Assembly: GCA_037042185.1 (NCBI GenBank)
Contig: JAXQJY010000028.1
Location: 2,046,001 to 2,110,000, forward strand
Reading direction: 5' to 3'
Origin: Sordariomycetes sp. S80-01Y
Lineage: Eukaryota > Ascomycota > Sordariomycetes
Length of the DNA: 64,000 bases
Position 1 is the first letter of the stretch; each line of letters starts with the position of its first letter. This document shows, in pieces, positions 1-64,000 of this stretch. Below the pieces are notes generated by a model, which was given only the letters and a program-made list of their open reading frames with translations, did not search any database and was not told where the DNA came from. The position numbers and the translations under genes were made by a program.

Positions 1-1799
1 CAAGATGTCTGGAGCATTATTGGGATTTTGCAACGCGGCTGATCTGCATCCTTTATGAGCTATCAGTGATCCGTATCTTCTCGTTTATATAATTTAGTGC
101 TCAACGGGCGGCCTGAGCTAATCTGTTCGCGTCCACAAATTTAAAATTGAAGCCTCCAAGTGGCTAATCAAGATCCGCTGTCGGCATTGGGATGCAGGGT
201 CTTGTCCGTCCCGCCGGGCTTCTCATTTACTGATCACAGGAAATCTGCAAATCGTCAGGGGCACCTCCTCGCAATGGTCAAATAAGGGACTTCCTCGGGT
301 GTGGGTGACTGCAAATTCCGTGTTTGTCATCTCTTACCACAAGTACGGAGTGGACAGATGTCTCCAGTCGATCTCGTTACGACAGCGCTGGGCCCAATTG
401 CTCCACCTTCTATAATGCCATGCCTTCGCCAACGACGCCAACTCTGTGCGTTTGAACATATAAATACTCCACCGCGCGCTGTCTCTTCTTGATTTGCCAG
501 AAGCCACCACGATGGGTGTTTCGCTGGAGACGTTGTTCCCTCAAGAATGCAGTTTCCGCCGAGCTTGAACGCCATATCACCACTCTGCGTGAACTTGAAC
601 CCCCCCGCAGCAGGATCTGGTCGCTCCGGCATACCAGAACCCCTCATAGACTTTCGCGTGGGCTATTGCTACTTCGGAATGATGAACAATCGGGACTTTC
701 AAGCATTGACACGAGGGCATCTTCGAGCTGAGGATATTCTCCCGTTCCCCGGAGATGACGTACAGAAGACGCACACGACTCGCTGTCGCACTCAATTCAC
801 ACACTCGGACTTGGCTGCCAGGACCACCATGGCCAGTCACAGTCGAGTTGTTACAGTCGTTGACTGTTAATTCTCGGGATCATACCCTGGATACGGGACC
901 TCACAGAAGCTCACTATGACCTCTCTGGAGATAATGGTACCAGCGCCTGGACCCGTGTTTTCCTCCGTAAGATATGGAGCTGCGTGCAAAGCGGGTACTC
1001 TGGACATGGCTTCCAGGCCCTGCCTCACGAGCTGTACAACTTTACACCGGTAGGTGGCATGAGAGCGAGGCTCCAATCCTTCAACAGTGTGGCTAGAATC
1101 ATCCAAAGATCATGAACAAAAGGCGCTCTGGACCTTGGCGCTATTACATGCATAAAGCAGTGACTACAACAGAGGCGAGTTAGTTGCCCTTGTAAACGAC
1201 GAATCCCATCGCCGTAGCGAATGCTACGCTGCGTTGCTTGAGTATTATGGTCGTCATTACCCCCTCCAACGGCTAGACGAGATGTCAGGTAATTGGCCGA
1301 ATTTGGCCATCTGTTTAGAGGCCGAGTACAGGTTTAAAGCCCACATATCTAATGTGAAGATGAGGTTTCAAAAAAGCCGGTGCCCTAGAGTTGGTGTCCT
1401 CGAACGCCTAGTCGAAGGGCACTTTCATTGTTATCTCCACCGAGAAGAGGGACGATATTTCGACGCGGGCGTGGAGTGCGTGGAATGACCTTCGAATTGA
1501 ATGAAAATAAGTCAGCGATCAACGGCAGATCAAAACCAAGCAGATTGAGGCCGGCGGGATCCGACAATACTACTCCGTCATCATGTTACACGGGCTAGCG
1601 TCGCTCGCGTGATTGGGGCTGCATATGAGCTCAGGTTCACATTTGCGAGGTATCAGACTCTCCCCGAAATCGCAGCAACGAGCGGCGGCGGGGTTATACC
1701 TCTGACCTCGATAAATGTCGTCTTGCTACATCGACTTACCAAGGGCTTAGCATCTTGATCTCATCGATATTAGGCCTATTTCCTGCTGTCGTCGCGAAA
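1..1799. other. Intergenic, no supported gene
   Basis: Only short overlapping open frames of up to about 107 codons occur on both strands. None has a recognisable domain or a convincing splice structure. A TATA-like TATAAATA stretch near 460 is followed by a CT-rich run, but no coding frame follows it. The last few hundred bases are presumably the promoter of the dioxygenase gene that starts at 1800. Confidence 0.6.
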
Positions 1800-3208
1800 A
1801 TGTCAACCACATCCACAGTCACTTGGGTCACGCCTCGCACCGAGGCACCTCCTGGTCAGCCCGACATCGACTACGCTCCAGATCACGACAAGTGGCAAGC
1901 TCGTGCGGCGAGGAGAGTCGCTGAAGGTGGTTTACAGGACAGGGTCCCCGAGGGCTTTCCAGACGAGCTGACAGGAGATCTGGTCTGGGATGGCAATGTC
2001 CTCGCGGAAAGCTACGATTGGACGTACGTCTTGAATCAAGAGCAGCTCGCTGATATCGATCGAGCTTTGGCTCACTTCAAATGTATGTCGCTCAAGCAGC
2101 TTCACTCATCCCTTCCACTGACTGAAAGCTCACGAATAGCTCTGAACTTGACGATTCCTCATGTCACTCAAGAGACTTTCCCTCTGCCGAAGCTGCACTC
2201 GGAACTTCGACGTCTTTCAGATGAGCTGCATAACGGCCATGGCTTCTTCGTCCTCAGAGGGCTACAAGTCAACAAGTATACGCGCGAGGAAAATGTGATC
2301 ATTTATACCGGCGTGTCTGCCCACATCGCTAGCCAGAGAGGTCGCCAAGATCATAAATACGATGGCAAGCCCGCAGATGTGGTGCTTACGCACATCACAG
2401 ACCTCAGCAGCTCCAGCGCCAACAGCGAAATTGGTAGTCCTGCCTACACGACGGATAAGCAGGTGTTCCACACTGATTCCGGAGACATAGTGTCTCTGTT
2501 TGCGCTCGAGACTGCATTGGAGGGCGGCGCGAGCAAGCTGGCAAGCACGTGGAAGGTGTACAATGAAATTGCGAAGACAAGGCCAGACCTGATCCATACG
2601 CTTGCTAACGATTGGGATTACGAAATGTATACACCTGTACTTCTGATTACGTCCAAGGCTTGACTAACTTACACTCACAGATTCGAGAAGGTGGAAAAAC
2701 CATGGCACAAGAGGCCGCTTCTTCATCTCCTACCCCCGACTGAAAATGCGCCGAAAAGGGTCTCTCTGCAGTACGCACGGCGATACTTTGTAGGCTTCGG
2801 AGCGCTACCACGAAGTCCCGCAATACCCCCTATTACCGAAGCACAGGCTGAAGCACTGGACACTCTGCACTTCACTGGTGAGAAGTTCTGCGTCAACACT
2901 GAATTCCAGAAGGGAGACATTCAGTATGTCAACAACCTGGCCGTCTTCCACGCCAGGGACGGCTTCAAGGACAGCCCGGAGCAAAAGTGTGTATTCCCCC
3001 AAGACGTGCCCGTCGTTCTCGAGTTATGACTGACGTCCTTGATAGGCGCCATCTTCTGCGCTTTTGGCTTCGCGACCCCGAAAACGCGTGGTACATTCCC
3101 GAGGTTCTGGCACCGAGGTGGGCGGAGATTTATGAGGGGACAAGTCCTGAGCGCGAGGTTCTGCCGCTGGAGCCGTTCATTCGTACCGCAGGTAACAAGA
3201 GGAGGTGA
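1800..3208 (+). CDS. TauD/TfdA-family Fe(II)/2-oxoglutarate dioxygenase
   Basis: Four exons (1800-2082, 2140-2626, 2681-2986, 3046-3208) give 412 residues. The introns are 57, 54 and 59 bp with GT-AG ends. The fold is a clavaminate-synthase-like/TauD oxygenase. The iron ligands are visible as His205-x-Asp207 in FHTDSGD and His347 in VFHARDGF, and an arginine-rich stretch RHLLRFWLRDP follows, where the family binds 2-oxoglutarate. Fungal members of this type oxidise small organic acids, sulfonates or secondary-metabolite intermediates; the substrate cannot be read here. The start at 1800 is preferred over an in-frame ATG at 1755, because homologues of this type normally begin with a short polar leader such as MSTTSTVTW. 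The neighbouring membrane protein gene is convergent, ending about 70 bp away. No targeting signal is seen, so it is probably cytosolic. Confidence 0.85.
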
Positions 3209-3280
3209 ATAGGTCACAAGAGCGTATTGCATTGCTTTAAACATGCATGAATCATTCTTATCATTGAGGCTCGAGCTGGG

Positions 3281-4607
3281 TCAACCTTCCGACTTCCAGG
3301 ACCGACCTTCCTCTGTCTGCGCTGTTTGTGTCCTTCCATCTTCGACGCTGCTCGTCTCGACCGTGATGCTTGTCGATTTGATAATATGCTGCTGGCTCGT
3401 GTTGGAGTGTTCGTCGTCCAGCCGGTCCCATTGCGAGCCATCTTTCCGGCGCAATCCTCCCTTTGATGGTATGTTGAGTGCGCTGAGCTGCGTCCCGCCA
3501 TCGCCCGTCGCCAAAGCCGACGTGCCTCCGGAGGGATACGATGAGCCCCCAAACGACTTTTTGAATAGCTTGCGAAGCGGCGGTAGGGAGCAAGCCATGA
3601 TACCGAGTCCGGCTTCCAAGACAGACCAGAGAATGGTATGACCCCAGTTGTCTAACATAAAGGTTAGGCAAGTGTTTCCGACGTTGAGGATCTGCACTTA
3701 CACAAGGACTGGTGGGGATATTTCTCGGTGTCGTAGGTGTGGTAGTAGCCCATTCGCACAAGGCCGGCGGCACTACCAAAGATACCCAAGCCTAGGATAA
3801 TCTGGACCGAAATCTTCCTCTTCCTAGGCATCTGTAGACTCTGTAAGATGAAGAACGGGGTGATGGCACAGGTCCAGTCCACCATAGCGAGGACGACAGA
3901 GCCCGCGTAGCTGATGATGATCCAACCATGCTTGATCCGACAGTATCCCCTAAATAAGCGGTCAGCTCAACGTCTCACCGGATGAATCCAGAAAAGGGAG
4001 CCTTACAGCTTCTCGTTCCAAAGCGCCGGGATCGGGTCGCAGCTAACGAACATGATGATCAAGCACACCGTCGCGTTGATTGCCAACACAACCATGTTGC
4101 CCCAAATGATTCGGTGGTAGATCGGTGTCGCGGTCAGACGGATAATCATAATAGCCATCGCAAGCTTGGTAAGCACCGAAGACGCGAAGTAGATGATCTC
4201 AAAATAGAACATGTACTCCTTAACAATGACTTGGCGGTATAGGAGCTCTCCATCCGGCACCTGACTGTCGCGCGCGCCGAGTCCATAATAGGTGGACAAG
4301 ATCAGAAAGACGACTGAGGGGCAAAAAGGTATCTGTGTCTGTTAGTCGGGGGTTCATGCTCGAATGCAGTCGGACCAACATAGCCTGCCACCGCGCAGAT
4401 GTCGTCCCAACCCCACGCTCTGTCCGGTCCAGAAAGCTTCCATCTCACGTATATCCGAAGTCCCACGATGATAGTCGACAGAATGCAAAGGATGTACGAG
4501 ATAGCCTGGATAGTGATAGTGAAGCCCTCCACTGGAAGTGTTGGCAAGTCGTGAGCAATCCGGGAAATTTCCTCTCCCTCTGCGCTTCGAGCCTTCAGCA
4601 TGTTCAT
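3281..4607 (-). CDS. Rhodopsin-domain (PTH11-type) integral membrane protein
   Basis: Exons 4380-4607, 4007-4332, 3702-3949 and 3281-3651 on the minus strand give 390 residues. The introns are 47, 57 and 50 bp. About seven hydrophobic segments can be seen, including one near the N-terminus (ISYILCILSTIIVGLRIYV), then the family's WGWDD element, IIYFASSVLTKLAMAIMII, VVLAINATVCLIIMFVSCDP and VDWTCAITPFFIL. This order, with conserved CDP and W-D-W-x(4)-P elements, is that of the fungal rhodopsin-domain superfamily, which includes PTH11-like receptors. No N-terminal CFEM cysteine domain is present. The C-terminal tail (about 100 residues) is polar and serine/threonine-rich, fitting a cytoplasmic tail. 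Ligand and role are unknown; many relatives are expanded in plant-associated fungi. Confidence 0.83.
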
Positions 4608-5789
4608 GGCGTGAGTTGATCTGGTCGCAGACTAATGGCCCGAGGCCTCGCGAGCCGAGGTTACGCAATGCGAAGGAAGAGGTGGTGTTGTTGGTCCGTC
4701 AAGACGGTCATGTTGCGGGAAGGGTAGCAACGAAGAACATTGAAAGAGGCCGCTGACAGGTGATAACGCTCCTTACAGCATAGAAGGCTGCTGCCCTACA
4801 AACCGGGGTCGCATTGCCGACGACAAGGATGCGTTTCAACTGGCTGCTCCAAGGAATCCGAACCAGGTCCTTGGTCGAACTGCCTGGGGCGCATCTACCG
4901 ACTCCTCATTCGAGAACTCGAGTCGCTCGCGGACCTCGCTAGTCGTCTTTGGAGCCTTAATATCGAGGAATCCGTCGCACGCATACAAGCACTTTCGCAA
5001 ATTGTCCTGCACTCCTCGCGACATCCGTTTGTGATCTGGCTCTTCGAAGGTGAACAACGGTCCTCGGGCGAGCTCTCCCAGGCTCCAGTGCAAGGATAGG
5101 GCGGCATTGACAAGCTGGGCATTCCGGATCGAAGTCCAGATTCGCGTCTCTTGGCCATTCGAGGGGCCTTCATGAACAATCAATAGCAACATTGCGCCCT
5201 CAGGGAGAAGCTCAGATGATCTATCGCATATTGCGGATTCGATACCCCAGTACCCTGGAGCTGCAAAAAAGCGAGTTCTGAGCTACGACGATGCAGATTC
5301 AGACTTCACCATCTCCATTCGCCTATTCACACTCACTCACCGCTTTGCGCAATCCTGTGGCTCTCCCAAAACAAATGGCAGAGTCCGACCCTGATGCTAG
5401 AGCCATGCAAGGCCGGGCATCGGCAACGCGCAAGTTGCTCCGCGTGTGCATGGTTCGTCAAATTTGCTAACCGCTGAATGGCTGCTATTCGAGACGTTGC
5501 CATTTGCATGGGGAAGCCCGAATTGTCAGGGTCCCGTAGCAAATAGTTCAATGGAGCAGCCCACACTACCCCTGACCTGCCGCCTGTCAACCATGGGTTG
5601 TTCAAGGAGACCCTTGCGAATTCTCAACGGTCCCAACTGGTTGCAGCCAACACACAAGTCAACCCCGGGCTTATCAGGGCATTCCCCCTTTGGAGGGGTA
5701 TTGCGACGGAAATGATTTGACAACCCCCATCCCACATTGCGCCCTGAGCTTGGGCACCGCCGAGTTTCCCTTCGGTCAGAGATCAACAT
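4608..5789. other. Intergenic, no supported gene
   Basis: A minus-strand open frame of 118 codons (4836-5192) includes a stretch faintly like the middle of a fungal transcription-factor domain, but it has no zinc cluster and no supporting exons. I do not call it a gene. The right part is presumably the promoter of the acyltransferase gene. Confidence 0.5.
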
Positions 5790-7363
5790 TTGTTACGGCG
5801 CGGGGCGAAGATGCTCAGTTACCTTTTCGGTAAGAAGGCGGCGCCGGAGCGCGTGGTGACTGATCATGTTGTCCCCGTGGGCTTCTTTGACAACACGATC
5901 CTTTTCAGGACGTTTGTTATGTACACGCTGTTTGTGTTTGACGATGTCCTAGATCCTGAGAGGCTGCGAACGTCCTTGGAACAGGTTGTTAACCGCCCAG
6001 GCTGGAAAAAGCTGGGCGCGCGTCTGCGACGAACTGTAGGATCGTCCGCAACTTATGGTCCGGGCCCAGGCTGACCAAGCGCATAGGATGACGGCGATTT
6101 CGAGCATCACATACCCGTGTCGTATTCTGAGGAGAGGCCAGCCGTGGGATATGATCATCTCGACTTAAGTCACCTCAATGCCAAAGACCACTCGGCTGCT
6201 TCGAAGATACCAAGCCCGCCAGCCCACGGCCGGCCTGCGGTCGTGGGAGACCCCGATGACCTTGCCGAGCTCTACTCGGGCCCAAACGTCCCGAACGGCC
6301 TGGATGATTACATATACTCCGACCGACCTGAGCTTGGCTTAAGAGTTGTATCATTCAAAGACAAGACAGTGGTGGTGATGCACTGGATCCACCTTGCCTT
6401 CGACGCAATGGCCCAGAAATCGCTCTTCGACGCTTGGATGCTTATGCTGCAAGGGAGGGAAGACGAGATTCCTGAGCCACTCGCCCCGGACGACTACGTG
6501 TTGAGGGATTTGGGCAAGAATGTCACCGAGGAGTACGCTCTGGCTGGGGTTCGCGTGGGAATGCTCGGACTCGTGTCTTGGGTTCTCCGAAATATCTACA
6601 CCTTGGCCATTGGCAGCAAGCAGCACCGGATGGTTTGTGTACCTGGAACCTACTTGAATAAGTTGCGTGAGAAAGCCCTAGCGGAGCTGGCTGCTGCCGG
6701 CGACAAGGACAGCGACTTTGTGTCAGAAGGCGATGTGCTCCTCGCCTGGATCACGAGGACAGCACAGAAGAATCTGCCTCAAGACTCTGAGAGGATAGTG
6801 AGTGACACGCTGGCCTTTCAAAGGCAGCGAACACGCTAACACAGTAGGTCGCGGTACAACAAGCATATCAATGGCGTCCGGCTTTGAAGCATCTCATCCC
6901 AGACGGCCGACCGTTTTTGAGCAATTGCGTCGGATTTCTCGTCACCTTGGTGCCTACAAAAGACATCTACTCTAAGCCACTCAGCTACCTCGCATCCAAG
7001 ATACGTGCCTCGATAGAGGAGCAAGGCTCACGCGAGCAGGTCGAGGCTTATGCTTCCTACGTCCGCATGGACCAGGCGAACAGAGCGCCCCCGTTCTTCG
7101 GCGACAGCTCTATGCAGCTCTGCATGTTCACGAACTGGCAAAAGGCGAACATGTATGGTCTGGACCTTTCAGCTGCTGCGACAACACCTTGCGACTCCCC
7201 TCTGCTGCCCTCCTACATCCAAAGCGTGCAAGGGCCTTATAAGTTCAATGATGGGTTTATTATCGTGGGCAAAGATCCTCAGGGGAATTACTGGTTGTCC
7301 GCGTACAGAGTGCATGGTCTCTGGGACATGATGGCCGAGGAAATGGCTAAAGCGGAGATTTGA
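5790..7363 (+). CDS. BAHD-like (trichothecene acyltransferase-type) acyltransferase
   Basis: Three exons (5790-6035, 6087-6797, 6848-7363) give 490 residues; a second ATG at 5811 (MLSYLFGKK) is an equally likely start. The protein is of the fungal transferase family related to BAHD acyltransferases, which move acyl groups from CoA to alcohols or amines. The key HxxxD motif is present as HLAFD in MHWIHLAFDAMA. The canonical C-terminal DFGWG is not seen; the equivalent place reads NWQKANMYGLDLS, as in several divergent fungal members. The start of the protein (DHVVPVGFFDNTILFRTFVMYTLFVFDD) and the segment KKLGARLRRT-DDGDFEHHIP are also typical. The gene stands alone between a membrane-receptor gene and an AAA ATPase, so its substrate cannot be guessed from context. 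Confidence 0.82.
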
Positions 7364-7434
7364 AACTTCATCAAGCGTCATGATTATCATCAATTAGTCG
7401 TTTAGATGAGTCTACATCCAACACCTCCTCACGA

Positions 7435-10371
7435 TCACATCGTGGTGTTGCTAGGTTCGTTCTTGATCCGAGAAGCCTCCATCTCGCTGTGAATCTCGAA
7501 AGAAAACTTTCGCGTTGCCATCGCCAGTTGAAGAATGTTCTCCATCGTCAGCTTGCCGCCCTGCTTTGCCGAAGCCATCTTGGCAGCCGAGAACAAAATA
7601 TTGCGGATCTGGCGGCCGTTGATCTTCTCCAGCATCTCCCAAGTATCCTCGTCCCTGATCCACTCGTCGATTCTCGCTCGGTCCTCGATAGTCTCTGGAT
7701 CCATGTCGTTGAGGAAGTTGGTGAATATAGTCTTCTTTTGTTCATTGCTCAGCGGAAGGTAACGGATTGCGAGATTGATCCGGGACATAACAGCGTGGTC
7801 AAACTTCTTGAGGCGGTTGGTGGTGAGGATGAGGATGCCGTCATAGTACTCGAGAACTCGCAGAAGTTCTGAAAGATTAGTATGTACAGTCTTGTGGATG
7901 CAGCGTCAACATACCTGATACAAGTGCGTTTCTTTGCAAGTCTGCAGTGTCGCCAGATCGTGATTCAAGGAAGACGTCTGCTTCGTCGCTGGGTCCATAT
8001 TAGAATAGAGGCCATCGACGATAAGATATAAGTAACCATACAAGAGAATTATTGCTTCCCACGACGCAGCTAGTCGGAACACATGGCTGAGATTCTCCTC
8101 GACCTGTTCTGGCTGTAGGCCAATATCCGCGACGGTGACGTATAATAATGGGCGACCTGTTGCCAAACCAATACTCTCAGCAGTCAAGGTCTTTCCGACT
8201 CCAGGCGGACCTGAAACCCTTTAGTACATAGTTCACTTTCGACTGCGGGTGTCTTACCGTAGAGGAGAATGACGAGGCTTTCTCCTTTACCCTTCATCAA
8301 ATCTTGAACCCTGGTGCCGCTCTCATCTCGTTTCTTATCCCAGTGGCTGACCACCAAGCTTCGTAAGAGCTCTTTGGATTTCGGCGAGGCCATTTGAAGT
8401 CGGTTGAAGGCCTTCGGGTCTGTCTTCTGCTTCGCGTCTTTGACTTCCGTAACCTTGAGTTCGACCCAGCGCTTGCGAGAGATGTGGTACCCTAATACGC
8501 GAGGAGGACACAGCATGTATTGCGTGGCTTCAGAAAACTCTTTGTGAATCTCACTAGGCTCGAGATCGTAGTGTGCCTTTTGGTTCTCGCTCAAGTAGGG
8601 ATTCTGCTGGCAAATTGAGCAACGACAGGCTTTGACGTCGTTCCAGAATCGCATCGTGCCCACTGGAAGCTGATTCTTCTGCCGATAGTGCTTGCCGGGA
8701 CCGTAATCTCTGAATGACAGAGTGTCCACCATGACTTGCTCATCGCGGTCAATCTGGGAAATCATTAGTCGACATATCCACGCAATGCGCTCCATGCAAT
8801 TGGTCGGCATACCTCAACGACCACGGTGTTGGTGAAGTCTGCCCCATGTGTGAGCTCTCTCAAAAATTGACCGAAGCTCTCCCAAGGGCTTTGCCAGCGG
8901 TTATCGCTGTCATTGTCTAGTACGCGGGGCTAGGAAGCGGGCATTAGTGCGTGGTTCGACCCGGTCGATTCCATGAACTTACAAGAGTCACCATGCCGAT
9001 ACCACTTGCCCTCAGAATGGCGTCTCCAGTGTATTGAAATGTCCGTAGGCCTTTCTTGCGCAGGCAGATCTCCTGAAACCTCCTCCCTCGCTCTTCCATC
9101 TGCTGCTGCACATCATCTTCTATGTACTTCAACGGGACGATAGGAAGCGAGCGAACGTGCCGAATGCCTTTGAAGAACTCGATGCGAAGCTCCACAGGGA
9201 CTCTGTGGAAGGTCTTGCCGTTCCAGTCATAAGACCAACACACCAATCTCCAGTGCGGTGTCATGCCGTCTTTCTCCGTCGCCGACTCCATAGACTCGTG
9301 TACGATGAATGCCTGCGGCTCTTCCAAAAATGGTCGCGATATAACAATGTCCCCCGGCTTGTATACTGTCCAGAGGATTTCGTAGTTAACGGTCTCCCGG
9401 GCAGCCAGCGAGGTTTCCTCGTCAAGTATCCTGGGGAGGCTTTGATCGCCCGCCCGTCTTTTGACAGTCTCGTACATCAAGTCCAACAACGGGTTCAGGT
9501 TGTCCTTGCATCTGAAGATTCCATCCTCCCGAGCTGCAAAATCGGAAAATCTTTTCGGCCACCCCGTCAGAGATTCGTCTAATCGCTTGATCCGCGCCAG
9601 GAAAGCTTCAGCAATGGGGGTTGCGTCTCCTTCAGATGCGGCCAATGCGCGCAAATCTTGCCAATTTTGTACGAATGGCTCGAATGGGCAGTCGATTGTG
9701 AAGACGTCCAAGTCCGGTCCGAAGCCAGGGTAATGCGCAAAAAATATCTGCAGCAGGGCCTGGAGCTCCGAGTCGTTGATTCGCACGGTAGCCTTCATAA
9801 TGTAGTCGTCTTCATTCAAACCAAGCGTAAGTGTGATAGGGGCCTTGACGTAGGTCTTCTTGACAGTATCGTTGGTCTTCTCCGTTTTTTCGGTTCCCTC
9901 GGAGTCGCTTTCAACGTCGGTAACAACCTCCTCCTTTCCAAGAGGCTCTTCTTTGCCCTTCTCCTCGTTTTTGGAGTACCGACGTGCGACGATTTTGACC
10001 TTACCAAAGAAGGGCTTGTACGCCTGGACCGACTCGACGTTTTTCAAAAGTTTGGAATCAGATTTGTCGTCATCCTTTTCATCCTTTTTGTCCTTGGCTC
10101 CATCTTTGCTGGATTCTTTGTCTGCCTCGGTCGGTTTCTGGTCAGATTGTTTGGAGGAAGGCTCAGTGTTGTTTTGAGCTGTGTTCTGTTCTCCATGGTT
10201 CTCAAGAGCCTGGATCCGCTTTTCCAATGCAGTGATGTACCTTTGCTGCACATCTTCAACAAGAGGTGTCTTACCGGTAACCGGTGGTAGGTTTTGTCGC
10301 TGTTCGTTCTCCATTGTGGTGATTCGCGGGGATGTATGCAACGATCTTCTGGGGATCAACTTCCCATCCAC
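7435..10371 (-). CDS. Large AAA+ ATPase of the fungal DUF7025-AAA type
   Basis: Six exons on the minus strand (8983-10371, 8813-8929, 8258-8753, 8042-8210, 7915-7988, 7435-7868) give 892 residues; a start 19 codons later (MENEQRQ, 10314) is more likely to be the native one. The N-terminal 160 residues are a charged, low-complexity region with a short coiled coil. A middle domain of about 350 residues resembles the DUF7025 region that precedes the ATPase in this fungal family. The AAA module has Walker A GPPGVGKT (about residues 668-675), Walker B ILFDEADVFLESR, sensor-1 ILTTNR and an arginine-finger region SRINLAIRY. Two Walker motifs are each assembled across an intron. Members are uncharacterised; a remodelling role is an inference from the fold. 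It is divergent from the DUF7708 gene about 1 kb away. Confidence 0.9.
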
Positions 10372-11330
10372 GTTGCCGCTCGTTTGAGATGTACTATGCT
10401 CTGACGGCTGGCTAGCTATGTATAAGCGTGGAATGTCGTCGACAAATACCTGGATGGACCCAGGTGAACAATAGATTCAACAGCAACAAATACAGATTCA
10501 GGCCGAGGTTGCGTAATTGAATCCAGAGACAGGGCGACTTGACGGTGGGCCTGGAGTATCGAAATCGAAAGGGAAATATGGCAGTGTGACCTGAGGCTTG
10601 GGCATTTCAGGCTTTTGTATAGGCGCATCAGCAAGACTTCGGCCGTAAGTCAAGATGTCCGAAGCTCAGTGAGCCTCGTGGAACGCAGAACACGCCAGGC
10701 CATCATGAGACCATGCTGCATATCCGAACGCGAAGGCGGGCAGCTAGCGGCCCGAAGCGAACCAACGAATCCATTCGGCTGGGAGGCTCAGCTTGCTATT
10801 TCCAACTTGCCAAATCACCACGCACGCAGGTGTGTGGGAGCAGAAAGTCGATATTGTGCAAAGTCCGTCCCCAACGCCGCAACAACGCATGAGATGTCAG
10901 CTTCTGGCTCGTCATTTTTTCCAATTGTAGAAGCTTTGCCACTTGGACAGGGCTATGTGGCGCACACATTACAGGGCTGCCGCATCGAGGTGCGTAAGGC
11001 GTCTCAGCACTGCCCGATTCTGCTGCAATCCTACATCGACAGCCTTATGGGGCTGTGCCGCCTCAGCGTGTCGTGTGGTCGAACGTCCGGAGATATGGTC
11101 ATTCCTCAAGTCGATATCATTCACTTGCACCCCAAATGCTATTGAAACACAGTATCCACAGTTTTCTAAGAACAATGTCCTGCTCCTGTCTGCATTTTCG
11201 CCGCCAGACAGCCAACCCAATGTTGTACGACAACGTCGTGGTAACGGCAACGAAACCTGCGGCACAACTGTCACGGCAGAAATCTTCCAGCGCACACCTT
11301 GAGAGGCATAGGCAAGATTTGAGTAGCTGT
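10372..11330. other. Divergent intergenic region
   Basis: This lies between the divergently transcribed AAA ATPase and DUF7708 genes and must hold both promoters. Overlapping frames of 119-176 codons occur on both strands but show no domain, and their composition looks non-coding. The missing first exon of the DUF7708 gene could lie in the right part. Confidence 0.5.
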
Positions 11331-11378
11331 TGAAATACGCGGGCACGAACGCTAACATCCAGAAGTAACGCATCGGGT

Positions 11379-12961
11379 TTGCCTGGTCAGGGATCCACCG
11401 ACTTTGCAACTTTCGAAAAGGCTGTTGAGAAGGACCCTTCCTATCTGAAGATTCGCCACGATAGCCCGGACTTCGAGTACGCAAGCACTCGCGATGACCT
11501 GGTTAAGATTTGGTCGCAGCACTTGGACTACGCCCAGGATGCCGAGGTGCAGTTCGGGCGACGAGGGAAAACTCGGCGAGCTTTGAAGCAGACCACCGAG
11601 TTCTTGAATACTTTTAAAACATACATGGATGCTTATGGGGGCGTCGTGGAGCTCATGGCGTCAGCTGGGGGTGGTTATGGGCAAACAGCGTACAGCACGA
11701 TGTCGATATTCCTCACTGTAAGCGGAAGAAGCGGGTTAGCGATGAGCGACAGGCTGACGCTCAACCAGATCGCGGCGAACAAGCAAGACAGAGACGACAA
11801 AATCAGCGAGACGTTGGAGAAACTGTGCAAGCTCTACTCTCGCTTTCCAACACTAGAGCGCATCCACCCGAGCCCAGAGATGAGAAGCTGCATCGAAGAA
11901 GCTTACAGAATAGGGATAGACTTCGCGAGATACGCGTCTTTGTACTATCTCAGATCAAGCATTGGCAGATTATGGGATGTCATTTGCAATCCTCCAGAAG
12001 TGTTCGAAGAAACGCTGCGGGAAATCACAGACACCATGCAGGACATTAGGGACGAGGCGGCCTTTCGCGATAGCGAGCGCTTACATAGGGTTGAGGCAAC
12101 AATGAAACAGAATCAAGCTCGTCTAGAAGCAAGCCAAAAGCAAGTACAAGGTGGGTCTTTTAGCCGACAACCATTCCGTGGAATGCTGACGAAGCCCCTA
12201 AAGATGCACAACGAGATGCGCAGCTAGAGTATTTGCGCGAGAAGATCCTGCCAAACTATCCATATGTCACTCAAGAAATGAGCGAGTACCAAAAACGGCT
12301 CGATGCAATGTTTGATGGCCAGCGCCGAGATATCAAGGGTCGCCTCCCTCAGCTGCGGCAAACGAAGGAGTTTCAGAGGTGGCAGACGCGGAAGAAGTCA
12401 TCGATCCTAATCTTGCGAGGCGAAGCCCGACAGGAAACACACTTCTCATGGTTCTCGCCGCTTACTATGGCTCTATGCCGGGACTACCAACGAGAAAGAA
12501 CAGCGGTAGCATTTCACTGCTGTCAACCGCTCGACAACAGCGCCAAGGGCCACCGACTTGTGGAAGTCCTCAGCCACCTCAGCTTCCAACTCCTCCATAC
12601 AAGTACGCGCCCCCTTGGGTTGGAGGCCTACCAGTCAATACGTGACACCTTCAACAAGCCCGGATGGGGCAAAGACCTGAACTTGGCGATGGGCGTTCTT
12701 ACTGAAATCATCCGAAATCTGGACACTGTTACTCTGATAGTCGACCGCGCTGATCTTATCCGCGGTGACTGGGAAGAGAATTTGATTTTGCTGTGTCAGC
12801 TGTCATCGAGAAGCATAGCTCAAGGTTGCAATGTCAAACTCATAGTGATTGGAAGTCGAGTCCGGGCTGACTGGAGGGATGTCGAGGCACGCATGAGAGA
12901 TTTCGCTGGGGCAGAGGGCGTTTTCAAGATCACCTCCGCCGAGGGTGATTGGGATCCGTGA
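11379..12961 (+). CDS. DUF7708-domain protein, 5' end unresolved
   Basis: Two exons are clear (11379-12150 and 12204-12961, intron 53 bp), giving about 510 residues. The N-terminal 200 residues match the DUF7708 helical domain found before NACHT or ankyrin regions in fungal STAND-type proteins: a conserved block around YSTMSIFL, then ERIHPSPEMRSCIEEAYRIGIDFA. A coiled coil follows (RVEATMKQNQARLEASQKQVQ). The second half has the usual linker and a small P-loop-like segment (SSILILRGEA...TAVAFHCCQPL) and stops before any repeat domain. The frame opens with TTG at 11379 and no ATG lies between the upstream in-frame stop at 11331 and this point, so either an upstream exon carries the start or the 5' end is lost. 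Function is unknown; related proteins are thought to act in heterokaryon or defence-type signalling. Confidence 0.7.
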
Positions 12962-13307
12962 AGCGTGCGGGAAACCAAGAGTTCTGGCCCTTCACAGAAT
13001 TTCATCATATACCATGCTGCTTTCGACATATCTCTAAGCGACATATGTCCTCAATAGATACCCTTTCACAGAAGAGAATTAGCGGTCTCACATTTAGCTT
13101 ATACGCATTTCGGCCTCGTTTAGATATGCAGACTTGAAGGCTCGAAAAAGACTCGCTGTCTTCGCGCCTCCCATATTTCGCAGTGATACACCAGTGCACC
13201 GAGGAGCTGTCTCCTGTCCTACCACATAGATGAAGGCTGGAGGTGCCTTATCGTATCGCACTTTTCGCACTCAATGGCACCAGGATCTAGCTTGCCAGTA
13301 CTAAGCC
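12962..13307. other. Intergenic, convergent gene ends
   Basis: This spacer separates the 3' end of the DUF7708 gene from the 3' end of the transporter gene. I see no coding or RNA feature in it. Confidence 0.5.
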
Positions 13308-15857
13308 TCATGTTGCGAAGCGGAAGTCCAAGCTGCAAATGTTCAGTCACGTTTCTTCTCCAGCACTAAGGATACAACGCACCGTTTGTTGCCTTCATCA
13401 GCTGTTGTTGTTCTGTATCGATGCTGCTCTTCGGGTGTCATGGCATCCCAGCTCTTGGCTTTCGTCGTATTTCTCCAGTGATAGTAGAAATAGGTTCCGG
13501 GATATTGAATGAGCTGCGAAGTCCAGTTAGACTCGTCACTTCCAGAGCTCTGTTAAGCTTCTACTCACACACATCCAGACGCAAATGACCAGCAACCCTT
13601 TATTGGCTTTGTAGTAGCGGGGGGAATCGCTGGGTTGGTAGACTCGACTTGTTAGCCAGTGCAGTGCCAATGCAAAGCTTTATACCCACTGTTTGCTCCT
13701 ATCATGCCGCTGACTTGCACGAACATATTGTACAGCCTGCGTCAAGGTTAGATACATTAAAGCTTCCGTGCGGTGGGTTACTCACGATGCAGACACTGTA
13801 CGATTTTGAACTGAACCGGCATTTCTGCTGGTCCAGCCAACTTGAATCGGGTGTGTGCTGTCCTCGTTAGCTTTTCCTGCCTTCTTATACGATTTCTTCG
13901 GACTCACTAAGGGAACGACAGGAGAACCGTAGCAATAGCGAAGTAAGACCAGGCACTAATTGGGTCGTTCATCGCAATCAAAGCCGCAAAGCAAGGCAAC
14001 AACCACGCATCCTCTGCCATTGCAACGAAGCTCCTATTGTTAAGCAGCTCGCTTATAGCCGTAATCGCAAGCATCGTGATGCTTGATCCTACGATATTCG
14101 GAATCTTGAGCAAGTTCGATTCGATGACGTTGAAGCCCAGGCCCCGGAACGAAAGGGTCAAGTACTGGTCCACTGGATATTTTGGCAGTCCGAAGAGAAG
14201 TCCAAGAGCATAGAGGGGCCACATGTCGAAGTCTTTGGCGCACTTCCAGATTTGGGCGACAGACAGCCCTTGCCGATTGTACATGCCTCCTTTTTGCGGA
14301 TCGTCTCGGATGACTGCAGGTGGCATGAGCCGGCGCTCCTCTCAAGCCCTCAACGGTGCACAAACTCACCTGAGTTGACAATGATTTTCACTTCCGTTTC
14401 TTTGAAGTACCCTTTCGGATTCCACCAGCTCTTGGTCCTCGCGGGACATTGGGGCATGAGGAAGAAGGAAGCAATGCCAACGAGGACTAATCGACTGTCA
14501 GCACATCTTCAAAGCAGCCAGAAGTCCGTGAATTACATGTGAAGGCACCCCTTTGTTGGTCAGTGAAAAGCTGCTCATGCAATGGGGGATAGCCGACTCA
14601 CTCGATCAGGAACAACCACCTCCACCCCGCGTAACCCAAGACGCCACGCATGGACAGAAGTCCAACAGCAGCGAATCCAACGCCAATATCGACTATTCCT
14701 GTGTAAGCCCTACTTCGGGTATTCAGGCGTACTATGCGCATTCTCACCTAGCTGCGAAGACATCCAGAACCAGGCAAGACGAATGGGAAGCTAGTGATCA
14801 TCGTTAGTCCGAATCGATTCAGCGTGGTCGATACGGCAGACTCTACGCACCGATCTTCCAGTGTACCAGTAGCTCAAATATAAAATAGTATCCCTGACAT
14901 TTTCAGCTGTGAGTCTCGGTCGGACATCCTGCCCACGTTGACTTACGGAATGAAACCACCTTGAAAGGTGGCACTGCCAGGGCGTTAGTCTACTGCAGCG
15001 TCTGTGAAGGACAAAATGACTGACATCAAGTATCTTGTGGCTAGAAACGATGCTCTCCCAGAGAGGAAGAACTGCATCGCTGAGATCAGGCTGAAGATGC
15101 AAATCTGGATAGGGATCCAAAGGTCAGGGCCGATTCGCTTGGAGATCAACTGAGAGGGCAGCTCGGCGACAAGGAAGCCGACACGAGAGATGGTTTGGCC
15201 AATATTCTGAAGGTTTTGTGTCAGTTAATGCGCGAAAAGGAACATATTTAGCAGGAACTCACGTAGTCGGCCCGCGTGATGTCCAGGTCGTCGAGCATAT
15301 TGTCCGAGACGGCATTGGTAATATTGTTGCGGTCAATGTTCAGGGCTGCGAACATGACGCAAACCCAGACCTGTCATTGATCAGCGAGAATCCAGACGTA
15401 CATCAGCATTGCAACGCTACCATGATCTTCCAATCAACCTTGCGGCGCACAGCTCGTTCCTCGCGCCACGTCCATCGGAAACCAGGGTCGAAGGCACTCC
15501 AATTCTCCCACTCAGGATGGATGTAAAGCTCCTTGTATTCTTCTACATTTTCGGAGTCCCATATGCTGGGCTGTGTGGCAATCTGGACAGTTTGAGCACC
15601 GCGACCCCCTACTTAGTCTTGGGATACGGGTGACATACCGCATCAAGGTCGTAGCCGTCATTCTTCGGACGCTTGCGGATTCTGAGGAAGCGTAGAATTG
15701 CATCTCCAAGGGCGCCTTCCATCCGCTGACCCTCTTGGGCTGCCAGTTCGGGCACCGTGGGGGTTGCGGTAACATCTTTTGGGTCTTTGCTATCGGCCAC
15801 TCTTCCGTCAGGAGAGCCAGCCCTGTCAAGATCTTTGGAAGAACGGGGAGAAGACAT
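13308..15857 (-). CDS. Dal5-type (anion:cation symporter family) MFS transporter
   Basis: Sixteen exons on the minus strand give 584 residues: 15639-15857, 15421-15570, 15263-15370, 15025-15206, 14947-14973, 14851-14893, 14748-14790, 14602-14698, 14538-14551, 14370-14486, 13908-14313, 13786-13857, 13690-13736, 13569-13642, 13383-13513 and 13308-13332. All junctions are GT-AG and the sum is an exact codon count. The product is a plasma-membrane carrier of the family that takes up allantoate, nicotinate, pantothenate and similar organic anions. Diagnostic stretches are FAALNIDRNNITNAVSDNML, SRVGFLVAELPSQLISKRIG, FQGGFIPDTILYLSYWYTG, LPIRLAWFWMSSQ, GVLGYAGWRWLFLIEG and HPIQVGWTSRNAGSVQNRTVSA. 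Polar N- and C-termini of about 110 and 60 residues flank the helices. The substrate cannot be told from sequence. Two exons are only 27 and 14 nt long. Confidence 0.92.
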
Positions 15858-16921
15858 TTTGGAATCACAATCATTCAAGTGGAGTTGTGGTAGCTTGAAG
15901 CCATGCTCTGCTTCACAGGATGACCTATATATCACCATTGTCAACTTGCCCCGTGGAGATCGTGCAGACCAGAGTGGCACCCAACGATGGTGCAACTCCG
16001 AGTATCCGTAATGCATTCTAGGTGTTGCTGGTATACCCTTGCAGTGTCGTGCTCGAAATATGTCATATTACCGATATTTCTCTTGGCCTGCTTGCCTCCC
16101 AAGGTTTCTCTCCAACATGAAGCATTGCGAGAGACCTCAACGATGCTGGAACGGCGACAAGAGGTGACGATCCAGTGCCACCGTCGACCATGTTCTTTCA
16201 ACACTAGCCTCTCATGACATGCACTATGGACCCAGAAGCCAACCTTGAACAGTCCAAAGAAGTTCCAGATCATGCTGTTCCTAATGGCGGGGATGCTTAA
16301 GGCCTTCGGATCATGACCGACCAGGTGCCGCTGGGCCGGCTTAATGGGTCGCCCCCTTCGCGCACGACATCTGAGATCCGAATCACACCTTCTCGCACCG
16401 TCACTGATTGGTTGCTTCTCACCATAGAGTTGACCCTTTATAATCGAAGTCCGAGCCTGTGACTGTTGGCAGTCATTTTCTTCCCAGCCTACAAAAGGTG
16501 ACATGCGACGAAGCAAGTGCCCCATCCGTCGCTGGAAGGGGTACGTGGTGATCACCACTGACCAGTTCTGCCCCTGAGCAGTTCTCGAAGATCACAATCT
16601 CCAGGAGACGACATACGATGCTCGCGCAAGCCAAGGCGCGTCCATCAGCAGCCAGCAATCTCGTGAGCATCATTGCCATCACTACTGTCACTACTCAACG
16701 TCCACAATTGAGCTCATACGGATGTCAGGACAAGCTGATTCGAAACTTGTGGCCAATTTTTGATCGCTATATCTGTATAGTCAACCTCGTCAATGCCAAT
16801 AGACGATGCATGTAAGAAAATCCGGTTGATAAACCACTGACAGGAAAACAGATCCCACGCCAAACGCCAAACGCTTATCCCTCGATCTCAATCACACGGG
16901 TATCCCAAGACCACTCGCGTC
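15858..16921. other. Intergenic, no supported gene
   Basis: This is the promoter side of the transporter gene plus the 3' side of the next gene. A 205-codon minus-strand frame crosses 15941-16558 but has no domain and no coding-like bias, so I leave it out. Confidence 0.5.
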
Positions 16922-18887
16922 TCAAATCACCTGATCCTCGCCGAATCCGCTCCCAGGACCCTCAATCGCACTGTCGACCGGCTCGCTCCCTTCAATCGCT
17001 GTTCCGGAACCCGCCTCAGTCGTATTCTTCGTCTCGAACTCCAGCGTGAGCTGCGGCTTACCCACATAGCCGGGGCTCATGTGGTGCACGAACTGCCAGC
17101 GCTCAAAGCCCATGGACACGCCTTCCTTGCCACCGTGCTTCCCGCCGTACTTCACATCGTACTTTTCGAGGTCGACGTTGGGCGACGAGAGCTTCACTTC
17201 GATGCCCGGCAGGTCGTCCCATGTGCGAATCGTGCGTTGGTTCTTGAAGGTGCTGACGGCGAAGGAGAAGAGGGCGTGGGCCTCGCCGCGCGGGTAGGTC
17301 AGCGTGATCTTGCCGGGCTCGACGTGGGAGTCCATGGCGAACTCGCCGGTGATCAGAGCGATGAAGCCGACCTCATCGCCAGTGTCCCAGTGAACGATCA
17401 TGGGCATGAAGGCTTCGAGGTTGCCACCCGCACCACCCTGCTGTACTTGGTTGAAACACATGCCGCCAATCGCCATCTTCTCGTCCATCCACGTCGTGTA
17501 GTTACGCCAGATGTAGTCGTACGGTGGTGACCACGCCGATGTTTCGTAGACGCGGTCCCCCTCGATGCTCTTCATGCTGTCGATAACGCCGTCGGGGATC
17601 ATCTTGCTGGAAAACTCGTCGAGCACCGCCAGGACGGGCGCAAAAGCGTAATCTGCTGAGTGGTGCATCGTCTCCGGATGTTCCTTCAACCCGACCTCCT
17701 TCTTGCCCAGGTGTGGCCACATCCACAGAGCCATTATGCTCAAATAGTTGTTCATGTCGTAGCCATATACACGGTCCCAGGGTCCAGCGATGTTGCGCAG
17801 GTTGGGATGCCAGACCTTAGCGACGGACTCCCAGATCTTGGCGACCATGTGGGGAGCACGCTCGGCCATAATAGACTCCTTTGGTAGGTATTTGGCCCAG
17901 CAGACGAGGCCGAAGAGCGAGACACCGGTGTACGTGGGGGAGTTGTATTCGGAGAGGGTGTCGAAGTAGCGGAAGAGGTCGATGATGCCTTTGCCGTACT
18001 CTTCACCGGCGCGGGTCATGTTTTCGTCTTTGATCTTGCGACCGGTCCAGCCCGAGGCGAAGGCGCGCATAATGGCCTGCGGGAAACGTCAGCATCCATT
18101 TTGATCTACCTCGGGACAGGTCACTTACAGGGTTGCTGTAGGCAGGGTACAGGTTGTCCTTGCCGATGCCAATGTTGCCGAACCGGTAGGTGTCGCCAAT
18201 GGTCGAGATCTTGATGGACTCAATCATGAGCTCCTGCGTCTCGTTGGTCAGGCGGTCCGGGAATTCCTCGAGCGCGACAATCATGGCCGAGCTGATGAAT
18301 CCACGCCAGTTGGGATCCCACGAGCCGTAAATGATGCCAGCGTAGTGTGAAGATCCCACTTCGGGCTCTTCTGGCTTCCTCTGGTACACGCCATACCACT
18401 CCTTGCTGGGATCGTCGACGTACTGCCCCGCGATGATGTTCCTGATGATCTTGTCCGCTTCTTCCACATCCCCCTTCTTGTCCCTGGCCAACAGGCCACA
18501 CGCATACCAAATGCTGGCTCTCGTATCGTGCGTTCGCGGGCCGCTCGCCGTAAGAGCATCCAAATATCCGGCCTCGGGGTCGTAGAATCGGTCCATCCAG
18601 TCCATCGACTGGTCGAGCATCTCCTGGGCGCCAGCACCCAGGGGAATCGCGCTGTGCGACCCGGCCAGGTTCAACAGTCCATTCTTAGCTCGCTGGGCCG
18701 AGTGATTGATCAGGTTGGTCGAAAGATGGACGACGGTGGCAATGGCGATAATTGCGCCGACCAGCCAGATGACGGGCGACACGCGACACGGGGTGGACCG
18801 CAACATGGTCGGTACTGGGCCGAAGAGACCGTCCGTGGGCTTAAAGGGTCGTCGTATAGCACCGCCGCAAACGAAAGCAATACACAC
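16922..18887 (-). CDS. Membrane-anchored protein with alpha/alpha-barrel-like domain, unknown function
   Basis: Two exons (18129-18887 and 16922-18076; intron 52 bp) give 637 residues. A start 27 codons downstream (MLRSTPCRV) is also possible. One hydrophobic segment near residues 40-55 (VIWLVGAIIAIATVV) followed by a large soluble part suggests a type II membrane or secreted protein. The soluble domain has aromatic- and tryptophan-rich blocks: HDTRASIWYACGLLARDKKG, IIYGSWDPNWRGFISSAMIV, DNLYPAYSNP, LFGLVCWAKYLPKES and GYDMNNYLSIMALWMWPHLG. I know this as a recurrent fungal family usually left unnamed. Its helical-repeat look recalls (alpha/alpha)6 barrels, including linalool dehydratase-isomerase-like proteins, but that link is weak and I do not assign a reaction. 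The C-terminal third looks beta-rich. Confidence 0.8.
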
Positions 18888-20943
18888 GTAGAATTACAGC
18901 ATCGAGAGCAATGAAACCGAAAAGAGCGACGGCAAATGGGCGAGAACGACAGTAGCTTGGAGGGGAGAAGGAAGCACGACGGTGGACGGATCGACCCACG
19001 CCATGGGGAGCCGAGTATATTTCAATTAGGTAGGTCAACGAGGCGTTGCTGCTCCGCTTGCCTAGAAGAGCGTGCAATCAGCATCATGCTTCCCGTTTTC
19101 TTGTACCCCTGAAACGAAACGCCGCGTTCTTGGCCAACTGGAGATCTTGGGGCTCGATCACGCCATAGGATGATGGGCTGCGCTTCCCTGCGTCAGACGA
19201 AAAAGCAGCCAGCCAAGCTTGGCCAGTTGTGGCAGCCACAGATGCAAGCCTCTTCACTAAAAAATTACGGGACTTTGCAGCTGACGGTCAGCCGCCGTTG
19301 CTATTAGAAACAGACAAAGCCACCAGACGCCACCAGACGCTGCGGACGGGTGTACAGGCGGAAGAGAGAACAAAAAAAGCCTTGTCAGGCGAGGGAAATC
19401 CGCAGCAGAGCCGCAGACGATTGGGCATGTGCTGGGCAAGGACCCCATTAAACAAGGCGCGTTAGTACCGGCTGGAACGGCCTCGGGAAACACTGCCTGC
19501 GCTCTCTTGAAACAAGTGGCCCGGGCTGCGTCATGCGACTCGCGCTGCTAGCAAATCAGTTAGGACAGATCAGGTACGCGTAAGCCCATCGGGGGGTTTT
19601 GCGTCTTGGCTGATTGCGCAGTGGGACGGCCTGAGCAGGGCACCACGGAGCGTACAGCACACGCGCGTACGATGTTCGAAAGGGTGGATACATGATCCAG
19701 CTCAGTACCTATCATGTTTGATGCGGCGAGATAAGCTATTGCAGGCATTATTGATGAAGCAGATTGAGCTCAATCTTAGGTGTTGAGGCTGTGTACGGAG
19801 TACGGTTCGATGCATCCCATCATGCCCGAGTACGAGCGGCTGAGACATGTGCACAACTTCACCCAGGAACGCGGGACGCGCAGTGACCACGCCTTGGAAT
19901 CTCAGTTGCGGCGTGCGAGGCGAGTCCTCGATGTCGCGTCCCGGGGTTATCGGGCCTGCTGTGTAGCCTCGGCGACGCACAGGGCGAAATCAGAAACGGA
20001 ACCTGATCACGGGCTTCCGAAACCAAGCCAGACATCCCCGGAGCCGAGATCGTCCCCCCGCTGAGGCTCTGAGACCGGGGTGATCAGGGGTTCCTTGGCG
20101 ATCCTACCCTAGACTTGCGGGAGCGGTCTGGGACTAGATGTCTGTGCCGTGACAGTACCTGCTGGGAATCCACCGCCTGGTCTTTAGGTGCCAGATTGCA
20201 GCTGTAAAAAGCAAAGTGCCGCTTCAAGTAGCTAAGAATGCGTTTGTGCGGCTTCAAGGGGACGGCGGAGGCGTGAACTGGGTTCGCCCACGACCACGAG
20301 TGTCTCAAGTCTAAATCTCGTCTAAACTCAGTGCGCAAATAGTGTATCTCACGTCTCATCAGCTCGCCAACTCGAACCAACTCGCATCTTTCTCTGATTA
20401 TATTACACGCAGCATACGTTTCTCATATTTTATCCTCGTGCGCCATCTTGTGCCGCTAGCTCTGTTCGCTCCTCGATTCAGTGATAGACCTCAACCTTGG
20501 TAAGGTTAATTACACCATGGAGGTTAATACCATAGCTAATCTTAACGGCGAGAAGGTCTGTGCTGGTAGCAACTCAACACGAGTGGTGTGAATCTTGACT
20601 GTGCCAGCCTCTTCGGCAAGGTCCCTATCGGTGGGTTGCAAGCTACTAGTGGTGCTACCGATGATCTTGTCATTAGACGACTGGGCTGAGGGCGGGAAAG
20701 TCAAACTGGCTCCGGTGAGCTATCTTGCGTGAAATGCTTTTGAATGAGTCTACCCAACAAAGTTAGACTTGCCGCTTGGACCAGTGATACGGAGCAGAAG
20801 GCCGGATGTTGCGAGAGCTGCTACCTCCAAAAAAGCAGTACTTTAGGCGTTGAGAAGATAATAAGGACATTTCGCGACGAGGAGCGCTCAAACTAATATT
20901 TGATCACATCAAAGAAGCACCGAATCTAATTACTTTCCTGCTT
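18888..20943. other. Intergenic, about 2 kb, nothing convincing
   Basis: Short frames of up to about 98 codons occur on both strands without domains. The left part is the promoter of the membrane-anchored protein gene. I see no tRNA, repeat or mobile-element remnant here. Confidence 0.5.
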
Positions 20944-22468
20944 CTAAGGCTCTACATCTCTGATGGCGTCCATGGTCAAGTCCGTGAAGAACGTCACGCC
21001 TCCAGTCTCCGAAGTCGTAGCCGAGCCCTCAGGCAGATCGCAGTAATCCTCAAACGCTCCAGCCTTCTCCCACTTCGCGGCGAGGACCTTGTCGTTGTAC
21101 TTGTCGAGGGGGCAAGACCTTCCCGGCCCGCACGAGCAGCTAGGTACGGGGTAGACGGCATCGTTAAGGCGCAGGCGCAGGTACTTGGTGCCATCGCAGT
21201 TGAGGCGCTCGAACGCGACGGTGCCCCTCATAGGGTTGTTGCGGCTGGAGACGTAGATCCTGTCCTCGTCCATGGAGTCGGCGGGGAGAGGCGCTTGGTT
21301 GTCGAAGATACCGAGGCTGGAGACCATCTGGTTGATCTGGTTATCGTGAGTGAAGCCGACTGTCAACTTTCCAAGAATGTCCTCGCCGCCGGCACCCTTG
21401 ATCGGAGTCTCGGGGCCCGACTTCAGGATGTCGACAATTCCCTGAACGACAGGCAGCATGACAGACGCATTGTTGTAGCTTCCAGGGCCGGTGCCGTAGA
21501 AGTAGCGCAAGTCCTGGCGATACTCGTACTGCATAATCTCCTCCTCGGTGAAGACGCCGCAAAAGGGGCTGACCTCACGCAGGATCTGACTCTCGAAACC
21601 ACAGAGGTACGGGAAGTTGCTCACATCGTCCGCCGTCAGAGTCAGGTCGCCATCAATGAATTGGTTGAGACGCTCAGCGATGGGTGGGAGGTAAATGTCA
21701 TCCCAAACGTCGACGTAGCCCTCGCCGGAGCGGTCGTCGTACGTGTCGCATGAGTCAGAGGTGGCCAGCGAGTTGCCGACGGCAGAGGGGTCAGAGGCCA
21801 GAATAGGGTAGACTGTGCCGAGACTGGTGGCGTTGGGACCCAAGTAGCCGCGAGCAAAGAGTCGCGCTGAGTCGATCGTCCTCTCGTAGTCGTTGGCGAA
21901 GACGTGGAAAGGAGAGCCGTACTTGTACCAGCCCGGGTACCTGGTCCTCAGCTCGACACCGAAGTGGTACCTGATGAATGTTAGTTGATTGATCCTAGTG
22001 AGCTTGGAATGTATACATACAGCTCATCGTAGCCTCCCGGGGAAAGCTGGCGAAGTTGTTGATCTGGGTCGTCAACCACTGGCTTCCACTGAGGGAGAAA
22101 CTCGAGCGGGCCGGTGGCAGTGAACTCATGGGCCTGGAACTAGTGAACGTCAGCTAAGAAATAAAACAAATCTCAAACGGTCCTTACCCGCTCATGGAGG
22201 TCAACCCATCCTGAGAAGGCACCCGGGTCAGGGTATCGGCTCCCGTGCCGGCTGATGTAGACAGCTTGGTCAACGGTGCAGCCCTCGGGGGTTTCGCTGG
22301 AGATGTCAAAAACGTTTGGGCCTGAACAAGCTGTCAGAAAGGGAACACTAAAGTTGAATGATCTCACTGACCAGCGAACCACGGGCTGTTGGCGCCGAGA
22401 TGATGAAGCGTGTTGAACTCGGCAGCAGCAACGCCAACGACGGCAGAGAGAGCAGCGACAGACTTCAT
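20944..22468 (-). CDS. Secreted histidine acid phosphatase (phytase-type)
   Basis: Exons 22372-22468, 22188-22321, 22021-22139 and 20944-21970 on the minus strand give 458 residues. A signal peptide is obvious at the N-terminus (MKSVAALSAVVGVAAA). The branch-2 histidine phosphatase motif is RHGSRYP, with the nucleophile His58, and the proton-donor HD pair is at about His325-Asp326 in GFTHDNQIN. Cysteines occur at spaced positions (for example CGF, FCGVF and a cluster SCSCGPGRSC near the end), fitting disulfides in an extracellular enzyme, and NxT/NxS glycosylation sites are present. The family releases phosphate from phytate or other organic phosphate esters. Expression is often phosphate-regulated, but I did not find a clear regulator site. 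A TATA-like element lies about 90 bp upstream of the start. Confidence 0.92.
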
Positions 22469-22552
22469 TTTGTCGACAAAAGCTCCTGAGGTGCGATGTG
22501 AAAGAAGAGACCGATCGTTACCACTTCCAGAGTAGCCGGCCTTCTGGTCGGT

Positions 22553-22562
22553 GTTATATAGC
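22553..22562 (-). promoter_or_regulatory. TATA-like element upstream of the acid phosphatase
   Basis: The sequence CTATATAAC, read on the minus strand, lies roughly 90 bp upstream of the phosphatase start codon, a plausible TATA-box distance for a fungal gene. This rests on motif and position only. Confidence 0.35.
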
Positions 22563-22568
22563 GTCCTC

Positions 22569-23759
22569 AGGCAAATCAGAAATCACCCGCCGACGGCATG
22601 CGACCCTCGCCCAGATGCAGGTACATTTCTACAGGCTAAGGGCGCCTCGATAGCCTCCCACGTGCTTCCCCACAAACGCTTGGACAAACATGCCCATACT
22701 GAGCTGTCATTAGTTTCTCTCATCTGGTATTGGGGTCGTGCTAGCCCGAGGGCTTCACGTTGCGCAATAGGTGCGTCTGAATGGTCCGTTCCCCGTTCAA
22801 GTCCCGTCGGAGCTGTCACCGCATCGGTAGTCGGAAAGCCGAGACTCCAGCAAGGGTCCAGGGGCCCCGGTGCCTTTAATGAGGCATTGACCGCCGAGAT
22901 AACCGGAAACGGTGCATACCCCCCCAATGCAGCTATCTCGTGATCCAGTGCCAGAGACCGGCAGGAGGACTATTCAGGAAGCCAAGAAATATCCAAAGGT
23001 GAGGGGAGAAATGATTCTAGCCGCATCAATCAGGACGTCTTTGAGAGGAACGTGTCTCGATGCGGCATTTAACCTAGGCCCAGCCGCCGGGCAATTGGAG
23101 TAGCTGGTAGGACCTTTGTCGAGATTAATATATCAAGCTTCTCTGTAAGGACATTGCCAGCGAGCGTAATGGAGAGTTATATAGGCGGCAGATCGTCAGT
23201 CCGTGGGCCCGCAGAGAGCTGGAACCCCATTGAGGCACGTCTTTGCTATTCCAACAAGACGAAAAGCGATGATCTGTCGCAGACGATACGCAAGGGCAGA
23301 TGGATCGGCACAAACCTCGGCTTCATCTGGAGGTCGTGGCAGAGATAGAGATCGGTTGACCAAGCCGTTTTCCTTCAGTCCTCCGACACTCCCTGCAATA
23401 GTTCATATCTGTATGCTTCGTAACGCGCTTCCAATTCAATACTTGACATACTAAAATGATACCTTTATTACCATTCGACAGCCCATGTGTGCTGTTGCTT
23501 GGTGCACATTGCAACGCTGCACGGCACCTTCGCCCAGTTCGAACCCCTGAAGGCCCCGTCGCCAATTGCCGAGATGGTGTGGGGAGCGCATGCGTTGAGA
23601 TGAACCACGGGCCATGAACCTGTTTGATCTAGTTGCTAGACGTCATTGAAGACCCCTATGATTATTTGAACGATGTGATTCCCACGTCAAATGCAAGGCG
23701 CTGTCTGTGCAAGCACCCATTCACTAAGATACGCCTCATAGAACCGCTCGCAAGCAGCC
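22569..23759. other. Divergent promoter region, no gene
   Basis: This region lies between the divergent acid phosphatase and nuclease-fold hydrolase genes. No frame shows a domain. Both flanking genes encode secreted hydrolases, so shared control is possible, but I see no clear paired site. Confidence 0.5.
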
Positions 23760-24765
23760 ATGATGACCCCCATTTCTAAGCCTCTGATGGCCCTGGGAGC
23801 GGCTCTGCCGCTTTTCCTCCAGCAGGCCGCCGCCCAGTCCTCCGGGAGCTTCACGTTCCTCACGTACAACGTCGCCGGGTTGCCCCCGATCTTCAACGAC
23901 AACGAGGTTCCCGGCGACAAGGGCACCAACTCTAACACCATCGGCAGCAAGCTCGCCGAGGGAGCCTTCGATGTCGTCCACATGCAGGAGGACTTCAACT
24001 TCCACGCCTACATCTACGAGACGGACAACCACCCCTTCCGCACGCCCACCACCGGCGGAGTACCCTTTGGCAGCGGGCTGAACACGGTTGCAAACTACAA
24101 CTGGGGAGATTCGTTTGAGCAGATCAAGTGGGACCGCTGCAACCTCAACTCGGGAGATTGCTTGACGCCCAAGGGCTTCTCGTACATGCGCGTGGAACTC
24201 GCGCCAGGAGTCGAGGTCGACTTCTACAACCTCCACGCCGACGCTGGGTAAGACTCACAAAAACATTGTGAAATTCAAGTGGCTGATGTGAGAGCAGATC
24301 GGACACTGGTGACAGCGACGCCAGGCGATCGGGCATCCAGCAGGTCCTAGCCCACATGGAAGCAAACAACGACGGCCGCGCAGTCGTTGTCGGAGGAGAC
24401 ACCAACGACCGCTACACCAACGCCGCGCGCAGCATCAACCTTCTGGTTGACGCCGGCTTCACCGACCCCTGGGTGGACATCATCAAGGGTGGCCAGTACC
24501 CAGCCGCCGGAGCGCCGGCGGATCCTTGCGACGTGCCGGCCGCTTCGAACCAGTGTGAAGTCGTGGACAAGGTCTTGTGAGTTCATGTCATTTGATCTAT
24601 TGAAAGGAACTGCGTAGCTAACCTTACATCAGGTACCGCTCTGGTGACTCGCTAAGCCTTACGGCGGATAGCTGGACTTACAAGTCGGACTTCTTCGTGC
24701 AGCCTGACGGCAACATTCTGTCGGACCACAACCCTATTCTTGTGGAGTTCTCTTGGAGCTCCTGA
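23760..24765 (+). CDS. Secreted endonuclease/exonuclease/phosphatase-fold hydrolase
   Basis: Exons 23760-24247, 24298-24576 and 24633-24765 (introns 50 and 56 bp) give 299 residues. A signal peptide is evident (residues 1 to about 25, ending LFLQQAAAQ). The DNase I-like fold is supported by its ordered motifs: LTYNVAGLP (metal-binding Asn region), VHMQEDF (catalytic Glu), FYNLHADAG (catalytic His), GGDTNDR (Asp/Asn pair) and a terminal LSDHNPILVEF (Asp-His). The fold covers DNases, inositol-polyphosphate phosphatases and sphingomyelinases. Fungal secreted forms of this length are usually annotated only to the superfamily, and the substrate is unknown. Cysteines in the Cys-Asn and Asp-Cys segments fit an extracellular protein. 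It is convergent with the alpha/beta hydrolase, whose gene ends about 180 bp away. Confidence 0.88.
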
Positions 24766-24945
24766 GTGCTATGCTTAGTCTGAGACAATTTCAAGTTTCT
24801 TAGTCTACCTGCTCTTCACGATATTTGACGTCTGCAAATTGATGATCCCCGTTGGTGCACCCTGAAAGCAAGTGATTACAGTCAACAGCGACATGCGAGT
24901 ATGTGACGCTGGACTGAAGCTTCCTCGATCTCACACGTTCCTGTC

Positions 24946-25842
24946 TTAGTCAACAACCTCAACACCCTCAGGCATGGGTGTCTGCTTTATCCAAGCGTCG
25001 ACGGCTGCGGCAAATCTGTCGGGAACCTGCAAATTCCAGCCATGTCCTACTCCCCTGACTGCCACCGCGATGGACTGCTTTGCATTACCCTGGCCAGCCG
25101 TCCTGATCCTGCCCATGAACTTTCCACAACCCTCGACGTCGTCCCCCTGGTCCCCAGCCGCCATGAGGATTCTTACCTGTTTCTGGGCCAGGTCCTCTGC
25201 CAGATCGGAGTTCCACGTCTTGAAAATACCACCGAACGCGTTCTCAAAGAGAGCCACCGTGTTGTTCTTCCAGATCTCACCCCTGAGTTCGTGATGCGGC
25301 TTCATTTCGATCCACCACGTCTGCGCCCTGTAGAAGCCAGACCCGACCATAGCCCACAGCATCCACGAAACGGTCTTCGGATGCGTCACCGCCCACTGCT
25401 GCACAGGCTGGTAGACTGTGCAGCCCGAAACGAAGGCCGTATTCACCAGCGAGTTGTGGTTCCGTATCAACTCCATCGTCGCGAACCCGCCGTTCGATAT
25501 TCCCACGACGTGTGCGCGGCCGCCGTGCGCATATTTGCGTATCAGATCAGCGACCTTGTCAGCGGCGAAAGTCTGCGAGTACGGTTGGATGTGCCGCGAC
25601 GCTGAATGCTGAGGCAAATCAGGGATGATGAGGTGATACTGGGACAGGTGGCTGCCGACGTAAGCCCATTCGAGGTTGCAATTGCACAGCCCATGGAGAA
25701 GAACGACGGTCTCGTCAGCCTCATCGTTCGTTGTGACGAAGAACAGCTCGTCTTTGGCAGACATGTTGTTGCGTGCAGCGTGAGGAAAAAGAGCTTTCCT
25801 CGTCCCAGATGGAATCCAGAGATCAACGCCAGGTGCAGGCAA
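24946..25842 (-). CDS. Alpha/beta-hydrolase fold protein
   Basis: A single uninterrupted frame encodes 298 residues, or 272 if translation begins at the downstream ATG at 25764 (MSAKDELFF), which fits the domain start better. The oxyanion-side HG follows the first strand (ETVVLLHGLCNCNLEW). The nucleophile elbow is GISNGG, with serine at about residue 116 of the long form. A likely acid lies in MAAGDQGDDVEG and the catalytic histidine in RGVGHGWNLQVPDRF. The overall length and the order of these motifs are those of small esterase/lyase-type alpha/beta hydrolases. No signal peptide is seen from the downstream start. Substrate and pathway are unknown. Confidence 0.85.
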   Translation of the reverse strand: MPAPGVDLWIPSGTRKALFPHAARNNMSAKDELFFVTTNDEADETVVLLHGLCNCNLEWAYVGSHLSQYHLIIPDLPQHSASRHIQPYSQTFAADKVADLIRKYAHGGRAHVVGISNGGFATMELIRNHNSLVNTAFVSGCTVYQPVQQWAVTHPKTVSWMLWAMVGSGFYRAQTWWIEMKPHHELRGEIWKNNTVALFENAFGGIFKTWNSDLAEDLAQKQVRILMAAGDQGDDVEGCGKFMGRIRTAGQGNAKQSIAVAVRGVGHGWNLQVPDRFAAAVDAWIKQTPMPEGVEVVD

Positions 25843-27469
25843 TCATAAGGAACGCTGGATGCGCAAAAGGCGAGATCAGGCAAAAAATAAGCATCGATCA
25901 TGATAAGGACAGCGGCCCCCGTGGTGCTGACATCAAACGGCAGGCTGTGCCTCAGCATTCTCCCAGGCGCCACAGTTGCCCATGCGAATTCAGGCAACCG
26001 TGTTCAGCATGGCTCAAGGCACCCGTGCACTTTACTACCTTAATTCATGAGATCGAAAGTGAACGTCTAGTATTTTGAGAGCGATTAATCTTGCTTAATC
26101 AACTTGGTAGTATCTGTTCCAGTGACGAGTATGGAATGCAAACCCATATTGAGCGTAGATAAATCCGGTCGCGTGAACGACCGCATGCTGGATGGAGCAG
26201 CTCGGCGTCGACCTATGCACCATCCTGCCGTGTCCCTGATCCATGGCCCGTTTTTTGGAATAAGTTGCGTCTGTATGTTCAGGTGGTCAAAGAAGCCCAA
26301 TGGTATGATGAAATAGTATGGATAACTCTGATTCTCGATTGGAACACTGTGCCAATCGTTCCTTTACGAAGCGGGTGCGGACGAAAACCAACCCTTACGA
26401 AGTTATACGATGGGCTGAGAATAAGATCGCGAAGAGGAAGCACACTATTTGGTAGTGCTATCAATGACTTTAACAATCGATAAAAACATCTTTAGGCTTG
26501 ATCCCAAGTACGAAGGCGGCGAAGTTGCTGAGACACCTCGTAGAAGTGCAGACAGAGCATATAATACTAGTAGTGGGGAGTAGACTTCTTCTTGATGACT
26601 TTAGAAGAAAACAACAGAAAAACGGTTTAGTTATCTTAGAGGCCCAATGATCCAATGAATAAAAAGTCAGAAAGGGATCAAAACGTCCCCTTGTGCGCCA
26701 TGTCCCGACTCATTAGCTATTTGCGCTTGCAGGAGTGTACACATGCAGTGTTATTATCTATGCATTGCCGGCGCCAACCATGACAACATAGTCCCTATGC
26801 GCACTCTAGAGCACCCTCCTGTCAAATTTTAAAGTTTAAACACCTCTGACTACATACATGAATCCCAGCACAGACAAGCATTGTTTCTTGATCTAATACT
26901 GAGAGATCCTGCAAAGGTGATGGTCGTATGCTTTGATTGACTTTAGCGCCTTGGGGAATAGTTTTCGGGAGTTTAACCGTTTATGACTTCTTCAGAAAAG
27001 GCAGCGTGTAAAATGTAGCTAATCTGCAATAAAACGTAGCTGGGGTTTCGCAGATCATTTCGGCTGACAGCAATGGACGCCAATCTCGCACCTACTAGGC
27101 AAACTGACCTGACCAGTGGGCAGAACAGCTGTGGATGCCGTATCACGTGCGTATAGTTAAATCCAGGTGCGAGAGCGGTATCCATCTCTGTTAGCCACAA
27201 TGACTGGCTATAACCTACACGAAACCCAAAGGGGTGGAAGAGCAAAAGTCAAAGCAAGCGATCCGCAAGAGCTTGTTATGTCGTCGAAGCCTAAAATGAA
27301 TTTTTCCTCTTCCTGCCCTGAAAAGCCTTCTTCGCACGGAGTCTTGATTTCTGCATTCTCGTGCTCTCAGCATAGCGCACCGCCTCCACCATCAACTACA
27401 ATTGACCATCGACAAGCAACCGACCGACTTTCAGTCATTGGATAGTCTCGGAGGAAAGAAATAACAAAG
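25843..27469. other. AT-richer intergenic region, about 1.6 kb
   Basis: Only short frames of up to about 100 codons are found. Base composition is visibly richer in A and T than in the neighbouring genes, especially from 26400 to 27000. I see no RNA gene or recognisable repeat. Confidence 0.5.
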
Positions 27470-28477
27470 ATGGTTCAGAAGCGACTGCGGACCTTTACCT
27501 GTTTCGCAAAGCTCCCAAAGGAGCTTCGCGACTACATCTGGGAGCTCGCCATGCAATATGACACAGACGAACCGGCAATCCACTTCTTCTCCGCGAGTGA
27601 AGACCTAGAAGCATTTCAGGTCGATATCGACGTCGATTATGATCCGAAAGATGCCAGGTGGTGGAAGAGAGGAGAGTACCTAAAGCCTCCAACATGGAAG
27701 TCCGACGGTGGTGTTGAGGACTGGTCGACTCATAGAAATCCATCCGGCTATCTACTGGACCCGGGACTATGGTTCACATGTGCCGAATCTAGAGACAGTA
27801 TCGTACGAAAGAGAAAGGTGGATTTGCATTGGTGTGTTGCTTGTATCAAGTTGCCCGCCAAAAAAGGCTCCTGGCAGCGACATATAGCGATCCGGAGCGA
27901 CCTGGATTTGGTCATATTCCAAATACCGACATCCAAAATCATTTCTCTACCCCTGGGAATCCTTCAGAAGTTGACAAGCTCGAGTAATCTCTGGGAGTGG
28001 TTGCCCTTCTGTGGCATCGAGTACGACCCTCGGTGGGCAAAGCGTCTTGAAGAAGAGGATGGAAACGGCCGTTCAAAGATCGACATTGACAACCTGAAAA
28101 CGGATCCATTCAGCCGTCTTTTATGGGAAGTAGCACATGTCTCTACAACCGAAATCGGTACCTCAGAGCTTTGGCTAGTGGATCATCACACTCTTAAACC
28201 AGTCGCAGGCATGACATGCTCCCAGCTTGGGGAGGATCGAATTACATTCAAAGCAAGAGGATGGAGATACTTTGAGGTCAGCTCGTATGATGTTGGTGAA
28301 AGATGGAAAATGGCCGAAGGGTTCACGCGGTCGCAGAACCCATGGCGCTTCACCCGGGCCTTGGAAAATCATCCCGATTACATCAGGAGGCTAGATTGGG
28401 CGAATCTTGGTCGGTGGTCTGGTGAAAGGTTCCAGAAGGTCTCCTGGAGAGTAGCAGCCTGTATTGAAGACAAATAA
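27470..28477 (+). CDS. 2EXR-domain protein
   Basis: A single exon encodes 335 residues. The N-terminus carries the 2EXR pattern, FTCFAKLPKELRDYIWELA, with the two ExR repeats (ELR followed by a Glu-x-Arg later in the domain, near CAESRDSIVRKR). This domain is abundant and expanded in Pezizomycotina and resembles an F-box in sequence logic, but its partner is not known. The rest of the protein has conserved-looking tryptophans and acidic patches and no membrane segment. The ATG at 27470 is preceded by an A-rich context (aataacaaag). Function remains unknown for the family. Confidence 0.85.
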   Translation: MVQKRLRTFTCFAKLPKELRDYIWELAMQYDTDEPAIHFFSASEDLEAFQVDIDVDYDPKDARWWKRGEYLKPPTWKSDGGVEDWSTHRNPSGYLLDPGLWFTCAESRDSIVRKRKVDLHWCVACIKLPAKKGSWQRHIAIRSDLDLVIFQIPTSKIISLPLGILQKLTSSSNLWEWLPFCGIEYDPRWAKRLEEEDGNGRSKIDIDNLKTDPFSRLLWEVAHVSTTEIGTSELWLVDHHTLKPVAGMTCSQLGEDRITFKARGWRYFEVSSYDVGERWKMAEGFTRSQNPWRFTRALENHPDYIRRLDWANLGRWSGERFQKVSWRVAACIEDK

Positions 28478-29239
28478 TTATGCTATTTAGTCCCGCATGG
28501 CTTAGAGGCCCGAGTCCAGGCACTACAAGGAGGAATCAGGATGGATTGACTCCTGTGCTGCAGTTAAGCCCTTGACTGCGAAGCGTCAGTCATGTAGGAA
28601 CGACATAAAACATTGCTCAATACAGACTGGTTTTTATCCATGACTTTTACAATCTTTGAGCGTGTATCCAAATCTTCATCCACTTTGATTTTGCTGGTGG
28701 TCGGGCGTACATCTCGAGCTAGTTCTGCAACCGAGCTCACGACAATTCCCAAGACTATGCCTTACGTGTTTCTCGAAGTACCAGGCTCTGAATCTACTCT
28801 GAATCAAACGGATAATGCAATATAGAATTTACATGATATGGATGGTGTAATGTGTTGAAAGAACTGACCGAGATACCGCACCTTCCTTCTCAGCCTTTGG
28901 TGCCCTCAAAGCCACGTCCACGACGAGAATTGCGGGAAGGAGCAGCGCTCACCACACAACATGAATATTTGACCAGGAAGAAACAAGCAGGACCATGGAT
29001 AGCGACAGCGTTGTCTTCCCCTCCCAGGTCCCCCGAAGCTGCCTGGAGCTCATAGCTACTTAGTAGTACTACTATCCACGCATCATCGTCGACAGACAGC
29101 ATCGATCGAATACCTCGCAACTGCAGATACCAAGTAACCAGAACATCAGGGAAGTACCCAATCAACAGGATTCTGCAATTGCAAGGGACCCGCTGAGTTT
29201 AATAGTAGTTGCCCAGCGATCATCGAGCGAGCAGTCAAC
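28478..29239. other. Intergenic, no supported gene
   Basis: No coding frame of interest and no RNA gene seen. The right end is presumably the promoter of the next gene. Confidence 0.45.
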
Positions 29240-30369
29240 ATGGTTACCACACGTGGTCAGAAGCGCGCTCGAAGCGAAACAGACGACCTTGTTGCTGAGG
29301 CCAGCGAGCTTCTTCTTCTTGAGGGTCTTAGTCCAAGATCGAGAAAAGACGCCAGAGCTCTACACACAAGTCTGGCGCGAACGGCCTACAACGACGCCAA
29401 AGAATTAGGGAATTGCCGACAAAAGCTCGATCTCATCAAGCGCGGCGTGGAAAAAACCAAGCAGATCGAGAAGCTCAAGGTCTCTCTGAAGAAGTCGCAG
29501 CTCGAAGCCTCTACCAAAGTCTATGCCAAAGAAGTTACGGATCACGAAAAATAGTGTTTTCTGGTCGGAGACTGGTGCGCCGACATCGTGGCCCTCGTGA
29601 AGTCCGTGGAGGCAACCGCCAAAAACAAGGAGAGGTATGCTTTCAAAGCCGAATTGAGAACAAGGGGACCTAAAGACCAGCGGTACTACGAAATTTCCGA
29701 AGTCACAAGTCCTAATTACTTCAAGGAACAGGTTCAAGAATCCGTTCCCCAACTCAGAGCCGAAATTTCGAAAGTCAAACAGTGGCGAGAGGCCGGGGAG
29801 GATCCGCAAAAGCTCCCCTTACCCCAGCATTAAATAGGCTGGACTTCATTGTGCTTGTCATCAATCAGTCTTTTGGCGTTAAAGACAAAATTAATAGTCG
29901 ATTCCTACTCAAAATGATGGAAACATACTTTTTACGCAACAGCATGGCTCACCATCCACCTCCTAGAGCTACATTTCACTACTCGGCAGCAAAAAAGACA
30001 GTCAACTGGGAGAGAATCAAATGGCTCTGCAAAGACCAGAAACATGCATGGAAGAGACTTCACTCCGAGGGCAATATGTCAAAAGAAGATCTGGATCTTG
30101 CCGAAAAGTTGGCCACGCTGTGGTTCAATTGCCATGTCCGAAGCTTTTCAGGGAGTGTCGCTATACCTACCAAGTTTGGCCTGAAAGTGCAAACTGAGGC
30201 AGAGAAACTTCACAACACAGACGAAACGTCAGATGAAGGAAAAAATGCCACCCCAGTACAGGAGGGAAAGCAAGTCAAGAAATCTAAAACACCGCAAAAG
30301 CCAGAGCGACCTTTTGAATGGCCATACCGACAAGATCAGTGGGACGAAGTTCTGCCCCGGGGCCAGTGA
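29240..30369 (+). pseudogene. Unknown gene, frame interrupted (pseudogene or unresolved exons)
   Basis: A frame opens with ATG at 29240 and runs 104 codons, basic at first and then coiled-coil-like, to a TAG at 29552. The same frame continues directly after the stop for about 90 more codons (up to 29833). A second frame then takes over (about 29820-30369) with a tryptophan-containing segment and a charged, lysine-rich tail. I recognise no domain. A 72-75 bp intron from the GT near 29480 to the TAG could remove the stop, but no good intron explains the later frame change. So it is either a gene with exons I cannot place or a recently damaged gene. Its composition is coding-like and it lies next to a repeat zone. 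Confidence 0.5.
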
Positions 30370-30399
30370 ATTCAAAGCCTGTGAGGCTTGACCTTCTGG

Positions 30400-30720
30400 A
30401 TCTGTCAAGCGAGGAGCGTCGGCTGTCACGTCTGAAGCGCGCAGCCATAAACCGCGCGGGTAATCCGTGAAGCCTCGTCAGCGTTCGTTGTCTTGTCTTG
30501 GACATGCAACTGTGAGTCGCGCAGTGAGAGATCATCGATTGTGAAGCGAGGCGCGTTGGCTGTCTCGTTAATGACTTGCAGCTTTCAACCGCGCGGTGTG
30601 TAAGTCGCTGAAAAGCGCAGACTGTGATACCTCGTCAGCGTCTGTTGTCTTGTCGTGGACACGCAACTCTAAAGCGCGCAGTCAAGCGTAGGTTGTGAAG
30701 CGTGAGCCAGGGGGTACATA
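30400..30720 (+). repeat. Degenerate GC-rich tandem repeat, about 140-160 bp unit
   Basis: Two diverged copies follow each other. The segment beginning CAAGCGAGGAGCG near 30403 is echoed by GAAGCGAGGCGCG near 30542. The segment CCTCGTCAGCGTTCGTTG near 30474 returns as CCTCGTCAGCGTCTGTTG near 30632. A partial third start is seen near 30696. The unit is rich in GCGCGC-type steps and has no coding content. Confidence 0.6.
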
Positions 30721-30876
30721 AGACGCAAGCGTGCGCAGACCGCGAGCCTCTTCACATGCAGCCGTGAGAACGCAATTTATGGGCTCTGCATAGTTGGATA
30801 TCAGCAACGGAGCCGCCTGGACTGCTGGGAAGCAGGTCTGGGGCTCGTGATTTCTCTGAGGGCAATGCCAGAGAAT

Positions 30877-31330
30877 CCGGGCGGGTGGCAAAGTCGGATT
30901 TGAACCTCCCCGTGGTGCCACCTGGGAACCTAGACCAGCATCACTGGTCTAGAGCTGACTCAAACCGCGCACTGTAAGTTTCTCTCAAGAGCAAAGACTG
31001 ATTTTCAGGACAGGAACGGCTATAATGTGGTGTGGGTTTGGCGATGCTCAGATCGACATTTGCCTCGACGCTCTCTACAACGACAGAGCATGGCCACTAG
31101 ATATAGAGCATTGTCGGCAGCAAACGTCAATCCCTGCCCACAATTGAAAGCCATTGGAATGCAGAGGTGAGTCCATCCGTCTGCCTACTGATGCGTTTGC
31201 CCGGGCTGACTGTAAGACATACAAACCTCGGCCTTGTGATTCGATGGCGGTGACGGTGGCAGGTTTCAATGGTGGGACAGCCTTGAGGCTTCCGATAGCA
31301 GCGAGAAGATGTGACATCCCGTATGGGGTG
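30877..31330 (-). repeat. Dispersed repeat copy A with tRNA-like B box
   Basis: About 450 bp are repeated in the same orientation at 31831-32255. Both copies begin with CCGGGCGGGTGGCAAAGTC and can be followed to GCTTCCGATAGCA...AGAAGAT and CATCCC. On the minus strand the left end reads GGTTCAAATCC, a perfect polymerase III B-box form, next to TTTGCCACC. A nearby self-complementary block can form a strong hairpin. This looks like a tRNA-related SINE in minus orientation, but I cannot identify a full tRNA head or an A box. Confidence 0.55.
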
Positions 31331-31560
31331 TTATGGGTCCTGCGAAGAGGCAAGTCTATGGTTGGAGGTCTATGAGATCGAGCGGAAGATAAATCGCCAG
31401 AATTGCCGAGCGTCATGGGCTAGGTCGGATCTTGAACAGTTGAATGAAGAGGAGGCGAAGGGGGCAAAAGAGAGAAAGGACAGAAGCCACAATCACCGTA
31501 ATTGACAGCTTCTATTCTCTCCGGATGTCTACTTAGTGCACAACTGCTTCCTCTCCTAGC

Positions 31561-31679
31561 ACATACGACCATACCTAGTGGAAAATACGGGATCCCGTCC
31601 GCTCTCCCATAGTCAAGCCGCTAAGGGGCTGATTAGTAGTTGGGTCGGTGACGACCAGCGAATACCGGCTGTTGTATGT
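31561..31679 (+). rRNA. 5S ribosomal RNA gene
   Basis: About 119 nt match the Neurospora-type 5S rRNA along the whole length. The 5' end ACATACGACCATA can pair with the 3' end GGCTGTTGTATGT (helix I). The block GGATCCCGTCCGCTCT and the internal control region AGTAGTTGGGTCGGTGAC are present, followed by GACCAGCGAATACC. A long T run directly after the 3' end serves as a polymerase III terminator. In Pezizomycotina 5S genes are usually dispersed single copies, as here. It sits between two copies of a direct repeat. Helix positions look compensated, so it is probably functional, though I cannot exclude a recent pseudogene. Confidence 0.9.
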
Positions 31680-31702
31680 TTTTTTTTCTTTTTTTTTTTC
31701 TT
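31679..31702 (+). terminator. Polymerase III T-run terminator of the 5S gene
   Basis: Two long T runs separated by a single C start at the very end of the 5S sequence. This far exceeds the four to five T residues needed for polymerase III termination. The unusual length may instead be the poly(A) tail, on the other strand, of a retroposed element inserted here. Confidence 0.6.
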
Positions 31703-31833
31703 CGATAGCCGTTTCCAAACTCAGTGGGAGTGGCAATGTATTCAAACTCCCATAATCCATACGGATGTTGGGAGGCTTCCATGGTAGACACTGGCACTCC
31801 CGGCCTCAGCTCCACATTCCCCCGAAATGACCG
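31680..31833 (-). repeat. 5S-adjacent repeat, copy 1
   Basis: The segment from the T-rich run to CCCCGAAATGACC recurs in diverged form at 45990-46179. The last 30 or so bases (CTCAGCTCCACATTCCCCCG and flanks) are almost identical in the two places. In both places the T run directly follows 5S rRNA 3'-end sequence. Read on the minus strand this would be a short element ending in a poly(A) tail at the 5S terminator. Confidence 0.6.
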
Positions 31834-32255
31834 GGCGGGTGGCAAAGTCGGATTTGAACCTCCCCGCGGTGCCACCTGGGAACCTAGCCCAGTATCACTG
31901 GTCTAGAGCTGACTCAAAACGCGCACTGTAAGTTTCTCTCGAGGGCAAAAAACTGATTGTTAGGACAGGACCGGGAGTCTTGTAATGTGGCTTTGGCGAT
32001 GCGAAGATCGAAATTTGCCTTGACGCTCTTCACAACGGCAGAACATATCAACCCGTACCCACAGTTGAAATCCATTGAAACGTAGAGGTGAGTCCATCTT
32101 TCTGTCTACTAATATGCTTGCCAGGGCTGACTGCAAGACATACAAACCCAGACCTTGTGATCTGGCCATTCGGCGGCGACCGTGGCAGGGAACAATCTCA
32201 GGACAGCCTTGGGGCTTCCGATAGCACGCAGAAGATATTACATCCCATATAAGAC
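31831..32255 (-). repeat. Dispersed repeat copy B with tRNA-like B box
   Basis: Second copy of the repeat at 30877-31330, offset by 954 bp and in the same orientation. It differs from copy A at many positions, mostly by C/T and G/A changes, with a few short length differences. The B-box-like GGTTCAAATCC (minus strand) is kept. The abrupt left border of the match lies exactly where the 5S-adjacent repeat ends. Confidence 0.55.
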
Positions 32256-32399
32256 TGCATATTTATCTGGGCTGAGTTAATTACTCTTTGTTATAGGACC
32301 AGAAAAGAAATCGGTGAACATACACCGCACAGTGTCCATACGCTGCTGATCGTGCAGTCTATTCGGCACACGACCCTAGGCAACTCAAGACGCCCTGGT

Positions 32400-33544
32400 T
32401 CAGGCAATTTCTCCCCCCTTTTCACCAAAATCCTTGGGTACCTCGGGTCCCCAGACTGAAAATGGTCCGACAACATCCCTCTCTGTTGGTGTGTCGCGGT
32501 TGACAACGTCTCCATCGGCGTAGTGTTCAATCTTGAAACCACTCGAATCCGCCCAGTAATCAAAGATCTGGCTTCCGAGAACGTGGCGACCAACCCCCCA
32601 GATGCTCTTCCAACCTTTTTTAGCCAGCCACTGATGTCCGAGAAGCTGTGTGTCGAAATCTTCCACTTCGTAGGAAGTGTGATGGAGGAAGATCTTCTTG
32701 ACGTGTGGCTCGGCCCGCTGCATGAAGAAGCAGTGATGGTCGGAGTACTCCTCACCGAGGTCGAGGTGCATGAATGTCAACACATCCATGTTCGAGAAGT
32801 CCCAGTGGTAGAGGATATTAGATGGGACAAAGTTGAAGTTGCTGGTGTACCATGCAAGCTCATTGTCGAAGTCGGGGACTACGTAGCCAAAATGGCCCAA
32901 CTTGTGGACAAGGGCCGGCCCTTCGTGATAGCGCTGGAACTTGCCTGCCTTTCTTAGCGAACATGTCAATCGGGTTGAGGGTTTTTGGTGAGCGTACCAC
33001 GCCTCGGCTTTGCAAATGCCTTATTGAACGGCCCTTGCTGCTCATGTGTTGCTGAGGGTGCCTCCGGGCTCGGCTCCCGCTCTTCCTGCCCAAATATGAC
33101 GTGGAAGAAGGTGTTATCGGGTCGCTCGAATGTGATCATCTTACCTCCACCCGGTGCGTCGTCCAATGACCCCACTATGGCCCCGTCCAAGTTTGCAGCC
33201 TTGTCGAACTCGGCTTGAGAGGCAGCAACGAATGCCGGGCCGCGGAATCTCGGCTTCCCATCCTTACTCCGAGTGGCAACGTAGATGTACGGGTCCCTGC
33301 CATAGCCTCGAAAGTAAATCCTGTCGTCCGTGCTTCGCTCTTCGACGAAGCCAAAGTCCTTGGCAAAGGCGCGAAACCTGTTCAAGTTGGGGTGCTCGAA
33401 GTATACATGACCTATTCGAGCAAGCTGAACTTTGGACGGGTCGTTAACGATGGACGGAATTCGCATGTCTGGCATAATCGCCTCACGTATTGATCTCGGC
33501 AATTTGGTGAGGACTGTCAAAGCAATTTGCAATATGAGCGACAT
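32400..33544 (-). CDS. Two-domain extradiol (catechol-type) dioxygenase
   Basis: Exons 32998-33544 and 32400-32944 (intron 53 bp) give 363 residues; MPDMRIPS at 33475 is a possible later start. Two vicinal-oxygen-chelate modules are seen. The N-terminal one (ARIGHVYFEHPNLNRFRAFAKDFGF) is non-catalytic in the family. The C-terminal one has the metal ligands at about His200 (HKLGHFGYVV), His270/271 (LHHTSYEVEDFD) and Glu322 (IEHYADGD). The segment WGVGRHVLGSQIFDYWADSSG matches the extradiol dioxygenase signature region with the active-site His and Tyr, although the usual Pro is Ser. The enzyme should cleave a dihydroxylated ring next to the hydroxyls using Fe(II) and O2. It lies with an FAD hydroxylase, an FAH-family enzyme and a regulator, which supports a catabolic role. 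Confidence 0.87.
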
Positions 33545-34091
33545 TCTTCACGCCTTTGCCGAGGCACATTTTGTAGGCGTTGCCCGCGACTCGTATTTAT
33601 ACGCATTCTAACGGGCCACATTTTGGGGGTCGTCGCTGGCGTTGCTGGGAGCGCGTCATGATTCGCTGTCCTGCTAGCGGTCTCTACTGCGCCCGCCTTC
33701 CTGAACACCTTAAAGCCAAAGGTCAATTAAAGATGTACCGATAATGACTTTGCCTTCGGAAGACATTCCTCCATGGGGAGACTAGGTGGTGTGGCGCGTG
33801 GAGCTTCGGAGAGACTTCTTAGACCCGCCTGAAAACCGCGGCGCCGCGTATGCACGGCCGGAACATCTTCTACTGGAGTATCTACTGAGTATCTCGGAAC
33901 ATCGCAAAACCACCGCTCGGGATGCGACTAAACCTCTGACCTCGACTCTGACCTCGGCTCTGCAGATGGCGAGGCCGCGACTCGAGTAGGCGGGATGGCA
34001 CTTATACAACCATGAGCTCATCGGATCCAGCAAACAGCGGCAACTGTGATCGCGCCCCGAAGTTCCTTTCTAACAAGATTGGCAGCTCAAT

Positions 34092-35043
34092 ATGACGGGC
34101 GAAGCTCCATTCGCGCTTATCACGGGCTGCAGCAGCGGCATTGGCAAGCAATTGGCAATTGCCTTCGCTGAGAGGGGGGTCACTGTTCTCGCAACCGCCA
34201 GGCGGGCGGAGTCGCTCGAGGATTTGACCAGCGAGTACGAAAACATCGAGGCCTTGTCCCTCGAGCTCAGCAACTTGGACAGCTTTGACAAGCTACGCGA
34301 TGTTGTTGTCAAGCGCACAGGTGGCCGTCTGGACTTCCTGGTCAACAATGCAGGAACTCATTACGCAGCTATGGCGTTGGACTTGGATGTGGCAGAGGTC
34401 ACTGAATTGTTCACGGTCAACGTTTTTGCCGTTATGAGGCTTTGCCAGCTTTTTGTGCCCCTCCTTCGCGAAGCTCCCCGTGGGCGCATCGTGCAAATCG
34501 GCAGCGTGACGAGAGTCGTCCCGGTCGTGTGGCAAGCCGGGTACAATGCCTCCAAGGCCGCTCTCAGTCAGTATACAAAGACACTGAGGCTTGTGAGTAT
34601 TTACGAACAATGTCAACGAGGAGCACTCTTACATGTATCAGGAGATCAAGCCGTTCGGCATCGAAGTCATTGAGATCGTTGCCGGATTCGTCCGCAGCAA
34701 CATCCTCCATCATGGCCTGTACGCCCCAAAAGACTCACTCTACCTGCCCATTCAGACCACAATGGAGCGCATAAAATTCCAGGGAAACGCAAGCGGCATG
34801 CAAGCCGATGCGTTTGCTAAATCTGTCGTTCACAAGCTGATGCAGCGGCGGCCAGGTCTTGAGATCTGGGAGGGTACATTGGCGTGGAAGCTACGAATCC
34901 TCGTCACCTTTTTCCCATTGATCATGGTAGTATGCTACCCGTACGGCATTTATTTGAGATGACTGCTCACATGTTTTATGTAGGACTGGATCCTCTTCCG
35001 ACAATACAAGCTCCACCTCCTCAACTGTCGAAGCACCACGTAA
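34092..35043 (+). CDS. Short-chain dehydrogenase/reductase, AYR1-like
   Basis: Three exons (34092-34592, 34642-34926, 34984-35043) give 281 residues. The nucleotide motif is TGCSSGIG at residue 12, NNAG is at about residue 87, and the catalytic Ser...Tyr-x-x-x-Lys appears as QIGSVTRV followed by YNASKAA. The order ITGCSSGIGKQLAIAF, ATARRAESL, VNVFAVMRLCQLFVPLL is characteristic of the 1-acyldihydroxyacetone-phosphate reductase and 17-beta-hydroxysteroid-like SDR group, which uses NADPH. The C-terminal DWILFRQYKLHLL is likewise typical. In this cluster it may instead reduce or oxidise a ring-derived alcohol or ketone; that is inference. It is divergent from the dioxygenase, with a spacing of about 550 bp. 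Confidence 0.88.
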
Positions 35044-36225
35044 TACGCCCGAAGACGTGGTCTCTCAGGGGAAGACAATTGATCAGGGTAGAGAACCGAA
35101 TAGGTCTTGTTCATTGTCTCAATTGCTTTCATCTAGCCTTCTCCTGCGACCTAAAGCTGGTTCCAGTATCGATTACACACTTCAACCACCATCGGTATTA
35201 GTCCCCCCGGGCGAGACTTGAGAACCAATCGGAAGCTATCAAAAGGGGGAAGAAAAACATAGAAATACGTTGGATATGGATAAGGGACGTTCCAGAGGAA
35301 AGGACAGATGAACCCGAATCGAATGCATCGACAAGGCGAATCCCCAAGATAAACCACCATCAAGCTGGGTGCAGTTCACTTTTTCAGCTTGAAAAAGCTC
35401 AATTGATCACAAAAGGATCTCCATACCTCCTCGCTTCGTGTATTTCACCGCGTTAATATTGGCACTGATGCATAACGACGGCGGCACCTATGTTCGAATG
35501 GCAAGAAAGCGAGAAGGACGGTCTCGACTGAATTGTCTGCAGAGGCGTCAGACTCGCCCGAGGGCCTCTAAAGAACTAGGTCATCGGATTTGAGAGTGGA
35601 AAGCCGTCTACGAGTCTCGCCAGTTCATTCTTCCAGGCTGTCCAAAGCGCGGCCCATTCTCACATGCGGCTTGACTTCGATACCGTGGAAACCAGCTCCA
35701 TCTGCTAGTACCTCAGTGTCATTGCATTGCCCAACAGCACACAGATCTGAGAGTGCACTTGGCCTAGATGGTCCCAATCGTCAGTACCCGAGCGGTTGTG
35801 TAGAACCATTTCTAGCCGAGGTTAAGAGACACCGCGCTTGCTGCGAGTGTTTAGGAGAAGAAGATCCTCCTGCCGGTCGCGGCGTGCGACTCCCCTAGTT
35901 CCTAGTCAAATACAGTTGTGACTGGCTGTGCTGTGTAGGCTTAGGGCCAGGCAATCATATGTCATCCGTATTCCTTGGCTTCAATAATGCCATCCCTCGC
36001 TCCGGCCGGAGGATCTCGAGAATGTGGAGCAACTCAGTACTGCTGCTAATGAAATGATCCCAGAGTCGTGCCGGAAGTTCTCTGATTTGCCAGTTTGCCC
36101 GGCCAGCAGCATTGGCTTGTGTTGACTACCAAAACGAGGCTAGGCAGTTTCGGGTCGAAAGTATATGTACTGGCTGGTCGACTCGTGGTTGAGGAAAACG
36201 AGACAAGCCACAGGTCAAGTTGTCA
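35044..36225. other. Intergenic, no supported gene
   Basis: This is the spacer between two genes on the same strand of the putative catabolic cluster. Frames of up to about 118 codons on either strand lack domains. The segment directly before 36226 is the promoter of the FAD hydroxylase. Confidence 0.5.
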
Positions 36226-38255
36226 ATGGAACAAACGCAGGTTATTGTCGTCGGCGCCGGCCCTGCTGGGCTGGCGCTTGCCATCTCTCTGGCAAAATTC
36301 CGCATCCGAGTATGGCTTTTATTCACGTCTGCCCTTCCACCAAACTGACAATAGTACAGACAGTTGTCATTGAGAAAGACACTGAGGTGACAAAAGACCC
36401 TCGGGGCGTATATCTCACCGGAGACGCCGTGAGGATATTGTATGACCTGGGCCTTGGTCATCAAATGGCAAATATTGGACAAGGTTGATAATTATTCCCG
36501 CTTGTGCCTCGCGTATGACGCTGTTACCGAGAAGGACTGGGCTGACTGGGTTGGTAAAGAGCTCTCCAAAGTCAATTTTCACCAGAGCTCGTTCAATTCG
36601 AAGCCGTTCTTCCAGCTGGAAATCGGCACCCCAAACTCACTGCATCAATCGGTGCCTGAGGGACTTGTGCAAAGTCAGCCAAAGCTTGGTCGGTCATTAC
36701 CCAGCAGCTCTACCATTGAAAAATAGTCTAACCTGCCCGGCATGTAGAAGCTGCTATGCGAGAGGCGGCCGATCAGTCGGAGTACTGTACAATTCGAGAA
36801 GGATGCCGCGTGGTCAGTAGACCTTGCGAAGATCCGCCGGCAGTTGAGTATATTGATCGAGACGGCGAAAAACGCCAAATTCAGGGTGAATGGCTTATCG
36901 GCGCCGACGGGAAGGTTGGAATCGTGAGAAAGCACTTCCTCGAGCCCACGGCGGGTATAATACAGGAAGAAGGAAAATACCCCTATAGCGGAACCTGGAT
37001 CGCCGCCAACTTGAAGTTGACGCCCCCAACACCGCAAACGCACCCGGATTTCCCGCTATGGCGCCTCGGATACTCACCTGAGGAGGTTTATGATCTTTTT
37101 TGGCCGAAAGGATGGCACTTCTGCAGCCCTCCAGGCAAACCGACGGCGAGTGGAAGATTCGGGCCCCGCGAGGACAGGACTTGGCGCCATGAACTGAGAC
37201 AAGAGGACTGGAATGACTCAATGAATGCGGAGGAACTCTTCTGGGAACATCTGTTGCCCATGGTCACGCTGCAGAGAGACGACGAACGACACCGCGAGTT
37301 CAACAAACCAGTGCAGTATCCCACTGACTGCATCGAGATCCTCCGCTGTCGGTCTTTCAGGTTCACTCATAAGGTCGTCAACCGCTGGTTTCACAAACGC
37401 ACCATTCTTATCGGAGACGCGGCGCATGTATTCCCACCTTTCGCTGGGCAGGGCATCGGCAGCGGCATGAGAGACGCGCATCAGCTCGCCTGGCGACTCG
37501 CCCTGATCGTCAAGATGAAGCATCACCACGAAGCAGAAACCATCCTTGGGTCGTGGGCTCTTGAGCGCCGCAAGAGTGTGGACGACGCGGCAATGTTGTC
37601 CTACATGAATGGTCGCTTATGCAACGATCAGCCATTACTCTGGATCCGGGTCGTACTGGCCTTGGTAACATTCCTAAAGTCCAGTCGATTCCTACCCCGA
37701 CTCCCAGATCCTCAAGTCAATATAGAGAGGAAAGGATTTTCTTCCGTGCAGGGCGGCTTCCGCATTGGTGAACGCAACGGAGGGACTCGACTTGCTCAGA
37801 TCCTTTTGAGATCGAATTCCGGTGGCGAGGTACTTTTGTCGGACTTTTTGCTGCGGTCTTGCAATAGTCTGTTCACTATTCTCGCCATAGCTAGGTCCGA
37901 GGACTACGGTCAAGTTTACGAGGGCGCAACGTTGGCCGTGAAACGCGCTGCCGTTGAGGAAACCATCGTTTCCGAGGGTTCAATCGTGATGTTCAGTCCC
38001 GATTGCAGCAGAATATTGTCTGAATCAATTACAAGCGACAGCCAAGATCGACTTGAGGTCTTTTCACCAGCTTCACGCGAGTCATCTCGGGACGAGACGG
38101 CTCGCTCTGAAGACGCGCAGGAGTACATGAATCGCCTTGGAAGACGGACGCAGTATGCCTTGGTGCGACCTGACTTCTTCTTTTTTGCCTGCTGCAAGGA
38201 CGCTAATGAGTTGGAGGAGAGCCTGCTGAAGCTAAGAGTGCAGCTACACCTTTAG
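36226..38255 (+). CDS. FAD-dependent aromatic hydroxylase (PHBH fold, MhpA-like)
   Basis: Four exons (36226-36309, 36360-36483, 36560-36688, 36748-38255) give 614 residues. The three fingerprints of the para-hydroxybenzoate hydroxylase class are present: the N-terminal dinucleotide-binding GAGPAG (residues 10-15), the DG motif GADGKVGIVRKHF near residue 166, and the GD motif ILIGDAAHVFPPFAGQG near residue 336. Length and the spacing of the motifs resemble 3-(3-hydroxyphenyl)propionate hydroxylase-like enzymes, which add a hydroxyl beside an existing one on a ring. The second intron (36484-36559) has a weak donor (GTTGAT) and is placed because it joins conserved sequence IGQ-ELSKVNFHQ. The dioxygenase next door would accept the kind of product expected, so the two likely act in series. 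Confidence 0.87.
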
Positions 38256-39123
38256 AAACACGAGCGACGGTTCAGCATTGCTCAGAAGCTGCGCTTGTTT
38301 TTTTGGGTGGAGAAAAAGTCGGGGTTATTAGCTTGAGCTCATAGCATTTTGGATTGATCGAGCATGAAATATTCAATTGCGGAGATGAACGCGAGAGCAG
38401 ACGAGCATGGTACTAATGTCGAAGTCTCACGCCAATGTGATGCAGCGTTGGTGTCCGTTAGCGGTTTTCCTGCCCTTCCCTTCTCGCGAGATACTCCGAG
38501 AAGTACGAAGATAAACTAGGGCAAGCCTTCCTGTCGCTTGAGGGCTGAGTATGGAAGTCCCTGATCTTGTCAGCAGCTGAGCGTTGGATAAGGGCTTGGC
38601 AGATAATATTTGAGTTTTATCCATGGCGAGAATTGGAAACATGCTCGTAGACAAACTTTCCTCAGACTGACGTGTCTGGTCTAAGTATAGCGAGGCCAGT
38701 TGGACCGAGTTGCTTCACATTAAACAATGGTTTATTGTCATATTCCAACCCTAGACTTGTGAAGACCCCACTCGCCTCACTTTCCACATGTTCATGCTTG
38801 GGCGCTGCCAAAAGCATAGCGTGGTGGTGGTGACCGGCAATCAATATGCATTGATTTCAAATAAACTTCCGGCTGTGTTTTCAAGAAGTTATCTTCACTT
38901 CTTTCCCTCTAAAAAGCAACAACACATGCACTGCATATGACCTGCAGTACGAGGCTGACACACCACCAAGCCTTCACGTAGGCTCTACAATTTCTTACGG
39001 CCATCGCGTGAGCAGGCTGATCAGAGTATTCTGTAGGTACAAAATGATTTTCGTAAAAAATGTTACCCTTTATCACACCTGTCAGCGGCAGCTTCGGTCG
39101 CCCTGCTCATGAGACCTGCTAGC
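38256..39123. other. Intergenic, convergent gene ends
   Basis: No supported gene. A 60-codon minus-strand frame at 38662-38844 with a histidine run is too short to call. The flanking genes converge here. Confidence 0.45.
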
Positions 39124-40221
39124 TTACTCAAATTTCATCTTGTTTCTCAGTGTCCCGACCTTGTGCATCTTGATTTCCACCACGTCGCCGTCTTTCAGAA
39201 ATGTCTTTGGCTTCATGAATACTCCAACACCAGCGGGTGTGCCCGTCATGACCGCCGTGCCAGCAGGAATGGTGGTGCCTATTTCGGATGTATGAGTTAT
39301 CTTGCATGATAGATGGAGAAGATCTCTCGAATAACCAACCTTGACTCATGTGGCTGAGAATCTTCTCGGGGGAAAATATCATGTCTTTCTTAAAGTCTGC
39401 CCTTTGGCGGACCTGGCCATTCACCTCTGTGATGACCTCGAAGGCCGTGCCGTCGGCAAAGAGTTTCGGGCTGAGCAGAGAGGGACCGATCGGCGCAAAC
39501 TTGTCGAAAGCCTTGGAGAAGAAAAATTGACCCGCTTGATTCTTGGGAAGTTGAAATATGCGGCAGGACACATCATTGCCGACGGTGTAACCCAGAATGT
39601 AAGCTTTGGCGTCTTCGGGTGATAAATCCTTGCAGTCTCTAGATGTGATAAACACCAATTCGCCCTAATCATTATAGAAGAAGGGTTAGTACTATAGGGA
39701 AAACAAAGTTAGCTTGCGACATTAATCACCTACCTCGTAATCCAAGAGGCTCTTAGCGCAGAAGTCATTTATAGGAATGTCTTCATCTGGGTTGGCGAGT
39801 GCCGCTGCTGGCTTTGTCCAAAGCGGAGGATAAAAAGGAATCGTGAGCTGCAGATGCGAACGGGGTCAGCATTAGATTCGTCGCCATTTGGTTCAAAACT
39901 CGGGCTGGCCTACATCCGCTTCCTTGGCGTGGCTTCGATAGTTAAGACCAACGCAGTAAATGGGAACCCCCTCCCTAGGGAGCGGCGCTAGGAGCTGTTG
40001 CATTGCCGAGTTAGAGAATCTCGGACGACAACTTAGGGGCAGCATACTCGGCGTATTGTGACATCACGCTCCCCAGTCTGGCTGGCTAATTCGTCGACAG
40101 ATGCGAACGCACCTATCTTCGTCCCCAGGGCAGGAGGCTCATCTGCGTCAGGTCCGAGGTCGGCAAAGCAGGGTTTGCCGTCCTCTTCGCATTCAAATCG
40201 GATCAGATGTGAGAAAGACAT
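39124..40221 (-). CDS. Fumarylacetoacetate hydrolase-family protein
   Basis: Five exons on the minus strand (40048-40221, 39914-39994, 39734-39847, 39340-39664, 39124-39278) give 282 residues. The FAH fold is shown by PIYCVGLNYRSHAKEA, SLLDYEGELVFITS (metal-binding glutamates), GYTVGNDVSCR, KAFDKFAPIGP and TAVMTGTPAGVGVFMKP, all in the right order and spacing. Family members hydrolyse acylpyruvates or isomerise and decarboxylate the products of ring cleavage, using a divalent metal. The N-terminal 60 residues form the small leader domain found in the fungal 2-hydroxyhepta-2,4-diene-1,7-dioate isomerase and fumarylpyruvate hydrolase-like members. Beside an extradiol dioxygenase it is a good candidate for the step after ring cleavage; the exact reaction is not readable. 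Confidence 0.9.
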
Positions 40222-40622
40222 TTCGAAACAAAGAGGAGAAAACGAAACATGGGTGTATATGCTGCGAAGTCGATGTAGAATGGTCGAGTTCAGAACTTGT
40301 TCTGTCCGAGGGATCAACGCACCTTTGTTGAAATTATCTGCCAGCGTTACAAGTGTTATAACAGGTCATCTTCCCTCTAATTTGACATTCAAGCAACATG
40401 CGGTTGGCTATTCGATGATCTGCCGGAACATCTCCTTATTAGGGATATTCCAGAGAAGTGGGGCTTCCCCACATGCGCCGGGTGGAGGCTTCCCGATCAC
40501 TTCGGAACATCTCTCAATGACGAGACGTTTCTGGCTCCGGCTGGAACGATGTCTTCAGCATCTCATCCACATAGCCCGAGGCCGTGGTAGTCAAGGCGAG
40601 AAGTTAGTATATCGTGGCCCAG
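40222..40622. other. Divergent promoter of hydrolase and regulator genes
   Basis: About 400 bp separate the start of the FAH-family gene (minus) and the Zn2Cys6 gene (plus). I see no clear CGG-type inverted repeat, but this is the most likely place for a binding site of the cluster regulator. Confidence 0.4.
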
Positions 40623-42839
40623 ATGTTGCTGAGAATGGAGCGTCAGGCGCTACATTTCGTTGCTGAGACTGAACCTGTCGATCACGACCGGAACTTTCAA
40701 TGGCAGCCTCCTGGCATTGCCGGACAGCGGTCCCAATCCGACCAGGCAACCGGGCCCGCAAGCTCTCGAGTCTGTGATCGCTGTATCCGGTAAGTATCTC
40801 ACATGAACGCAAATTGCACAGTGAAAGCCAAACCCCTCGCTAACGGGTTCGCAGGAAGAAGGTGAAATGTATGTAAACCCCTGCCGCAGCATCCGTCCCC
40901 ATACGCACCTTGGCTTGTTTCATAACAGAACTTATCGCAGGCGACATTCAGCGGCCTACATGCTCTCGCTGTTTCGAGGGTGGCTATACCTGCACCTACT
41001 CGTCAACGAGGCGGAAACCCGGTCCCCTTCGTGGCTCTCGCCGTGGTCGTGCATCTAGGCAGCCGAGGTTCTGCTCCAATCGACGAGGTACGTGAATGTT
41101 TCTCCGATCTGAAGTCCCGCCACATGGATCAATCAATTCTCCCATTTGTCAGCTCTGAATTCTACACTTGAACTAACCCCGTCATCGTTCAGCCTCGGGG
41201 CATCCAGATCACTCCACCGGTACCAAGTCCCCCCAGCCCACTCAGTGTTCACCCGAAGACCTCGGCGACTCAAGGCACCCCGAGTCTATACAGACGGTAT
41301 CGTCGACCACAGCTGCCCGTGGGTCCTTGGATTCGCTCCCACGGAACATACTCCCGGAGGAGGTGGACCATCTGTATGTGTCACTTGTCGTCCCGACCAC
41401 TCGGGCTAATCCAATGGCAGGTTGAGTGAGTACTTTGACAGTATTCATGAGGCAATACCCATTTTGTCAAAACGCCAATATATGTCCGACTGGTCTAATC
41501 TCTCGTACACACGCGATCTGATCGAAACCGTAGTTCTAATCACCGCCAAGCTTACGGGCTATACATTCGCCTCCGATGATTTCGACATAGAAGCGCGCAT
41601 CGACATGATACTGAGCACCGGATATCGGGAGGAGGAGATGTTCGGCGATTCCCCATCCATAGACCAGGTTCGCAAAGCATGCCTACTAGCATTCTACGAA
41701 TTTCATCAATTTCCCGGGCAACAAGCTTGGATGCGGATCGGAAAACTGACACGAATGGCGTTGTGGATTGGACTCGATCGTCTCGAGGATCTCCAAAAGC
41801 TATACCCTAGCTTCGCTGCAATGACAGAAGGCCAGCTCGACGAATGGCGGCTGGTTTTGTGGTGCATCTATCGACTGGACTCCTACGCCAACCTTTCATC
41901 GGGAACGCCTTATCTCATAGACGAGAGATTGATAAACACCGCTCTTGTTCAAGACCAGGAATGTGATGGACTGAGAGGAACTCAGCATGGATCTCTCAAC
42001 AAGAAAGTCTTCTTACCATCCCACCCAGGTGGTCTCCGGGAGCTACTTCCTGTCATTACCTCGGATTCCCGTCAGACATTTCTATTTAACATGCATATCA
42101 TCACCGCCACTGTCATGCGGCAGACAGGCCGTGCATTATGGTTATATAAGTTTCGGTCGCAACAGGGGCCAGAGTCTCTTCATGACATCGAGCGTCATCT
42201 CTCCGCGATTCGCCTCGCCTTGCCAACACACTATCTCAATACAAGACGCAACGCGTTCGCGAACGAATCAGGGATGGATCATCATGCGAGGCTGGTAACC
42301 CTGTTCCATTTAACCATGGCGCGGCTTCTTATCTCGCTCATAAGATGCCCTAGCCACGAGGAAGAGAACCAATGGCTTCTATGCTGGCAGCAGGTTCTTG
42401 AGGCGTGCCAGGACATGGCTGCAATCTCGGAGCAGTGGGTCAGCTCGTATACCCTCAAGGTTGACCCTGCGATATCGGTCATCATTTTCACGGCTTTGGT
42501 ATTCCTCGACATACACAAAAAGTCGGCCCATGCTCTTCCAGTGAATCAGAATTCCTCTGTGCATCACTATGAAGCGATGCTTTTCATGCATCTAGAGCAA
42601 TTTGCCGCCGTGTGGACGCTTCCGCGACTTCTCACTCGTAAGTATGCTCTTGGATCAATTGTATGACCTAAACAAATCTGATGTCGCCAGTCTCCTTGAA
42701 GAGTTTCAGAGAAACCGTTACCGGCCCGCTGGGACCCCATCACATTCAACATATCCTGTCTCGCTTTGAAGCGCCGTTACATCCCTGTTGGTTGCAGTTT
42801 CTCTCCACAGCGCAGGCCGAGCTTGCCGCATGTCAATGA
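40623..42839 (+). CDS. Zn2Cys6 transcription factor, cluster regulator candidate
   Basis: Six exons (40623-40789, 40855-40868, 40941-41087, 41193-41373, 41421-42637, 42691-42839) give 624 residues; ATG 40635 is an alternative start. The zinc cluster follows a 50-residue leader: CDRCIRKKVKC, then CSRCFEGGYTC, with spacing Cys-x2-Cys-x6-Cys-x6-Cys-x2-Cys-x6-Cys. It is spread over three exons, and the middle one is only 14 nt. A basic linker with RGSRRGRASR follows. The middle of the protein is the fungal-specific regulatory domain (ACLLAFYEFHQFPGQQAWMR, LSSGTPYLIDERLI). Proteins of this type bind CGG half-sites in the nucleus. Its place between the FAH-family and P450 genes suggests that it controls this cluster. 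Confidence 0.88.
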
Positions 42840-43976
42840 CAGATGGTGCTTCATGCACTTGACGAACTGAACTGACCTTGCGAACGTCCTGAAGGACGTT
42901 CTGCGCACACGTCAGAACCCATTCCCTGGCAAGGCGAGGATCATGTCGGCCTGAGCTAATGGTGAAGCCCGTCGGCCGGTGCACGGTGTTGGACTTGCTC
43001 GAAAGATCGATTGAGGCCCTTGATGAGTGCGGCCGTTGTATAGCTCACGTGTTCTATAGCGATTGACTTATGGGGAGCCGGATGTACAATGTTCATAAAG
43101 GAACTAGAAAGACCAGGATCCTGTGTTGGCGTAGAGTGCTCCCGCACTGCTGAGTCTCCTACTCTTGCCGCGAATGCGCCCTTCCCAGAGCTGCTCAATG
43201 TGATGAGCAGTATGGGAGAATTGAATGAAGTCCGTACTGTTCCATGAAGTATCAGCTAGGTCTAGGAACATACAAGCTACATTGGCGGGGTGTGGAGTAA
43301 GCTTAGCCCGTGACTGTAGACCCGCAACAGGTTGCATGCTGAGTCGACATCGCCAGGGGTAAAGGATGACGCAGGAGACACATATAATAATACCTGTAAA
43401 TACCGCTGGCCAATGGTGAATCAGGATTGAGAGGATGAGGAGGTCATTGAAACAGCTAACACGAATGTCATCTCGCGGTGTCAAGACTCGCTGCACAAGA
43501 AGGTCTTGAAAACGATTGTTGGTCGGACCCGTCTCCGGATTGCCTAGCGCTACATGGTGTTACCCCCAACCCCAGAAGCAAACAAGGTGCAATGACTGCA
43601 AATGCCACGGCAAAGGTACTTTTTCAGGAGCACCTTAGTATTAGACAACTTGTGGCAGGGCCCGATTATTTAACAAAATTTAACAGGTAGCAAATGGGCG
43701 AGCAGAAAGGAACTAAAGCACACGAGCGTCCGGAGCGTGGGCACTGATTTCTTGTAGCTGGGGCTAGCGCCTACTTTCGGACCAGTTTGCGATCAAGCCG
43801 CCTTGAGTTTCCTCCGGCACTAGTTCCACCGCCACCTTCGGAAGCTCTGGAGAAAAAGTTCCCCCGGACAGCTGTGCCGGGCTGAGCATCTGTCTTTTCG
43901 AGCAAGAACGAGTATAAGTTGACTACTTGTTAGTCTTTGCGCCATAGGGACATTGTCGATTGTATATGATCCCATC
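42840..43976. other. Intergenic, no supported gene
   Basis: No domain-bearing frame. The overlapping minus-strand frames at 42718-43496 (80-130 codons) look non-coding. The segment just before 43977 is the P450 promoter. Confidence 0.5.
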
Positions 43977-45757
43977 ATGATTCTACAGAATGTGCCAGAA
44001 CCGAGCAGATGGCTGCTCGCAACCGCGGTCGTTGTCTTAGTACTATTCAATCTCGCCCAGAAACGATATCGCACCGGGCTTAGAAGCATACCGGGTCCTT
44101 CGCTGGCAAGATACTCTTCAGCGTTCCGTATTCTCCTCGTATACAAGGGTGATGCGCCCTCCAGGTACCGTCAGCTCCACGAAAAGTACGGGACGATAGT
44201 ACGGACAGGCCCAAACCATGTGTCAGTCTCGGATCCAGCCATGATCCCCGTTATCTACGGCATCGGACAGAAGTTCAACAAGGTATGTAAATCTGACTTT
44301 GATTAAGTGCTAGTCTCTCACTCAAGTAAGACTCCATTCTACCTAACCATGGCGCCGATTTACCAAGGACAACGGATGGATAGCATGTTCACGGAGCGTG
44401 ATCCCCAAGCCCACAAGGCCTTGAAGAGCCCTGTTGCCCAGCTTTTCTCCATGACCAACATGCGAAATTTCGAGACATACGCGGATGAATGTACCAAGAT
44501 TTTTATGGATGCCATGCTGGACCTCGAAGGGCAACCGGTCGACCTCGCACAGTGGCTGCAATGGTACGCATTTGATGTTATCGGCAGCATCACATTTCAA
44601 CGCCGCTTCGGGTTTATGGAGCGGAGGCAAGACGTCGACTCCATGATACAAAAGATCAATCATGGTCTAGAATATGTCAAAGTGATCGGCCAGTCCGAAT
44701 GGCTAGTCTCCCTTTTCGACATGTTATCGAGGAGCGATTGGGTCAAATCTTGGAATTTGTGGCCCGATACGATGGAAAGGTTCATACAGGCAAGGATCCA
44801 CTCCCGTCGCTTCGTGCACCTTGGTATGCTAACTTTATCAGATCACTGAGACAGAACTGTCTAGGTACGATAGTGGCGTGAAAGATCCTAAGCGGACAGA
44901 TTTCCTGTCCCAGTTGAGGGCACAGCAGAACAAATCCGGGAAAATCTCCCAGCGAGACATGATGAATCATTTGTCGAATAATCTGTAAGCGAACAGGATA
45001 CCCCTTATGCTTTACTTCTAACTCGAAGTAGGCTTGCGGGAAGTGACACCACGGCAATTTCGTTGCGTGCGCTGTTTTACTTCGTCGTCAAGAACCCGCA
45101 GACCATGAAGAACCTCGTTAGTGAAATTGATCAAGCCGACCGTTTGGGAAAGCTTTCCGAGTATATTACATACGAGGAGTGCTTGGAATTACCATACTTG
45201 TCAGTGACACCATATATGTTGCCCTATAATAACGTTCTAATGTCGACCTGCAGTCAAGCTGTCATGAAAGAGGCCATGCGCATGCATCCTGCCGTTGGAT
45301 TCCCTTTAGAAAGATACGTCCCCGCCGAAGGCGCCGAGATATGTGGACATAAGCTCCCAGCTGGAACAAATGTGAGCGTTTCAGCGCCCGTACTTCATGT
45401 CAATGGGGACATTTTCGGCGAAGATGCAGCCAAGTTTCGTCCAGAGAGATGGCTAGAGGCCCCTCCCGAGAAACTCAAGATGATGGATCGGAGTTTCCTC
45501 GCGGTAAGTCACGGCAAGCGCGCTTTAGGTGTGCAAAGTGCATGCTGACTGCTCTATAGTTTGGACATGGTTCCCGCACCTGTATCGGGAAGAACATATC
45601 CATAATGGAAATGGGGAAGTTCGTGCCACAGATGTTTCGTCATTACGAGATCCAATGGGCGTCTGACCGTCCCGAGTGGCGTACCCACGCAGCTTGGTTT
45701 TGGAAGCAATCGGATCTGATCGTGAAACTGAGGCGCAGGGAAACGCGCGGAGAGTGA
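43977..45757 (+). CDS. Cytochrome P450, pisatin demethylase-like
   Basis: Six exons (43977-44282, 44331-44789, 44842-44984, 45032-45199, 45254-45503, 45560-45757) give 507 residues. An N-terminal membrane anchor (WLLATAVVVLVLFNLA) and a proline-rich hinge (SIPGPSLARY) place it on the endoplasmic reticulum. The oxygen-binding I-helix reads LAGSDTT (about residues 304-310), the ExxR motif is KEAMR (365-368), the PERF-like motif is FRPERW, and the haem-binding loop is FGHGSRTCIG with the ligand at about Cys450. Similarity of PFYLTMAP, MDSMFTERDP and LKSPVAQLFSM is to the pisatin demethylase group (CYP57-type). The second intron (44790-44841) appears to be of the GC-AG class. The enzyme probably demethylates or hydroxylates an aromatic substrate ahead of the FAD hydroxylase, which is inference. 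Confidence 0.9.
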
Positions 45758-45909
45758 GCAGGGGCTAGGAGGAGCCCGATGTAGAAGTATCAATCGCTGT
45801 AGACTCTATGCTCAAGTGGACCTGCATATAGGCGGGGCAGTACATAGCTGCTACGGCTAGTAAGATGATACAGAAGGACCTGTAGTGCCTGGGGCCTAGT
45901 GATCTTTGG

Positions 45910-46179
45910 GTGAGAAAGAATTCACGGATTCTTCAACTCTACAACACGCCATGCCACGAGGTTGCTCAGAGATTAGCGAAGACCGGCTGTTGGGGGTTTT
46001 TTTGTTTTTTTGTTTTTTTATTTATTTCGGATATAGCCATTTCCAACCACAGCGGAAGATGGCAAAGTGTTTACACCTTTCATAGTCAGCACAAGTAGTA
46101 GGAGGCTCCGTAGAGCAACATGAATACAATACCGTGGCAGAAGCCCCGGCCTCAGCTCCACATTCCCCCGAAATGACCG
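45910..46179. repeat. Decayed 5S rRNA-linked repeat, copy 2
   Basis: A 5S-like 3' end (CGAAGACCGGCTGTTG) at about 45977-45992 runs straight into T-rich sequence and then into a diverged copy of the 31680-31833 repeat. It ends with an almost identical stretch around CTCAGCTCCACATTCCCCCG. The region upstream (from about 45910) can be loosely aligned to the middle of the 5S gene, with many C-to-T-like differences, so a decayed 5S copy is likely. Confidence 0.5.
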
Positions 46180-46365
46180 AGCAGCCCCGTACTTTTGGAG
46201 CCGGCAGCCCCGAAGAGACCCGACGGGCTGGTTAAAAAAGCCGGGGTCTCATTTCCGCTCCCTATTTGCCGCTGCTTTGCTGCTCATGGGTCACTCCATA
46301 TGATGCATCGTTCGGCAGTTCGACTCGTCCGTGGACAAATTGTCATTCATGAGAAAACTGGGCTT

Positions 46366-47306
46366 CTACTCGATATCCCCGCATCTTGCGCTCTCCTTGA
46401 CCTGCCTCTCCCCGCACCACACGTAGATGCGCCCAAAGTCATCCGAGGACTCCTCCTGGTACCGCGAGCCGCACCTCCAGCCAACCATGCCCTCCATCGT
46501 CTCGTTGAGGCAGAAGGAGATGCAGCAGCCCGTGTCGTCCGGCAGCCACACGTAGCTGGTGACGTTGAAGTCGAACTCGGTCCCGCCCTCGTCGTGTACG
46601 ATGTCCGTGGCGCTGCCGTCGTAGGACGTGTCCGAGAAGCCCTGGAAGCCGAAGGTGTCTTGGGGCGTGGTCTGGTTGTTGAGGAATGTGGGTGATGGTG
46701 TTGAGGTGGCGGACGAGGTCGTCGTGCTGTCGTGGCATGTGAGTGGGTGCTCGTCGAGCTTCAAGGGGAAACTTACGAGGATGATAATGTCGTGGGCGTG
46801 GGCGTGGGCGTCGACGATGGTTTCTCATCGTTCTCAGATGCGTCACTGTCGCTGTTGTCGTTCCCTGAGGCGCTGCTCGCAACCGCACCGCCAACACCAC
46901 CACCGACGGCCGCCGCAATCACGATGACCAAGATGACTCCCAGGACGACGAAGAACCACTTCCTCCTCAGACCGCAGATCCTCCTCTCCTTGGTCGACGC
47001 GTTCTCCTTCTCGCTGTAGCCGCCGGGCGGCCTGTCGCCGGCAACCTCATGCCCCGGGTCCACCGGGGTCTTAAGGGTATCCGCGACGGAGAACTTTGGC
47101 GACGTGGCGTCCGAGAATGTTTCTGCTCTGTGGGCCTCCGATTCTGGCAGCACCTGCGGTGTGTCGTCCACGTAGACTTCGGGGAGGTTGTCGTCGCGCT
47201 CGTTGGGGTAGATTTTCTGGAAGCCGGCGATCTCGCTGGGTTGCGGGGGCGTCGCTCCAGTGCTTTGCTGTGCGGCGCCGTCTGATTTCTTCATAGGAGG
47301 GTCCAT
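46366..47306 (-). CDS. Single-pass membrane protein with cysteine-containing outer domain
   Basis: Two exons (46777-47306 and 46366-46726; intron 50 bp) give 296 residues. The first 115 residues are hydrophilic and proline-rich, fitting a cytoplasmic tail, and end in a basic cluster (KERRICGLRRK). One transmembrane helix follows at about residues 117-140 (WFFVVLGVILVIVIAAAVGGG). Then comes a serine/threonine/proline-rich stalk, likely O-glycosylated, and a terminal domain with about six cysteines (GCCISFC, WRCG, WCGE, ARCG). This layout recurs in a common fungal family of unknown function, possibly cell-wall or surface sensors. It lies just right of the decayed 5S-linked repeat. Confidence 0.82.
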
Positions 47307-48248
47307 CTCGAAGACAGCACTGACGTTTAGAGGTTGACGTGACGAGCAAGGCTGCTCCTCGGTATGAGGGCCCTCGGCTGGTTATCAAGCAACCTCCCCG
47401 CAGGCCCGGGCGCAACAACCTCAATGTAACCCATCTTGAAGCACCGGGTGCGATGTCGAATGAACGGAGAACTGGACCCTTGACTGGATGCAGCTATTCT
47501 ACTACTGACATGGGAGCAGGCGTAAGACGGACGAACTTTGCAGCTGGAAACAGTTGGTGATCGGCGGGAGTGGAACCGCAGAGTTGCATTCCCGGGCGAG
47601 CTGAACGATGAGCATGTCGGCGCAGGGCTGAATCGGCGACGAATGGCCGTTCGCGATCTTGTAAGGCTCTCGAGTAACAGTGCAGAGAATAGACTACAAG
47701 CTCGTCATACTACTTCTAGTTCCCGTTGTGCACGCGGTAAGCTTGTCCTTGCGGTGCGACCCGGAGCCAACCCAGCTGGTTGAAGGATCTGAATGATCTT
47801 CGATGACCTAAAAACACACAGCTACTTTAATAAAATGGTGAAATGTTGCCCAATCAAAAGCATCCTTGACCAACCCAAGTTTGCGCAATGAATGGCCCAC
47901 CGTGAACCAGGCTCGGCTTCTGAAATAGGCAATCCTAGTCGTATCCCGACACAGATACGAGAGTCGAGAAGATGCCCGATTTCGACAATGGACCGCGAAA
48001 AAGCAAACGAAATGCTTTCGGGACCCGCAGAATATGGATACCGTCATTTGAGCTGGAGGGTCTTGGAGGGTCCTGGAGGCTAGATTCCCAGAGAGCAAAT
48101 TGTGAGCCATAACCGGACCATGTTGCAACGACAGAAGACAGAGATTTGCTACCGGGGGCTTTCAAATGTGTACAGTGGGTAAGTATATGCAAAAGTATAT
48201 GACTGTCTGGATGCACCTCCTCATTGAACGCTCACCGCTCCCCTGGAC
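47307..48248. other. Intergenic, no supported gene
   Basis: This spacer holds the promoter of the membrane protein gene and the 3' side of the next reductase gene. No domain-bearing frame or RNA gene is seen. Confidence 0.5.
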
Positions 48249-49054
48249 TCAGTTCCAAGCTCCATCAACCTGGTACACGCTCCCGCTGACGAACGTGCTC
48301 TCAGGGCCGAGGAGGAAAGCGATCACGTTGGCCGTCTCCTCGACCGTGCCTCGCCTCCTGAACGCCGTCGGCTCATCAAAAGGTGCATCGGCAGGCCGCC
48401 CGGCATGATCCCACTCCTTTTGCATCAAGGGCGTGTAGATTGACCCGGGAGCAACGCTGTTAACCCGCACCTCGCGATGCCCATTCTCCTGGGCTGCGGC
48501 CTTGGTGAGGCCTATGAGACCGTGCTTGCTAGCATCGTATGCTGCGTGCCGGGCAAAACCTAGACCGTGTGAGTTCTCATTCCCCTCTCAAATGTCTCCT
48601 TGCACGTACCCTTGATGCCGTGTATCGACGAGATGTTGACGATGGAGCCCCCATCGACAATGCTGCGCAGCTCCGCTCGGAGACAGTACATGGTTCCCGT
48701 CAAGTTGACCGCCATGATCTTGTCCCACTCGCCGTCCTCCATGTCGGCGACGGCAGTGATGCCGTGGACCTTGCCAATGACGCCGGCCACGTTGGCGGCA
48801 CCGTCAAGCCTGCCGTACTTCTCGACGATGGACTCGATCCACGAGTCAACGTCTGACCGTTGTGAGATGTCGACCTTTGTGACCATGAAGGGCACGCCAA
48901 GCCCCTTGAAATGCGCCTCAGTCTCGTGCATGGCCTTGGGGTCGATGTCCGCGATGCAGACGGTTGCGCATCTCGAGGAAAGCAGCTTGGCCGTCGCCAG
49001 GCCGATGCCGCTGGCACCGCCAGTGATTGCGAAGACCTTTCCAAAGAGCGACAT
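48249..49054 (-). CDS. Classical short-chain dehydrogenase/reductase
   Basis: Exons 48610-49054 and 48249-48559 (intron 50 bp) give 251 residues, the usual length of a classical SDR. TGGASGIG at residues 11-18 binds the cofactor, and the acidic residue after the second strand (CIADIDP) indicates NAD preference. The usual NNAG reads NVAG. Catalytic Ser is in VNISSIHG, and Tyr-x-x-x-Lys is YDASK, close to the intron. The C-terminal motif RVNSVAPGSIYTPL is typical. Substrate is unknown; the gene is isolated from the aromatic cluster by the membrane protein gene. Confidence 0.92.
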
Positions 49055-52000
49055 GTCCAGAGTTGTGCCTCGGTGATGTGTCGTGAAGCCGATGAGCTGT
49101 CAATTACCCGACCCCGCCGCAGTGGCTTCTATCCCGGTGCAGACTGACTGACGATGGCGACGATGGCAGCGTTTGTGCGATGAGACGAGAGATGCTCTGG
49201 CCGGCTGGTGAGATGTTTGCAAAGGTATACTTTTTCTTTTATCACCGGACCAGGCTTTGCGGAGCTGGCATCGTCCCTGAAGAAATGTTCGCATGGATTC
49301 TACCCGACGCGTCGGCGGAGCACCATGTAAAAGGGTCCATTGACGATAAATTTCCCGTCGGTAGAATCCACGCCGACCCACTCGGTTGACTGAGTGCCCG
49401 CGGCGCTGTCTCAGTAGGCTAGGCTGCTTCATGTTGCTTAGATAAATGCTCACGTGCGTTGTGGCCCCTCTGGAGCACTCCGAAGCTGCAGCAGCCGGCG
49501 TTTTAGCCGTTGGCGTTAGGCTAACCACCGCTATCCCGGTGCTCGTTTCCCCGCCTCATGTTGATTCGGGCCAGGCCAGGCCACGATGCAAACAGCCATG
49601 ACGCCTCGTGTCATCTTGGCTTAGATATGAGACGCATTGCGGATCGTCGGCCGAGACTACCGTAGCGCATCTGTCCAGCTCGTGGCACCCGTGTACTAAT
49701 ACGGCTGTCGTGTATGTTCAAGTTGATGCCATCGTCTACTGAGCATCACGAGTGCCGCTCTCGGTGGGCTGGAGCAGTTGACTACAACCTTTACTACTTT
49801 GGCTTTTCAGGCCCGGACCCAGATTCAATCTATGTTCCAATCTGCAAAACCTGAATTAATCAGTTTGATTATGCGTAGACTGTTGCAGTCCAAATTCGGG
49901 TCTACCCTTGCCGCCAGATCCCAGACATCAGAATTGAGAACGTGCTTCAAGGCCGCCATCTTCCGCGTCGAACAAGGCTGATGCTGAGCACCCGCGAGAC
50001 AATCAGTATCAGGGGATCCTGTTCTAACGAGAGCACTTGCGATTCGCCTTGGCAGAAGAGACAGAGCTGGCAAGGCCTCCAAGAGGCATGTCTCACCAAT
50101 GCTGATGCCTTCGCCCATGGCGTTCGACTACCGAGTTTCGCAACCTCCCTCCTCATTGTCCTCCGTCTTCTCGTAGGGAAAGGGCCAATGTCCCTGCGGG
50201 ATGCTGCGCCATCTCCATTTCCGCCCGTCATGGATCCTCCGCGTCTCCTATTCAACGTAGTGAAGGTCCTTCACCTCTAGCACCCAGGTTGCCCTCCAAT
50301 TGACATCGCCTTTGATATCCCTTTCAATGCGCCAGGGGTACTCCTGTCCTCGTTAAAGGCGCCACGATCGACGACACCGATCGGCTCTGGTCTCGTCGCT
50401 GTCGTTGTCTCTATTCTTTGTCCGAGCGCCGTCGACGCATCGCGCGTGGCTGAGAGCCTTTCATGACGCACATAGCGGCCGAGCTGATAGTCGCTCCAAG
50501 TCTGCTTGATGACAGCGAGCGGCTCTGCGATGCAGAAACACAACGCTTGCCACTAACTCTTGACAAGAGCCAGGTATATCATTGCGAGTTGCGGCGTTGC
50601 TTCTTTGGGTCAATTGCTTGAGACAGATCAGTGAGCAGGGCACTTACGGAACTCGGGCACGTGCTTTGCAACCTCGATATGACTCTGCCGTGGGGGGATG
50701 GATAGCTCGAGTAAAGTATGATTGAAATGAGCGTTGATATTAGAGAACCGTGCTTCTAAGACGAGTGCAAACGATATGTGGCATAAAGGCTCATACAACT
50801 TTTTGAAGAAAGCTTAGCCAGGGCTCACTTGGTCGGTGCGGACACACACATTGACCTTGCCCCACGGGCTTCGCGGATCGAACCTTGAGAGCTGTACACT
50901 CCATGCAAAAGGCCTAGGATATAGCGTTGGTCTCCATGGACCCATCTGTTCATAAAAGTCTTGCGCAAGATGAAGCGGCTGGACACGAGGAGTGTACCGA
51001 CGAGACTCCGGACAAGGGGAGTTGGGCATATCGGAACAGAAAAAGCCGCTCTTCTTCAGACAGTCTCTTTCCCTTAGCATCATCACTTCAAACCCATTGA
51101 AAATCAATTCCACAAGTTCCTGGTTTCCAAGTGCCGTAGTTTTAGACAAAGGGCCCACAGAGATGTGGCTGCTGGACAACAGCACGCAACGCGCGGTCTC
51201 GTGACCAGGTGCAACGGCGTGGACAATTCCAGAACAGTGGCAAGTTTGAGAAGGTTTGGTTTCATATGACGAATGCGACATTGTCATGCAGTAGATTCGA
51301 GACAGTCGCCATGTCAACAGAACAACGTAGAGCTCAAGGACTCCTCCAGATGTGAACTTACCACGTGTCGAGGTGGTCAGCACACAAAGAATGGATTGAA
51401 TGCAACCACGAAGGCGACGAATGCAGGTAAACAATGAAAGGAATGGAAGTGGCCGCAGTGCCCGCTGTTCAAGACCACCCCAGTGCAAGTTAGGCACATA
51501 GGGGATGGCGGCAGAAGCCTCACCTGGGCTAGTCCACGATGTGCGCAATCGTCATGCCGCTCACCCAAAATGCTGCAAAAGCCCAGCTCACGAGGAAGCA
51601 AGCTGCCTGGAGCCAAGGTACCATGCAGTCGCCCCATGGCTGCTCTGTCGAAGCTTCTCGGGCGACGGTCCTCTGCAGCATGAGTGCGCCTAGCGCGAGC
51701 AAGCTCAGAGTGTCGGTCAAAGGCCGACCGTGACGGCATTGGCCCCAGCCGTGTCTCATCAAGCTCTGGTCAGCCAGAGGCCAGCAAAGGTTCGACGCGG
51801 GGTGAAGTCTGATCCAGGCTGGCCGGTCACAAGACAGCCCCTCGAGAGCAAGGGTTCGCCACTGCCACTGCCCATTGATGAGCGGGCCTTAACTGCCATA
51901 AGCTCAACTTGGACGACGGACGCTTCCTCTCATGATCCTTTGGTTGTTTCATCGCAGCGCACGAGAACTGATGTGAGTTGCCCTGCTGTTCGCCGTCATC

Positions 52001-53908
52001 GTGTCCCGCTGCCACCTGTCCATACCCATCAGGGACATCTCAGCAGTGACGCAGCGCTCGTCGCCCTTTTGATTGACGGCCGTCGGGGTGGGAGGGTCCG
52101 CGGAATGAAGGGGCAGTGATTGGACGCAAAAGGTGAGGAGGTGAGGGAGATCAGACGCATCGGGTCTCTGGCCGGTTGCATCGCGTCCGCGGCAGACAGT
52201 GCGGGCGTCTCGAGGAACTGTGGCACACGAGGAACGAGGGGGAGGAGGTGCTCTGGGCTGCTGCTCCTGCCTGTTGGGAAGAAGAGCAGCCCTCCATTCA
52301 AAAGACAACAGGGAGCTCTTGGTGGGCAGCTGCGCCTGTAGTTGTCACAGCTTGATCGAGCTTCGCTGCCTGTGGCAAATCATGAGGGCGGCACTGCGCA
52401 GAGGATTCAGGCACAGATTGCGATGGTGGGCGATGGATATGCACGAGGGCACACTATCCAGATGTGCATTGATTCTTCACATTTGTCAAGGCCGTCTTTC
52501 GTCTTGGCTGCTGGGCCCAATCGTTCACAATGGTAGAAGCGAAGTCGTCTCAGGGAGTTCCAGCTGCTCAGAGGCACTAGCACTTAGAATTGTCCTCGAG
52601 ATTGTCGCTTCCAGACCGTCGACGGATGACGCGTTTGGAAGCGACAGCTGGTCTGGTTCTGGAACCCCCAATATAATCCTCGCAGGGGATGTGCGTCGCA
52701 CTGTGCCCGTCGCGGGCCACCCAGAGCAGAGCATTGCGCCACTGCCACACACCTACACACAGGCACACACCATCGCTGTCACTGCTCACCGATGCCGCAA
52801 CACCAGTCATTCCCAGCGTTGTTAGTGGGATTTTATCGCGGCCAGCCTCGCTCCCTCTCGTGGAAAGCTGACCCTGAATTGTTCGCTTCCCGTGGCGTGG
52901 ATTGTCCTGCGAAGTCGAGGCGATAGAGGGTCCTGCTGGAGATCCGCCAAGTCCGGGGGAGCAGGGCCTCAGGGGCCCTCCGCGGTGGGTTTCAGTGGGT
53001 TCGAATGGGGCGCCCGCCTAGCGTCATCTGGGGAAGTGGGCCGCTGAAGCTGGCTGTGGTCTCCACTCGCGAGACAACAAGTGCTCAGGCGAAGAGGAGC
53101 AGAAGAAATCGTTAGATGCGATGAACGGTAAGGAAATGGAATAAAATCGCCAGACGCGATCGGCTCGGATCTGGTGCAACCATCAAGAATGAGGCTCTTC
53201 AGCGCCGACTGGCGCGACGAGCGTGGCTGGCTGACGGGGGGAGCGGCACCCTGTCTCATGCTCGCTGTCGTCCCCCCCTCCATCTCGACGAACCCTCGCC
53301 CCGGCGCCAACTATGTTGCTACCGTGTCGTCGTGCAATCTGCGAGGCCTCCCCTTCTGGATATTCTTCTAGGTAGGTCTTGTAGATGTAAACAGACACGA
53401 TGAGAGGCGTCGCGGACGACAGCATCGCGAGGAGCCGTGACACTCCTTTGCCGTCACGACAGGCGAGCGTGGCCTGATTGCAGAGCATGCGATTCATTTA
53501 CTGCATCATCACAGAGCGTCACTCCGACAATCTCTCCCCATATTACCCCGCTCAGCGCTACCCCAGATGGACCAATCCGGCCACTGCTCATGCCACTGGT
53601 CACCCGCCCTCGCTCTCTGCGCGCGGTGCCTGATCGCCTGTAACACCCATATAAGAGTCATCCCCCTTCTCCTCGAACGTAGTTCTCCTTTCCATCTCCT
53701 GAATCGCTTCTGCATCTTCGATCAAGTGTCATCCATCAAGATACTTTCGAATACATCGTAAAAAGCCTCGAGAACACCACCTCGACACTCTCACTCTACA
53801 CAATTCGCAGGTCTACCCTCACCTGGTAGCTGCTTCATTTGCCACCTCATCACCTCATCGAGTACCATCTTTATTTACATCCCTAAACATCCTACAACAG
53901 CCGCCAAC
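49055..53908. other. Gene-poor region of 4.8 kb
   Basis: No frame here has a recognisable domain or a convincing splice pattern. The longest is a 244-codon minus-strand frame at 50814-51548, whose C-terminal half looks protein-like but matches nothing I know. A CA-rich stretch occurs near 52745-52775. The right end, from about 53640, becomes strongly CT-rich and is the promoter and 5' leader of the small gene at 53909. Confidence 0.5.
53640..53908 (+). promoter_or_regulatory. CT-rich promoter and 5' leader of the small gene
   Basis: Repeated pyrimidine tracts (CCCCCTTCTCCTC, CTCCTTTCCATCTCC, TCACTCTACACAATTC) run up to the start codon, whose context is AGCCGCCAACATGCC. Long CT blocks of this kind mark strongly expressed genes in filamentous fungi. 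Confidence 0.5.
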
Positions 53909-54235
53909 ATGCCCGTCCGCATCCCCGCCGCCAAGCGCTCCGAGATCCTCTGCATGGGTGCCGCTGGCGCCGCCGTCCTCGCTCCCCTCTACATGATGAT
54001 GCCCGGCGCCGACGACAGGATGGCCAAGCAGACCACCAAGTGGGCCCCGCGCTGGGAGAAGAACATCAGCTACTTCTCGCCGCCCGTCGAGCGTGGCGTC
54101 CAGCGCATGGAGCCTCCCGTCTCCCGCGTCGTCCAGAACATCGACAGCAGGCTGCCGCTGGAGAAGATGGCCAAGGGTGTTGATGGGAGGATCCGGAGGG
54201 GTATTGAGCGATTCAACCCTCCTGAGAAGTCGTAA
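53909..54235 (+). CDS. Small basic protein with N-terminal hydrophobic segment, unknown function
   Basis: A single exon encodes 108 residues. After a basic start (MPVRIPAAKRSEI) comes a short hydrophobic stretch (LCMGAAGAAVLAPLYMMM), then a polar, helix-prone region (KWAPRWEKNISYFSPPVERG) rich in basic residues and prolines. The layout could fit a mitochondrial membrane protein or a tail facing the matrix, but this is a guess. Codon choice is strongly biased to C-ending codons and the leader is CT-rich, so it is probably well expressed. I do not recognise a named family. Confidence 0.72.
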   Translation: MPVRIPAAKRSEILCMGAAGAAVLAPLYMMMPGADDRMAKQTTKWAPRWEKNISYFSPPVERGVQRMEPPVSRVVQNIDSRLPLEKMAKGVDGRIRRGIERFNPPEKS

Positions 54236-55961
54236 GGGATCAACGTCATGACGCAACGGAATAACATGCTACGGTTTCAGGAGGATATGGAGTTACGGGT
54301 GGGATCGGTTCCCTTTGTTTGTACATTCGCAATACCACTTGACAGGAATTCATCCAAGAATGATTCCAATGATTTCAAATGATCTTTTCTGATAATGTCT
54401 GTGTGAACCTTGACCAGCCGAAAAAGCCAGCTGGGCTCGAATTCTGATCCAGTGCTTTGGTGACGTGTGGCCTTCTATCCCTAGACACAACCATCACCAA
54501 CCCTGACTCGACTTTCTGTTCTTGTGCTGTTAGAGAATTTGCACAAACGGACACACGATTGATTCACAATTGTGCATTGGAAAAGGGTGGTTACTCACTC
54601 TCGACTGCGATGTGTCACCATCACAATCGTCAGTCAACCCAATAGCCAACTCAGGGATATCGACGGACTGACGAGATCTCTCTACGGTATGACTCTTCTT
54701 CCCCTCAATCTTTGCATGTCCTCTCTGCTTTTTGACAATAGAGAGCTGAAGCGTAACTCCTCGCAGTTCATTTCTGCTGTTCCATTTCGATATGCGGCCA
54801 GTTGCGCAACAACTACGGTCCAGGCCAGGATATCCCCCACAAAAATGCTTATTCAATGCAATCATCGTTCACCTGCTACATTGTCTGTGCTTACCGTGCT
54901 CTCAACAACCCCAAATCCTCTTTCGGCAGTACTCTGTATAATATCCTGGCTCTGCCAGTTCCGAGTCTCCGCCTAGGTTGAGTGCCTACCCTGCACGGCA
55001 CACGAGGGGGTCGGCTGCCCCGTTATTATGAGTCCGGGGGGTATTAATTCGTAGGAGAATCTGATTGAATCCAGTTTTCGAGCGTTTTCTACTTGCTGAT
55101 ATGCACAGACACAAAGTCTTCGTCCCTTTGGAGCTGTTGCCACCTCAAACCTGTGTTCAAACGCACCCAACCATCGTTGTTAACATACCCGTGTTGCCTA
55201 CCACACGTTTTGGGATTGCTTAATCTTGGACTGGACTACTATTGATTGTTATTTTCACTTGCTCAACCCGGGTCGCGAGTCTGTTCTTGTTTCCTTCCAA
55301 TGAATATCACCGAGACGGGGACGGCGACGGCCGCTCTGATGCTGCTGGCTCACTCGGCAGACATTCAAACAGGGCTCAATTGAGCACACGAAATTGGATT
55401 GTAAACCGACAGTTCGAGACAAGCTACTCAAGTCTACTCTGCCGCCATCATGGAATCGTTAACTAGAATACTGCGCCGAATCGAACTCTGAGCATCAGGC
55501 TGCGATGCGCCAACAAAGGACTACCTTCTTGGCTCTCCATCCCCGGATCAGCCGGCCATCCACCTAAGATGGATGCTAAAAGAACCCCTATGCAAGCTGC
55601 TGATAGATGGAGATTCAGCAACATTACCGACCGCCCAGGAAGCTATTCTCCGCGCAGAGCTCTCGGGGGATAACCACGTCCCTGATGCTGGCCGCCGACC
55701 CCACACCAGCCCACGCTTCCCCTCCCGGACCCCCGCGAGTCATGCGGGCATCTTAGCGGCCTGCAACATGATTTTCCGGGGATTCTCATAAGATGCACGC
55801 GTCTCCTAGCTTGGGACATGAGATCGAGCTCGAGCTCGACGCGTGTCTGGGGCTGCTCTGCACTATACCTCGTACCTCAATTCAACTAATTGATCTCACT
55901 GTCTGACGAAACACCTTAAACTGCATCGCTAGATAACCCGAGCCACCCGTATACAGTCACA
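54236..55961. other. Intergenic, no supported gene
   Basis: About 1.7 kb without a domain-bearing frame. The longest frames (111-134 codons, both strands, near 54530-54976) overlap each other and look non-coding. The right part is the promoter of the third reductase. Confidence 0.5.
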
Positions 55962-56813
55962 ATGGCCTCACTGTTGAAAGGGAGCGCCTTCATCACGGGC
56001 GGTGCGCGAGGGATCGGCCAGGCCACCGCCTTCGCCTTCGCCCGCCACGGCATCACCAAGCTGGCCCTCGCAGACATCAACGCCGCCGACCTGGAGGCCA
56101 CGCAGAAGACCATCGCCGCCGAGTTCCCAAAGGTCGAGGTGCTCCCGCTGCAGATGGACGTGCGCAGCAAGGCCGACATCAGGGACGGCATCGCCGAGCT
56201 GGTGCGCCGGTTCGGCAGGCTGGACGTTGCGGTGAACAATGCCGGCGTCGGCGGCACGGGCAAGCTGACGCACGAGACGGACGATGCTGAGATTGAGAAT
56301 GTGCTGAACATTAACCTCAACGGCGTCTACTGGTGTCAGAAGGAGGAACTGGGCGTCATGGTCAAGCAAGAGTAAGTCCGGAATACACAAAAAAAGTCAT
56401 GGTTCTAATTGGAAACTATCAGAGACCTCGGTCCCCGTGAAGGTCGCGGCCGCATCATCAACATCGCCTCCATGTACGGCCTCGTCGCGCCCAACGCCCG
56501 AATGCACCATACCTCCTACACGGTCTCCAAGCACGCCGTCATCGGGCTCACCAAGGGCGACGCCAACTCATACGCCGACTACAACATCCGCATCAACGCC
56601 ATCAGCCCCGGCTACATCGAGACGCCTCTCATCAAATCCGCCATGGCCTTCGCAAAGGGAAGCCCTCTCCAGGACGACCTTGACAGGGCGCCATTGAGGC
56701 GGATAGGCCAGATGGAGGAGATCGCGGACAGCATTGCGTGTCTTGCGTCGCCCATGAACAGCTACATGACGGGGGCGACGACGGTTGTGGATGGTGGCTT
56801 CACTTCGAATTAG
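55962..56813 (+). CDS. Classical short-chain dehydrogenase/reductase
   Basis: Exons 55962-56371 and 56423-56813 (intron 51 bp) give 266 residues. TGGARGIG at residue 13, an acidic ADI after the second strand, VNNAGVGG, the catalytic Ser in NIASMYG and Tyr-x-x-x-Lys as YTVSK are all present, as is the substrate-loop motif NAISPGYIETPL. The protein should be a cytosolic NAD(P)-dependent oxidoreductase. It is convergent with the large Zn2Cys6 gene, which ends about 130 bp away. Codon use is strongly GC-biased, like the small gene to its left. Its substrate is unknown. Confidence 0.92.
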
Positions 56814-56945
56814 GCATTGTGTTCTCCGTAGCAGTCATAAGCGTTTTCATGTCAATACTCAGCCAGTGTTTTTCAACCTTTCAATTTGCACTAAGAGACC
56901 CAGAGACAGTGATGTCCAACGCCACGTAACTCCCGGCTACCCTGC

Positions 56946-59900
56946 CTAGTTGAAGCTAAAGAAGTCCAAGTCGTGATTCCTCGGTGCCGACGTGCTCTCA
57001 TTACCCTCCTTATCCCCCTTTTGTACCAGCCCGCTGAGACTGACTGGGCTCATGCCATTCAATCCTTGATCGCCCATGCCTAACATCGCGTTGCCGCCCC
57101 GCGTATCTACCTCGTCATCCTTGAGGCCAAAGCTGGCGTTGGACATCAGGCCGTTCGATATCGCCGAGCTCTGCCCCAGCACCGAGCTGGCGCTCAACCC
57201 AGCTGGGCCGGGGCCAAAGTCGCTAACCGGAGCATCGAACTGGCTGGCCTGGTGGTCGCTATTCAAACTGTGAAACCCCCAATTCTCGGTCGAAGGAGCA
57301 ACGAGGTCCATTCTGTCATTTTTCCCGCGGTCATCTGTGCCGTCCATGTCGATGGCAGAACCGTTCAAGAAATCGAGGTTGATGTCGCTCCCGTCCGTGG
57401 CGCCCAGAGAGAACAACATCTGGTCTACCTGCGAATGGTGTCGTTGATGCTCCATGTCGCCAAACATGTTCTGACGCTGAGCTGAGTGTGGCGGCGTCGG
57501 CTGCGCGTGGCCGTTGTTAAAAAACGGCGGTGGCGGACGCGCAAATTCGGACGCCCGTCTGCTGTTGCCTGGACGTCTCTTCTTGAAGGGCTGCCCGAAG
57601 TCCGTGTCTTCTGCTTCGCGTCGCGACGGTACCAGGGGAGCTGACATGTCGCTGCATCCGCTCATTGCGTTGGCGCCATGTACTGAGAACGCCTGGTGAG
57701 GGTTGTTGGTTGGCGGTGCGTCGTCGAGGCTGAGGCGAATTTGTCCCATGACAGCCTTGAGCAGGTCGTGCATTCTTCCGGCAGGGTGATATGTATGGCT
57801 CATATCGCCCAGCGCATCGCTGAGGATCTCGAGGTAGCCCATGTAGGTGCGGCGATCACTGTCGCTCCGCTGGTACGCCAAAGCAGCTATGAGAGCAAGG
57901 ACGGCCGTACCGGCATGTTGGATTCCTGTGACGTGGATCTTGCGACCGTCGAAGCGCTGGCGATGCTGCCAGAAGATGCGAGCGACGCGGATGGCCTGCT
58001 GAGTGCAGATGCTCCTCGACAAGGAAGCGCGGCTATCGTGGACCATCGAATGGGGGTCACCCATGCCCAGCGAGTGCTCTTCACCGGAAAGTCCAGGATG
58101 CTGAGCTGCTGCGTCGGGATTGACGGGCATGTGGCCGGAATCCGGGCTGGGATGGGAACCCGTGCTTGCCCCGTCGCCGGTTATAGACCCATACTTCGCC
58201 CATGGTCGGTGAAGCAGGACCATCGAGACGTGGTACTGCTGGTGCAGGAGGAAGAAGCTCCAGGGCGCGGTCTTGATGTTGGACGGCTTCCATGTGAGGT
58301 GGTCAGGAAGACGTCGGTACCAGTTTTGCAGCTGGCGATCCAGGTTGATGACGTGCAGATAGGCATTGCCCTCCGCTTCGCTCATACCAAAGACGCTGTT
58401 CGCGTCGGTGTATTTCTTGAGCACGTGGTGGTCGCGGGACTGGACGATACGCCCTGCGAGCTCCATCAGCTCGAGCAGTTGTTCGTATATCTCCACGATG
58501 AGGTCCTTCTCAGGCGGCGTGGGGAAGTCTGAGCTGAGCATGGACAGCTTCTCAGACAGCATCTCCATGCCGAGGTCCTCGCTCTTGATGCTTGTAGGCC
58601 TGCCGAGGAAGAGAGCCCAATACTTGTCGTAGATGGCGCACGCGCGCATGGCCATCCGGCGGATCTGGACCTCGTGCTCTGGCATGCCGTTGTTGCGACA
58701 GTCCAGATGCAAACCGATGTCGAAAGCCAGACGGTTCGCCATGCCTATAGTAACAGTCAGTTGGGGGTTCCCAAAATTGGTAGCGTCTGACACTCACCAG
58801 CGTACATCCAGCCTGTGTTGTCCCTCCCGACGCCGCATTCTAGATCTCCCAGCAGTAGAAGAGCTTGAACGCTGGGAATACCGCCGGGGCGTTCAAGCTC
58901 AATGTCCAGCATGTACTTGGCCTCTCTGTGAAGAGTGCTCTCGCGGTTGCCCAACGATATCCTCTTCATGTCGTCTCGATCGGTGTCGCACCCTCGATAA
59001 CCCATGGCAAGAATAGCAATGTGAAGGAAGGAACTGTAGAACTTGGGGTTCTGAGACTCGCGGTCCGCCTCAAAAGCGTCTTGGTCAATGACCGGGATGA
59101 TACTGTTGTAGTACTCCCAGAAGTGGCCCATGAGGTAATCGTAGGTCGAAGCACTCAAAGAGCGGATGATCCTCTCTGCTCGTCTGACTTGCTCGGGCGG
59201 CTCTCGTGAGTCAAACTGGTCTGGAGACTCGGCGTATACGTGACTGTTGGCAGTCGGACCGAAGAATCGGAGTCTTCCAGATAGTTGGTCAAACGACAGA
59301 TTGCCCTTCGTGGAGAGGAGCCGATGAACAATGTCCTCCTGCTTTGGGTCCAACATCCTGAATGGAGATTCTTCTTTTGAGAGTGCATGAAGTATCTGGC
59401 TCTCACTCATCATTGGGTCTATTGAATCCATGTCTGGTCTGATGAAGTCCTTGGTAGAGTCAGGGGGTGACGGAACTTCGCATGAGGGTGATTCGCCGTT
59501 CGGTTGTGGTTGTTGCGATTTGGAACGGCCGTCATTCGAGCTAGCTTTTTGCTGGTCATCCGGCTTTGCTTGGCCGTCTTGTTTAGTTTTCGGAGGGTGT
59601 GTAGCCGGCGGCGGGACCACGCCCTTGTCCATGAGCATGCTTTCAAGCATGTTGATACGGTCCGAGAGCGATGACATGTATGCTTTAGATATCGGCCTGT
59701 CGGGATCAGCACGTGCTCCAAATTATATCTCATATTCATCTTACCTCCTGCGCTCGTCATCATTCTTTATGATGCATTCTGTTCCCGTCCGTCGACATTG
59801 ATTGCATTCAGCCTGTCCTTGTGGAACGACACATCTGATCCTGCGGTCTCGACAGGAGGCACACGCTACCGAGGCGCGATGGCGGACCTGATTCTTACTT

Positions 59901-60001
59901 GAGTGGCGACTCGGGGGCTGGCCGTTGCGAGGAGACACGTTTTCCTGGGACTTGACATTGCCAGTCTCGGAGACGTCCTTCTTCTCCTCGGTTGTGGCCA
60001 T
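56946..60001 (-). CDS. Large Zn2Cys6 transcription factor with fungal-specific domain
   Basis: Three exons (59745-60001, 58798-59696, 56946-58744) give 984 residues. The zinc cluster is near residue 47: CASCRDRRIRC, then CNQCRRTGTEC, with an unusually long middle loop (VVPQGQAE). A short coiled-coil dimer element follows (YMSSLSDRINMLESMLMDKG). Residues of about 210-480 form the fungal-specific transcription-factor domain (MGHFWEYYNSIIPVIDQDAF, LLLLGDLECGVGRDNTGWMYAG, ANRLAFDIGLHLDC). The last 400 residues are low in complexity, with His/Gln/Pro/Asn-rich stretches and an acidic end (DLDFFSFN) that could be an activation segment. It may act on the neighbouring SDR and monooxygenase genes; that is only positional. 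Confidence 0.92.
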
Positions 60002-61813
60002 GTTGGCGGGGGTCGTTCAAGTGAGGAGCCAGCTTGCGATTTCTTGCCGCGGGAGAAGACGAGTGTAGGCGAACGCAGCGAGGTGGACTGAGGTGGCGAT
60101 GCCAGGAGAAACTAGACCATGCCGTTGATGAGGCAGTAATTCTTCAAGCTCTAGGACTTGGGCGCTGGACAGCAGCAGAGCATTCGTTTACTAGAGCAGA
60201 GCTGATGTCGATGGAGCTTCATAGAGACCACGAGAGAGATGTCACAAACGTGGAGAGAAGGAGGGTTTCCCCACAGATCACTTCGACTTTTCACGGTTCC
60301 GGGGCAGAGCCAGGCGCCACCGGGGTACTCCATGTACGGTCATGGGGTACATCGTCACAGAATATCTCGAACAGCAGCGCCTGGACTTCGGGGCGCACGT
60401 ACGCGCACTACCAGGAAGAGGCCTAGCCCAGAACAAGCAAGAATCCACCAGGCCACCCGATGGTCTGGGGACTTAGCTCGAGTCTCACGATGCGCCTCAC
60501 CAATAGGGGCCGCGGCGATGTGCCTCGCCAAGATTGGGGACCCCCGGATCACTTCGGGGGGTCGGACTGACAGGCGGCCGTGAGGTGGAGAGGGGGGGCG
60601 CGCGCGGGTGGACTCCGACGTATCCCTTGCGACTGGCTTAAGTCACGATGGTCGGCTGGGTGCTGGTGGACGCTCAGCGAGAGCCTGGGAGTGACGCACT
60701 GGGAGCGCTGATATACCGATTTGCCGGGATTTCCCACGGCTATTTCGTTGGAGACGAGCGGGGGACTTCTCAGGGTGAGGAGCAGCGCTGCACGATGGAA
60801 ATGATGGTGTGGAGGGGGATGGAATGGATGCCCAGGGTCTGCGGGTGACATAAAGAGAATCACCCTGTTTGTCTCGTTCGAATGGCCAGACCGTCATGTT
60901 CATTCACTGCAATGATGGCCATGGCCTTAGAAGGGGGAAGATGCATTTATCCCAGACGATGGTCTTACACATGTACACGAGCAGTTTCCGCGCAGATATC
61001 TGTGCATTATGTAGTTATAGACGTCGCTGTGTCTGCATCGTATGGGAAGCTGGCGCCCTTTTACTGTCGAAGACTCTTAGTTCCAGCCGACGGCATCCCA
61101 GTTTAGCTTTGGCGCGTCTTCTCAACCAATGGAGCTCAGCTTCGTTCCCCGCACGCCCAGGTTGATTCATGCCCTCGCACGCCCCTGAGTCAGGTTGGCT
61201 GTCGCTGATGCCGCAGATCGTGTCGAGAGATCAACGCGGCCGCTCCAGCTCGAGTCCCTCTTCCCCGGATGCGGGCGATCCGCTGGTAGTGGGTGCGTGG
61301 GATTGAGCGCCGTCGCAGTTGCAGTCGCATTGCTACGGCTCATGTTGGGAACATTGTTTGCCTCCCCTCTTGCGCTGGCTGGTCGCGCTTCCAAGCCTGG
61401 AACAATGGGGGCGGCATTGGCATGGATTGTATGGAACTCCTCCATCCCACAATCATCACGAGGTCCCACGCACGCCACGCTTGCAAAGGCCAATGAGCTA
61501 TTGATAATTAGCCACCGAAAGCTGGACCGCAGGGGAATCCTAGAGTGCCTAGAAGGCCATCGACCCCGGTCCAGCCGTCGGGCCCGTCCTGCTCCCCGCA
61601 AAGTTCGTGGGCTTAAACCAGAAGTGTGTGGCGGTCGTTTCTTGCTGGACAGGCTGCGCTTCAATTGCACTTCGGATCGCGGTCGTGATGGAATTGTGTC
61701 GTTTTTAGCTACCTGGGTACTCGGTGGCAACGATGGGTATATACACAGACTGCAACGGGGAAAGGATAGATCTTGAAGAACAGGCATATGCTTCATGAAA
61801 CCGCTCGCTCTTT
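60002..61813. other. Intergenic, no supported gene
   Basis: The promoter region of the large regulator and the 3' side of the monooxygenase. A 193-codon plus-strand frame at 61195-61776 overlaps a 256-codon minus-strand frame, and neither has a domain. Confidence 0.5.
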
Positions 61814-63948
61814 CTATTCGACGCTCCATTCGTGGTCGTGGTCGCGGACGTAAGGCGACAAGCCGGCGACGTCCTTGGTCTTGTTGGCCTTGACCTCGCC
61901 CTCTCCCAAGAAGGCAAACCTGTTCCCGTACCGCCAACGGATATCGTAGTCTTCGAATCGAGGGTCCTTGATCGACTTGAGGAAATGGATGGTCTGTGTT
62001 TGCAGCTAGTCAGCCTCAGCGCTTCTTTAGAGCGGGAATGATTCAGCCAGGATGCATGCCTGGCGAACAGAGAAACCAGCGCGCACGGATTGTGACACCC
62101 GGAGCGCAGCTGGCGAGGGGGGTTGCGCGATGAGCGCGGTGTGATGAGGGGTGCAGCGGCACTTACAGGACCGGGCCACAGGTAGATCCTGTTCTTCTGC
62201 TTGCCGTCCTTGAACCAACTGCGGCACTCTTCTTGCCAGACGGTGGTCTTGTGGAACTCGTCGAAGTGCTGGTAGATCTCGTTGAGAGCTTGCTGCGTAA
62301 CGGCGATCGATCGGATGTTGTCGTGCTGGATCTTCTTCATCATCTTGACCGAGTACTCGACAGTCGTCTCGATCGAGGGCAGAAGCGTTCCGGAACTCCA
62401 CGTAGCACCGGGTCCCTAATTCTTGTTAGAAATCATATGAACGGCTGTCGACTGATGGGCTCAAAACTTACCACAATGGTGTAGTAGTTGGGGAAGCGAG
62501 GCGCGGAGACGCCCATGTACAGGTTGACGCCCTCTCCCCAATCCTCCTGAACCGTCTTGCCGAACTCGTTGATGACCTTGAACGCTGGCTTGAAAGCAAC
62601 GTTGAAGCCGGTGGCGCAGACTAGAATGTCCATCTTGTGCAGCGTGCCCTTGTCGTCGACGATGCCCTCGGGGACAATCTTCTGGATGCCTCCATAGACG
62701 GGCTCTACATTCGGCTGGACAAGAGCCTCCAAGTAACCGTCGCCGGGCGAGATACGACGACATCCAGGAGACCACTTGGGAATAATGTGCTTTTTCAACT
62801 CTTCGTGTCCAGGTCCAATGCGACGGTGCATCTCTTCCGTGATGAGCTTCCTGAACGCATTGCTCATCTCACTGCCCTGTTGGTACATGCCGAACAAGCT
62901 GTTGATCTCGGCCTCGATGCGCTTGCGGAACCAGAGATGGTACTCGGGGTCGTTCGCAAACTTCTTCTTGTCCTCATCAGTAAAGGTGTATTGGCGGTTG
63001 CCGGGTTGGTCGCCGGTATCGCCCTTTCTCAGGTCGGATTCGAGGACGCCGCCGCCAAAGGGTGGTGAGATCCACGTCGAGGAGCGCATAAAGACCTTGA
63101 GGTCCTTTGCCTCCTTTTGCAGCTGGGGTACGATCTGGACGCTGGTGGATCCGGTGCCGATGACACCAACGGTCTTGCCCTTGAAGTCAACGCCGTGATC
63201 CCATGAGGCCGAGTGCATCTTTGGCCCGGCGAAGTCATGGACGCCTGGGATATCCGGCCACTTCCAGTTGTTGAGGATGCCGGTGCCGTTGACCAGGCAG
63301 TGCGACCAGTCTTGCCACGTCTGCTTGGTAACTTGGTCCTCTAGTGTAAGGTTGTAGATGCCCTTGTCCTCGTCCCAGCGGGCTTCGACGACCTTGGTGT
63401 TGAGCTTCATGTACTTTTCCGATCCGTGGCGCTTAGCGAAGCTCTCGAAGTACCCTTGGATCTCGGGGCCGTATGCGAAGTAGTGCGACCAATCTGGCTT
63501 GGGGTCCCAGCTGAATGTGTAAAGATGCGAGGGGATCTTTCGAGTTAGTTGACGAGGGTTCCTCGCGGAGGCGCCGTGGACTTACGTCGCAAGCAACACC
63601 GGGGTACGTGTTTTCATACCAGGTCCCGCCGAAGTGAGGGTTCTTCTCAAATAGAGTGAGCTCCCAGCTGTCCTTCTCCAGCATCTTGCCCATCTTGTAA
63701 GCGAGACATAGTCCAGATGCGCCGGCGCCGACGCAGGCTACCCGCAGCTTGGTGGGCTTGCTGTGATATTGAGGAAGCACGGTGTACGGGGTGTTCTTGG
63801 GCACGTGAGGCGGGTAGCTGAACTCCAGAGCCTTGTCGGTAGTGCCGTTCTTGAGATACTCGCCGTTCTCGGGGATGGTCTCGTCGTGAGCCGCGTTTGT
63901 TACGCTGGGCGTGATGTCCTCGGCGTGCATCTCGGCGTGAGGCGCCAT
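61814..63948 (-). CDS. FAD-dependent Baeyer-Villiger-type monooxygenase
   Basis: Four exons on the minus strand (63586-63948, 62472-63536, 62167-62415, 61814-61993) give 618 residues. The first FAD-binding motif GAGASG is at about residue 74, and the flavin-linked FGGTWYENTYPGVACD follows. The Baeyer-Villiger fingerprint reads FAGPKMHSASW at about residues 223-233 (usual form FxGxxxHxxxW). The second dinucleotide motif is GVIGTGSTS. Later CRRISPGDGYLEAL and DILVCATGFN are also typical. The enzyme inserts oxygen next to a ketone or oxidises a heteroatom, using FAD and NADPH. The third intron is long for this locus (173 bp). No signal peptide is seen. Its substrate is unknown. Confidence 0.92.
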
Positions 63949-64000
63949 TATGGTGGCAGCAATGTATCAACGCTCGGGTGTCAGGATATGCTCCAAAGGC

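Follow-up and report, generated by a model that had tools for sequence, protein, structure and literature searches.

Does a fungus carry a clustered set of genes for opening aromatic rings by meta cleavage? In the excerpts that we cite, extradiol dioxygenases are described as rarer in fungi and the complete meta pathway there as still unresolved (PMC12388069, PMC8896014). The question is raised by six genes at positions 32400-45757 of the window, the whole stretch of 64,000 nucleotides analysed from Sordariomycetes sp. S80-01Y, which an initial annotation had described as a chemically ordered set for a clustered extradiol route unusual in fungi. The two sources above support the claim of rarity; clustered gentisate cleavage, also termed extradiol, is known in fungi from the cited part of PMC8283699. 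We propose, with a probability of roughly 60%, that the locus is a catabolic cluster whose core meta-cleaves an aromatic ring, with hydroxylation, meta cleavage and hydrolysis probably proceeding on a resorcinol-type ring.

Six intact genes and their genomic context

All six genes lie where the initial annotation had placed them, each is intact and forms one spliced reading frame, and Pfam confirms their families (Table 1). The introns are 47-105 bp long and follow the GT-AG rule, except for the single GC-AG intron of the P450 gene. The gene model of the regulator ends one base before its stop codon is completed, and the position in the table is that of the stop. The genes are spread over both strands in an order that differs from the proposed order of reactions; the short-chain dehydrogenase (SDR) gene lies between those of the dioxygenase and the FAD hydroxylase, and the trio of hydroxylase, dioxygenase and FAH-family hydrolase is not adjacent on a single strand. 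Two gene pairs, SDR/dioxygenase and regulator/FAH, are divergent and share short intergenic regions.

Table 1. Positions of the cluster genes and neighbouring features in the window
Feature	Position	Strand	Basis
Imperfect direct repeat, left copy, just outside cluster	31657..31836	+	68% over 208 columns
Type I (VOC) extradiol dioxygenase, 363 aa	32400..33544; exons 33544-32998, 32944-32400	-	Pfam, NCBIfam, residues, fold model
Divergent intergenic region, dioxygenase/SDR	33545..34091	.	Gene models; no dyad beyond chance
SDR, 281 aa, 3 exons	34092..35043	+	adh_short 152 bits; member by proximity
Class A FAD aromatic hydroxylase, 614 aa, 4 exons	36226..38255	+	Pfam, motifs, NCBIfam
FAH-family hydrolase, 282 aa, 5 exons	39124..40221	-	Pfam, conserved acidic residues
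Divergent intergenic region, FAH/regulator	40222..40634	.	Gene models; no dyad beyond chance
Zn2Cys6 transcription factor with Fungal_trans, 620 aa, 6 exons	40635..42839	+	Member by proximity
Cytochrome P450, 507 aa, 6 exons, one GC-AG intron	43977..45757	+	Pfam 230 bits; member by proximity
Imperfect direct repeat, right copy, 14.3 kb from left	45975..46182	+	68% over 208 columns

The genome holds 10 loci matching FAA_hydrolase (16 matches grouped by hand) and at least 16 matching FAD_binding_3 (20 matches grouped by hand, with 19 of 80 candidates scored). Within 16 kb of the 30,874 kb genome, about 0.005 FAH loci and 0.008 FAD loci would be expected by chance, the latter figure rising to 0.02 if 40 FAD loci are assumed. 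No transporter is found among the six genes, and a Pfam search finds no cupin among the six proteins; gentisate 1,2-dioxygenases are cupins. Two further candidates near the cluster were set aside. The flanking repeat was considered as a mobile element, but its left stretch (31700-32260) has just three matches in the genome; the check for a transposase was by Pfam only. An alpha/beta hydrolase at 24949-25842, considered as an additional pathway enzyme, lies 6.6 kb outside the cluster and is weakly MenH-like (47 bits).

The predicted ring cleaver

Family matches, residues and domain fold identify the ring cleaver as a type I (VOC) extradiol dioxygenase of two domains, its activity being predicted. 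The match to the Pfam Glyoxalase family is weak (29 bits; cut-off 20.6), and models of HpaD and catechol 2,3-dioxygenase match over about 290 residues, TIGR02295 covering residues 41-334. Scores remain far under the NCBIfam equivalog cut-offs for HpaD (46.6 of 321 bits), BphC (35.9 of 366) and catechol 2,3-dioxygenase (32.3 of 320). A profile of the family retrieves homoprotocatechuate, catechol and dihydroxybiphenyl dioxygenases from the PDB and aligns with both domains of 1f1r, indicating that two homologous VOC domains are present; the catalytic domain, as modelled, folds as catechol 2,3-dioxygenases do. Each of six residues (H200, H271, E322, H253, H303 and Y312) is identical in all 54 bacterial relatives, defined as rows scoring above 100 bits to the fungal protein. 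The triad H200/H271/E322 aligns to the His, His and Glu of 1f1r, and from the roles of the latter we take these three to be the metal ligands. Beside this 2-His-1-Glu site, H253, H303 and Y312 account for the acid-base His and Tyr expected of the family's active site.

The interval 32945-32997 also reads as a plausible peptide, and a frameshift was therefore considered in place of an intron. We kept the intron because splicing restores the bacterial spacing of conserved residues, as judged by eye. A search of the fungus's own 30.9 Mb genome with the dioxygenase returned two matches, both exons of this gene, making it the sole one found.

The family carries the signature GSQIFDYWxDPxG...EHxxDGD, in which the fungal protein has S in place of P. 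In a tree with its bacterial relatives the dioxygenase occupies a long branch of unsure placement. A gap of 34 bp separates one of its two nearest bacterial dioxygenases in that tree (L068) from a frame that matches 'pyrogallol hydroxytransferase large subunit-like', a neighbour that hints at trihydroxybenzenes. Fungal relatives of the enzyme are, we presume, often annotated as trihydroxytoluene (THT) oxygenases. One such annotation, in Scedosporium, appears in the cited part of PMC5716253.

The partner enzymes and the remaining genes

The hydrolase matches FAA_hydrolase (PF01557) with 205 bits against a cut-off of 23.9, and its E123, E125 and D154, presumably acidic metal ligands, are kept in at least 85% of 51 bacterial rows. 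It falls under the NCBIfam equivalog cut-offs for HpaG (100 of 276 bits) and for 2,4-didehydro-3-deoxy-L-rhamnonate hydrolase (136 of 500). In the hydroxylase, FAD_binding_3 scores 147 bits and the motifs GxGxxG (10-15), DG (166-167) and GD (335-336) are found. The active-site residues that the initial annotation had reported as visible are present in the six positions of the dioxygenase, the FAD motifs and the three acidic residues of the hydrolase. Its term 'MhpA-like' for the hydroxylase holds loosely: MhpA subfamilies supply the models in NCBIfam that come nearest, yet it reaches 202 bits where 390 are required and 161 where 546 are.

The SDR reaches no curated cut-off among the 25 NCBIfam families listed of 212, the regulator scores 35 bits for Zn_clus and 37 for Fungal_trans, and the matches of the P450 in PDB and NCBIfam are distant P450s only; the initial annotation had called it pisatin-demethylase-like, a candidate label that would place it in the CYP57 family. 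These three genes are assigned to the cluster by proximity alone, and their membership is not established. Among 75 CGG/CCG dyads tried in four promoter regions, at most three of the four regions share one. Some dyad reaches all four regions in 72 of 400 random promoter sets, and about 3% of such sets do as well as the best single dyads, a figure uncorrected for the 75 that were tried. Since dyad sharing is no better than in random sets, we discarded a shared regulator site as evidence.

Bacterial neighbourhoods of the trio

In all 40 chosen bacterial stretches that contain a dioxygenase relative, an FAH-family gene is found no more than 5 kb away from it, and 21 of the 40 also have a class A FAD hydroxylase at that distance; the 19 control stretches show neither. 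An SDR occurs in one of the 40 stretches, as against two of the 19 controls. After clustering at 60% identity, FAH is present in 14 of 17 groups, counted when half or more of a group's members have it, and FAD in 8 of 17, counted when found in any member. Loci without a nearby FAH number 5 of the 12 first loci (two of those five being contigs under 5 kb), 4 of the 52 loci that have 4 kb on either side, and 3 of the 17 groups. Public annotation places FAD hydroxylase, VOC and FAH genes next to one another in Sphingopyxis granuli pRW412a and in Burkholderia multivorans, and in Microvirga ossetica it places FAH divergent from a hydroxylase-VOC pair. Two P450s and formaldehyde-oxidising genes flank the Sphingopyxis trio.

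The FAD-VOC-FAH loci of Burkholderiaceae resemble the fungal trio in their three neighbouring families and conserved catalytic residues, but their dioxygenases are 34-39% identical in the best matches, their FAHs are not the best matches of the fungal FAH, and an acyl-CoA synthetase comes next in the cases inspected. The fungal FAH scores 54-113 bits against FAHs adjoining bacterial dioxygenases and up to 142 against other bacterial FAHs, and is 43% and 41% identical to fungal paralogues. Among the bacterial FAH matches listed, comparison by eye turned up one (G132:C8, 122 bits) that has a dioxygenase match less than 5 kb away. The FAD enzyme matched nothing at E 1e-20 when 299 genomes were searched, with at most four candidates scored per genome, and it is 21-26% identical to the plasmid matches listed. 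The top FAD score among 15 plasmid records listed of 278 (101 bits) belongs to a plasmid of Cupriavidus sp. KK10, where the FAD match lies about 4 kb from a dioxygenase match. Inheritance of the whole module from bacteria was judged less likely than separate assembly, on the absence of FAD matches at E 1e-20 in the 299 genomes and on the single FAH near a dioxygenase among the listed part of the FAH matches. Because the FAH and FAD enzymes do not track their bacterial trio partners, the fungal set was probably assembled separately. The presence of the trio in distant bacteria whose FAHs the fungal FAH does not favour suggests, from sequence comparison, that this reaction set may have been assembled more than once.

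Comparison with published systems

A close likeness in chemistry is offered by hcdABC, a three-gene operon for 7-hydroxycoumarin breakdown in Pseudomonas mandelii 7HK4, which also encodes a class A FAD hydroxylase, a type I extradiol dioxygenase and an FAA-hydrolase-family enzyme together. The cited part of PMC6222606 describes hydroxylation, meta cleavage and hydrolysis of a resorcinol-type ring; when HcdC, a member of the FAA hydrolase family, was present, what forms from the trihydroxylated ring was no longer detected, and HcdC extracts left undecolourised the products that meta cleavage gives from catechol, 3- and 4-methylcatechol and 2,3-dihydroxyphenylpropionate. The likeness is one of protein family, and the operon is bacterial and has no P450, SDR or Zn2Cys6 regulator. 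In the fde (Herbaspirillum) and ifc (Variovorax) systems, as excerpted from PMC11069340, an FAD monooxygenase hydroxylates the A-ring before a glyoxalase-fold dioxygenase acts; this likeness is by description only, and ifc differs in having the cupins IfcD1/D2, a type not found in the fungal six.

DntG of Burkholderia belongs to the FAH family. The dnt system similarly leads from a monooxygenase (DntB) through a trihydroxytoluene (extradiol) oxygenase (DntD) to an isomerase/hydrolase (DntG), but its substrate is nitroaromatic (PMC10602510, cited part). A fungal parallel is the gentisate cluster of Scedosporium, where a P450, a ring-cleaving dioxygenase, an FAD monooxygenase, an FAH and a Zn2Cys6 protein are encoded together. 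According to the sections cited from PMC8283699, its cleaver is a gentisate 1,2-dioxygenase rather than a VOC enzyme, an MFS transporter is included, and the genes other than the transporter are overexpressed on gentisic acid. An earlier paper on a fungal VOC/FAD/FAH cluster was not found in a search that covered few subscription journals, and a prior description is possible.

Proposed pathway and alternative explanations

From the intact genes, their families, the catalytic residues, the fold modelled for the catalytic domain and the way in which bacteria keep the trio together, we infer that the enzymes act in sequence on a trihydroxylated ring. The class A FAD hydroxylase would hydroxylate a phenolic ring, most likely of the resorcinol type, to give an adjacent hydroxyl pair and a third hydroxyl. 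The dioxygenase, with its metal on H200/H271/E322, would then cleave beside the adjacent pair, and because the ring bears a third hydroxyl the opened product would be a 2,4-dioxo acid of the acylpyruvate type, which the FAH-family enzyme may split into a small 2-oxo acid and a carboxylic acid. As for the other three genes, we infer that the P450 and SDR probably ready the substrate, for example by O-demethylation or by oxidising or reducing a side chain, and that the Zn2Cys6 protein probably turns the cluster on. The substrate ring of the core is probably resorcinol-type; to name a flavonoid, an isoflavonoid or a coumarin as the substrate would be guesswork. A bolder version, in which this is a dedicated fungal route mineralising resorcinol-type plant phenolics of the flavonoid, isoflavonoid or coumarin classes by meta cleavage of the A-ring (the P450 O-demethylating, the FAD enzyme hydroxylating, the VOC enzyme opening, the FAH hydrolysing and the Zn2Cys6 protein being pathway-specific), strikes us as rather improbable.

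The functional unit might instead be the trio or less, with the P450, SDR and regulator as chance neighbours, an unlikely reading that nevertheless deserves weight. Their families are large, as the 93 exon matches of the P450 query in its own genome illustrate, the SDR is no regular companion of the bacterial trio (1/40 against 2/19 in controls), and the promoters have no common motif. The initial claim of a chemically ordered set is supported for the trio, often adjacent in bacteria and paralleled by hcdABC, and for these same reasons is not established for the other three. Against chance stand the two divergent pairs on short intergenic regions, the genes surrounding the pRW412a trio, and the combination of families in the Scedosporium gentisate cluster (PMC8283699, cited sections).

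Ordinary catechol-type meta cleavage, similar to that of 3-hydroxyphenylpropionate, would involve a plain 2,3-diol made by the hydroxylase and an FAH enzyme that hydrates, decarboxylates or hydrolyses a simple ring-fission product. This appears quite unlikely. It would fit the MhpA affinities of the hydroxylase and the sub-threshold similarity of the FAH to the HpaG isomerase/decarboxylase, but the MhpA cut-offs are missed by far, the six genes include no alpha/beta hydrolase (the one set aside above lies outside the cluster), and simple meta products were not decolourised by HcdC in the portion cited of PMC6222606. Slightly less probable still is a biosynthetic pathway in which a secondary metabolite, once the dioxygenase has opened one of its rings, closes up again into a pyrone or the like, the P450, SDR and FAD enzyme being tailoring steps. 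A P450, an SDR, an FAD monooxygenase and a Zn2Cys6 regulator are, as a matter of general knowledge, customary tailoring and control genes, but no PKS, NRPS or terpene synthase occurs in the cluster or in the 20 of 104 flanking frames of at least 115 aa that were checked (mostly the longest), and the FAH suggests breakdown of the product.

Implications for fungal meta cleavage

Penicillium rubens degrades naringenin through intermediates resembling the bacterial fde route, and the cited part of PMC10755750 reports that no syntenic cluster was found. If the bolder version above, a route for plant phenolics, were true, it would give candidate genes for that breakdown. The signature GSQIFDYWxDPxG...EHxxDGD can be used to seek the gene set in further fungi. 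Through a trio that bacteria keep side by side, the cluster is a good candidate for a fungal meta-cleavage route, and by joining a hydroxylase, a ring cleaver, a hydrolase and a candidate regulator at one locus it reduces the question of fungal meta cleavage to a few testable genes.

Six intact genes including a bacterial-type enzyme trio

Spliced gene models were made by hand for the window (C11:2046001-2110000, in a fungal assembly of 30.87 Mb and 16 contigs), and all six genes that the initial annotation had proposed as a candidate meta-cleavage cluster are intact at the expected locus, each backed by Pfam. Splicing of the dioxygenase intron yields, as judged by eye, the conserved-residue spacing of bacterial relatives. 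Expected residues are likewise present in two of the enzymes: the FAD hydroxylase carries an FAD_binding_3 domain with three class A motifs, and the FAH-family hydrolase matches FAA_hydrolase at 205 bits with E123, E125 and D154 conserved. Calling the hydroxylase MhpA-like is apt only in a loose sense: its closest named models are MhpA subfamilies, but its scores fall below their cut-offs. Equivalog identity with MhpA, HpaD or HpaG was rejected because the fungal proteins missed the cut-offs in the named-model comparison.

Hand-built spliced models of the cluster genes (window coordinates)
Gene	Position	Strand	Status
Dioxygenase	33544-32400	-	intact; Pfam
SDR	34092-35043	+	intact; Pfam
FAD hydroxylase	36226-38255	+	intact; Pfam
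FAH	40221-39124	-	intact; Pfam
Zn2Cys6 protein	40635-42839	+	intact; Pfam
P450	43977-45757	+	intact; Pfam

Elsewhere in this genome, an FAD_binding_3 gene and an intradiol dioxygenase lie ~1.2 kb apart (C14:616989-618080 and C14:619277-619972), probably as an ordinary ortho-cleavage cluster.

The trio recurs in bacterial neighborhoods

When plasmid records and 299 genomes from the family to which Paraburkholderia oxyphila belongs were searched with the dioxygenase, 73 plasmid records and, at E 1e-20, 61 of the genomes matched. From about 80 listed stretches around such matches we chose 40, which are mutually related, with 19 stretches from the same genomes as controls. An FAH homologue is present no farther than 5 kb from the dioxygenase in 40/40 chosen stretches and an FAD homologue in 21/40, versus 0/19 controls in both cases; SDRs occur in 1/40 versus 2/19. 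After enlargement with the first 12 loci plus three plasmid stretches, at least 4 kb being required on both sides, FAH adjoins (≤5 kb) 48 of 52 dioxygenase genes and FAD 23. Grouping these genes at 60% identity gives 17 groups; in 14 of them half or more of the members have FAH, and in eight some member has FAD. Among the first 12 loci, FAH is found anywhere in the stretch in seven and FAD in two, and two of the five FAH misses are contigs shorter than 5 kb.

The trio is annotated together in Sphingopyxis granuli pRW412a, in Burkholderia multivorans and, with a divergent FAH, in the legume-nodule bacterium Microvirga ossetica; Burkholderia stagnalis and Paraburkholderia sp. PGU19 have VOC and FAH genes whose adjoining annotation lacks an FAD hydroxylase. 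On pRW412a (L132:12677-27310), two P450s and genes for formaldehyde oxidation (fghA and S-(hydroxymethyl)glutathione dehydrogenase) surround the FAD hydroxylase, VOC and FAH, a grouping suggestive of O-demethylation linked with meta cleavage.

A predicted third hydroxyl on the substrate ring

According to one study (PMC6222606), hcdABC of Pseudomonas mandelii encode the same three families as the fungal trio. HcdA converts a 2,4-dihydroxyphenyl acid to a 2,3,5-trihydroxyphenyl acid, which HcdB opens to a 2,4-dihydroxy-6-oxo dienoate; in the presence of HcdC this product became undetectable, and HcdC extracts did not decolorize the products of plain catechols. The study did not identify the HcdC products. 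From this behavior of HcdC we infer by analogy that a partner of the FAH family is a sign of a third hydroxyl on the ring, fission of which would give a 2,4-dioxo acid. The fungal cluster is predicted to work like hcdABC; its likeness to the flavonoid-cleaving fde/ifc clusters would be looser and confined to the first steps.

Membership of the remaining genes and the flanks

Of the proposed six-gene set, the trio is supported as a unit by its bacterial neighborhood. The P450, SDR and regulator belong to large families, and a search of the cluster promoters for shared CGG dyads found none above chance. Their membership is nonetheless plausible, because dioxygenase/SDR and FAH/regulator form divergent pairs and because there is a parallel in the Scedosporium gentisate cluster, described as comprising MFS, P450, dioxygenase, monooxygenase, FAH and Zn2Cys6 genes, all except MFS being overexpressed on gentisic acid (PMC8283699). 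Unlike that cluster, the six genes include no transporter. Identity with a gentisate cluster was rejected, as the ring cleaver differs. Published classes of degradative clusters include ones whose core genes are 'aromatic ring-opening dioxygenase' and 'pterocarpan hydroxylase' (PMC10735191).

No secondary-metabolism backbone enzyme was found in the 20 of 104 flanking frames tested. Imperfect direct repeats of ~200 bp (68%) lie just beyond each cluster end (31657-31836 and 45975-46182), and 31700-32260 used as a query hits just three places in this genome, all inside the window. Beside the dioxygenase is a tandem pair of ~0.4-kb copies (30877-31324 and 31831-32250; ~0.95 kb spacing), 77% alike overall with blocks at 80-95%; part of it, GGATTTGAACCTCC, resembles a tRNA T-arm, but no tRNA was called in the pair. 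In the right flank are another Fungal_trans transcription factor and a frame resembling FMO/Baeyer-Villiger enzymes (56949-59722 and 62436-63581), and at 8947-12958 are frames bearing DUF7025, DUF7708 and an NPHP3_N-like stretch below threshold.

Origin of the fungal enzymes

The fungal dioxygenase sits on a long branch, grouped with proteins of two bacterial stretches, L068 and L069 (SH-aLRT 95). In L068 (8019-12964), a second bacterial dioxygenase copy, only 34 bp separate the dioxygenase gene from a frame that matches 'pyrogallol hydroxytransferase large subunit-like', and a 4Fe-4S frame comes next; L069 (3910-7987) resembles it in frame length and spacing. This arrangement is possibly a bacterial trihydroxybenzene operon. 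Among the matches listed, the fungal FAH shares up to 41% identity with bacterial FAHs, versus 43% and 41% with its own-genome paralogues. By bit score it shows no preference for FAHs beside bacterial dioxygenases, which, among the matches listed, score 54-113 bits, with one at 122. No close bacterial match to the FAD enzyme was found in the 299 genomes or the plasmid records listed; its top-bit plasmid record, among 15 of 278 listed, is Cupriavidus sp. KK10, where the match lies ~4 kb from the dioxygenase match.

We call this locus a bacterial-type reaction trio set in a fungal cluster that brings along a candidate regulator. With an FAH that lacks a preference for dioxygenase-linked FAHs and an FAD enzyme for which nothing close turned up in the bacterial sequences searched, these comparisons modestly favor the view that the reaction set was assembled separately in the fungus and in bacteria.
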